Part shown: positions 1 to 64,000 of the stretch, in pieces
How the letters are laid out: every line of letters begins with the position of its first letter
Position numbering within the stretch: the stretch's first letter is position 1
From: Crossaster papposus
Taxonomy: Eukaryota; Echinodermata; Asteroidea; Velatida; Solasteridae
NCBI GenBank assembly: GCA_037893245.1
Contig: JBAIAA010000400.1
Location: 62,001-126,000 of the forward strand
Direction of reading: 5' to 3'
Length of the DNA: 64,000 nt
Notes under the pieces: model-generated
The model's database searches: none
Told to the model about the DNA's origin: nothing
Seen by the model: only the letters and a program-made list of their open reading frames with translations
Translations under genes and position numbers: made by a program

Positions 1-541
1 TAAAAACATACAAAAGCACTACTTTTATCCTAATTTTGTCCTCCAAAGTCCTACTTTTTTCTCCCTTTTTTTAATTCTTTTTTTTTACTATTCATCTCTT
101 TTTTAACCTCAATCTGATTGAAAGCCGCTTAATTGACTTCACTTCAGAACTCGGCAAATAAAGTAGAAGCTTTTTAAGAAAGTTATTTTGGTATCACATT
201 TCCCCCTCAACCCTTTTCTTTCCAGAAAAACAAAAGTTAGGATTTTTAATCCTCTGATTTAAACAAATAAACTTTCTGAATAAAACCATTAACCATCTTT
301 TTATTTGTGTAATTTGTTAGGCTTGAAGAATGCCTGGTGTTGCTGTGTAAGTCCGGTCGCTACCCAGAAGCTGCTTTCTTCGCTAGGACCTACATGCCAA
401 GCAAAATATCCGAGTGAGTACAAAGATTGAGAAAATGCTTGCCTAGGATACACCATTTGCAGATATCAAAAAATGTTACTCCCAAAGTATTAAATAATGA
501 TTCTAGGCTTCCAGCAAAATGATTGTGCTAGATATCAAGTA

Positions 542-1500
542 CCGTAATTTCCTGCGGTAAAGCCGCACGGCGGTTAAGGCGCAGGTCCCTAAAATCACCC
601 AAAAAAAATTCAAACGTCAACAGATAAAGCGCACTGCCGAATAAGGCGCATGCTTGAACGCACCCAGAAGAACACCAGGCGCCACCCGGTGTAGGTACAT
701 CGCCACAAAGGGGTCATTTTGTTGCCTTAGAAGGATCCCACTATTCCAAGCAAGAATTTGCTGAGTACTTGAGTTTATCTGGCACGCAAACAATGTATGA
801 AAACTTCAAACCAGTAGTCACAATATCGCACGAGGTTTGCCGATACATATCATGTATCACTGCAGTATAAACTGCATGCACATGTACATGTACATCACAT
901 GCAGCGATCGCGTGCATGGTATCCCTAATTGCGACACCCCCTAGTCTTTTTTCCAGTCGTTGTGAATGCTCCGCGCTGTGTAGTTCGGATGGTGAATTGC
1001 ATGAAGCCGGAACGTAGACGAAAAAACGTTTAGAAAAAGGCCACATAGTACGGGCCAGCTTTTTATCGCTGTTGATCGTCTTGCAGTCTTGTTTGCAAGA
1101 CGATCTTAATCGCGGTATATGCAGCGCGCGTAGGCCGCCGATGCGGTAATTCGCGCGTGGTCTACGGCGTACGTTAGAGGGCGCCCCGCATCGCGAAAAA
1201 CGTCTTGCAAACAAGACTACGCACGCTGCCGAGTGCTAAATCACATACATGTACGGTCGTAGGGGGATCAACACATCGCGGCATTGTTAATGGAAACACG
1301 GTCACAATGTCCGGAGAGTTGGGCTAATTGGTTGACCGCATTATTGAGTAAGATTGCGGCGTTCAAAGAATTCTTCACACAAAGACCATCACTTTGAACT
1401 CAAGCGACATCATATACGGCGCACTGAAAGATAAGGCGCGGCGATGTTTTTGTGGTCTAGAAAGTCAGATAAGCCGCGTCTTTACCGCAGGAAATTACGG
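542..1500. mobile_element. 959-bp TIR DNA element in intron 19, locus 0 first unit
   Basis: The ends are perfect 21-bp inverted repeats starting CCGTAATTTCC (542-562) and ending GGAAATTACGG (1480-1500), flanked by TA on both sides (540-541 and 1501-1502). Iterated ATAAGGCGC/AAGCCGC motifs lie just inside both ends. TA target duplication points to the Tc1/mariner superfamily, but the TIR is not a family I can name. A minus-strand open frame inside (741-1214) has no transposase motif, so the element looks non-autonomous. This copy has an extra 6 bp (CATGTA) near 885. Confidence 0.75.
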
Positions 1501-1616
1501 TAATTCTTCCAAAGAATCGAACAATGCTGGGTACAGCCTACGAACTCCAAAATCAACCAACATTTCTTTTTTTGCCATTTAACGTCAAAATCTGCCCAAA
1601 ACTGCCAGGCTAATTT

Positions 1617-1906
1617 GGGAGGATTTGGGAGGATTTGGGAGGATGTGGGAGGATGTGGGAGGATGTGGGAGGATCTGGGAGGATCTGGGAGGATCTGGGA
1701 GGATCTGGGAGGATCTGGGAGGATCTGGGAGGATCTGGGAGGATCTGGGAGGATCTGGGAGGATCTGGGAGGATCTGGGAGGATCTGGGAGGATCTGGGA
1801 GGATCTGGGAGGATCTGGGAGGATCTGGGAGGATCTGGGAGGATCTGGGAGGATCTGGGAGGATCTGGGAGGATCTGGGAGGATCTGGGAGGATCTGGGA
1901 GGATCT
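1617..1906. repeat. 10-bp minisatellite, 29 units, intron 19
   Basis: Unit GGGAGGATNT. Variants are ordered from the 5' end as 2 TT, 3 GT and 24 CT units. It ends about 45 bp before exon 20, so it occupies the acceptor-side end of the intron. Open frames through it are artefacts of a 10-bp period without stops. Confidence 0.95.
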
Positions 1907-1953
1907 GGGAGGGTTTGGAGTTAATGATGAGTGATTCATTAACCGTCTCCTAG

Positions 1954-2131
1954 GATTGTGACGCTGTGGAAGGAGAGCCTGGGTAAAATCAACAAGAAGG
2001 CTGCCGAGGCGTTAGCTGACCCCACCCAATACGAGAACCTGTTTGTGGGTCTCAAGGAGGCATTCAAGGGGGAGGACTACCTGAAGACTACCGAGAAGAG
2101 ATACCCGGCAAAGGCCTAACCTAAGATCCCA
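1954..2131 (+). pseudogene. COPB2: COPB2 exon 20 with nonsense codon, locus 0
   Basis: The exon encodes the helical segment beginning [20 protein letters not shown]. Near its end the Tyr codon TAC found in the other four copies of this exon (10398, 27153, 32622, 49406) is TAA at 2117-2119, a C to A change at 2119. The donor after IP at 2132 is intact. Confidence 0.88.
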
Positions 2132-2653
2132 GTAAGTCATGATCCAGATAGCATGATTTCTTAATTAGTAATACTAAAAACGGATTTTTGTCTCACCAGA
2201 ACTTGTCTCAGGTTGTACATGCATTTTTGGTTATGTAAGATATCCTAAACCACGCAATCTCTATATGGTGTAATATCATGTTGAAGTATTGTTTTGCCAT
2301 GAGGAGTACGATGTTTCAGCGCCACAAAGGTTTTACTGGACTAGTTCGCGTTACAACTTCATGGCACATGCACTAGGTATGTCGCAAACCAACCACTATT
2401 TCTTGATGAAACTTTCCCCCTGAATTATCAACAAAAGTTCTTTTGACTAATGACTCGTAGTGCTGACATTTGATTGGTCCGTATTGTTGTCAGGTCTACT
2501 GGTCGGAGAGTGGCGATCTCGTCTGCATAGCAACGGACGAGTCGTATTTCATCCTAAAATTCAGCACAGACGCCGTCGCCAAGTCACAAGAGACCAACAC
2601 AGGAATTACAGAAGACGGAATCGAGGAAGCTTTTGACGTGAGTAAATGATATA

Positions 2654-3079
2654 CAGTCAAACCTTGATATAGTGGCCATCGATGGTGCCGGTTTCCTTGG
2701 CCACTATACGCAAGTGGCCACTATAGCAAGTACATGTGTCGCGACGACAAGAACTATTTTAGTCTGTGCGCTCGGTACCGTTTGTATAAAACACAAGTAT
2801 GAAGTCCAGGAACCAAACAACAGGGGAGATTTCAAAGTCAACAGAGGGCGCACTTCATTTCTGCGGCCGGAGTACACCGGTTTCACGGCAATGTAATTGT
2901 ACATATTTTATTTGCAGTGGGCTATTATGGGTTGGCCACTGGCCACATTACGCAGTGGCCGCATTAGCAAGGAATGGTTATGGTATGTTTATGCAAGAAT
3001 CAAACTGGGACCAAGCAAAGGTGGCCAGTGAAGCCAGGTGGCCGCTGTATCAAGGTGGCCGCAATGGCAGGTTTGACTG
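2654..3079. mobile_element. 426-bp pogo/Tigger-like MITE in intron 15, locus 0
   Basis: Begins CAGTCAAACCT and ends AGGTTTGACTG, inverted termini flanked by TA (2652-2653 and 3080-3081). CAGT...ACTG ends with a TA duplication are the hallmark of the pogo/Tigger branch of Tc1/mariner. Inside are many GTGGCC-containing subrepeats. Its open frame (2799-3227) runs past the element end and has no DDE transposase features, so it is non-autonomous. Confidence 0.8.
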
Positions 3080-3373
3080 TAACAGACTATTCCTGCCTGT
3101 TGGTCAAACAATAAGTGTTAAGAGCATAGTAGACCTTTTATTGTACGCATATTTTTCTTGTTTGAAACGGCAAGAGTGCTTTGAATCTAAAGACGGGTGT
3201 TTGACGATTAACCTGATGAAGTTTTAGCTCTGTGAATGCTGTGTATTCCCCTAAAACAATTTTCTAGTATCTCTATTATCTGATTCCCAGACTTGTTATC
3301 ATGAAACTCTATGGTTCTTGAATCTGGAGCTCATGCTTAATGGTAACACATAGCTCTCCTGTTAACCAGTTAA

Positions 3374-3560
3374 CGAGCCGAGGCGCAGGATTATTTGTAA
3401 TGAAACTTGATGTTACCGGGAAGCACACACATATATTTCCGGCCTTGCTCGCTGCTGACAGACATTTCCGGCCTTAATCGTTATGTGTTTATTCGTCATC
3501 CGTTTTGAATCTGGGAAAAAATTGTGCGTGTATATACGTCCTCCGTTGCTAACTGGGTTA
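3374..3560. repeat. Dispersed repeat family 1, intron 15 member, locus 0
   Basis: Diverged relative of the intron 12 repeat in the same orientation. Counterparts are at 23144-23330, 28573-28759, 45368-45554 and 62145-62331. Confidence 0.65.
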
Positions 3561-4847
3561 GATAAACACCGGCTAAACGAACAGATGTTTTCACCGACCA
3601 TGATGTAATGCCAGGCCACGCCGCTCCGTAAGATCTTAACTTGAGTCCCGTGACAAAAGGAGCCTGGTCAAACTCAGTCCCAAGCACTGGATTAGTTGCC
3701 AACTCACAAACGTACTGGGATGGGAGTCTTGATAATTTCACACTTAATTAAACTCCTATTTTGTTCAACAGGTTGTTGGCGAGATCGAGGAGATAGTCAA
3801 GACAGGTTTGTGGGTCGGCGATTGCTTCATCTACACCAACTCACTCAACAGGCTCAACTACTACGTGGGAGGCGAGATTGTCACCATCTCGCATCTAGAT
3901 AGGTGCGTGGGCTGGCAAGATTTAAGGCTGTGGTCTTTAAGATGGTCATGGTCGTACATTTGACATAGAGCGCTGAGCTGGGTGCAAAACCAAACAAGCT
4001 AAGGCTACAAATGGAGAGATTCTCGATTCTCGTTTGCTTACGAAGGAATTCTCGTTTGCTTATCGAAGGCTTAGATAGGCATACAAAAAATTGAATGGAG
4101 TTTGTGAATGTTCGACAATTTACCTTTCTTGTGGTAGGCCGTCGTGGAAATCTAAGAAAGGTTTTTAATGCATCTGTTAGTAGGGTAGAAAGGTGTCTCA
4201 AAGATTTTTTTATTTTGAACGTAAACAAGTTGTGGTACAGTCTGCAACTGTTAAGAAATTTCTTCACAGAAGAGGATTTTTTCTGGTAAACGACAATAAT
4301 CCGTTCGAGAAAACAGCCTAATCGCAGATAGCCTTATAATGTCAGTACATCCTACCAAACAGTTTTAGAATTCTCTGATTTTTGTCACAGAGTGATGTAT
4401 CTCCTTGGTTACATCGCCAAGGACAACCGTCTCTACCTTGGCGACAAGGAGCTCAACATCGTCAGTTACTCCATTCTCCTCTCCGTCCTGGAGTACCAGA
4501 CGGCCGTCATGAGACGGGACTTTGAGACCGCGGACAAGGTCCTCCCGACCGTGCCGCGGGAACAGCGCACCCGCGTGGCTCACTTCTTGGAGAAGCAGGG
4601 CTTCAAGTCGCAGGCCCTGGCCGTGTCGTGCGATCCCGAGCACCGGTTTGAGCTGGCGTTACAACTGGGCGAGTTGAAGACGGCCTATGACTTGGCTTTG
4701 GAGTCCGAGGTACGTCGTGGTAATATGTATGCTGACCCATTCCCGTCGTGATTTACAGTAAACTCGCGATAATTCTAAACTTGAAGCTTATCTGGAAGTT
4801 ACACTTTATTCATCATGTCAAAGAGAATAGAATATTATAATTATCCC

Positions 4848-4936
4848 GTAACTTAAATTGCTTCGCATAAACTCAAAGACGTTTGAATTTACTGGCTTGA
4901 AAATAATGTGAGTTTATGCGAAGAAATTTGAGTTAC
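4848..4936. repeat. 89-bp hairpin-forming inverted repeat, intron 17
   Basis: Arms 4848-4875 and 4909-4936 pair over 28 bp with two mismatches; the core CTTCGCATAAACTCA is perfect. The loop is 33 bp. It may be a small MITE remnant. Identical copies are at 7811-7899, 24618-24706, 30047-30135, 46842-46930 and 63619-63707. Confidence 0.75.
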
Positions 4937-5297
4937 AAAGTTGAGGTAAACAAATGTTCAAGTGTGAAACGCCGCTATTTTAAACCTTGCGTTTTGAACC
5001 CCAAAATTTGTCCAGTTGTAAAAGAAAATTGTCTTTTTGCCAACACAGGCTGAAACCAAATGGAAACAACTGGCCGAGCTGGCAACGGCCAAATGCGAGT
5101 TCCGTCTCGCCCAGGAATGCCTGCACAAGGCCCAGGACTTTGGCGGTCTTCTCCTATTGGCCAGCTGCTCGGGAGACGCGGACATGGTGGGCAAGCTTGC
5201 CGACACCGCCAATGAGAAGGACAAGAATAACGTTGGCTTCCTGGCCTACTTCATGCAGGGAAAGTAAGCAAACCTACTTGTAGTCATTGTATTTATG

Positions 5298-5386
5298 TTT
5301 ATAAAGTTACAGTATACCATTTATAAAGTTACAGTATACCATTTATAAAGTTACAGTATACCATTTATAAAGTTACAGTATACCAT
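5298..5386. repeat. 22-bp tandem repeat, 4 units, intron 18
   Basis: Four perfect copies of a unit containing ATAAAGTTACAGTATACC, 35 bp downstream of the exon 18 donor in locus 0. Confidence 0.9.
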
Positions 5387-6078
5387 TTGTGCATTTCTAT
5401 TGTTTTCGAACCAACTACTGTTGGACATTTCTAAAAAAAGAAAAATGTCCTTGCCCTAAGTTTATTTTCTTCAAAATGACAGCATGTCAGAAGGAATGAT
5501 GTTGTGGACATGAGTGAGTTTCACCCAAAACTAATACTAAAAACATACAAAAGCACTACTTTTATCCTAATTTTGTCCTCCAAAGTCCTACTTTTTTCTC
5601 CCTTTTTTTAATTCTTTTTTTTTACTATTCATCTCTTTTTTAACCTCAATCTGATTGAAAGCCGCTTAATTGACTTCACTTCAGAACTCGGCAAATAAAG
5701 TAGAAGCTTTTTAAGAAAGTTATTTTGGTATCACATTTCCCCCTCAACCCTTTTCTTTCCAGAAAAACAAAAGTTAGGATTTTTAATCCTCTGATTTAAA
5801 CAAATAAACTTTCTGAATAAAACCATTAACCATCTTTTTATTTGTGTAATTTGTTAGGCTTGAAGAATGCCTGGTGTTGCTGTGTAAGTCCGGTCGCTAC
5901 CCAGAAGCTGCTTTCTTCGCTAGGACCTACATGCCAAGCAAAATATCCGAGTGAGTACAAAGATTGAGAAAATGCTTGCCTAGGATACACCATTTGCAGA
6001 TATCAAAAAATGTTACTCCCAAAGTATTAAATAATGATTCTAGGCTTCCAGCAAAATGATTGTGCTAGATATCAAGTA

Positions 6079-6962
6079 CCGTAATTTCCTGCGGTAAAGC
6101 CGCACGGCGGTTAAGGCGCAGGTCCCTAAAATCACCCAAAAAAAATTCAAACGTCAACAGATAAAGCGCACTGCCGAATAAGGCGCATGCTTGAACGCAC
6201 CCAGAAGAACACCAGGCGCCACCCGGTGTAGGTACATCGCCACAAAGGGGTCATTTTGTTGCCTTAGAAGGATCCCACTATTCCAAGCAAGAATTTGCTG
6301 AGTACTTGAGTTTATCTGGCACGCAAACAATGTATGAAAACTTCAAACCAGTAGTCACAATATCGCACGAGGTTTGCCGATACATATCATGTATCACTGC
6401 AGTATAAACTGCATGCACATGTACATCACATGCAGCGATCGCGTGCATGGTATCCCTAATTGCGACACCCCCTAGTCTTTTTTCCAGTCGTTGTGAATGC
6501 TCCGCGCTGTGTAGTTCGGATGGTGAATTGCATGAAGCCGGAACGTAGACGAAAAAACGTTTAGAAAAAGGCCACATAGTACGGGCCAGCTTTTTATCGC
6601 TGTTGATCGTCTTGCAGTCTTGTTTGCAAGACGATCTTAATCGCGGTATATGCAGCGCGCGTAGGCCGCCGATGCGGTAATTCGCGCGTGGTCTACGGCG
6701 TACGTTAGAGGGCGCCCCGCATCGCGAAAAACGTCTTGCAAACAAGACTACGCACGCTGCCGAGTGCTAAATCACATACATGTACGGTCGTAGGGGGATC
6801 AACACATCGCGGCATTGTTAATGGAAACACGGTCACAATGTCCGGAGAGTTGGGCTAATTGGTTGACCGCATTATTGAGTAAGATTGCGGCGTTCAAAGA
6901 ATTCTTCACACAAAGACCATCACTTTGAACTCAAGCGACATCATATACGGCGCACTGAAAGA
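6079..6962. mobile_element. TIR element truncated at junction B
   Basis: Left end intact at 6079; the right end is lost because duplication B breaks inside the element at TAAGGC. It shows that the element was in place before duplication B. Confidence 0.75.
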
Positions 6963-9925
6963 TAAGGCTACAAATGGAGAGATTCTCGATTCTCGTTTGC
7001 TTACGAAGGAATTCTCGTTTGCTTATCGAAGGCTTAGATAGGCATACAAAAAATTGAATGGAGTTTGTGAATGTTCGACAATTTACCTTTCTTGTGGTAG
7101 GCCGTCGTGGAAATCTAAGAAAGGTTTTTAATGCATCTGTTAGTAGGGTAGAAAGGTGTCTCAAAGATTTTTTTATTTTGAACGTAAACAAGTTGTGGTA
7201 CAGTCTGCAACTGTTAAGAAATTTCTTCACAGAAGAGGATTTTTTCTGGTAAACGACAATAATCCGTTCGAGAAAACAGCCTAATCGCAGATAGCCTTAT
7301 AATGTCAGTACATCCTACCAAACAGTTTTAGAATTCTCTGATTTTTGTCACAGAGTGATGTATCTCCTTGGTTACATCGCCAAGGACAACCGTCTCTACC
7401 TTGGCGACAAGGAGCTCAACATCGTCAGTTACTCCATTCTCCTCTCCGTCCTGGAGTACCAGACGGCCGTCATGAGACGGGACTTTGAGACCGCGGACAA
7501 GGTCCTCCCGACCGTGCCGCGGGAACAGCGCACCCGCGTGGCTCACTTCTTGGAGAAGCAGGGCTTCAAGTCGCAGGCCCTGGCCGTGTCGTGCGATCCC
7601 GAGCACCGGTTTGAGCTGGCGTTACAACTGGGCGAGTTGAAGACGGCCTATGACTTGGCTTTGGAGTCCGAGGTACGTCGTGGTAATATGTATGCTGACC
7701 CATTCCCGTCGTGATTTACAGTAAACTCGCGATAATTCTAAACTTGAAGCTTATCTGGAAGTTACACTTTATTCATCATGTCAAAGAGAATAGAATATTA
7801 TAATTATCCCGTAACTTAAATTGCTTCGCATAAACTCAAAGACGTTTGAATTTACTGGCTTGAAAATAATGTGAGTTTATGCGAAGAAATTTGAGTTACA
7901 AAGTTGAGGTAAACAAATGTTCAAGTGTGAAACGCCGCTATTTTAAACCTTGCGTTTTGAACCCCAAAATTTGTCCAGTTGTAAAAGAAAATTGTCTTTT
8001 TGCCAACACAGGCTGAAACCAAATGGAAACAACTGGCCGAGCTGGCAACGGCCAAATGCGAGTTCCGTCTCGCCCAGGAATGCCTGCACAAGGCCCAGGA
8101 CTTTGGCGGTCTTCTCCTATTGGCCAGCTGCTCGGGAGACGCGGACATGGTGGGCAAGCTTGCCGACACCGCCAATGAGAAGGACAAGAATAACGTTGGC
8201 TTCCTGGCCTACTTCATGCAGGGAAAGTAAGCAAACCTACTTGTAGTCATTGTATTTATGTTTATAAAGTTACAGTATACCATTTATAAAGTTACAGTAT
8301 ACCATTTATAAAGTTACAGTATACCATTTATAAAGTTACAGTATACCATTTGTGCATTTCTATTGTTTTCGAACCAACTACTGTTGGACATTTCTAAAAA
8401 AAGAAAAATGTCCTTGCCCTAAGTTTATTTTCTTCAAAATGACAGCATGTCAGAAGGAATGATGTTGTGGACATGAGTGAGTTTCACCCAAAACTAATAC
8501 TAAAAACATACAAAAGCACTACTTTTATCCTAATTTTGTCCTCCAAAGTCCTACTTTTTTCTCCCTTTTTTTAATTCTTTTTTTTTACTATTCATCTCTT
8601 TTTTAACCTCAATCTGATTGAAAGCCGCTTAATTGACTTCACTTCAGAACTCGGCAAATAAAGTAGAAGCTTTTTAAGAAAGTTATTTTGGTATCACATT
8701 TCCCCCTCAACCCTTTTCTTTCCAGAAAAACAAAAGTTAGGATTTTTAATCCTCTGATTTAAACAAATAAACTTTCTGAATAAAACCATTAACCATCTTT
8801 TTATTTGTGTAATTTGTTAGGCTTGAAGAATGCCTGGTGTTGCTGTGTAAGTCCGGTCGCTACCCAGAAGCTGCTTTCTTCGCTAGGACCTACATGCCAA
8901 GCAAAATATCCGAGTGAGTACAAAGATTGAGAAAATGCTTGCCTAGGATACACCATTTGCAGATATCAAAAAATGTTACTCCCAAAGTATTAAATAATGA
9001 TTCTAGGCTTCCAGCAAAATGATTGTGCTAGATATCAAGTACCGTAATTTCCTGCGGTAAAGCCGCACGGCGGTTAAGGCGCAGGTCCCTAAAATCACCC
9101 AAAAAAAATTCAAACGTCAACAGATAAAGCGCACTGCCGAATAAGGCGCATGCTTGAACGCACCCAGAAGAACACCAGGCGCCACCCGGTGTAGGTACAT
9201 CGCCACAAAGGGGTCATTTTGTTGCCTTAGAAGGATCCCACTATTCCAAGCAAGAATTTGCTGAGTACTTGAGTTTATCTGGCACGCAAACAATGTATGA
9301 AAACTTCAAACCAGTAGTCACAATATCGCACGAGGTTTGCCGATACATATCATGTATCACTGCAGTATAAACTGCATGCACATGTACATCACATGCAGCG
9401 ATCGCGTGCATGGTATCCCTAATTGCGACACCCCCTAGTCTTTTTTCCAGTCGTTGTGAATGCTCCGCGCTGTGTAGTTCGGATGGTGAATTGCATGAAG
9501 CCGGAACGTAGACGAAAAAACGTTTAGAAAAAGGCCACATAGTACGGGCCAGCTTTTTATCGCTGTTGATCGTCTTGCAGTCTTGTTTGCAAGACGATCT
9601 TAATCGCGGTATATGCAGCGCGCGTAGGCCGCCGATGCGGTAATTCGCGCGTGGTCTACGGCGTACGTTAGAGGGCGCCCCGCATCGCGAAAAACGTCTT
9701 GCAAACAAGACTACGCACGCTGCCGAGTGCTAAATCACATACATGTACGGTCGTAGGGGGATCAACACATCGCGGCATTGTTAATGGAAACACGGTCACA
9801 ATGTCCGGAGAGTTGGGCTAATTGGTTGACCGCATTATTGAGTAAGATTGCGGCGTTCAAAGAATTCTTCACACAAAGACCATCACTTTGAACTCAAGCG
9901 ACATCATATACGGCGCACTGAAAGA
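6963..9925 (+). repeat. Duplication B, second unit (exons 17-19, locus 0)
   Basis: Second 2963-bp copy, with exons 17 (7354-7672), 18 (8012-8226) and 19 (8821-8913). The junction shares TAAGGC (6963-6968) between the TIR element (at 9926-9931) and intron 16 (at 4000-4005). That 6-bp microhomology is typical of template switching or end joining. Confidence 0.9.
8261..8349. repeat. 22-bp tandem repeat, 4 units, intron 18
   Basis: Second copy in locus 0, again four units, as expected from duplication B. Confidence 0.9.
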
Positions 9926-9994
9926 TAAGGCGCGGCGATGTTTTTGTGGTCTAGAAAGTCAGATAAGCCGCGTCTTTACCGCAGGAAATTACGG
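9042..9994. mobile_element. TIR DNA element, intron 19, locus 0 last unit
   Basis: Complete 953-bp copy with both TIRs and flanking TA, 6 bp shorter than the copy at 542. Confidence 0.75.
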
Positions 9995-10110
9995 TAATTC
10001 TTCCAAAGAATCGAACAATGCTGGGTACAGCCTACGAACTCCAAAATCAACCAACATTTCTTTTTTTGCCATTTAACGTCAAAATCTGCCCAAAACTGCC
10101 AGGCTAATTT

Positions 10111-10350
10111 GGGAGGATTTGGGAGGATTTGGGAGGATTTGGGAGGATGTGGGAGGATGTGGGAGGATCTGGGAGGATCTGGGAGGATCTGGGAGGATCT
10201 GGGAGGATCTGGGAGGATCTGGGAGGATCTGGGAGGATCTGGGAGGATCTGGGAGGATCTGGGAGGATCTGGGAGGATCTGGGAGGATCTGGGAGGATCT
10301 GGGAGGATCTGGGAGGATCTGGGAGGATCTGGGAGGATCTGGGAGGATCT
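10111..10350. repeat. 10-bp minisatellite, 24 units, intron 19
   Basis: Same array: 3 TT, 2 GT and 19 CT units in that order. Confidence 0.95.
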
Positions 10351-11413
10351 GGGAGGGTTTGGAGTTAATGATGAGTGATTCATTAACCGTCTCCTAGGAT
10401 TGTGACGCTGTGGAAGGAGAGCCTGGGTAAAATCAACAAGAAGGCTGCCGAGGCGTTAGCTGACCCCACCCAATACGAGAACCTGTTTGTGGGTCTCAAG
10501 GAGGCATTCAAGGGGGAGGACTACCTGAAGACTACCGAGAAGAGATACCCGGCAAAGGCCTACCCTAAGATCCCAGTAAGTCATGATCCAGATAGCATGA
10601 TTTCTTAATTAGTAATATTAAAAACGGATTTTTGTCTCACCAGAACTTGTCTCAGGTTGTACATGCATGGTTGTACATGTATGTGTCATTTTGTTTAAAG
10701 TTTCGACAAATTAGTCTTATATATGCAAAGTTAAAGTCTAATTCAAATCAAACTTGTATCATTGATGAATTAGTGTAACCTTCATATCATGGTTGTGTTA
10801 AAGGTCAAAGAACTGAGGTCATTTGAAGTCGAGTTCTAAAATAGGCTTGAATTGTCAAATTCTTTGAATTCGTTGGATTTTCCTTATTTTAATTTTGTTT
10901 TCTCCTTCGCTTCATTCAGAGCAACTCTGAACGAAATGTCTTGGAAGAAATGAAGGAGGCGGCAGCAAGTGGAACATTCACGGAGGTAAGAAAAAAACCG
11001 GAAAGAATGCCGCCATATCCTGCCGCCACTTTTTTGAAGAAACAAGTGGCGTCGGGGTACAACATTCTTCAACAAAATTATGTTATTAATTTGCAGTCTA
11101 TACCCAGATAATGGCATTAGTACAAGACCCTTGTTAACTATTAAAAACAAAATGCCAAGTAGGTTCATGTAACGTGTTCTTACAATTTCAGGACCAAGCA
11201 ATCCTGGAGGATCCAGCGATATCCGAACCAACACAGGACTCACCAGCACCAGAGCCAGCCGCGACAACGAGCCAACCTCCGGCAGAGGCCGAACCGACAC
11301 CCCCGCCCACCCACACCCCCGACGATGACCTAGACCTTGACTTGGATGACTTGAACATCGATGATAACCTCGACACGGGGGACGTCAATTTGGACGATTT
11401 TTTAGATGACTAG

Positions 11414-14227
11414 GGCACGATAAATAGATTCTGTAATACTTGCTATTATTGCAACAGATAGTAGTCGCCAAAAGTTGGATTTTGCGGAGTGGCATGAAGT
11501 CTTTTTCCTCCCCTTCAAGTGGCATAATCCGTGCTCTTCATACTAATTTTTTTTTTTCTCTCAAAAAATGTTGAACATGTATGTTTTATTTCATCACATA
11601 CTTTCACACCAACTTCCAAATATGTTTGGAGAAGTCTTAAAAACGGCTTAGAGACAACTAAAATGTTTTACCAAAACTTGAATTAACAGAAGAGGTTGCT
11701 TTTACAAAAAGTATGAGAAGGGAATAAAAGATTCTCAATAAACAATGCCATAGAAATAAATAGTCCGCACGGTATCAAGTTGAACATTCCTAAATTTGGA
11801 TCACAATTATCTTGTTGTTGAGTGTACAGTACATTTTACTAACGCCGTATTTTAAATTTGGTGTTCCTTACTCAATGTGACCACAATTGTTTGGTTTTCT
11901 TCGAAATTATGTACTATCGCTTCAAGTTCAAGTTATAACTTGAAATGAAAAAACGAAGAGTAGATTGACCCTGTCCTTTTTGTTCTGGTCAAAATGTTAT
12001 TTCATTGAACATGAATAAGATTAAAACTGCTGCAAACTGCTTACTGGCTGGAATGACCTGAAATATATGTAACAGGTTTGTGTGTGCTATAAATGCGACT
12101 CACACTGTACACAATATATTTCTTAAAGTTCACGCTTCTTTTAGGCAAACAAGGTTATTTTTATTCTTTTTCCAGACTAGTTTTAAAAGGGGAAGATTTA
12201 ATTACGCTGTTGCGTGTAATGTACTATCTTTCTGTAAGATAGTAAGCACACAAGTTAAATACCCAGTTGGTCTCGACAAACATTACACAGTAAAAATATA
12301 CATAAATGAAAATATTATTAAATTATTAAGTCGAAATGGCCTATCTTGCTGCAGACTTGATTGAACTCAGACTGAACTCCAACTGAAGGGGGGTCTCTGG
12401 GGACTTGCAGGAGAAATGGTAGAACAGGTCACACAGGTGGACGAAAGTTCTAGGAGTTGAAGTTAATGTAGCTTGCTGGAGTTCGGGACATAGCTTTTGT
12501 TCAATCCTTGATCAGAGGATGAACTTGTCCTGATAAAAGCAGATCCGAACAGCCACGAACCACTGTCTAGTCTTGACTACTCTAACGGTACTCTCTGCTG
12601 TTATGTTCTCCGCAAATAATGTGTTTGTACCTAGAGCAGGACAGGGGACGAATTTTATGAGTAGGGCAGGTTCAAATGTGGAGACAGGAGGCAGATTAAC
12701 TGGAGCAATTTCTCCTGACAGTCTGCCTCTAATGGAGTCCAGTGGCCAAGTGAATAATATACTAAAATAACATAATACGTGCATGCCTAAACTAAAAAGT
12801 AACAACAAATATATATAGTGCATGTTTTAAAATCAAAGTGTCCCTTTAATAAGAACTTGGGTGAGGCCAGGTCATGGTTACTACCGCTGGTCAAAGCCCT
12901 CAGCCGCAGCACCATCCTATTCCTACAGAGAAATGATTGATTACTGCCAAGGACATTTAGGCCAGAAAGTGTAACCCCAAACATAAGAATATTGCCACAC
13001 AATGTCTTATTAAAGCAACAGGTGGTTTTGTAATTTATCACGTTTACCAACACAACACTTCACTGAAATGACTAAAGTACCTTCAGAATTAAGAAAGTTT
13101 AAAAGTAATATTAAACAAGGTCAAAAGTGAATAAGTATTGGACTGTTCAAATAATTAGTCATATAATTCATAAATCATCATAGATTTATTAATAATAATA
13201 GCCACTTTCTGCATTTTTTTTGCTCTTTCAAATAAGCCTTTTTTGCAGTAACACTCGCGCCCTAAAGACTTAACTGCAAAAAGCTTAACTGTTGTTAGCG
13301 TGATACTTGTTTTCCAGCATTTTCAATTTTGATATTGTACATTGACATCAACAACAACATTTACATTGTGTCAGGTGCTAGAAAATGACAAACATTAATT
13401 TATGTGCAACTCACACTCCAAGTTTAATCAATTACAAAATCAAATAAGGTAAAGGTGATTAATGACTTCCTTCAACAGTAATATGAATACAATTATGTTG
13501 ATATTAAAACAAATCAAAATATAACGATAATTAATAATTATCATGCTGAGTGATTTGAGTAAATTTGCCCTCAAAATCGTCTGCTTTCCCCGACGCATTC
13601 CCTGACGTCTATTGCTGAAAAACAGTACCCAAACAGCCTGGTGCCCAGCACAGCAGCAGTAGACATCGCACACAAAAATGCAGTCACTGAGTCAGTCGCA
13701 TTTTAACCCTACATAAACTATTTCTCAGGGGTATAAGACCCAACTGTAAGAACCAAACAAAGTTGAATGGAATCCGAAACCCATATCAACAATTCATAAT
13801 CCATCGAGGTTAAAATAGTTACAATTTCCAAAGAACTGTACGCCCGATCGTCGACAACAAGCTGGAAATGGAATGTAAACTCAAAAATGGCGGACGATTG
13901 TTTTGGACCAGGAGAATCACTCCTTTAGGGAAGGATATATGACATGAACAACGTCCACTATCTTTTTCATTGAGAAATACTGTTCCAGTTTCTTACATAC
14001 AATACTATTTCTGTCATTAAGCTTTTCCTTTGTTATTTTTAAAGCCTTGTAATAAAACAAACACCTAAAATGTAGGTGTTTAGGTATTTAGGCTAAATAG
14101 TTACTTATACCAACAACACCTTACAAATAAATGGAATGCTCCACCGGTGAGATCACGAAAAAATTCGAGATTTGCTGCGATTGCGAGATTTGACACGTCA
14201 GTTCAACCAACACGTCGGTGGTACAGG
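11414..14227. other. Intergenic spacer 1 (3' UTR, spacer, promoter)
   Basis: It holds the 3' UTR with poly(A) signals, an 18-bp perfect palindrome TTCAAGTTATAACTTGAA (11927-11944) and a stretch at 12512-12823 open on the minus strand for 103 codons. That stretch could be an antisense terminal exon or a dispersed repeat; I do not recognise it. An AAAATGGCGGAC motif near 13887 resembles a YY1-type promoter element. It carries a 7-bp insertion near 13530 that spacers 2 and 3 lack. Confidence 0.6.
11723..11742 (+). terminator. Polyadenylation signals, locus 0
   Basis: Two AATAAA hexamers (11723-11728 and 11737-11742) lie about 310-330 bp after the COPB2 stop codon and fit a short 3' UTR. Confidence 0.6.
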
Positions 14228-14230
14228 ATG
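14191..14230 (+). promoter_or_regulatory. ACGTCA/CRE-type motif next to COPB2 exon 1, locus 1
   Basis: TGACACGTCA (14191-14200) is the partly palindromic site bound by the CREB3/CrebA/ATF6 bZIP family, which activates secretory-pathway genes. A second CACGTC lies at 14211-14216. They sit in a CpG-containing stretch just upstream of an ATG (14228-14230) that has A at -3 and a GTGAGG donor directly after it. This supports a promoter or 5' UTR for COPB2 here. The start site of transcription is not determined. Confidence 0.5.
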
Positions 14231-17200
14231 GTGAGGGAAAACTTCGTTTAAATGCGATGAAAATGTCGGTTTTTTGTTTGCGTTTAGAGTTCCAAAACTT
14301 GTGTAGAGTTTGGTTAAAAAAGATATAAGTTATTTCATATTTCTAAACCTCTATTTTTATAATTATTTAGTTGATCGATAAGCACATGTATTCGCATTTT
14401 TGTATCACTGACACTGTGGAGACATGGCTTTGTTCTCGTGTACAAAATGGTTAGAAAGTCGAGCACGTTTTTCAAAATGCTCCCATTTTAACCATAATTT
14501 TTTTCCTGGGTTGAAATTTCGACCTAATATACCCTATATTATACCCTAACCCAAACACTAACCCTAACCCACATCCTAATCCTAGTTTTTGAGTAATTTA
14601 AGTAAAATCCAAAAATCTAATTCGTGAAATTCCCAATGGAGACCTATTCATCTATAGAAATTTACCCTCCGGAGACGTTTTGTCTCCATTGTACACATTG
14701 TGTTCATGTCTCCAGAGGGTACCGTATTTCGGAACATACATTGGAAAGTCGTGTATTTCGGACATATGCATGAATTTATTTGCCGTGCAAAGGTTGAACT
14801 TTTTGAGATATACAAATTAGATTTGGTAACATCAAAAAGTGAATAAAAGTATACCCAGCTGTACAGTGGCATTTTTATAATTGTCATGATTGTTGTTTCA
14901 ACTTTCACAGGATTATATTTACTTTTATTAGGCTAAATAGAAATTTTTTAAAGTTTATCGTCCGGGGAGGTTTATTTTTTTTAAGTTGGCAATGGTGGCA
15001 GATGGATTCTAAAATTTTCTTGACATTTGTGCCCAGATAAGCCTTAAAATATATTCTAGATTTGCATACAGAGCTTTTATTGATATTGGCATCAATTTGG
15101 CTGAAAGAAAAAATTTGGCTGAAAGAATAAATTTGGCTGAATTGACAAAAGGACTAAACTAAATTGTAAACAAAAAGGGGGGGGGGGTGATGAGAAACAG
15201 AGTTTATTAGAAAGAATGTAGGAACCATGGCCACTTTGGTTGTGTACAAAGTCTATGGTGAGTTGAGTGTATTTCTAAACTATTTTCGAATGTTTTTATT
15301 TTTTTGTTGAAAATTAAGTTTTTGTATTCTTTATTGTTTCTTGAGAGAATATATGTCAGAATGCAACAGTCTTTGCATTTGCAGTTTAATTATTAATTTT
15401 GAACAAGAACATTCACTAGTACTAGTAATATTGTCCGATAAGAAACTGTTTTAATTGTTTACTTTGCCTTGGGTGTCAATTTGTTAACAATTGTAAACAT
15501 ATTTATTATTTTTTATATTTTCTTTCAGCCTCTCAGACTTGATATAAAGGTAAGAAAGTGCATTTGTCTGTCATTTAAAATGCAGAACTGTGTGAATATA
15601 TAATTGGCATTTTTAGAACAATGGGCATAGATCTAGAATGAAAATTTGGAAGTCGCAATACTGTGCACGGAAGTCCCAAAACTTAAGTTATTAAAAACAT
15701 GTAGCACAAGAAAATTACTTCCCATGAAACAACAAGTTCAACATGCCTTTAGTGCTGAGTCAGTAAACTGTGTCAAATGAAAATTATAGAAATTTTGCCA
15801 GCTAAAGAGTGAATAAAGTTGATCTGAATTTAGTATTTTGGATGTCTTTCAGCACTATCTTGCATAGATTATCCCATCTGCATCTTAAACCTAATAGTTG
15901 TCTGACATAGCCTAAATATGTTGAATGTAAATAAGAATTTTGGGGTTTAATTTTGGGTTTAATTTGCTTCACTTACAGCGGAGACTGTCGGCACGGTCCG
16001 ATCCTGTCAAGAGTGTCGACCTCCACCCTACGGAGCCATGGATGCTTGCCAGCTTGTACAATGGAAACGTTCACGTCTGGAACCACGAGTCGCAGGTCAG
16101 TTCAGGGTCAAAGGTCACATGAGGTCATCCAGTTGCACCAGATCAATGTCAGTTTTTGCAAATTTATATCTGATGATGATTGTGTTGTTTTGGAGCAATT
16201 TTATAATACAGGGCCCACTCACAACTTTCGACTTTATTTACCCTAGGACATAAAATGAACTGACCCTGACCCTAACCCTAACCCTGTATACCCCAATACC
16301 CATAAAATACAGGGCCACTTCATTCTATTTCATAGGGTAAATAAAACCAAGAATTGTGAGTGGGCCCTGCATGGGCCCTGCATTCTATAGTAAAGCTGTT
16401 TTTATTTTGTTTTTACAGACCCTGGTCAAGTCATTTGAAGTTTGTGACTTGCCCGTCCGAGCCGCAAGGTTTGTCCCCCGCAAGAACTGGGTTGTGGCTG
16501 GTTCAGTAAGTAAAGTGTGAATTAACTTAAACTTAAAAAGACAAATTGTCCTTGAAGTAGATGATGTATATTTGACCCAAATCCCCTTCACGGTATGAAT
16601 AGCTTATTCCTTAACTTCTGTTTGTCGTCTTTTGACTCGCAGGATGATATGCAGATCAGGGTCTTCAACTATAACACATTGGAGCGAGTTCATGTCTTTG
16701 AGGCTCATTCCGATTACATTAGGTCCATCTGTGTCCATCCTACACAGCCATACATACTCACTAGCAGCGGTGAGTCACTAGTCTCATATAATAATAATAA
16801 TAACTTTACTAACGACCACAATAGGTCGACACTTCCATAGGATTGTGTACAAAACTGACCCTGAACTAGCCCTATCCGTTGTACCCTAACCTAACTCAAG
16901 CCCTAGCCCTGGACTAGCCCTAGCCATTATACCCTAACGTAGCCCTAGCCATTAATTGTTGAGAAAAAGGCCTTGGAAGTTTTGTGTTCTGTACATGTAA
17001 TTACGAAAAAATGGAACCGTTCTTTCTCAAAAACACCTTTTTACACTACATACTATTTCTTAACAAAATATTGTTAGTAGTCATACCAAAGATTACAAAT
17101 ATCAGTAAATCTGCAAATATATTTTAAAAATCCACCCATTATTCACTATTTTGTATTTTTCTCCATTGTGGCCTGAGCCCAGTTCCGTCTCATTTTGCCA

Positions 17201-20200
17201 GAACGCCTCACATTTATCAATTCAAAACTTTTTTTTTTTTTTTTCAGATGACATGTTGATCAAGCTGTGGGATTGGGATAAGAAATGGACCTGTGCCCAG
17301 GTGTTTGATGGCCACACTCACTATGTCATGCAGATTATTATCAATCCGAAGGATAACAATACTTTGCCAGTGCTTCACTGGACAGAACCGTCAAGGTAAG
17401 AACAATCTGATTCTAGGCCACGCATACCGAGGCAACTTCCCGGCAACGCGACGCGTGCCTGACCGGCACGTTCACAGTGTATGCACAGGTGTATTTCATC
17501 CAAGTGTAATTACATACAAGTACGCAACGTCTTTGTCAAAAAATTACCAAAACCTTACCAAAACACCGCTTAACCGTGACTTTAGTCAAAAATACAAGTG
17601 CCAATTTCATGCTAAATTAAGCACAACAATACATTTAAATAATAGTACAATAAAGTTTTGCTCAGTAACAGCCAAAATTCTGTGTGTTTTTCATGCTAAG
17701 CAAAAGCCAGCTGAATATCAATCACAAACAATATACGTCACGTGGAATCGTAACCGTGTTTTTGCCAAGGAATAATTTTTTGTACTTGGCAGGGTTTGAG
17801 GGTTTGAGGATTTGAGAAGATTTGAGATGGTTAGGGTCAATAATACAGAACTTATCCATTCGTGGCTTTAACAAATGCTTCTAGGAATCTGACCAGTTAA
17901 ACTGGCAAAAGAATAGACCTAACGATTTTTGTTTTGGTAACAGGTTTGGCAGCTTGGGTCCAGCACCCCCAACTTTACCCTGGAGGGTCATGAGAAGGGA
18001 GTGAACTGTGTGGATTACTACTGTGGAGGAGATAAGCCATACTTGGTGTCAGGAGCTGATGACAGACTGGTCAAGATATGGGATTATCAGGTCAGATAAC
18101 AAAACATAAACAAGTTTTAAAAGTTTAACCCCATCAAAGTGTTGGCTCAAGGAAAAAAAGAACTTGTACTTTGCAGTTTGTGTGCTAAAGTTGTCTTTAG
18201 TCTGGAGATAAGCATGAAGCTGGCAGCTGAAAACTTTCAGTTCAACTTTAACCAGTTGACGTCAGATGCCATGTTTACATTCAATTTTTTTTCTGAATTC
18301 AAAATGGATGACGAATAAGATAAACATGTCACAGGCAAGGCCGGAGATATCGGTCAGCAACTGGCTTGCAGGAAGCATTGCTGGAAATAACAGGGTGTGC
18401 TACCCACACATAACAGCTTGAACCCATCTCGAATCGAGGTTCGTGGAAACAAATCCCATGCCTCGAGCCCAGTCAATGTCAAAATAATCTTGGCGCAAAC
18501 TGATTAAAAATGTCTGGACTGCCCGACCGTAGATAGTAGAAACTTGCTGTGAACTCCACAGCTTTCTAAAATTCTAAAAGCAGGCGTGACTTCACTACTG
18601 CTTAAACTTGAAAAGATGCTCGCATTTTAGCATTCTCAGGCACATTCTCTCGCATTCTCAGGCAAAAAAACAACAATTGTGTTTCTTTTATTAGTTGGCT
18701 GTTAATTAAAGTACTTGACTACTCGTGATTAATTTCCTTGTGACTACTCTGGAGTGGCAAAATCCCTTACTCGCCCATCACTAATTTCATCTTCTTTTGG
18801 TCATCTTGTTTACAATTCCGTGTTTCTTTTTTTTCATAGAACAAGACGTGCGTCCAGACGCTGGAGGGCCACGCCCAGAATATCTCCTGCGTCAGCTACC
18901 ACCCAGAGCTCCCCATCATCATGACGGGATCGGAAGACGGTGAGAACCTGTAGATGTTATTTCTCTAAATGCTCAAAATTTTACGTGGAGCTGATTCGGT
19001 TGGGTGCAGAGGCGTTTTCCGTGACTTCCGAGTCTGTGTCCGAGGTTCGAGTCCGTCCCAAGCCAATAACTGGATCTGGTGTTTTTTTACGTGGAGCAGG
19101 GTCGGTTGGGTGCAGAGGCGTTTTTCTTGACTTCCAAGGCTGTGTCCGACGTTCGAGTCCGTCCCAAGCCAATAATTGATGTTTTTTTTGTTTTTTCAGG
19201 TACTGTGCGTATCTGGCATGCAAACACATATCGTCTGGAGACTACGCTGAATTACGGAATGGAAAGAGTGTGGGCCATAGCGAACATGAAGGGCAGCAAC
19301 AATATAGCACTGGGTTACGATGAAGGGAGCATCATCATCAAGGTAGGCGGACAAAGATTGAAAGCTGAGCGAATGTTCGCACCGAATGCTTCGTGACATC
19401 AAATTCATATCGCTTTCGCGTGAAGTATAAACTAGCTTTTAAGCAGTTGTTTGTGTTTGTATTTTTGACAGCTCGGTCGTGAGGAGCCAGCTATGTCCAT
19501 GGATTCTAGCGGCAAGATTATGTGGGCCAAGCATGCCGAGATCCAACAGGCTAATCTCAAGAGCATGGGAGGTAAGGTTCAGCTTTCAGATGTTATTTAG
19601 CGCAGCGGGCTCCGTGTGCAAACAAGATAGGGCACGTGTGCATACTGGTCTGTGTGTGTTTCGCATGAGTATGCATGAGTTATTTAGATTTTCTCTCGTC
19701 CCTCGCGAGTCCCTCACTCTTAGTCTTTCATTCTCAAGTGACAGGGTGCCTTGTGTCTGAGGAATCCTTTGTGGCCCGCCTTCCACGGGATTCTTCATTC
19801 TCAAGTCAAGTCACTATCTATTCACTATCTATGTTGAACTGATACGAAAGCCTTTCTTTGTCATTGTTCAACCACTTGTGACTGGCTTTATGAAAGAACT
19901 TGGGATTGGACTTGTGAAAAGACTTTACTCAAACTGTACATTTATTCCTGATAGCTGAAAATCAAGCAACAACATTGAGGTCAAAACCACCAAATTAAAC
20001 CTTCATAAAACGCAAACAAACAAGAAACCAAATACAACTAAACCCTTTGTTAGGCAGAAAAAAATGATAGTTTGGGAAGACGCTCTTTTTTAGTCGTGAA
20101 TCTGCGAGTGCTAGTTTCTGACTTTTTCAACATTTTCTGGGACCAGATTTGGAGATCAAGGATGGAGAGCGATTACCTCTAGCCATCAAAGACATGGGAA

Positions 20201-23200
20201 GCTGCGACGTCTATCCTCAAACTGTCTGCCACAACCCCAACGGCAGGTAAGGAAATAATAATAATTGGGGAGGCTAATATCCTTACTCGCAGCTTGTGTG
20301 CTGAATTGCGAAGGACGCGGCTACAACGTAGTCGAGTCGCTGGCACGTAAAGGCGCCTATGGCAGCCGGCCACATCGACTCATATAATGACTACGGAACA
20401 CAGCCTGAGATCGAAAGTGTTTGATTTTTCAGCTAAACATAGCAGATGGCTTGATTTTCTCTTGGTATTTATTTCACAATCTTAAAGGTAGAATACACCA
20501 TTTGCAGATATCAAAAAATAGTACTACCGAATTATTAAGAATTATCTTACTTATTGGAAAGTAAATAATGATTGTAGGCATCTAGTCAGGTCAGTTGAAC
20601 GATATTTACTATAAAATATAACCCCCAAATCCACCCATTCCTGATAATTCAAGCAATTACCAATGGGGTATCGTACCTTTAGGGTTTTTGTTCACGAATG
20701 CTGGAAAACAAGTTGAGGCAGCACTTTGTAAATTTTTTGTTTGTTTTTAGGTTTGTGGTTGTTTGTGGTGATGGAGAGTACATTATCTACACGGCAATGG
20801 CGCTCCGTAACAAGAGCTTTGGATCAGCGCTGGAGTTCATCTGGTCACATGATGCATCCGAGTAAGTTAATAGGCTGGCTGTCCGGTTAGTCCCGCCTCC
20901 TGGGGCCAATTTTCATGAAGCTGCTTAAGCAGTTCGCGCTGGGATTATTTTATTATCACCGAGCTGAGGGGCGGGATTATTTTTAACGAAACTCGATCCG
21001 AAGCGGGTTCAGGCCGATAGTGCCAGGAAGCACACCCATGTATTTCCAGCCTTGCTCGCTGCTGAAGAACATTTCCGGCCTAGCTCGCTGCTGACAGACA
21101 TTTCCGAACATGAACTTGGCGTGTTTATGCGTCATCCGTTTTGAATTTGGGGAAAACTTTGCGTTTATGTACGTCATCCGGCGCCAACTAGTTAAGCACA
21201 AAGTATTAAATATTCTAAAATTCATTTGTATTAAAAAAAAAAATGTATGTGTTTGATTTTGGTTATTCTCTGGTCACCATAGGTATGCCACCCGCGAGAG
21301 TAACACACTGGTAAAGATATTCAAGAACTTCAAGGAGAAAAAATCTTTCAAACCAGAATTTGGCGCAGAAGGTAAAATGTCTTTTTACTTCACTTGATAT
21401 TAGCAGAACAAATTAATACCCTTGAATACATTTTGAAACAGTGCCTACAAAAGTTATTATGCAAATTTATTCAAATTTATGTAGGAATTTACGGCGGAAA
21501 CCTGCTGGGTGTTCGTTCAAGCAGCGGTCTGGCATTCTACGACTGGGACACCGCGGAACTCGTCCGAAGAATCGAGATCATCCCAAGGCAGGTAGGGTCG
21601 CGTCGTTTTCTCAAAAGTTCTTCACAAGCCAGTTGCTTAAGTTCTGAGATATATTTACATGATAAGAATATTGTGCCGTCCTGGAATTATCAACTCTGGG
21701 CAAGTTCGATCAAGGACAATTTTTAAACCATAAGTTAACCATAGTTCAACTAACTCTGATCGAACTCGCGCCAGTCGACGTTGGCTGGACTAGCCTAGTC
21801 GCCTATTTGCGACCAACCTACCGCGGTTGGTCGTGCTGGTTATCAATAGCAAAAGTTTCACGGCAAAATGCAGCGGGGACCAACTATCAACCAAAAGCTG
21901 GCGGACAACTAAACTTTGCTGTGTAAAATGGCATATTTTTTTGTCCATGTTAGTTTGTGATTCTGTCACTTCTGTCACCAATGTACGATACAAATTTTGG
22001 TTATGTAAGATATCCTAAACCACGCAATCTCTATATGGTGTAATATCATGTTGAAGTATTGTTTTGCCATGAGGAGTACGATGTTTCAGCGCCACAAAGG
22101 TTTTACTGGACTAGTTCGCGTTACAACTTCATGGCACATGCACTAGGTATGTCGCAAACCAACCACTATTTCTTGATGAAACTTTCCCCCTGAATTATCA
22201 ACAAAAGTTCTTTTGACTAATGACTCGTAGTGCTGACATTTGATTGGTCCGTATTGTTGTCAGGTCTACTGGTCGGAGAGTGGCGATCTCGTCTGCATAG
22301 CAACGGACGAGTCGTATTTCATCCTAAAATTCAGCACAGACGCCGTCGCCAAGTCACAAGAGACCAACACAGGAATTACAGAAGACGGAATCGAGGAAGC
22401 TTTTGACGTGAGTGAATGATATACAGTCAAACCTTGATATAGTGGCCATCGATGGTGCCGGTTTCCTTGGCCACTATACGCAAGTGGCCACTATAGCAAG
22501 TACATGTGTCGCGACGACAAGAACTATTTTAGTCTGTGCGCTCGGTACCGTTTGTATAAAACACAAGTATGAAGTCCAGGAACCAAACAACAGGGGAGAT
22601 TTCAAAGTCAACAGAGGGCGCACTTCATTTCTGCGGCCGGAGTACACCGGTTTCACGGCAATGTAATTGTACATATTTTATTTGCAGTGGGCTATTATGG
22701 GTTGGCCACTGGCCACATTACGCAGTGGCCGCATTAGCAAGGAATGGTTATGGTATGTTTATGCAAGAATCAAACTGGGACCAAGCAAAGGTGGCCAGTG
22801 AAGCCAGGTGGCCGCTGTATCAAGGTGGCCGCAATGGCAGGTTTGACTGTAACAGACTATTCCTGCCTGTTGGTCAAACAATAAGTGTTAAGAGCATAGT
22901 AGACCTTTTATTGTACGCATATTTTTCTTGTTTGAAACGGCAAGAGTGCTTTGAATCTAAAGACGGGTGTTTGACGATTAACCTGATGAAGTTTTAGCTC
23001 TGTGAATGCTGTGTATTCCCCTAAAACAATTTTCTAGTATCTCTATTATCTGATTCCCAGACTTGTTATCATGAAACTCTATGGTTCTTGAATCTGGAGC
23101 TCATGCTTAATGGTAACACATAGCTCTCCTGTTAACCAGTTAACGAGCCGAGGCGCAGGATTATTTGTAATGAAACTTGATGTTACCGGGAAGCACACAC

Positions 23201-26200
23201 ATATATTTCCGGCCTTGCTCGCTGCTGACAGACATTTCCGGCCTTAATCGTTATGTGTTTATTCGTCATCCGTTTTGAATCTGGGAAAAAATTGTGCGTG
23301 TATATACGTCCTCCGTTGCTAACTGGGTTAGATAAACACCGGCTAAACGAACAGATGTTTTCACCGACCATGATGTAATGCCAGGCCACGCCGCTCCGTA
23401 AGATCTTAACTTGAGTCCCGTGACAAAAGGAGCCTGGTCAAACTCAGTCCCAAGCACTGGATTAGTTGCCAACTCACAAACGTACTGGGATGGGAGTCTT
23501 GATAATTTCACACTTAATTAAACTCCTATTTTGTTCAACAGGTTGTTGGCGAGATCGAGGAGATAGTCAAGACAGGTTTGTGGGTCGGCGATTGCTTCAT
23601 CTACACCAACTCACTCAACAGGCTCAACTACTACGTGGGAGGCGAGATTGTCACCATCTCGCATCTAGATAGGTGCGTGGGCTGGCAAGATTTAAGGCTG
23701 TGGTCTTTAAGATGGTCATGTTCGTACATTTGACATAGAGCGCTTAGCTGGGTGCAAAACCAAACAAGCTAAGGCTACAAATGGAGAGATTCTCGATTCT
23801 CGTTTGCTTACGAAGGAATTCTCGTTTGCTTATCGAAGGCTTAGATAGGCATACAAAAAATTGAATGGAGTTTGTGAATGTTCGACAATTTACCTTTCTT
23901 GTGGTAGGCCGTCGTGGAAATCTAAGAAAGGTTTTTAATGCATCTGTTAGTAGGGTAGAAAGGTGTCTCAAAGATTTTTTTATTTTGAACGTAAACAAGT
24001 TGTGGTACAGTCTGCAACTGTTAAGAAATTTCTTCACAGAAGAGGATTTTTTCTGGTAAACGACAATAATCCGTTCGAGAAAACAGCCTAATCGCAGATA
24101 GCCTTATAATGTCAGTACATCCTACCAAACAGTTTTAGAATTCTCTGATTTTTGTCACAGAGTGATGTATCTCCTTGGTTACATCGCCAAGGACAACCGT
24201 CTCTACCTTGGCGACAAGGAGCTCAACATCGTCAGTTACTCCATTCTCCTCTCCGTCCTGGAGTACCAGACGGCCGTCATGAGACGGGACTTTGAGACCG
24301 CGGACAAGGTCCTCCCGACCGTGCCGCGGGAACAGCGCACCCGCGTGGCTCACTTCTTGGAGAAGCAGGGCTTCAAGTCGCAGGCCCTGGCCGTGTCGTG
24401 CGATCCCGAGCACCGGTTTGAGCTGGCGTTACAACTGGGCGAGTTGAAGACGGCCTATGACTTGGCTTTGGAGTCCGAGGTACGTCGTGGTAATATGTAT
24501 GCTGACCCATTCCCGTCGTGATTTACAGTAAACTCGCGATAATTCTAAACTTGAAGCTTATCTGGAAGTTACACTTTATTCATCATGTCAAAGAGAATAG
24601 AATATTATAATTATCCCGTAACTTAAATTGCTTCGCATAAACTCAAAGACGTTTGAATTTACTGGCTTGAAAATAATGTGAGTTTATGCGAAGAAATTTG
24701 AGTTACAAAGTTGAGGTAAACAAATGTTCAAGTGTGAAACGCCGCTATTTTAAACCTTGCGTTTTGAACCCCAAAATTTGTCCAGTTGTAAAAGAAAATT
24801 GTCTTTTTGCCAACACAGGCTGAAACCAAATGGAAACAACTGGCCGAGCTGGCAACGGCCAAATGCGAGTTCCGTCTCGCCCAGGAATGCCTGCACAAGG
24901 CCCAGGACTTTGGCGGTCTTCTCCTATTGGCCAGCTGCTCGGGAGACGCGGACATGGTGGGCAAGCTTGCCGACACCGCCAATGAGAAGGACAAGAATAA
25001 CGTTGGCTTCCTGGCCTACTTCATGCAGGGAAAGTAAGCAAACCTACTTGTAGTCATTGTATTTATGTTTATAAAGTTACAGTATACCATTTATAAAGTT
25101 ACAGTATACCATTTATAAAGTTACAGTATACCATTTGTGCATTTCTATTGTTTTCGAACCAACTACTGTTGGACATTTCTAAAAAAAGAAAAATGTCCTT
25201 GCCCTAAGTTTATTTTCTTCAAAATGACAGCATGTCAGAAGGAATGATGTTGTGGACATGAGTGAGTTTCACCCAAAACTAATACTAAAAACATACAAAA
25301 GCACTACTTTTATCCTAATTTTGTCCTCCAAAGTCCTACTTTTTTCTCCCTTTTTTTAATTCTTTTTTTTTACTATTCATCTCTTTTTTAACCTCAATCT
25401 GATTGAAAGCCGCTTAATTGACTTCACTTCAGAACTCGGCAAATAAAGTAGAAGCTTTTTAAGAAAGTTATTTTGGTATCACATTTCCCCCTCAACCCTT
25501 TTCTTTCCAGAAAAACAAAAGTTAGGATTTTTAATCCTCTGATTTAAACAAATAAACTTTCTGAATAAAACCATTAACCATCTTTTTATTTGTGTAATTT
25601 GTTAGGCTTGAAGAATGCCTGGTGTTGCTGTGTAAGTCCGGTCGCTACCCAGAAGCTGCTTTCTTCGCTAGGACCTACATGCCAAGCAAAATATCCGAGT
25701 GAGTACAAAGATTGAGAAAATGCTTGCCTAGGATACACCATTTGCAGATATCAAAAAATGTTACTCCCAAAGTATTAAATAATGATTCTAGGCTTCCAGC
25801 AAAATGATTGTGCTAGATATCAAGTACCGTAATTTCCTGCGGTAAAGCCGCACGGCGGTTAAGGCGCAGGTCCCTAAAATCACCCAAAAAAAATTCAAAC
25901 GTCAACAGATAAAGCGCACTGCCGAATAAGGCGCATGCTTGAACGCACCCAGAAGAACACCAGGCGCCACCCGGTGTAGGTACATCGCCACAAAGGGGTC
26001 ATTTTGTTGCCTTAGAAGGATCCCACTATTCCAAGCAAGAATTTGCTGAGTACTTGAGTTTATCTGGCACGCAAACAATGTATGAAAACTTCAAACCAGT
26101 AGTCACAATATCGCACGAGGTTTGCCGATACATATCATGTATCACTGCAGTATAAACTGCATGCACATGTACATCACATGCAGCGATCGCGTGCATGGTA

Positions 26201-29200
26201 TCCCTAATTGCGACACCCCCTAGTCTTTTTTCCAGTCGTTGTGAATGCTCCGCGCTGTGTAGTTCGGATGGTGAATTGCATGAAGCCGGAACGTAGACGA
26301 AAAAACGTTTAGAAAAAGGCCACATAGTACGGGCCAGCTTTTTATCGCTGTTGATCGTCTTGCAGTCTTGTTTGCAAGACGATCTTAATCGCGGTATATG
26401 CAGCGCGCGTAGGCCGCCGATGCGGTAATTCGCGCGTGGTCTACGGCGTACGTTAGAGGGCGCCCCGCATCGCGAAAAACGTCTTGCAAACAAGACTACG
26501 CACGCTGCCGAGTGCTAAATCACATACATGTACGGTCGTAGGGGGATCAACACATCGCGGCATTGTTAATGGAAACACGGTCACAATGTCCGGAGAGTTG
26601 GGCTAATTGGTTGACCGCATTATTGAGTAAGATTGCGGCGTTCAAAGAATTCTTCACACAAAGACCATCACTTTGAACTCAAGCGACATCATATACGGCG
26701 CACTGAAAGATAAGGCGCGGCGATGTTTTTGTGGTCTAGAAAGTCAGATAAGCCGCGTCTTTACCGCAGGAAATTACGGTAATTCTTCCAAAGAATCGAA
26801 CAATGCTGGGTACAGCCTACGAACTCCAAAATCAACCAACATTTCTTTTTTTGCCATTTAACGTCAAAATCTGCCCAAAACTGCCAGGCTAATTTGGGAG
26901 GATTTGGGAGGATTTGGGAGGATTTGGGAGGATGTGGGAGGATGTGGGAGGATGTGGGAGGATGTGGGAGGATGTGGGAGGATCTGGGAGGATCTGGGAG
27001 GATCTGGGAGGATCTGGGAGGATCTGGGAGGATCTGGGAGGATCTGGGAGGATCTGGGAGGATCTGGGAGGATCTGGGAGGATCTGGGAGGATCTGGGAG
27101 GATCTGGGAGGGTTTGGAGTTAATGATGAGTGATTCATTAACCGTCTCCTAGGATTGTGACGCTGTGGAAGGAGAGCCTGGGTAAAATCAACAAGAAGGC
27201 TGCCGAGGCGTTAGCTGACCCCACCCAATACGAGAACCTGTTTGTGGGTCTCAAGGAGGCATTCAAGGGGGAGGACTACCTGAAGACTACCGAGAAGAGA
27301 TACCCGGCAAAGGCCTACCCTAAGATCCCAGTAAGTCATGATCCAGATAGCATGATTTCTTAATTAGTAATACTAAAAACGGATTTTTGTCTCACCAGAA
27401 CTTGTCTCAGGTTGTACATGCATTTTTGGTTATGTAAGATATCCTAAACCACGCAATCTCTATATGGTGTAATATCATGTTGAAGTATTGTTTTGCCATG
27501 AGGAGTACGATGTTTCAGCGCCACAAAGGTTTTACTGGACTAGTTCGCGTTACAACTTCATGGCACATGCACTAGGTATGTCGCAAACCAACCACTATTT
27601 CTTGATGAAACTTTCCCCCTGAATTATCAACAAAAGTTCTTTTGACTAATGACTCGTAGTGCTGACATTTGATTGGTCCGTATTGTTGTCAGGTCTACTG
27701 GTCGGAGAGTGGCGATCTCGTCTGCATAGCAACGGACGAGTCGTATTTCATCCTAAAATTCAGCACAGACGCCGTCGCCAAGTCACAAGAGACCAACACA
27801 GGAATTACAGAAGACGGAATCGAGGAAGCTTTTGACGTGAGTGAATGATATACAGTCAAACCTTGATATAGTGGCCATCGATGGTGCCGGTTTCCTTGGC
27901 CACTATACGCAAGTGGCCACTATAGCAAGTACATGTGTCGCGACGACAAGAACTATTTTAGTCTGTGCGCTCGGTACCGTTTGTATAAAACACAAGTATG
28001 AAGTCCAGGAACCAAACAACAGGGGAGATTTCAAAGTCAACAGAGGGCGCACTTCATTTCTGCGGCCGGAGTACACCGGTTTCACGGCAATGTAATTGTA
28101 CATATTTTATTTGCAGTGGGCTATTATGGGTTGGCCACTGGCCACATTACGCAGTGGCCGCATTAGCAAGGAATGGTTATGGTATGTTTATGCAAGAATC
28201 AAACTGGGACCAAGCAAAGGTGGCCAGTGAAGCCAGGTGGCCGCTGTATCAAGGTGGCCGCAATGGCAGGTTTGACTGTAACAGACTATTCCTGCCTGTT
28301 GGTCAAACAATAAGTGTTAAGAGCATAGTAGACCTTTTATTGTACGCATATTTTTCTTGTTTGAAACGGCAAGAGTGCTTTGAATCTAAAGACGGGTGTT
28401 TGACGATTAACCTGATGAAGTTTTAGCTCTGTGAATGCTGTGTATTCCCCTAAAACAATTTTCTAGTATCTCTATTATCTGATTCCCAGACTTGTTATCA
28501 TGAAACTCTATGGTTCTTGAATCTGGAGCTCATGCTTAATGGTAACACATAGCTCTCCTGTTAACCAGTTAACGAGCCGAGGCGCAGGATTATTTGTAAT
28601 GAAACTTGATGTTACCGGGAAGCACACACATATATTTCCGGCCTTGCTCGCTGCTGACAGACATTTCCGGCCTTAATCGTTATGTGTTTATTCGTCATCC
28701 GTTTTGAATCTGGGAAAAAATTGTGCGTGTATATACGTCCTCCGTTGCTAACTGGGTTAGATAAACACCGGCTAAACGAACAGATGTTTTCACCGACCAT
28801 GATGTAATGCCAGGCCACGCCGCTCCGTAAGATCTTAACTTGAGTCCCGTGACAAAAGGAGCCTGGTCAAACTCAGTCCCAAGCACTGGATTAGTTGCCA
28901 ACTCACAAACGTACTGGGATGGGAGTCTTGATAATTTCACACTTAATTAAACTCCTATTTTGTTCAACAGGTTGTTGGCGAGATCGAGGAGATAGTCAAG
29001 ACAGGTTTGTGGGTCGGCGATTGCTTCATCTACACCAACTCACTCAACAGGCTCAACTACTACGTGGGAGGCGAGATTGTCACCATCTCGCATCTAGATA
29101 GGTGCGTGGGCTGGCAAGATTTAAGGCTGTGGTCTTTAAGATGGTCATGGTCGTACATTTGACATAGAGCGCTGAGCTGGGTGCAAAACCAAACAAGCTA

Positions 29201-32200
29201 AGGCTACAAATGGAGAGATTCTCGATTCTCGTTTGCTTACGAAGGAATTCTCGTTTGCTTATCGAAGGCTTAGATAGGCATACAAAAAATTGAATGGAGT
29301 TTGTGAATGTTCGACAATTTACCTTTCTTGTGGTAGGCCGTCGTGGAAATCTAAGAAAGGTTTTTAATGCATCTGTTAGTAGGGTAGAAAGGTGTCTCAA
29401 AGATTTTTTTATTTTGAACGTAAACAAGTTGTGGTACAGTCTGCAACTGTTAAGAAATTTCTTCACAGAAGAGGATTTTTTCTGGTAAACGACAATAATC
29501 CGTTCGAGAAAACAGCCTAATCGCAGATAGCCTTATAATGTCAGTACATCCTACCAAACAGTTTTAGAATTCTCTGATTTTTGTCACAGAGTGATGTATC
29601 TCCTTGGTTACATCGCCAAGGACAACCGTCTCTACCTTGGCGACAAGGAGCTCAACATCGTCAGTTACTCCATTCTCCTCTCCGTCCTGGAGTACCAGAC
29701 GGCCGTCATGAGACGGGACTTTGAGACCGCGGACAAGGTCCTCCCGACCGTGCCGCGGGAACAGCGCACCCGCGTGGCTCACTTCTTGGAGAAGCAGGGC
29801 TTCAAGTCGCAGGCCCTGGCCGTGTCGTGCGATCCCGAGCACCGGTTTGAGCTGGCGTTACAACTGGGCGAGTTGAAGACGGCCTATGACTTGGCTTTGG
29901 AGTCCGAGGTACGTCGTGGTAATATGTATGCTGACCCATTCCCGTCGTGATTTACAGTAAACTCGCGATAATTCTAAACTTGAAGCTTATCTGGAAGTTA
30001 CACTTTATTCATCATGTCAAAGAGAATAGAATATTATAATTATCCCGTAACTTAAATTGCTTCGCATAAACTCAAAGACGTTTGAATTTACTGGCTTGAA
30101 AATAATGTGAGTTTATGCGAAGAAATTTGAGTTACAAAGTTGAGGTAAACAAATGTTCAAGTGTGAAACGCCGCTATTTTAAACCTTGCGTTTTGAACCC
30201 CAAAATTTGTCCAGTTGTAAAAGAAAATTGTCTTTTTGCCAACACAGGCTGAAACCAAATGGAAACAACTGGCCGAGCTGGCAACGGCCAAATGCGAGTT
30301 CCGTCTCGCCCAGGAATGCCTGCACAAGGCCCAGGACTTTGGCGGTCTTCTCCTATTGGCCAGCTGCTCGGGAGACGCGGACATGGTGGGCAAGCTTGCC
30401 GACACCGCCAATGAGAAGGACAAGAATAACGTTGGCTTCCTGGCCTACTTCATGCAGGGAAAGTAAGCAAACCTACTTGTAGTCATTGTATTTATGTTTA
30501 TAAAGTTACAGTATACCATTTATAAAGTTACAGTATACCATTTATAAAGTTACAGTATACCATTTGTGCATTTCTATTGTTTTCGAACCAACTACTGTTG
30601 GACATTTCTAAAAAAAGAAAAATGTCCTTGCCCTAAGTTTATTTTCTTCAAAATGACAGCATGTCAGAAGGAATGATGTTGTGGACATGAGTGAGTTTCA
30701 CCCAAAACTAATACTAAAAACATACAAAAGCACTACTTTTATCCTAATTTTGTCCTCCAAAGTCCTACTTTTTTCTCCCTTTTTTTAATTCTTTTTTTTT
30801 ACTATTCATCTCTTTTTTAACCTCAATCTGATTGAAAGCCGCTTAATTGACTTCACTTCAGAACTCGGCAAATAAAGTAGAAGCTTTTTAAGAAAGTTAT
30901 TTTGGTATCACATTTCCCCCTCAACCCTTTTCTTTCCAGAAAAACAAAAGTTAGGATTTTTAATCCTCTGATTTAAACAAATAAACTTTCTGAATAAAAC
31001 CATTAACCATCTTTTTATTTGTGTAATTTGTTAGGCTTGAAGAATGCCTGGTGTTGCTGTGTAAGTCCGGTCGCTACCCAGAAGCTGCTTTCTTCGCTAG
31101 GACCTACATGCCAAGCAAAATATCCGAGTGAGTACAAAGATTGAGAAAATGCTTGCCTAGGATACACCATTTGCAGATATCAAAAAATGTTACTCCCAAA
31201 GTATTAAATAATGATTCTAGGCTTCCAGCAAAATGATTGTGCTAGATATCAAGTACCGTAATTTCCTGCGGTAAAGCCGCACGGCGGTTAAGGCGCAGGT
31301 CCCTAAAATCACCCAAAAAAAATTCAAACGTCAACAGATAAAGCGCACTGCCGAATAAGGCGCATGCTTGAACGCACCCAGAAGAACACCAGGCGCCACC
31401 CGGTGTAGGTACATCGCCACAAAGGGGTCATTTTGTTGCCTTAGAAGGATCCCACTATTCCAAGCAAGAATTTGCTGAGTACTTGAGTTTATCTGGCACG
31501 CAAACAATGTATGAAAACTTCAAACCAGTAGTCACAATATCGCACGAGGTTTGCCGATACATATCATGTATCACTGCAGTATAAACTGCATGCACATGTA
31601 CATCACATGCAGCGATCGCGTGCATGGTATCCCTAATTGCGACACCCCCTAGTCTTTTTTCCAGTCGTTGTGAATGCTCCGCGCTGTGTAGTTCGGATGG
31701 TGAATTGCATGAAGCCGGAACGTAGACGAAAAAACGTTTAGAAAAAGGCCACATAGTACGGGCCAGCTTTTTATCGCTGTTGATCGTCTTGCAGTCTTGT
31801 TTGCAAGACGATCTTAATCGCGGTATATGCAGCGCGCGTAGGCCGCCGATGCGGTAATTCGCGCGTGGTCTACGGCGTACGTTAGAGGGCGCCCCGCATC
31901 GCGAAAAACGTCTTGCAAACAAGACTACGCACGCTGCCGAGTGCTAAATCACATACATGTACGGTCGTAGGGGGATCAACACATCGCGGCATTGTTAATG
32001 GAAACACGGTCACAATGTCCGGAGAGTTGGGCTAATTGGTTGACCGCATTATTGAGTAAGATTGCGGCGTTCAAAGAATTCTTCACACAAAGACCATCAC
32101 TTTGAACTCAAGCGACATCATATACGGCGCACTGAAAGATAAGGCGCGGCGATGTTTTTGTGGTCTAGAAAGTCAGATAAGCCGCGTCTTTACCGCAGGA

Positions 32201-33637
32201 AATTACGGTAATTCTTCCAAAGAATCGAACAATGCTGGGTACAGCCTACGAACTCCAAAATCAACCAACATTTCTTTTTTTGCCATTTAACGTCAAAATC
32301 TGCCCAAAACTGCCAGGCTAATTTGGGAGGATTTGGGAGGATTTGGGAGGATGTGGGAGGATCTGGGAGGATCTGGGAGGATCTGGGAGGATCTGGGAGG
32401 ATCTGGGAGGATCTGGGAGGATCTGGGAGGATCTGGGAGGATCTGGGAGGATCTGGGAGGATCTGGGAGGATCTGGGAGGATCTGGGAGGATCTGGGAGG
32501 ATCTGGGAGGATCTGGGAGGATCTGGGAGGATCTGGGAGGATCTGGGAGGATCTGGGAGGATCTGGGAGGATCTGGGAGGGTTTGGAGTTAATGATGAGT
32601 GATTCATTAACCGTCTCCTAGGATTGTGACGCTGTGGAAGGAGAGCCTGGGTAAAATCAACAAGAAGGCTGCCGAGGCGTTAGCTGACCCCACCCAATAC
32701 GAGAACCTGTTTGTGGGTCTCAAGGAGGCATTCAAGGGGGAGGACTACCTGAAGACTACCGAGAAGAGATACCCGGCAAAGGCCTACCCTAAGATCCCAG
32801 TAAGTCATGATCCAGATAGCATGATTTCTTAATTAGTAATACTAAAAACGGATTTTTGTCTCACCAGAACTTGTCTCAGGTTGTACATGCATGGTTGTAC
32901 ATGTATGTGTCATTTTGTTTAAAGTTTCGACAAATTAGTCTTATATATGCAAAGTTAAAGTCTAATTCAAATCAAACTTGTATCATTGATGAATTAGTGT
33001 AACCTTCATATCATGGTTGTGTTAAAGGTCAAAGAACTGAGGTCATTTGAAGTCGAGTTCTAAAATAGGCTTGAATTGTCAAATTCTTTGAATTCGTTGG
33101 ATTTTCCTTATTTTAATTTTGTTTTCTCCTTCGCTTCATTCAGAGCAACTCTGAACGAAATGTCTTGGAAGAAATGAAGGAGGCGGCAGCAAGTGGAACA
33201 TTCACGGAGGTAAGAAAAAAACCGGAAAGAATGCCGCCATATCCTGCCGCCACTTTTTTGAAGAAACAAGTGGCGTCGGGGTACAACATTCTTCAACAAA
33301 ATTATGTTATTAATTTGCAGTCTATACCCAGATAATGGCATTAGTACAAGACCCTTGTTAACTATTAAAAACAAAATGCCAAGTAGGTTCATGTAACGTG
33401 TTCTTACAATTTCAGGACCAAGCAATCCTGGAGGATCCAGCGATATCCGAACCAACACAGGACTCACCAGCACCAGAGCCAGCCGCGACAACGAGCCAAC
33501 CTCCGGCAGAGGCCGAACCGACACCCCCGCCCACCCACACCCCCGACGATGACCTAGACCTTGACTTGGATGACTTGAACATCGATGATAACCTCGACAC
33601 GGGGGACGTCAATTTGGACGATTTTTTAGATGACTAG
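14228..33637 (+). CDS. COPB2: Locus 1: COPB2, coatomer subunit beta', with internal duplication of exons 15-20 and a frameshift in exon 6
   Basis: Exons: 1 (ATG 14228-14230), 2 15529-15549, 3 15979-16095, 4 16419-16505, 5 16643-16769, 6 17248-17395, 7 17944-18090, 8 18840-18939, 9 19200-19342, 10 19472-19571, 11 20147-20246, 12 20751-20861, 13 21283-21371, 14 21485-21591, 15 22264-22407, 16 23542-23672, 17 24161-24479, 18 24819-25033, 19 25606-25698, 20 27153-27330; second set 15 27693-27836, 16 28971-29101, 17 29590-29908, 18 30248-30462, 19 31035-31127, 20 32622-32799; then 21 33144-33209 and 22 33416-33637. Exons 2-14 encode WD40 blades of two beta-propellers, 15-20 the remaining propeller and alpha-solenoid, and 21-22 a Pro/Asp-rich tail ending LDDFLDD. 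The duplicated set adds exactly 360 codons in frame. One T is missing after the ACT codon at 17361-17363, giving a TGA at 18002-18004. Exon calls are firm; a functional full-length product is doubtful. Confidence 0.85.
15098..15191. repeat. AATTTGGCTGAA triplet and poly-G tract, intron 1
   Basis: Three tandem AATTTGGCTGAA units (15098-15143) are followed by a G run of 11 (15177-15187). The G run is 13 long in locus 2 (near 37395) and 10 in locus 3 (near 54179). Confidence 0.7.
15227..15257 (+). other. Alternative first-exon candidate in intron 1, locus 1
   Basis: A second ATG directly followed by a GTGAGT donor lies at 15255-15257 and could also splice to exon 2 (15529). Its context is poor (T at -3). 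A strong ACCATGG start at 15227 in the same exon would read out of frame into exon 2 and stop after about 14 codons. I therefore prefer the ATG at 14228. Equivalent sites are at 37474-37476 and 54256-54258. Confidence 0.3.
16209..16369. repeat. Foldback element with CCCTAA-like core, intron 3, locus 1
   Basis: Perfect 16-bp inverted ends CAGGGCCCACTCACAA (16209-16224) and TTGTGAGTGGGCCCTG (16354-16369), with further weaker pairing inward (TTTACCCTA / TAGGGTAAA). The core holds short CCCTAA-type runs. It resembles a MITE; no clear target duplication was found. Copies are at 38433-38593 and 55210-55370. Confidence 0.65.
16850..16945. repeat. Degenerate CCCTAA/CCCTAGC-rich tract, intron 5
   Basis: Irregular CCCTAACC, CCCTAGCC and CCCTGGAC units just downstream of exon 5 in locus 1. 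It is equivalent to about 39074-39169 and 55851-55946. Too irregular to be a telomere remnant with confidence. Confidence 0.5.
17248..17395 (+). pseudogene. COPB2: COPB2 exon 6 with 1-bp deletion, locus 1
   Basis: The exon opens with the WD40 blade ending [11 protein letters not shown] and GHTHYVMQ. After codons for NPKDNNT it should read F-A-S-A-S-L-D-R-T, as in every beta'-COP I know. Here ACT (17361-17363) is followed by TTG instead of TTT-GCC, so one T of a four-T run is missing at 17364-17366. The +1 reading resumes the expected SASLDRTVK up to the donor at 17396, which shows that the exon borders are right and the loss is a single base. The exon is 148 nt; 149 would fit the neighbouring phases. 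Confidence 0.9.
18981..19186 (+). repeat. Tandem pair of tRNA-like SINE modules, intron 8, locus 1
   Basis: Two copies (18981 and 19087) with a 106-bp period, each starting TTACGTGGAGC. Each contains a Pol III B-box-like sequence: GGTTCGAGTCC (19044-19054) and CGTTCGAGTCC (19150-19160). About 50 bp separates it from an upstream GGTTGGGTGC stretch that could be a degraded A box. No foldable intact tRNA is evident. Confidence 0.55.
20491..20584. repeat. Dispersed repeat family 2, intron 11 member, locus 1
   Basis: Shares ATACACCATTTGCAGATATC and TAAATAATGATT in the same order with intron 19 (445-512 and its counterparts). The intron 19 member lies directly upstream of the TIR element. Confidence 0.6.
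20959..21196. repeat. Dispersed repeat family 1, intron 12 member, locus 1
   Basis: Shares segments GCTCGCTGCTGACAGACATT and GTCATCCGTTTTGAAT in the same order with a stretch of intron 15. The two are diverged copies of one interspersed element of unknown type. Counterparts are at 43183-43420 and 59960-60197. Confidence 0.65.
22424..22849. mobile_element. pogo-like MITE, intron 15, locus 1 unit A1
   Basis: Same element and site as at 2654. Confidence 0.8.
25068..25134. repeat. 22-bp tandem repeat, 3 units, intron 18
   Basis: Three units in locus 1 unit A1. Confidence 0.9.
25827..26779. mobile_element. TIR DNA element, intron 19, locus 1 unit A1
   Basis: Complete 953-bp copy with both TIRs at the same intronic site, inherited by duplication rather than by new insertion. 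Confidence 0.75.
26896..27105. repeat. 10-bp minisatellite, 21 units, intron 19
   Basis: Same array: 3 TT, 5 GT and 13 CT units in that order. Confidence 0.95.
27853..28278. mobile_element. pogo-like MITE, intron 15, locus 1 unit A2
   Basis: Same element and site as at 2654. Confidence 0.8.
30497..30563. repeat. 22-bp tandem repeat, 3 units, intron 18
   Basis: Three units in locus 1 unit A2. Confidence 0.9.
31256..32208. mobile_element. TIR DNA element, intron 19, locus 1 unit A2
   Basis: Complete 953-bp copy at the same intronic site. Confidence 0.75.
32325..32574. repeat. 10-bp minisatellite, 25 units, intron 19
   Basis: Same array: 2 TT, 1 GT and 22 CT units in that order. Confidence 0.95.
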
Positions 33638-36444
33638 GGCACGATAAATAGATTCTGTAATACTTGCTATTATTGCAACAGATAGTAGTCGCCAAAAGTT
33701 GGATTTTGCGGAGTGGCATGAAGTCTTTTTCCTCCCCTTCAAGTGGCATAATCCGTGCTCTTCATACTAATTTTTTTTTTTCTCTCAAAAAATGTTGAAC
33801 ATGTATGTTTTATTTCATCACATACTTTCACACCAACTTCCAAATATGTTTGGAGAAGTCTTAAAAACGGCTTAGAGACAACTAAAATGTTTTACCAAAA
33901 CTTGAATTAACAGAAGAGGTTGCTTTTACAAAAAGTATGAGAAGGGAATAAAAGATTCTCAATAAACAATGCCATAGAAAGAAATAGTCCGCACGGTATC
34001 AAGTTGAACATTCCTAAATTTGGATCACAATTATCTTGTTGTTGAGTGTACAGTACATTTTACTAACGCCGTATTTTAAATTTGGTGTTCCTTACTCAAT
34101 GTGACCACAATTGTTTGGTTTTCTTCGAAATTATGTACTATCGCTTCAAGTTCAAGTTATAACTTGAAATGAAAAAACGAAGAGTAGATTGACCCTGTCC
34201 TTTTTGTTCTGGTCAAAATGTTATTTCATTGAACATGAATAAGATTAAAACTGCTGCAAACTGCTTACTGGCTGGAATGACCTGAAATATATGTAACAGG
34301 TTTGTGTGTGCTATAAATGCGACTCACACTGTACACAATATATTTCTTAAAGTTCACGCTTCTTTTAGGCAAACAAGGTTATTTTTATTCTTTTTCCAGA
34401 CTAGTTTTAAAAGGGGAAGATTTAATTACGCTGTTGCGTGTAATGTACTATCTTTCTGTAAGATAGTAAGCACACAAGTTAAATACCCAGTTGGTCTCGA
34501 CAAACATTACACAGTAAAAATATACATAAATGAAAATATTATTAAATTATTAAGTCGAAATGGCCTATCTTGCTGCAGACTTGATTGAACTCAGACTGAA
34601 CTCCAACTGAAGGGGGGTCTCTGGGGACTTGCAGGAGAAATGGTAGAACAGGTCACACAGGTGGACGAAAGTTCTAGGAGTTGAAGTTAATGTAGCTTGC
34701 TGGAGTTCGGGACATAGCTTTTGTTCAATCCTTGATCAGAGGATGAACTTGTCCTGATAAAAGCAGATCCGAACAGCCACGAACCACTGTCTAGTCTTGA
34801 CTACTCTAACGGTACTCTCTGCTGTTATGTTCTCCGCAAATAATGTGTTTGTACCTAGAGCAGGACAGGGGACGAATTTTATGAGTAGGGCAGGTTCAAA
34901 TGTGGAGACAGGAGGCAGATTAACTGGAGCAATTTCTCCTGACAGTCTGCCTCTAATGGAGTCCAGTGGCCAAGTGAATAATATACTAAAATAACATAAT
35001 ACGTGCATGCCTAAACTAAAAAGTAACAACAAATATATATAGTGCATGTTTTAAAATCAAAGTGTCCCTTTAATAAGAACTTGGGTGAGGCCAGGTCATG
35101 GTTACTACCGCTGGTCAAAGCCCTCAGCCGCAGCACCATCCTATTCCTACAGAGAAATGATTGATTACTGCCAAGGACATTTAGGCCAGAAAGTGTAACC
35201 CCAAACATAAGAATATTGCCACACAATGTCTTATTAAAGCAACAGGTGGTTTTGTAATTTATCACGTTTACCAACACAACACTTCACTGAAATGACTAAA
35301 GTACCTTCAGAATTAAGAAAGTTTAAAAGTAATATTAAACAAGGTCAAAAGTGAATAAGTATTGGACTGTTCAAATAATTAGTCATATAATTCATAAATC
35401 ATCATAGATTTATTAATAATAATAGCCACTTTCTGCATTTTTTTTGCTCTTTCAAATAAGCCTTTTTTGCAGTAACACTCGCGCCCTAAAGACTTAACTG
35501 CAAAAAGCTTAACTGTTGTTAGCGTGATACTTGTTTTCCAGCATTTTCAATTTTGATATTGTACATTGACATCAACAACAACATTTACATTGTGTCAGGT
35601 GCTAGAAAATGACAAACATTAATTTATGTGCAACTCACACTCCAAGTTTAATCAATTACAAAATCAAATAAGGTAAAGGTGATTAATGACTTCCTTCAAC
35701 AGTAATATGAATACAATTATGTTGATATTAAAACAAATCAAAATATAACGATAATTATCATGCTGAGTGATTTGAGTAAATTTGCCCTCAAAATCGTCTG
35801 CTTTCCCCGACGCATTCCCTGACGTCTATTGCTGAAAAACAGTACCCAAACAGCCTGGTGCCCAGCACAGCAGCAGTAGACATCGCACACAAAAATGCAG
35901 TCACTGAGTCAGTCGCATTTTAACCCTACATAAACTATTTCTCAGGGGTATAAGACCCAACTGTAAGAACCAAACAAAGTTGAATGGAATCCGAAACCCA
36001 TATCAACAATTCATAATCCATCGAGGTTAAAATAGTTACAATTTCCAAAGAACTGTACGCCCGATCGTCGACAACAAGCTGGAAATGGAATGTAAACTCA
36101 AAAATGGCGGACGATTGTTTTGGACCAGGAGAATCACTCCTTTAGGGAAGGATATATGACATGAACAACGTCCACTATCTTTTTCATTGAGAAATACTGT
36201 TCCAGTTTCTTACATACAATACTATTTCTGTCATTAAGCTTTTCCTTTGTTATTTTTAAAGCCTTGTAATAAAACAAACACCTAAAATGTAGGTGTTTAG
36301 GTATTTAGGCTAAATAGTTACTTATACCAACAACACCTTACAAATAAATGGAATGCTCCACCGGTGAGATCACGAAAAAATTCGAGATTTGCTGCGATTG
36401 CGAGATTTGACACGTCAGTTCAACCAACACGTCGGTGGTACAGG
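33638..36444. other. Intergenic spacer 2
   Basis: Near-identical to spacer 1 apart from the 7-bp deletion near 35755 and a T to G change near 33981. The minus-strand open stretch is at 34736-35047. No recognisable gene. Confidence 0.6.
33947..33966 (+). terminator. Polyadenylation signals, locus 1
   Basis: AATAAA at 33947-33952 and 33961-33966, in the same position relative to the stop codon as in locus 0. Confidence 0.6.
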
Positions 36445-36447
36445 ATG
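36408..36447 (+). promoter_or_regulatory. ACGTCA/CRE-type motif next to COPB2 exon 1, locus 2
   Basis: TGACACGTCA at 36408-36417 precedes the ATG at 36445-36447. It is identical to the locus 1 arrangement, so each copy carries its own promoter region. Confidence 0.5.
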
Positions 36448-39400
36448 GTGAGGGAAAACTTCGTTTAAATGCGATGAAAATGTCGGTTTTTTGTTTGCGT
36501 TTAGAGTTCCAAAACTTGTGTAGAGTTTGGTTAAAAAAGATATAAGTTATTTCATATTTCTAAACCTCTATTTTTATAATTATTTAGTTGATCGATAAGC
36601 ACATGTATTCGCATTTTTGTATCACTGACACTGTGGAGACATGGCTTTGTTCTCGTGTACAAAATGGTTAGAAAGTCGAGCACGTTTTTCAAAATGCTCC
36701 CATTTTAACCATAATTTTTTTCCTGGGTTGAAATTTCGACCTAATATACCCTATATTATACCCTAACCCAAACACTAACCCTAACCCACATCCTAATCCT
36801 AGTTTTTGAGTAATTTAAGTAAAATCCAAAAATCTAATTCGTGAAATTCCCAATGGAGACCTATTCATCTATAGAAATTTACCCTCCGGAGACGTTTTGT
36901 CTCCATTGTACACATTGTGTTCATGTCTCCAGAGGGTACCGTATTTCGGAACATACATTGGAAAGTCGTGTATTTCGGACATATGCATGAATTTATTTGC
37001 CGTGCAAAGGTTGAACTTTTTGAGATATACAAATTAGATTTGGTAACATCAAAAAGTGAATAAAAGTATACCCAGCTGTACAGTGGCATTTTTATAATTG
37101 TCATGATTGTTGTTTCAACTTTCACAGGATTATATTTACTTTTATTAGGCTAAATAGAAATTTTTTAAAGTTTATCGTCCGGGGAGGTTTATTTTTTTAA
37201 AGTTGGCAATGGTGGCAGATGGATTCTAAAATTTTCTTGACATTTGTGCCCAGATAAGCCTTAAAATATATTCTAGATTTGCATACAGAGCTTTTATTGA
37301 TATTGGCATCAATTTGGCTGAAAGAAAAAATTTGGCTGAAAGAATAAATTTGGCTGAATTGACAAAAGGACTAAACTAAATTGTAAACAAAAAGGGGGGG
37401 GGGGGGTGATGAGAAACAGAGTTTATTAGAAAGAATGTAGGAACCATGGCCACTTTGGTTGTGTACAAAGTCTATGGTGAGTTGAGTGTATTTCTAAACT
37501 ATTTTCGAATGTTTTTATTTTTTTGTTGAAAATTAAGTTTTTGTATTCTTTATTGTTTCTTGAGAGAATATATGTCAGAATGCAACAGTCTTTGCATTTG
37601 CAGTTTAATTATTAATTTTGAACAAGAACATTCACTAGTACTAGTAATATTGTCCGATAAGAAACTGTTTTAATTGTTTACTTTGCCTTGGGTGTCAATT
37701 TGTTAACAATTGTAAACATATTTATTATTTTTTATATTTTCTTTCAGCCTCTCAGACTTGATATAAAGGTAAGAAAGTGCATTTGTCTGTCATTTAAAAT
37801 GCAGAACTGTGTGAATATATAATTGGCATTTTTAGAACAATGGGCATAGATCTAGAATGAAAATTTGGAAGTCGCAATACTGTGCACGGAAGTCCCAAAA
37901 CTTAAGTTATTAAAAACATGTAGCACAAGAAAATTACTTCCCATGAAACAACAAGTTCAACATGCCTTTAGTGCAGTGCTGAGTCAGTAAACTGTGTCAA
38001 ATGAAAATTATAGAAATTTTGCCAGCTAAAGAGTGAATAAAGTTGATCTGAATTTAGTATTTTGGATGTCTTTCAGCACTATCTTGCATAGATTATCCCA
38101 TCTGCATCTTAAACCTAATAGTTGTCTGACATAGCCTAAATATGTTGAATGTAAATAAGAATTTTGGGGTTTAATTTTGGGTTTAATTTGCTTCACTTAC
38201 AGCGGAGACTGTCGGCACGGTCCGATCCTGTCAAGAGTGTCGACCTCCACCCTACGGAGCCATGGATGCTTGCCAGCTTGTACAATGGAAACGTTCACGT
38301 CTGGAACCACGAGTCGCAGGTCAGTTCAGGGTCAAAGGTCACATGAGGTCATCCAGTTGCACCAGATCAATGTCAGTTTTTGCAAATTTATATCTGATGA
38401 TGATTGTGTTGTTTTGGAGCAATTTTATAATACAGGGCCCACTCACAACTTTCGACTTTATTTACCCTAGGACATAAAATGAACTGACCCTGACCCTAAC
38501 CCTAACCCTGTATACCCCAATACCCATAAAATACAGGGCCACTTCATTCTATTTCATAGGGTAAATAAAACCAAGAATTGTGAGTGGGCCCTGCATGGGC
38601 CCTGCATTCTATAGTAAAGCTGTTTTTATTTTGTTTTTACAGACCCTGGTCAAGTCATTTGAAGTTTGTGACTTGCCCGTCCGAGCCGCAAGGTTTGTCC
38701 CCCGCAAGAACTGGGTTGTGGCTGGTTCAGTAAGTAAAGTGTGAATTAACTTAAACTTAAAAAGACAAATTGTCCTTGAAGTAGATGATGTATATTTGAC
38801 CCAAATCCCCTTCACGGTATGAATAGCTTATTCCTTAACTTCTGTTTGTCGTCTTTTGACTCGCAGGATGATATGCAGATCAGGGTCTTCAACTATAACA
38901 CATTGGAGCGAGTTCATGTCTTTGAGGCTCATTCCGATTACATTAGGTCCATCTGTGTCCATCCTACACAGCCATACATACTCACTAGCAGCGGTGAGTC
39001 ACTAGTCTCATATAATAATAATAATAACTTTACTAACGACCACAATAGGTCGACACTTCCATAGGATTGTGTACAAAACTGACCCTGAACTAGCCCTATC
39101 CGTTATACCCTAACCTAACTCAAGCCCTAGCCCTGGACTAGCCCTAGCCATTATACCCTAACGTAGCCCTAGCCATTAATTGTTGAGAAAAAGGCCTTGG
39201 AAGTTTTGTGTTCTGTACATGTAATTACGAAAAAATGGAACCGTTCTTTCTCAAAAACACCTTTTTACACTACATACTATTTCTTAACAAAATATTGTTA
39301 GTAGTCATACCAAAGATTACAAATATCAGTAAATCTGCAAATATATTTTAAAAATCCACCCATTATTCACTATTTTGTATTTTTCTCCATTGTGGCCTGA

Positions 39401-42400
39401 GCCCAGTTCCGTCTCATTTTGCCAGAACGCCTCACATTTATCAATTCAAAACTTTTTTTTTTTTTTTTCAGATGACATGTTGATCAAGCTGTGGGATTGG
39501 GATAAGAAATGGACCTGTGCCCAGGTGTTTGATGGCCACACTCACTATGTCATGCAGATTATTATCAATCCGAAGGATAACAATACTTTGCCAGTGCTTC
39601 ACTGGACAGAACCGTCAAGGTAAGAACAATCTGATTCTAGGCCACGCATACCGAGGCAACTTCCCGGCAACGCGACGCGTGCCTGACCGGCACGTTCACA
39701 GTGTATGCACAGGTGTATTTCATCCAAGTGTAATTACATACAAGTACGCAACGTCTTTGTCAAAAAATTACCAAAACCTTACCAAAACACCGCTTAACCG
39801 TGACTTTAGTCAAAAATACAAGTGCCAATTTCATGCTAAATTAAGCACAACAATACATTTAAATAATAGTACAATAAAGTTTTGCTCAGTAACAGCCAAA
39901 ATTCTGTGTGTTTTTCATGCTAAGCAAAAGCCAGCTGAATATCAATCACAAACAATATACGTCACGTAGAATCGTAACCGTGTTTTTGCCAAGGAATAAT
40001 TTTTTGTACTTGGCAGGGTTTGAGGGTTTGAGGATTTGAGAAGATTTGAGATGGTTAGGGTCAATAATACAGAACTTATCCATTCGTGGCTTTAACAAAT
40101 GCTTCTAGGAATCTGACCAGTTAAACTGGCAAAAGAATAGACCTAACGATTTTTGTTTTGGTAACAGGTTTGGCAGCTTGGGTCCAGCACCCCCAACTTT
40201 ACCCTGGAGGGTCATGAGAAGGGAGTGAACTGTGTGGATTACTACTGTGGAGGAGATAAGCCATACTTGGTGTCAGGAGCTGATGACAGACTGGTCAAGA
40301 TATGGGATTATCAGGTCAGATAACAAAACATAAACAAGTTTTAAAAGTTTAACCCCATCAAAGTGTTGGCTCAAGGAAAAAAAGAACTTGTACTTTGCAG
40401 TTTGTGTGCTAAAGTTGTCTTTAGTCTGGAGATAAGCATGAAGCTGGCAGCTGAAAACTTTCAGTTCAACTTTAACCAGTTGACGTCAGATGCCATGTTT
40501 ACATTCAATTTTTTTTCTGAATTCAAAATGGATGACGAATAAGATAAACATGTCACAGGCAAGGCCGGAGATATCGGTCAGCAACTGGCTTGCAGGAAGC
40601 ATTGCTGGAAATAACAGGGTGTGCTACCCACACATAACAGCTTGAACCCATCTCGAATCGAGGTTCGTGGAAACAAATCCCATGCCTCGAGCCCAGTCAA
40701 TGTCAAAATAATCTTGGCGCAAACTGATTAAAAATGTCTGGACTGCCCGACCGTAGATAGTAGAAACTTGCTGTGAACTCCACAGCTTTCTAAAATTCTA
40801 AAAGCAGGCGTGACTTCACTACTGCTTAAACTTGAAAAGATGCTCGCATTTTAGCATTCTCAGGCACATTCTCTCGCATTCTCAGGCAAAAAAACAACAA
40901 TTGTGTTTCTTTTATTAGTTGGCTGTTAATTAAAGTACTTGACTACTCGTGATTAATTTCCTTGTGACTACTCTGGAGTGGCAAAATCCCTTACTCGCCC
41001 ATCACTAATTTCATCTTCTTTTGGTCATCTTGTTTACAATTCCGTGTTTCTTTTTTTTCATAGAACAAGACGTGCGTCCAGACGCTGGAGGGCCACGCCC
41101 AGAATATCTCCTGCGTCAGCTACCACCCAGAGCTCCCCATCATCATGACGGGATCGGAAGACGGTGAGAACCTGTAGATGTTATTTCTCTAAATGCTCAA
41201 AATTTTACGTGGAGCTGATTCGGTTGGGTGCAGAGGCGTTTTCCGTGACTTCCGAGTCTGTGTCCGAGGTTCGAGTCCGTCCCAAGCCAATAACTGGATC
41301 TGGTGTTTTTTTACGTGGAGCAGGGTCGGTTGGGTGCAGAGGCGTTTTTCTTGACTTCCAAGGCTGTGTCCGACGTTCGAGTCCGTCCCAAGCCAATAAT
41401 TGATGTTTTTTTTGTTTTTTCAGGTACTGTGCGTATCTGGCATGCAAACACATATCGTCTGGAGACTACGCTGAATTACGGAATGGAAAGAGTGTGGGCC
41501 ATAGCGAACATGAAGGGCAGCAACAATATAGCACTGGGTTACGATGAAGGGAGCATCATCATCAAGGTAGGCGGACAAAGATTGAAAGCTGAGCGAATGT
41601 TCGCACCGAATGCTTCGTGACATCAAATTCATATCGCTTTCGCGTGAAGTATAAACTAGCTTTTAAGCAGTTGTTTGTGTTTGTATTTTTGACAGCTCGG
41701 TCGTGAGGAGCCAGCTATGTCCATGGATTCTAGCGGCAAGATTATGTGGGCCAAGCATGCCGAGATCCAACAGGCTAATCTCAAGAGCATGGGAGGTAAG
41801 GTTCAGCTTTCAGATGTTATTTAGCGCAGCGGGCTCCGTGTGCAAACAAGATAGGGCACGTGTGCATACTGGTCTGTGTGTGTTTCGCATGAGTATGCAT
41901 GAGTTATTTAGATTTTCTCTCGTCCCTCGCGAGTCCCTCACTCTTAGTCTTTCATTCTCAAGTGACAGGGTGCCTTGTGTCTGAGGAATCCTTTGTGGCC
42001 CGCCTTCCACGGGATTCTTCATTCTCAAGTCAAGTCACTATCTATTCACTATCTATGTTGAACTGATACGAAAGCCTTTCTTTGTCATTGTTCAACCACT
42101 TGTGACTGGCTTTATGAAAGAACTTGGGATTGGACTTGTGAAAAGACTTTACTCAAACTGTACATTTATTCCTGATAGCTGAAAATCAAGCAACAACATT
42201 GAGGTCAAAACCACCAAATTAAACCTTCATAAAACGCAAACAAACAAGAAACCAAATACAACTAAACCCTTTGTTAGGCAGAAAAAAATGATAGTTTGGG
42301 AAGACGCTCTTTTTTAGTCGTGAATCTGCGAGTGCTAGTTTCTGACTTTTTCAACATTTTCTGGGACCAGATTTGGAGATCAAGGATGGAGAGCGATTAC

Positions 42401-45400
42401 CTCTAGCCATCAAAGACATGGGAAGCTGCGACGTCTATCCTCAAACTGTCTGCCACAACCCCAACGGCAGGTAAGGAAATAATAATAATTGGGGAGGCTA
42501 ATATCCTTACTCGCAGCTTGTGTGCTGAATTGCGAAGGACGCGGCTACAACGTAGTCGAGTCGCTGGCACGTAAAGGCGCCTATGGCAGCCGGCCACATC
42601 GACTCATATAATGACTACGGAACACAGCCTGAGATCGAAAGTGTTTGATTTTTCAGCTAAACATAGCAGATGGCTTGATTTTCTCTTGGTATTTATTTCA
42701 CAATCTTAAAGGTAGAATACACCATTTGCAGATATCAAAAAATAGTACTACCGAATTATTAAGAATTATCTTACTTATTTGAAAGTAAATAATGATTGTA
42801 GGCATCTAGTCAGGTCAGTTGAACGATATTTACTATAAAATATAACCCCCAAATCCACCCATTCCTGATAATTCAAGCAATTACCAATGGGGTATCGTAC
42901 CTTTAGGGTTTTTGTTCACGAATGCTGGAAAACAAGTTGAGGCAGCACTTTGTAAATTTTTTGTTTGTTTTTAGGTTTGTGGTTGTTTGTGGTGATGGAG
43001 AGTACATTATCTACACGGCAATGGCGCTCCGTAACAAGAGCTTTGGATCAGCGCTGGAGTTCATCTGGTCACATGATGCATCCGAGTAAGTTAATAGGCT
43101 GGCTGTCCGGTTAGTCCCGCCTCCTGGGGCCAATTTTCATGAAGCTGCTTAAGCAGTTCGCGCTGGGATTATTTTATTATCACCGAGCTGAGGGGCGGGA
43201 TTATTTTTAACGAAACTCGATCCGAAGCGGGTTCAGGCCGATAGTGCCAGGAAGCACACCCATGTATTTCCAGCCTTGCTCGCTGCTGAAGAACATTTCC
43301 GGCCTAGCTCGCTGCCGACAGACATTTCCGAACATGAACTTGGCGTGTTTATGCGTCATCCGTTTTGAATTTGGGGAAAACTTTGCGTTTATGTACGTCA
43401 TCCGGCGCCAACTAGTTAAGCACAAAGTATTAAATATTCTAAAATTCATTTGTATTAAAAAAAAAAATGTATGTGTTTGATTTTGGTTATTCTCTGGTCA
43501 CCATAGGTATGCCACCCGCGAGAGTAACACACTGGTAAAGATATTCAAGAACTTCAAGGAGAAAAAATCTTTCAAACCAGAATTTGGCGCAGAAGGTAAA
43601 ATGTCTTTTTACTTCACTTGATATTAGCAGAACAAATTAATACCCTTGAATACATTTTGAAACAGTGCCTACAAAAGTTATTATGCAAATTTATTCAAAT
43701 TTATGTAGGAATTTACGGCGGAAACCTGCTGGGTGTTCGTTCAAGCAGCGGTCTGGCATTCTACGACTGGGACACCGCGGAACTCGTCCGAAGAATCGAG
43801 ATCATCCCAAGGCAGGTAGGGTCGCGTCGTTTTCTCAAAAGTTCTTCACAAGCCAGTTGCTTAAGTTCTGAGATATATTTACATGATAAGAATATTGTGC
43901 CGTCCTGGAATTATCAACTCTGGGCAAGTTCGATCAAGGACAATTTTTAAACCATAAGTTAACCATAGTTCAACTAACTCTGATCGAACTCGCGCCAGTC
44001 GACGTTGGCTGGACTAGCCTAGTCGCCTATTTGCGACCAACCTACCGCGGTTGGTCGTGCTGGTTATCAATAGCAAAAGTTTCACGGCAAAATGCAGCGG
44101 GGACCAACTATCAACCAAAAGCTGGCGGACAACTAAACTTTGCTGTGTAAAATGGCATATTTTTTTGTCCATGTTAGTTTGTGATTCTGTCACTTCTGTC
44201 ACCAATGTACGATACAAATTTTGGTTATGTAAGATATCCTAAACCACGCAATCTCTATATGGTGTAATATCATGTTGAAGTATTGTTTTGCCATGAGGAG
44301 TACGATGTTTCAGCGCCACAAAGGTTTTACTGGACTAGTTCGCGTTACAACTTCATGGCACATGCACTAGGTATGTCGCAAACCAACCACTATTTCTTGA
44401 TGAAACTTTCCCCCTGAATTATCAACAAAAGTTCTTTTGACTAATGACTCGTAGTGCTGACATTTGATTGGTCCGTATTGTTGTCAGGTCTACTGGTCGG
44501 AGAGTGGCGATCTCGTCTGCATAGCAACGGACGAGTCGTATTTCATCCTAAAATTCAGCACAGACGCCGTCGCCAAGTCACAAGAGACCAACACAGGAAT
44601 TACAGAAGACGGAATCGAGGAAGCTTTTGACGTGAGTGAATGATATACAGTCAAACCTTGATATAGTGGCCATCGATGGTGCCGGTTTCCTTGGCCACTA
44701 TACGCAAGTGGCCACTATAGCAAGTACATGTGTCGCGACGACAAGAACTATTTTAGTCTGTGCGCTCGGTACCGTTTGTATAAAACACAAGTATGAAGTC
44801 CAGGAACCAAACAACAGGGGAGATTTCAAAGTCAACAGAGGGCGCACTTCATTTCTGCGGCCGGAGTACACCGGTTTCACGGCAATGTAATTGTACATAT
44901 TTTATTTGCAGTGGGCTATTATGGGTTGGCCACTGGCCACATTACGCAGTGGCCGCATTAGCAAGGAATGGTTATGGTATGTTTATGCAAGAATCAAACT
45001 GGGACCAAGCAAAGGTGGCCAGTGAAGCCAGGTGGCCGCTGTATCAAGGTGGCCGCAATGGCAGGTTTGACTGTAACAGACTATTCCTGCCTGTTGGTCA
45101 AACAATAAGTGTTAAGAGCATAGTAGACCTTTTATTGTACGCATATTTTTCTTGTTTGAAACGGCAAGAGTGCTTTGAATCTAAAGACGGGTGTTTGACG
45201 ATTAACCTGATGAAGTTTTAGCTCTGTGAATGCTGTGTATTCCCCTAAAACAATTTTCTAGTATCTCTATTATCTGATTCCCAGACTTGTTATCATGAAA
45301 CTCTATGGTTCTTGAATCTGGAGCTCATGCTTAATGGTAACACATAGCTCTCCTGTTAACCAGTTAACGAGCCGAGGCGCAGGATTATTTGTAATGAAAC

Positions 45401-48400
45401 TTGATGTTACCGGGAAGCACACACATATATTTCCGGCCTTGCTCGCTGCTGACAGACATTTCCGGCCTTAATCGTTATGTGTTTATTCGTCATCCGTTTT
45501 GAATCTGGGAAAAAATTGTGCGTGTATATACGTCCTCCGTTGCTAACTGGGTTAGATAAACACCGGCTAAACGAACAGATGTTTTCACCGACCATGATGT
45601 AATGCCAGGCCACGCCGCTCCGTAAGATCTTAACTTGAGTCCCGTGACAAAAGGAGCCTGGTCAAACTCAGTCCCAAGCACTGGATTAGTTGCCAACTCA
45701 CAAACGTACTGGGATGGGAGTCTTGATAATTTCACACTTAATTAAACTCCTATTTTGTTCAACAGGTTGTTGGCGAGATCGAGGAGATAGTCAAGACAGG
45801 TTTGTGGGTCGGCGATTGCTTCATCTACACCAACTCACTCAACAGGCTCAACTACTACGTGGGAGGCGAGATTGTCACCATCTCGCATCTAGATAGGTGC
45901 GTGGGCTGGCAAGATTTAAGGCTGTGGTCTTTAAGATGGTCATGGTCGTACATTTGACATAGAGCGCTGAGCTGGGTGCAAAACCAAACAAGCTAAGGCT
46001 ACAAATGGAGAGATTCTCGATTCTCGTTTGCTTACGAAGGAATTCTCGTTTGCTTATCGAAGGCTTAGATAGGCATACAAAAAATTGAATGGAGTTTGTG
46101 AATGTTCGACAATTTACCTTTCTTGTGGTAGGCCGTCGTGGAAATCTAAGAAAGGTTTTTAATGCATCTGTTAGTAGGGTAGAAAGGTGTCTCAAAGATT
46201 TTTTTATTTTGAACGTAAACAAGTTGTGGTACAGTCTGCAACTGTTAAGAAATTTCTTCACAGAAGAGGATTTTTTCTGGTAAACGACAATAATCCGTTC
46301 GAGAAAACAGCCTAATCGCAGATAGCCTTATAATGTCAGTACATCCTACCAAACAGTTTTAGAATTCTCTGATTTTTGTCACAGAGTGATGTATCTCCTT
46401 GGTTACATCGCCAGGGACAACCGTCTCTACCTTGGCGACAAGGAGCTCAACATCGTCAGTTACTCCATTCTCCTCTCCGTCCTGGAGTACCAGACGGCCG
46501 TCATGAGACGGGACTTTGAGACCGCGGACAAGGTCCTCCCGACCGTGCCGCGGGAACAGCGCACCCGCGTGGCTCACTTCTTGGAGAAGCAGGGCTTCAA
46601 GTCGCAGGCCCTGGCCGTGTCGTGCGATCCCGAGCACCGGTTTGAGCTGGCGTTACAACTGGGCGAGTTGAAGACGGCCTATGACTTGGCTTTGGAGTCC
46701 GAGGTACGTCGTGGTAATATGTATGCTGACCCATTCCCGTCGTGATTTACAGTAAACTCGCGATAATTCTAAACTTGAAGCTTATCTGGAAGTTACACTT
46801 TATTCATCATGTCAAAGAGAATAGAATATTATAATTATCCCGTAACTTAAATTGCTTCGCATAAACTCAAAGACGTTTGAATTTACTGGCTTGAAAATAA
46901 TGTGAGTTTATGCGAAGAAATTTGAGTTACAAAGTTGAGGTAAACAAATGTTCAAGTGTGAAACGCCGCTATTTTAAACCTTGCGTTTTGAACCCCAAAA
47001 TTTGTCCAGTTGTAAAAGAAAATTGTCTTTTTGCCAACACAGGCTGAAACCAAATGGAAACAACTGGCCGAGCTGGCAACGGCCAAATGCGAGTTCCGTC
47101 TCGCCCAGGAATGCCTGCACAAGGCCCAGGACTTTGGCGGTCTTCTCCTATTGGCCAGCTGCTCGGGAGACGCGGACATGGTGGGCAAGCTTGCCGACAC
47201 CGCCAATGAGAAGGACAAGAATAACGTTGGCTTCCTGGCCTACTTCATGCAGGGAAAGTAAGCAAACCTACTTGTAGTCATTGTATTTATGTTTATAAAG
47301 TTACAGTATACCATTTATAAAGTTACAGTATACCATTTATAAAGTTACAGTATACCATTTGTGCATTTCTATTGTTTTCGAACCAACTACTGTTGGACAT
47401 TTCTAAAAAAAGAAAAATGTCCTTGCCCTAAGTTTATTTTCTTCAAAATGACAGCATGTCAGAAGGAATGATGTTGTGGACATGAGTGAGTTTCACCCAA
47501 AACTAATACTAAAAACATACAAAAGCACTACTTTTATCCTAATTTTGTCCTCCAAAGTCCTACTTTTTTCTCCCTTTTTTTAATTCTTTTTTTTTACTAT
47601 TCATCTCTTTTTTAACCTCAATCTGATTGAAAGCCGCTTAATTGACTTCACTTCAGAACTCGGCAAATAAAGTAGAAGCTTTTTAAGAAAGTTATTTTGG
47701 TATCACATTTCCCCCTCAACCCTTTTCTTTCCAGAAAAACAAAAGTTAGGATTTTTAATCCTCTGATTTAAACAAATAAACTTTCTGAATAAAACCATTA
47801 ACCATCTTTTTATTTGTGTAATTTGTTAGGCTTGAAGAATGCCTGGTGTTGCTGTGTAAGTCCGGTCGCTACCCAGAAGCTGCTTTCTTCGCTAGGACCT
47901 ACATGCCAAGCAAAATATCCGAGTGAGTACAAAGATTGAGAAAATGCTTGCCTAGGATACACCATTTGCAGATATCAAAAAATGTTACTCCCAAAGTATT
48001 AAATAATGATTCTAGGCTTCCAGCAAAATGATTGTGCTAGATATCAAGTACCGTAATTTCCTGCGGTAAAGCCGCACGGCGGTTAAGGCGCAGGTCCCTA
48101 AAATCACCCAAAAAAAATTCAAACGTCAACAGATAAAGCGCACTGCCGAATAAGGCGCATGCTTGAACGCACCCAGAAGAACACCAGGCGCCACCCGGTG
48201 TAGGTACATCGCCACAAAGGGGTCATTTTGTTGCCTTAGAAGGATCCCACTATTCCAAGCAAGAATTTGCTGAGTACTTGAGTTTATCTGGCACGCAAAC
48301 AATGTATGAAAACTTCAAACCAGTAGTCACAATATCGCACGAGGTTTGCCGATACATATCATGTATCACTGCAGTATAAACTGCATGCACATGTACATCA

Positions 48401-50421
48401 CATGCAGCGATCGCGTGCATGGTATCCCTAATTGCGACACCCCCTAGTCTTTTTTCCAGTCGTTGTGAATGCTCCGCGCTGTGTAGTTCGGATGGTGAAT
48501 TGCATGAAGCCGGAACGTAGACGAAAAAACGTTTAGAAAAAGGCCACATAGTACGGGCCAGCTTTTTATCGCTGTTGATCGTCTTGCAGTCTTGTTTGCA
48601 AGACGATCTTAATCGCGGTATATGCAGCGCGCGTAGGCCGCCGATGCGGTAATTCGCGCGTGGTCTACGGCGTACGTTAGAGGGCGCCCCGCATCGCGAA
48701 AAACGTCTTGCAAACAAGACTACGCACGCTGCCGAGTGCTAAATCACATACATGTACGGTCGTAGGGGGATCAACACATCGCGGCATTGTTAATGGAAAC
48801 ACGGTCACAATGTCCGGAGAGTTGGGCTAATTGGTTGACCGCATTATTGAGTAAGATTGCGGCGTTCAAAGAATTCTTCACACAAAGACCATCACTTTGA
48901 ACTCAAGCGACATCATATACGGCGCACTGAAAGATAAGGCGCGGCGATGTTTTTGTGGTCTAGAAAGTCAGATAAGCCGCGTCTTTACCGCAGGAAATTA
49001 CGGTAATTCTTCCAAAGAATCGAACAATGCTGGGTACAGCCTACGAACTCCAAAATCAACCAACATTTCTTTTTTTGCCATTTAACGTCAAAATCTGCCC
49101 AAAACTGCCAGGCTAATTTGGGAGGATTTGGGTAATTTGGGAGGATTTGGGAGGATTTGGGAGGATGTGGGAGGATGTGGGAGGATCTGGGAGGATCTGG
49201 GAGGATCTGGGAGGATCTGGGAGGATCTGGGAGGATCTGGGAGGATCTGGGAGGATCTGGGAGGATCTGGGAGGATCTGGGAGGATCTGGGAGGATCTGG
49301 GAGGATCTGGGAGGATCTGGGAGGATCTGGGAGGATCTGGGAGGATCTGGGAGGATCTGGGAGGGTTTGGAGTTAATGATGAGTGATTCATTAACCGTCT
49401 CCTAGGATTGTGACGCTGTGGAAGGAGAGCCTGGGTAAAATCAACAAGAAGGCTGCCGAGGCGTTAGCTGACCCCACCCAATACGAGAACCTGTTTGTGG
49501 GTCTCAAGGAGGCATTCAAGGGGGAGGACTACCTGAAGACTACCGAGAAGAGATACCCGGCAAAGGCCTACCCTAAGATCCCAGTAAGTCATGATCCAGA
49601 TAGCATGATTTCTTAATTAGTAATACTAAAAACGGATTTTTGTCTCACCAGAACTTGTCTCAGGTTGTACATGCATGGTTGTACATGTATGTGTCATTTT
49701 GTTTAAAGTTTCGACAAATTAGTCTGATATATGCAAAGTTAAAGTCTAATTCAAATCAAACTTGTATCATTGATGAATTAGTGTAACCTTCATATCATGG
49801 TTGTGTTAAAGGTCAAAGAACTGAGGTCATTTGAAGTCGAGTTCTAAAATAGGCTTGAATTGTCAAATTCTTTGAATTCGTTGGATTTTCCTTATTTTAA
49901 TTTTGTTTTCTCCTTCGCTTCATTCAGAGCAACTCTGAACGAAATGTCTTGGAAGAAATGAAGGAGGCGGCAGCAAGTGGAACATTCACGGAGGTAAGAA
50001 AAAAACCGGAAAGAATGCCGCCATATCCTGCCGCCACTTTTTTGAAGAAACAAGTGGCGTCGGGGTACAACATTCTTCAACAAAATTATGTTATTAATTT
50101 GCAGTCTATACCCAGATAATGGCATTAGTACAAGACCCTTGTTAACTATTAAAAACAAAATGCCAAGTAGGTTCATGTAACGTGTTCTTACAATTTCAGG
50201 ACCAAGCAATCCTGGAGGATCCAGCGATATCCGAACCAACACAGGACTCACCAGCACCAGAGCCAGCCGCGACAACGAGCCAACCTCCGGCAGAGGCCGA
50301 ACCGACACCCCCGCCCACCCACACCCCCGACGATGACCTAGACCTTGACTTGGATGACTTGAACATCGATGATAACCTCGACACGGGGGACGTCAATTTG
50401 GACGATTTTTTAGATGACTAG
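36445..50421 (+). CDS. COPB2: Locus 2: COPB2, coatomer subunit beta', simple 22-exon copy with the exon 6 frameshift
   Basis: Exons: 1 (ATG 36445-36447), 2 37748-37768, 3 38203-38319, 4 38643-38729, 5 38867-38993, 6 39472-39619, 7 40168-40314, 8 41064-41163, 9 41424-41566, 10 41696-41795, 11 42371-42470, 12 42975-43085, 13 43507-43595, 14 43709-43815, 15 44488-44631, 16 45766-45896, 17 46385-46703, 18 47043-47257, 19 47830-47922, 20 49406-49583, 21 49928-49993, 22 50200-50421. The exons sum to 2768 nt; with the one missing T in exon 6 the frame would be 923 codons, or 922 residues, close to the roughly 906 of human beta'-COP. WD40 blades span about residues 1-510, the alpha-solenoid about 515-830 and the acidic tail about 850-922. 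The product would join alpha-COP in the COPI cage and bind dilysine cargo. A private Lys-to-Arg change lies in exon 17 (A to G at 46414). As read, the frame stops at TGA 40226-40228. Confidence 0.88.
39472..39619 (+). pseudogene. COPB2: COPB2 exon 6 with 1-bp deletion, locus 2
   Basis: Same single-T deletion as in locus 1, just after ACT at 39585-39587. The exon is 148 nt. The frame would continue into exon 7 and end at TGA 40226-40228, far upstream of the last junction, so the transcript is a likely target of nonsense-mediated decay. Confidence 0.9.
41205..41410 (+). repeat. tRNA-like SINE module pair, intron 8, locus 2
   Basis: Same pair as at 18981. Confidence 0.55.
44648..45073. mobile_element. 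pogo-like MITE, intron 15, locus 2
   Basis: Same element and site as at 2654. Confidence 0.8.
47292..47358. repeat. 22-bp tandem repeat, 3 units, intron 18
   Basis: Three units in locus 2. Confidence 0.9.
48051..49003. mobile_element. TIR DNA element, intron 19, locus 2
   Basis: Complete 953-bp copy at the same intronic site. Confidence 0.75.
49120..49358. repeat. 10-bp minisatellite, 23 units plus one 9-bp variant, intron 19
   Basis: Same array with a private interruption GGGTAATTT near 49130-49138, then TT, GT and 18 CT units. Confidence 0.95.
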
Positions 50422-53228
50422 GGCACGATAAATAGATTCTGTAATACTTGCTATTATTGCAACAGATAGTAGTCGCCAAAAGTTGGATTTTGCGGAGTGG
50501 CATGAAGTCTTTTTCCTCCCCTTCAAGTGGCATAATCCGTGCTCTTCATACTAATTTTTTTTTTTCTCTCAAAAAATGTTGAACATGTATGTTTTATTTC
50601 ATCACATACTTTCACACCAACTTCCAAATATGTTTGGAGAAGTCTTAAAAACGGCTTAGAGACAACTAAAATGTTTTACCAAAACTTGAATTAACAGAAG
50701 AGGTTGCTTTTACAAAAAGTATGAGAAGGGAATAAAAGATTCTCAATAAACAATGCCATAGAAAGAAATAGTCCGCACGGTATCAAGTTGAACATTCCTA
50801 AATTTGGATCACAATTATCTTGTTGTTGAGTGTACAGTACATTTTACTAACGCCGTATTTTAAATTTGGTGTTCCTTACTCAATGTGACCACAATTGTTT
50901 GGTTTTCTTCGAAATTATGTACTATCGCTTCAAGTTCAAGTTATAACTTGAAATGAAAAAACGAAGAGTAGATTGACCCTGTCCTTTTTGTTCTGGTCAA
51001 AATGTTATTTCATTGAACATGAATAAGATTAAAACTGCTGCAAACTGCTTACTGGCTGGAATGACCTGAAATATATGTAACAGGTTTGTGTGTGCTATAA
51101 ATGCGACTCACACTGTACACAATATATTTCTTAAAGTTCACGCTTCTTTTAGGCAAACAAGGTTATTTTTATTCTTTTTCCAGACTAGTTTTAAAAGGGG
51201 AAGATTTAATTACGCTGTTGCGTGTAATGTACTATCTTTCTGTAAGATAGTAAGCACACAAGTTAAATACCCAGTTGGTCTCGACAAACATTACACAGTA
51301 AAAATATACATAAATGAAAATATTATTAAATTATTAAGTCGAAATGGCCTATCTTGCTGCAGACTTGATTGAACTCAGACTGAACTCCAACTGAAGGGGG
51401 GTCTCTGGGGACTTGCAGGAGAAATGGTAGAACAGGTCACACAGGTGGACGAAAGTTCTAGGAGTTGAAGTTAATGTAGCTTGCTGGAGTTCGGGACATA
51501 GCTTTTGTTCAATCCTTGATCAGAGGATGAACTTGTCCTGATAAAAGCAGATCCGAACAGCCACGAACCACTGTCTAGTCTTGACTACTCTAACGGTACT
51601 CTCTGCTGTTATGTTCTCCGCAAATAATGTGTTTGTACCTAGAGCAGGACAGGGGACGAATTTTATGAGTAGGGCAGGTTCAAATGTGGAGACAGGAGGC
51701 AGATTAACTGGAGCAATTTCTCCTGACAGTCTGCCTCTAATGGAGTCCAGTGGCCAAGTGAATAATATACTAAAATAACATAATACGTGCATGCCTAAAC
51801 TAAAAAGTAACAACAAATATATATAGTGCATGTTTTAAAATCAAAGTGTCCCTTTAATAAGAACTTGGGTGAGGCCAGGTCATGGTTACTACCGCTGGTC
51901 AAAGCCCTCAGCCGCAGCACCATCCTATTCCTACAGAGAAATGATTGATTACTGCCAAGGACATTTAGGCCAGAAAGTGTAACCCCAAACATAAGAATAT
52001 TGCCACACAATGTCTTATTAAAGCAACAGGTGGTTTTGTAATTTATCACGTTTACCAACACAACACTTCACTGAAATGACTAAAGTACCTTCAGAATTAA
52101 GAAAGTTTAAAAGTAATATTAAACAAGGTCAAAAGTGAATAAGTATTGGACTGTTCAAATAATTAGTCATATAATTCATAAATCATCATAGATTTATTAA
52201 TAATAATAGCCACTTTCTGCATTTTTTTTGCTCTTTCAAATAAGCCTTTTTTGCAGTAACACTCGCGCCCTAAAGACTTAACTGCAAAAAGCTTAACTGT
52301 TGTTAGCGTGATACTTGTTTTCCAGCATTTTCAATTTTGATATTGTACATTGACATCAACAACAACATTTACATTGTGTCAGGTGCTAGAAAATGACAAA
52401 CATTAATTTATGTGCAACTCACACTCCAAGTTTAATCAATTACAAAATCAAATAAGGTAAAGGTGATTAATGACTTCCTTCAACAGTAATATGAATACAA
52501 TTATGTTGATATTAAAACAAATCAAAATATAACGATAATTATCATGCTGAGTGATTTGAGTAAATTTGCCCTCAAAATCGTCTGCTTTCCCCGACGCATT
52601 CCCTGACGTCTATTGCTGAAAAACAGTACCCAAACAGCCTGGTGCCCAGCACAGCAGCAGTAGACATCGCACACAAAAATGCAGTCACTGAGTCAGTCGC
52701 ATTTTAACCCTACATAAACTATTTCTCAGGGGTATAAGACCCAACTGTAAGAACCAAACAAAGTTGAATGGAATCCGAAACCCATATCAACAATTCATAA
52801 TCCATCGAGGTTAAAATAGTTACAATTTCCAAAGAACTGTACGCCCGATCGTCGACAACAAGCTGGAAATGGAATGTAAACTCAAAAATGGCGGACGATT
52901 GTTTTGGACCAGGAGAATCACTCCTTTAGGGAAGGATATATGACATGAACAACGTCCACTATCTTTTTCATTGAGAAATACTGTTCCAGTTTCTTACATA
53001 CAATACTATTTCTGTCATTAAGCTTTTCCTTTGTTATTTTTAAAGCCTTGTAATAAAACAAACACCTAAAATGTAGGTGTTTAGGTATTTAGGCTAAATA
53101 GTTACTTATACCAACAACACCTTACAAATAAATGGAATGCTCCACCGGTGAGATCACGAAAAAATTCGAGATTTGCTGCGATTGCGAGATTTGACACGTC
53201 AGTTCAACCAACACGTCGGTGGTACAGG
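50422..53228. other. Intergenic spacer 3
   Basis: Shares the 7-bp deletion and the other variants I compared with spacer 2. The minus-strand open stretch is at 51520-51831. No recognisable gene. Confidence 0.6.
50731..50750 (+). terminator. Polyadenylation signals, locus 2
   Basis: AATAAA at 50731-50736 and 50745-50750, in the same position relative to the stop codon as in loci 0 and 1. Confidence 0.6.
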
Positions 53229-53231
53229 ATG
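53192..53231 (+). promoter_or_regulatory. ACGTCA/CRE-type motif next to COPB2 exon 1, locus 3
   Basis: TGACACGTCA at 53192-53201 precedes the ATG at 53229-53231, as in loci 1 and 2. Confidence 0.5.
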
Positions 53232-56200
53232 GTGAGGGAAAACTTCGTTTAAATGCGATGAAAATGTCGGTTTTTTGTTTGCGTTTAGAGTTCCAAAACT
53301 TGTGTAGAGTTTGGTTAAAAAAGATATAAGTTATTTCATATTTCTAAACCTCTATTTTTATAATTATTTAGTTGATCGATAAGCACATGTATTCGCATTT
53401 TTGTATCACTGACACTGTGGAGACATGGCTTTGTTCTCGTGTACAAAATGGTTAGAAAGTCGAGCACGTTTTTCAAAATGCTCCCATTTTAACCATAATT
53501 TTTTTCCTGGGTTGAAATTTCGACCTAATATACCCTATATTATACCCTAACCCAAACACTAACCCTAACCCACATCCTAATCCTAGTTTTTGAGTAATTT
53601 AAGTAAAATCCAAAAATCTAATTCGTGAAATTCCCAATGGAGACCTATTCATCTATAGAAATTTACCCTCCGGAGACGTTTTGTCTCCATTGTACACATT
53701 GTGTTCATGTCTCCAGAGGGTACCGTATTTCGGAACATACATTGGAAAGTCGTGTATTTCGGACATATGCATGAATTTATTTGCCGTGCAAAGGTTGAAC
53801 TTTTTGAGATATACAAATTAGATTTGGTAACATCAAAAAGTGAATAAAAGTATACCCAGCTGTACAGTGGCATTTTTATAATTGTCATGATTGTTGTTTC
53901 AACTTTCACAGGATTATATTTACTTTTATTAGGCTAAATAGAAATTTTTTAAAGTTTATCGTCCGGGGAGGTTTATTTTTTTTAAGTTGGCAATGGTGGC
54001 AGATGGATTCTAAAATTTTCTTGACATTTGTGCCCAGATAAGCCTTAAAATATATTCTAGATTTGCATACAGAGCTTTTATTGATATTGGCATCAATTTG
54101 GCTGAAAGAAAAAATTTGGCTGAAAGAATAAATTTGGCTGAATTGACAAAAGGACTAAACTAAATTGTAAACAAAAAAGGGGGGGGGGTGATGAGAAACA
54201 GAGTTTATTAGAAAGAATGTAGGAACCATGGCCACTTTGGTTGTGTACAAAGTCTATGGTGAGTTGAGTGTATTTCTAAACTATTTTCGAATGTTTTTAT
54301 TTTTTTGTTGAAAATTAAGTTTTTGTATTCTTTATTGTTTCTTGAGAGAATATATGTCAGAATGCAACAGTCTTTGCATTTGCAGTTTAATTATTAATTT
54401 TGAACAAGAACATTCACTAGTACTAGTAATATTGTCCGATAAGAAACTGTTTTAATTGTTTACTTTGCCTTGGGTGTCAATTTGTTAACAATTGTAAACA
54501 TATTTATTATTTTTTATATTTTCTTTCAGCCTCTCAGACTTGATATAAAGGTAAGAAAGTGCATTTGTCTGTCATTTAAAATGCAGAACTGTGTGAATAT
54601 ATAATTGGCATTTTTAGAACAATGGGCATAGATCTAGAATGAAAATTTGGAAGTCGCAATACTGTGCACGGAAGTCCCAAAACTTAAGTTATTAAAAACA
54701 TGTAGCACAAGAAAATTACTTCCCATGAAACAACAAGTTCAACATGCCTTTAGTGCTGAGTCAGTAAACTGTGTCAAATGAAAATTATAGAAATTTTGCC
54801 AGCTAAAGAGTGAATAAAGTTGATCTGAATTTAGTATTTTGGATGTCTTTCAGCACTATCTTGCATAGATTATCCCATCTGCATCTTAAACCTAATAGTT
54901 GTCTGACATAGCCTAAATATGTTGAATGTAAATAAGAATTTTGGGGTTTAATTTTGGGTTTAATTTGCTTCACTTACAGCGGAGACTGTCGGCACGGTCC
55001 GATCCTGTCAAGAGTGTCGACCTCCACCCTACGGAGCCATGGATGCTTGCCAGCTTGTACAATGGAAACGTTCACGTCTGGAACCACGAGTCGCAGGTCA
55101 GTTCAGGGTCAAAGGTCACATGAGGTCATCCAGTTGCACCAGATCAATGTCAGTTTTTGCAAATTTATATCTGATGATGATTGTGTTGTTTTGGAGCAAT
55201 TTTATAATACAGGGCCCACTCACAACTTTCGACTTTATTTACCCTAGGACATAAAATGAACTGACCCTGACCCTAACCCTAACCCTGTATACCCCAATAC
55301 CCATAAAATACAGGGCCACTTCATTCTATTTCATAGGGTAAATAAAACCAAGAATTGTGAGTGGGCCCTGCATGGGCCCTGCATTCTATAGTAAAGCTGT
55401 TTTTATTTTGTTTTTACAGACCCTGGTCAAGTCATTTGAAGTTTGTGACTTGCCCGTCCGAGCCGCAAGGTTTGTCCCCCGCAAGAACTGGGTTGTGGCT
55501 GGTTCAGTAAGTAAAGTGTGAATTAACTTAAACTTAAAAAGACAAATTGTCCTTGAAGTAGATGATGTATATTTGACCCAAATCCCCTTCACGGTATGAA
55601 TAGCTTATTCCTTAACTTCTGTTTGTCGTCTTTTGACTCGCAGGATGATATGCAGATCAGGGTCTTCAACTATAACACATTGGAGCGAGTTCATGTCTTT
55701 GAGGCTCATTCCGATTACATTAGGTCCATCTGTGTCCATCCTACACAGCCATACATACTCACTAGCAGCGGTGAGTCACTAGTCTCATATAATAATAATA
55801 ATAACTTTACTAACGACCACAATAGGTCGACACTTCCATAGGATTGTGTACAAAACTGACCCTGAACTAGCCCTATCCGTTGTACCCTAACCTAACTCAA
55901 GCCCTAGCCCTGGACTAGCCCTAGCCATTATACCCTAACGTAGCCCTAGCCATTAATTGTTGAGAAAAAGGCCTTGGAAGTTTTGTGTTCTGTACATGTA
56001 ATTACGAAAAAATGGAACCGTTCTTTCTCAAAAACACCTTTTTACACTACATACTATTTCTTAACAAAATATTGTTAGTAGTCATACCAAAGATTACAAA
56101 TATCAGTAAATCTGCAAATATATTTTTAAAATCCACCCATTATTCACTATTTTGTATTTTTCTCCATTGTGGCCTGAGCCCAGTTCCGTCTCATTTTGCC

Positions 56201-59200
56201 AGAACGCCTCACATTTATCAATTCAAAACTTTTTTTTTTTTTTTTCAGATGACATGTTGATCAAGCTGTGGGATTGGGATAAGAAATGGACCTGTGCCCA
56301 GGTGTTTGATGGCCACACTCACTATGTCATGCAGATTATTATCAATCCGAAGGATAACAATACTTTGCCAGTGCTTCACTGGACAGAACCGTCAAGGTAA
56401 GAACAATCTGATTCTAGGCCACGCATACCGAGGCAACTTCCCGGCAACGCGACGCGTGCCTGACCGGCACGTTCACAGTGTATGCACAGGTGTATTTCAT
56501 CCAAGTGTAATTACATACAAGTACGCAACGTCTTTGTCAAAAAATTACCAAAACCTTACCAAAACACCGCTTAACCGTGACTTTAGTCAAAAATACAAGT
56601 GCCAATTTCATGCTAAATTAAGCACAACAATACATTTAAATAATAGTACAATAAAGTTTTGCTCAGTAACAGCCAAAATTCTGTGTGTTTTTCATGCTAA
56701 GCAAAAGCCAGCTGAATATCAATCACAAACAATATACGTCACGTGGAATCGTAACCGTGTTTTTGCCAAGGAATAATTTTTTGTACTTGGCAGGGTTTGA
56801 GGGTTTGAGGATTTGAGAAGATTTGAGATGGTTAGGGTCAATAATACAGAACTTATCCATTCGTGGCTTTAACAAATGCTTCTAGGAATCTGACCAGTTA
56901 AACTGGCAAAAGAATAGACCTAACGATTTTTGTTTTGGTAACAGGTTTGGCAGCTTGGGTCCAGCACCCCCAACTTTACCCTGGAGGGTCATGAGAAGGG
57001 AGTGAACTGTGTGGATTACTACTGTGGAGGAGATAAGCCATACTTGGTGTCAGGAGCTGATGACAGACTGGTCAAGATATGGGATTATCAGGTCAGATAA
57101 CAAAACATAAACAAGTTTTAAAAGTTTAACCCCATCAAAGTGTTGGCTCAAGGAAAAAAAGAACTTGTACTTTGCAGTTTGTGTGCTAAAGTTGTCTTTA
57201 GTCTGGAGATAAGCATGAAGCTGGCAGCTGAAAACTTTCAGTTCAACTTTAACCAGTTGACGTCAGATGCCATGTTTACATTCAATTTTTTTTCTGAATT
57301 CAAAATGGATGACGAATAAGATAAACATGTCACAGGCAAGGCCGGAGATATCGGTCAGCAACTGGCTTGCAGGAAGCATTGCTGGAAATAACAGGGTGTG
57401 CTACCCACACATAACAGCTTGAACCCATCTCGAATCGAGGTTCGTGGAAACAAATCCCATGCCTCGAGCCCAGTCAATGTCAAAATAATCTTGGCGCAAA
57501 CTGATTAAAAATGTCTGGACTGCCCGACCGTAGATAGTAGAAACTTGCTGTGAACTCCACAGCTTTCTAAAATTCTAAAAGCAGGCGTGACTTCACTACT
57601 GCTTAAACTTGAAAAGATGCTCGCATTTTAGCATTCTCAGGCACATTCTCTCGCATTCTCAGGCAAAAAAACAACAATTGTGTTTCTTTTATTAGTTGGC
57701 TGTTAATTAAAGTACTTGACTACTCGTGATTAATTTCCTTGTGACTACTCTGGAGTGGCAAAATCCCTTACTCGCCCATCACTAATTTCATCTTCTTTTG
57801 GTCATCTTGTTTACAATTCCGTGTTTCTTTTTTTTCATAGAACAAGACGTGCGTCCAGACGCTGGAGGGCCACGCCCAGAATATCTCCTGCGTCAGCTAC
57901 CACCCAGAGCTCCCCATCATCATGACGGGATCGGAAGACGGTGAGAACCTGTAGATGTTATTTCTCTAAATGCTCAAAATTTTACGTGGAGCTGATTCGG
58001 TTGGGTGCAGAGGCGTTTTCCGTGACTTCCGAGTCTGTGTCCGAGGTTCGAGTCCGTCCCAAGCCAATAACTGGATCTGGTGTTTTTTTACGTGGAGCAG
58101 GGTCGGTTGGGTGCAGAGGCGTTTTTCTTGACTTCCAAGGCTGTGTCCGACGTTCGAGTCCGTCCCAAGCCAATAATTGATGTTTTTTTTGTTTTTTCAG
58201 GTACTGTGCGTATCTGGCATGCAAACACATATCGTCTGGAGACTACGCTGAATTACGGAATGGAAAGAGTGTGGGCCATAGCGAACATGAAGGGCAGCAA
58301 CAATATAGCACTGGGTTACGATGAAGGGAGCATCATCATCAAGGTAGGCGGACAAAGATTGAAAGCTGAGCGAATGTTCGCACCGAATGCTTCGTGACAT
58401 CAAATTCATATCGCTTTCGCGTGAAGTATAAACTAGCTTTTAAGCAGTTGTTTGTGTTTGTATTTTTGACAGCTCGGTCGTGAGGAGCCAGCTATGTCCA
58501 TGGATTCTAGCGGCAAGATTATGTGGGCCAAGCATGCCGAGATCCAACAGGCTAATCTCAAGAGCATGGGAGGTAAGGTTCAGCTTTCAGATGTTATTTA
58601 GCGCAGCGGGCTCCGTGTGCAAACAAGATAGGGCACGTGTGCATACTGGTCTGTGTGTGTTTCGCATGAGTATGCATGAGTTATTTAGATTTTCTCTCGT
58701 CCCTCGCGAGTCCCTCACTCTTAGTCTTTCATTCTCAAGTGACAGGGTGCCTTGTGTCTGAGGAATCCTTTGTGGCCCGCCTTCCACGGGATTCTTCATT
58801 CTCAAGTCAAGTCACTATCTATTCACTATCTATGTTGAACTGATACGAAAGCCTTTCTTTGTCATTGTTCAACCACTTGTGACTGGCTTTATGAAAGAAC
58901 TTGGGATTGGACTTGTGAAAAGACTTTACTCAAACTGTACATTTATTCCTGATAGCTGAAAATCAAGCAACAACATTGAGGTCAAAACCACCAAATTAAA
59001 CCTTCATAAAACGCAAACAAACAAGAAACCAAATACAACTAAACCCTTTGTTAGGCAGAAAAAAATGATAGTTTGGGAAGACGCTCTTTTTTAGTCGTGA
59101 ATCTGCGAGTGCTAGTTTCTGACTTTTTCAACATTTTCTGGGACCAGATTTGGAGATCAAGGATGGAGAGCGATTACCTCTAGCCATCAAAGACATGGGA

Positions 59201-62200
59201 AGCTGCGACGTCTATCCTCAAACTGTCTGCCACAACCCCAACGGCAGGTAAGGAAATAATAATAATTGGGGAGGCTAATATCCTTACTCGCAGCTTGTGT
59301 GCTGAATTGCGAAGGACGCGGCTACAACGTAGTCGAGTCGCTGGCACGTAAAGGCGCCTATGGCAGCCGGCCACATCGACTCATATAATGACTACGGAAC
59401 ACAGCCTGAGATCGAAAGTGTTTGATTTTTCAGCTAAACATAGCAGATGGCTTGATTTTCTCTTGGTATTTATTTCACAATCTTAAAGGTAGAATACACC
59501 ATTTGCAGATATCAAAAAATAGTACTACCGAATTATTAAGAATTATCTTACTTATTGGAAAGTAAATAATGATTGTAGGCATCTAGTCAGGTCAGTTGAA
59601 CGATATTTACTATAAAATATAACCCCCAAATCCACCCATTCCTGATAATTCAAGCAATTACCAATGGGGTATCGTACCTTTAGGGTTTTTGTTCACGAAT
59701 GCTGGAAAACAAGTTGAGGCAGCACTTTGTAAATTTTTTGTTTGTTTTTAGGTTTGTGGTTGTTTGTGGTGATGGAGAGTACATTATCTACACGGCAATG
59801 GCGCTCCGTAACAAGAGCTTTGGATCAGCGCTGGAGTTCATCTGGTCACATGATGCATCCGAGTAAGTTAATAGGCTGGCTGTCCGGTTAGTCCCGCCTC
59901 CTGGGGCCAATTTTCATGAAGCTGCTTAAGCAGTTCGCGCTGGGATTATTTTATTATCACCGAGCTGAGGGGCGGGATTATTTTTAACGAAACTCGATCC
60001 GAAGCGGGTTCAGGCCGATAGTGCCAGGAAGCACACCCATGTATTTCCAGCCTTGCTCGCTGCTGAAGAACATTTCCGGCCTAGCTCGCTGCTGACAGAC
60101 ATTTCCGAACATGAACTTGGCGTGTTTATGCGTCATCCGTTTTGAATTTGGGGAAAACTTTGCGTTTATGTACGTCATCCGGCGCCAACTAGTTAAGCAC
60201 AAAGTATTAAATATTCTAAAATTCATTTGTATTAAAAAAAAAAATGTATGTGTTTGATTTTGGTTATTCTCTGGTCACCATAGGTATGCCACCCGCGAGA
60301 GTAACACACTGGTAAAGATATTCAAGAACTTCAAGGAGAAAAAATCTTTCAAACCAGAATTTGGCGCAGAAGGTAAAATGTCTTTTTACTTCACTTGATA
60401 TTAGCAGAACAAATTAATACCCTTGAATACATTTTGAAACAGTGCCTACAAAAGTTATTATGCAAATTTATTCAAATTTATGTAGGAATTTACGGCGGAA
60501 ACCTGCTGGGTGTTCGTTCAAGCAGCGGTCTGGCATTCTACGACTGGGACACCGCGGAACTCGTCCGAAGAATCGAGATCATCCCAAGGCAGGTAGGGTC
60601 GCGTCGTTTTCTCAAAAGTTCTTCACAAGCCAGTTGCTTAAGTTCTGAGATATATTTACATGATAAGAATATTGTGCCGTCCTGGAATTATCAACTCTGG
60701 GCAAGTTCGATCAAGGACAATTTTTAAACCATAAGTTAACCATAGTTCAACTAACTCTGATCGAACTCGCGCCAGTCGACGTTGGCTGGACTAGCCTAGT
60801 CGCCTATTTGCGACCAACCTACCGCGGTTGGTCGTGCTGGTTATCAATAGCAAAAGTTTCACGGCAAAATGCAGCGGGGACCAACTATCAACCAAAAGCT
60901 GGCGGACAACTAAACTTTGCTGTGTAAAATGGCATATTTTTTTGTCCATGTTAGTTTGTGATTCTGTCACTTCTGTCACCAATGTACGATACAAATTTTG
61001 GTTATGTAAGATATCCTAAACCACGCAATCTCTATATGGTGTAATATCATGTTGAAGTATTGTTTTGCCATGAGGAGTACGATGTTTCAGCGCCACAAAG
61101 GTTTTACTGGACTAGTTCGCGTTACAACTTCATGGCACATGCACTAGGTATGTCGCAAACCAACCACTATTTCTTGATGAAACTTTCCCCCTGAATTATC
61201 AACAAAAGTTCTTTTGACTAATGACTCGTAGTGCTGACATTTGATTGGTCCGTATTGTTGTCAGGTCTACTGGTCGGAGAGTGGCGATCTCGTCTGCATA
61301 GCAACGGACGAGTCGTATTTCATCCTAAAATTCAGCACAGACGCCGTCGCCAAGTCACAAGAGACCAACACAGGAATTACAGAAGACGGAATCGAGGAAG
61401 CTTTTGACGTGAGTGAATGATATACAGTCAAACCTTGATATAGTGGCCATCGATGGTGCCGGTTTCCTTGGCCACTATACGCAAGTGGCCACTATAGCAA
61501 GTACATGTGTCGCGACGACAAGAACTATTTTAGTCTGTGCGCTCGGTACCGTTTGTATAAAACACAAGTATGAAGTCCAGGAACCAAACAACAGGGGAGA
61601 TTTCAAAGTCAACAGAGGGCGCACTTCATTTCTGCGGCCGGAGTACACCGGTTTCACGGCAATGTAATTGTACATATTTTATTTGCAGTGGGCTATTATG
61701 GGTTGGCCACTGGCCACATTACGCAGTGGCCGCATTAGCAAGGAATGGTTATGGTATGTTTATGCAAGAATCAAACTGGGACCAAGCAAAGGTGGCCAGT
61801 GAAGCCAGGTGGCCGCTGTATCAAGGTGGCCGCAATGGCAGGTTTGACTGTAACAGACTATTCCTGCCTGTTGGTCAAACAATAAGTGTTAAGAGCATAG
61901 TAGACCTTTTATTGTACGCATATTTTTCTTGTTTGAAACGGCAAGAGTGCTTTGAATCTAAAGACGGGTGTTTGACGATTAACCTGATGAAGTTTTAGCT
62001 CTGTGAATGCTGTGTATTCCCCTAAAACAATTTTCTAGTATCTCTATTATCTGATTCCCAGACTTGTTATCATGAAACTCTATGGTTCTTGAATCTGGAG
62101 CTCATGCTTAATGGTAACACATAGCTCTCCTGTTAACCAGTTAACGAGCCGAGGCGCAGGATTATTTGTAATGAAACTTGATGTTACCGGGAAGCACACA

Positions 62201-64000
62201 CATATATTTCCGGCCTTGCTCGCTGCTGACAGACATTTCCGGCCTTAATCGTTATGTGTTTATTCGTCATCCGTTTTGAATCTGGGAAAAAATTGTGCGT
62301 GTATATACGTCCTCCGTTGCTAACTGGGTTAGATAAACACCGGCTAAACGAACAGATGTTTTCACCGACCATGATGTAATGCCAGGCCACGCCGCTCCGT
62401 AAGATCTTAACTTGAGTCCCGTGACAAAAGGAGCCTGGTCAAACTCAGTCCCAAGCACTGGATTAGTTGCCAACTCACAAACGTACTGGGATGGGAGTCT
62501 TGATAATTTCACACTTAATTAAACTCCTATTTTGTTCAACAGGTTGTTGGCGAGATCGAGGAGATAGTCAAGACAGGTTTGTGGGTCGGCGATTGCTTCA
62601 TCTACACCAACTCACTCAACAGGCTCAACTACTACGTGGGAGGCGAGATTGTCACCATCTCGCATCTAGATAGGTGCGTGGGCTGGCAAGATTTAAGGCT
62701 GTGGTCTTTAAGATGGTCATGGTCGTACATTTGACATAGAGCGCTGAGCTGGGTGCAAAACCAAACAAGCTAAGGCTACAAATGGAGAGATTCTCGATTC
62801 TCGTTTGCTTACGAAGGAATTCTCGTTTGCTTATCGAAGGCTTAGATAGGCATACAAAAAATTGAATGGAGTTTGTGAATGTTCGACAATTTACCTTTCT
62901 TGTGGTAGGCCGTCGTGGAAATCTAAGAAAGGTTTTTAATGCATCTGTTAGTAGGGTAGAAAGGTGTCTCAAAGATTTTTTTATTTTGAACGTAAACAAG
63001 TTGTGGTACAGTCTGCAACTGTTAAGAAATTTCTTCACAGAAGAGGATTTTTTCTGGTAAACGACAATAATCCGTTCGAGAAAACAGCCTAATCGCAGAT
63101 AGCCTTATAATGTCAGTACATCCTACCAAACAGTTTTAGAATTCTCTGATTTTTGTCACAGAGTGATGTATCTCCTTGGTTACATCGCCAAGGACAACCG
63201 TCTCTACCTTGGCGACAAGGAGCTCAACATCGTCAGTTACTCCATTCTCCTCTCCGTCCTGGAGTACCAGACGGCCGTCATGAGACGGGACTTTGAGACC
63301 GCGGACAAGGTCCTCCCGACCGTGCCGCGGGAACAGCGCACCCGCGTGGCTCACTTCTTGGAGAAGCAGGGCTTCAAGTCGCAGGCCCTGGCCGTGTCGT
63401 GCGATCCCGAGCACCGGTTTGAGCTGGCGTTACAACTGGGCGAGTTGAAGACGGCCTATGACTTGGCTTTGGAGTCCGAGGTACGTCGTGGTAATATGTA
63501 TGCTGACCCATTCCCGTCGTGATTTACAGTAAACTCGCGATAATTCTAAACTTGAAGCTTATCTGGAAGTTACACTTTATTCATCATGTCAAAGAGAATA
63601 GAATATTATAATTATCCCGTAACTTAAATTGCTTCGCATAAACTCAAAGACGTTTGAATTTACTGGCTTGAAAATAATGTGAGTTTATGCGAAGAAATTT
63701 GAGTTACAAAGTTGAGGTAAACAAATGTTCAAGTGTGAAACGCCGCTATTTTAAACCTTGCGTTTTGAACCCCAAAATTTGTCCAGTTGTAAAAGAAAAT
63801 TGTCTTTTTGCCAACACAGGCTGAAACCAAATGGAAACAACTGGCCGAGCTGGCAACGGCCAAATGCGAGTTCCGTCTCGCCCAGGAATGCCTGCACAAG
63901 GCCCAGGACTTTGGCGGTCTTCTCCTATTGGCCAGCTGCTCGGGAGACGCGGACATGGTGGGCAAGCTTGCCGACACCGCCAATGAGAAGGACAAGAATA
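53229..64000 (+). CDS. COPB2: Locus 3: COPB2, coatomer subunit beta', 5' part (exons 1-18), truncated by window end
   Basis: Exons: 1 (ATG 53229-53231), 2 54530-54550, 3 54980-55096, 4 55420-55506, 5 55644-55770, 6 56249-56396, 7 56945-57091, 8 57841-57940, 9 58201-58343, 10 58473-58572, 11 59148-59247, 12 59752-59862, 13 60284-60372, 14 60486-60592, 15 61265-61408, 16 62543-62673, 17 63162-63480, 18 from 63820 to the window end. The encoded protein matches loci 1 and 2 through both WD40 propellers and into the alpha-solenoid. The exon 6 one-base deletion is present again, with the resulting TGA at 57003-57005. The single-base variants I compared in its 5' half match locus 1 rather than its nearer neighbour locus 2. 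Whether exons 15-20 are duplicated here cannot be seen. Confidence 0.87.
56249..56396 (+). pseudogene. COPB2: COPB2 exon 6 with 1-bp deletion, locus 3
   Basis: Third occurrence of the identical single-T deletion, just after ACT at 56362-56364, with stop TGA at 57003-57005. The change therefore predates the gene-scale duplications, or was copied by conversion or by consensus error. Confidence 0.9.
57982..58187 (+). repeat. tRNA-like SINE module pair, intron 8, locus 3
   Basis: Same pair as at 18981. Confidence 0.55.
61425..61850. mobile_element. pogo-like MITE, intron 15, locus 3
   Basis: Same element and site as at 2654. Confidence 0.8.

Follow-up and report, generated by a model that had tools for sequence, protein, structure and literature searches.

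COPB2, which encodes β′-COP, is an essential trafficking gene in animals. The kind of locus closest to the one described here is the recently inactivated duplicated pseudogene with tandem amplification; a full-text literature search found nothing that links COPB2 to tandem duplication, pseudogene and copy number. A study of the yeast protein (PMC3521961) describes R15 as part of a set of three basic residues by which the carboxylate of the dilysine motif is held. The same study reports that a yeast strain lacking the R15/K17/R59 patch together with the matching patch of α-COP is viable, with a slight growth defect (PMC3521961). Here we describe a tandem array of COPB2 copies in Crossaster papposus that share a disabling deletion, and an intact counterpart elsewhere in the same assembly.

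Results

Organization of the tandem array

The window, meaning the whole 64,000-nucleotide stretch of DNA analysed, is part of a tandem array derived from a second copy of the β′-COP gene; all window features given below are on the forward strand. Copy 1 (14228–27330) comprises exons 1–20 and then restarts in intron 14, and a partial copy that restarts in intron 14 comprises exons 15–22 (27427–33637). Copy 2 (36445–50421) is the only ordered, non-repeating run of exons 1–22 in the window, and copy 3 leaves the window within exon 18. The full unit matches contig C110, which carries an intact COPB2 gene (see below), from ∼930 bp upstream of the ATG to beyond the last exon. The array is found on two contigs, with left edges at ∼C311:718009 and ∼C400:46183 and a right end on C400 that falls within exon 22, at ∼C400:209823. 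Counted from places matching PF04053, exon 16 is present in at least 10 copies on C311 and at least 15 on C400, and the array totals over the two contigs, 13 for the 5′ half of the gene and 25 for exon 16, are lower bounds.

Exon 1 consists of an ATG followed directly by a GTGAG donor, at 14228–14230 in copy 1 and at 36445–36447 and 53229–53231 in the other window copies. Its placement is based on a 20-mer search, on the starts of the motif in the window (14220, 36437 and 53221) and on a CpG profile over 9 kb of C110, in which CpG density peaks in the 500-bp stretch that contains the exon. With one mismatch allowed genome-wide, the 20-mer occurs at 13 places, corresponding to C110 and 12 array copies. 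C110 and 12 of the 13 array copies have an intact ATG|GTGAG; the remaining copy, the leftmost on C400, begins downstream of it. A second candidate, the ATG|GTGAGT at 15256–15258, was rejected as exon 1, being part of an interspersed repeat: its 30-mer is found at 348 places in the genome within three mismatches, including the 13 array copies and C110. The C110 sequence reads AGG at this position, and an apparent loss of the C110 start codon was likewise rejected, with the true ATG|GTGAG intact upstream. The repeat (15240–15270, in intron 1) mimics a first exon, and gene finders may select it as a start.

Intron 19 contains a 10-bp minisatellite (TGGGAGGATC) of about 22 to 30 repeats, depending on the copy (1616–1912, 10110–10356, 26895–27111, 32324–32580 and 49119–49364). 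In addition, ∼950 bp at 48050–49010, and the equivalent part of the other intron 19 copies, is unmatched in C110 and has inverted ends of the type CCGTAATTTCCTGCGGTAAAG. This segment looks like a DNA transposon insertion.

A one-base deletion shared by the array copies

The initial annotation had reported a one-base frameshift in all three window copies with complete 5′ ends, and our analysis agrees: exon 6 (starting at 17248, 39472 and 56249) is one base short in each 5′-bearing copy. In copy 1 (17248–17395) the exon has 148 nt, compared with 149 nt in C110, and ACT at 17361–17363 is followed by TTGCC. The deletion site (17361–17366) thus reads ACTTTG, where C110 has ACCTTTG within ACCTTTGCC; in codons, AAT ACC TTT GCC in C110 corresponds to AATACTTTGCC in the array. 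The annotation had taken the missing base to be a T from a run of four. The comparison with C110 points instead to a C, as the T run is three in both C110 and the array, and the base lost would most simply be one C of the CC in ACC. This is a single-step account, because loss of a T would require an additional C-to-T change, and with T runs of equal length there is no longer a basis for assuming a homopolymer error in TTTT.

The shifted frame ends in exon 7 (17944–18090 in copy 1; starts at 17944, 40168 and 56945) at a premature TGA (18002–18004), the same stop that was identified initially. Exons 6 and 7 show zero differences among the three window copies. When copy 2 is spliced in frame, 157 residues are followed by 30 foreign ones and a stop after 187 codons, so that no open β′-COP frame is obtained from it. 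A search of the 1.02-Gb assembly with up to three mismatches finds the lesioned site at 13 places, all of them exact matches, and the full-length site at one place, C110. Every array site found therefore carries the lesion (13/13; 6 on C311 and 7 on C400), and a recount within the 13 loci agrees.

Further changes relative to C110 are present in the window copies. All three copies of exon 3 (15979–16095 in copy 1) have R17P, without variation. C110 R17 aligns with R15 of yeast β′-COP, and the dilysine-pocket arginine is thus kept in none of the three. However, since the yeast mutant lacking both patches is viable, R17P alone is no proof of lost function. The window copies also have one D codon fewer in the acidic tail. 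Coding differences among the window copies are limited to two, the missense K569R and the copy-specific nonsense Y823* (2117–2119, in the exon 20 copy at 1954), which are too few to show neutrality.

The copies are otherwise close to identical. Window units are 99.84–99.91% identical, with 4–8 mismatches in 11.7–13.5 kb, and the 13 loci around exon 6 have 0–5 mismatches in 2.0 kb relative to the reference locus, L021. The edge copies differ from the window units by 1–3 mismatches in 0.9–1.15 kb, plus 13–27 gap letters. The C311 edge copy (L039 243–246) lacks ∼345 bp of intron 1 that are present in all three window units (36604–36951). It is still lesioned, with its exon 6 site at C311:720875.

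An intact COPB2 gene on C110

The COPB2 gene on C110 (C110:346274–359038, minus strand) has 22 exons and an open spliced frame of 923 amino acids with no stop, which starts at the ATG and takes in the WD40 region and the acidic tail; 21 of its 21 introns are GT-AG. Residues 2–331 of the predicted product align end to end with mammalian β′-COP (5a1u chain D, E 6.6e-211), and the same residues also align with yeast β′-COP. In a whole-genome search in which all 101 candidates were scored, Pfam PF04053 matches C110, C311, C400 and C425 only, the last of which we take to be probably α-COP. A protein search of the genome, with 150 of 260 candidates scored, gives strong matches on C110, C311 and C400 only; the other matches among those scored, on C77, C436, C886 and C985, are 33–39% identical. 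We infer that this single-copy gene supplies the essential β′-COP function.

We considered whether C110 could be an allele (haplotig) of the array, a reading that the flanks do not support. Among the 40 of 265 genomic candidates scored, the 3-kb flank upstream of the C110 gene matches nothing but itself, and the 3-kb downstream flank matches elsewhere only over ∼250-bp repeats (40 of 8005 candidates scored). Outside the unit, the array edges that were fetched resemble the C110 stretch in nothing but short repeats. Within the sequence compared, the flanks beyond the unit are therefore not shared, and C110 and the array do not look allelic. Between the 10-kb left flanks of the two arrays, C400:36001–46000 (L035) and C311:708001–718000 (L036), there is no match of at least 150 bp. 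This is compatible with two separate loci for the C311 and C400 arrays, or with haplotypes that differ in structure.

Divergence and selection

Over 921 codons, with the true exon 1, C110 and copy 2 differ by 42 synonymous and 7 nonsynonymous changes, one of the seven being the copy-specific K569R (Ks 0.073, Ka 0.0033, Ka/Ks ∼0.045). Intron divergence between C110 and the array is 0.0697 over 7,556 aligned nt, with badly aligned blocks omitted, so that the two have diverged by ∼7% both in introns and at synonymous sites. Neutral evolution since the split would predict ∼78 nonsynonymous changes on the array branch if the two branches took an equal share. The number fixed in the window copies is 6 (P ∼3e-26 at equal share; 5e-11 if the array branch took a quarter of the divergence, and ∼0.005 if it took a tenth). 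If all 6 post-date inactivation, that period would take up ∼8% of the array branch (95% upper limit, 17%). The low Ka/Ks thus indicates that the ancestor of the array was a constrained gene until recently. The few mismatches between copies indicate that their common ancestry is younger still, through either multiplication after the loss or homogenisation.

Discussion

On the sequence evidence, the array most likely represents a family of young pseudogenes that exists alongside a functional gene. The initial annotation had named three alternatives: a functional copy elsewhere, a young pseudogene family, and a homopolymer consensus error repeated in every copy. The first is supported by the intact frame on C110 and the second holds together with it; the third finds no support, given the equal T runs, the 13/13 agreement and the full-length site on C110. 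The same annotation described all other exons as clean. This holds for the splice sites of the window copies and for copy 2, which has no stops in the parental frame; it does not extend to R17P, to the D codon missing from the acidic tail or to the nonsense codon at 2117–2119.

Taken together, these data are best explained by a model in which a second copy split from the C110 gene, as reflected in ∼7% neutral divergence, and its protein remained under strong purifying selection, as the Ka/Ks shows; the assignment of changes to branches in this model is indirect. The second copy then lost one base in exon 6. The loss itself is seen directly in every site found, and it probably had a single origin. 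With the lesion, the product would end within the first WD40 propeller, and the array is thus expected to yield no β′-COP. Tandem and partial-unit duplication would then have produced at least 13 5′ halves and at least 25 copies of exon 16 on two contigs, an order of events proposed because the divergence between copies is low. The C110 gene, with its start, splice sites and frame intact, would cover the essential role. We consider this account as a whole, from a constrained second copy through base loss to tandem amplification beside a functional C110 gene, to be highly probable.

The order of loss and amplification can be read differently. The array could have been functional when it was amplified, with the lesion of one copy spreading later by gene conversion or unit turnover. 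Concerted evolution of this kind could yield copies that are nearly identical and a protein constrained until recently, and even the edge copies are, gaps aside, only 1–3 mismatches in 0.9–1.15 kb away from the window units. As near-identity also fits homogenisation, loss followed by amplification is not proved. However, no lesion-free array copy was found among the 13, which include two edge copies with breakpoints of their own, and the C311 edge copy is without the intron 1 insertion of the three window units, so that copy was not fully homogenised. We therefore regard later spread of the lesion as possible but unlikely.

The origin of the second copy can also be read differently. Instead of a long-lived paralogue, the ancestor of the array may have been a diverged allele or an introgressed copy from a related lineage, which would be compatible with the rest of the model. 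A neutral divergence of 7% with an almost unchanged protein fits a gene that was working in a different species or population, and the low Ka/Ks would equally fit the recent arrival of such a copy. The array lies away from the C110 flanks as compared, which counters a simple allele but not introgression. We give this origin only a minor share of the probability, similar to that of later spread of the lesion.

Other explanations fare considerably worse than the reading as young pseudogenes with a functional gene elsewhere. It is very doubtful that the array is kept and expressed, either as a short N-terminal fragment whose cargo pocket is broken or as an RNA that regulates C110, with amplification favoured by dosage. 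An assembly or base-calling error in every copy, which would leave the array encoding a working β′-COP, is very unlikely as the source of the lesion. Single-base deletions are a frequent error in long reads, and the parental frame of copy 2 is otherwise free of stops. Against this, all 13 sites agree even though the copies are still distinguishable elsewhere, C110 and the array have T runs of equal length, so that loss of one C from a pair is the simplest account, and the same assembly gives the full site on C110. Least credible of all is a partial rescue of transcripts by splicing at the GT at 17301: the CAG|GTGTTT at 17300/17301 would give a 53-nt exon 6 and, by count, keep the downstream frame while dropping 32 residues and the lesion, but most of one propeller blade would probably go, R17P would remain, and the same sequence in C110 exon 6 means that the site is no adaptation.

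The preferred model, loss in a constrained copy followed by amplification, resolves the paradox of an essential gene that is broken in every window copy and yet intact as a single copy elsewhere. It also provides an example, set against neutral divergence, of a duplicate that was constrained, then broken, and that today exists as many near-identical copies. We attach moderate interest to the locus for this clear order of constraint, loss and multiplication. There is a practical consequence for annotation: work from sequence alone would wrongly count the array as many COPB2 genes, and the repeat-derived ATG could pass for the start of the array gene.

Comparison with known systems

The C110 product resembles COPB2 and yeast Sec27, with residues 2–331 aligning fully with the mammalian and yeast proteins. 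In contrast, the array copies have no complete frame, and those in the window further differ by R17P at the equivalent of yeast R15. The array copies retain their introns and a disabling lesion and have an intact gene elsewhere, which are the marks of a duplicated (non-processed) pseudogene, and the resemblance to this kind extends to the lesion being common to all and to the near-identical tandem units. The array differs from it in two respects: most of its divergence accumulated under constraint, before inactivation, and its 5′ half occurs at least 13 times, with full and partial copies mixed.
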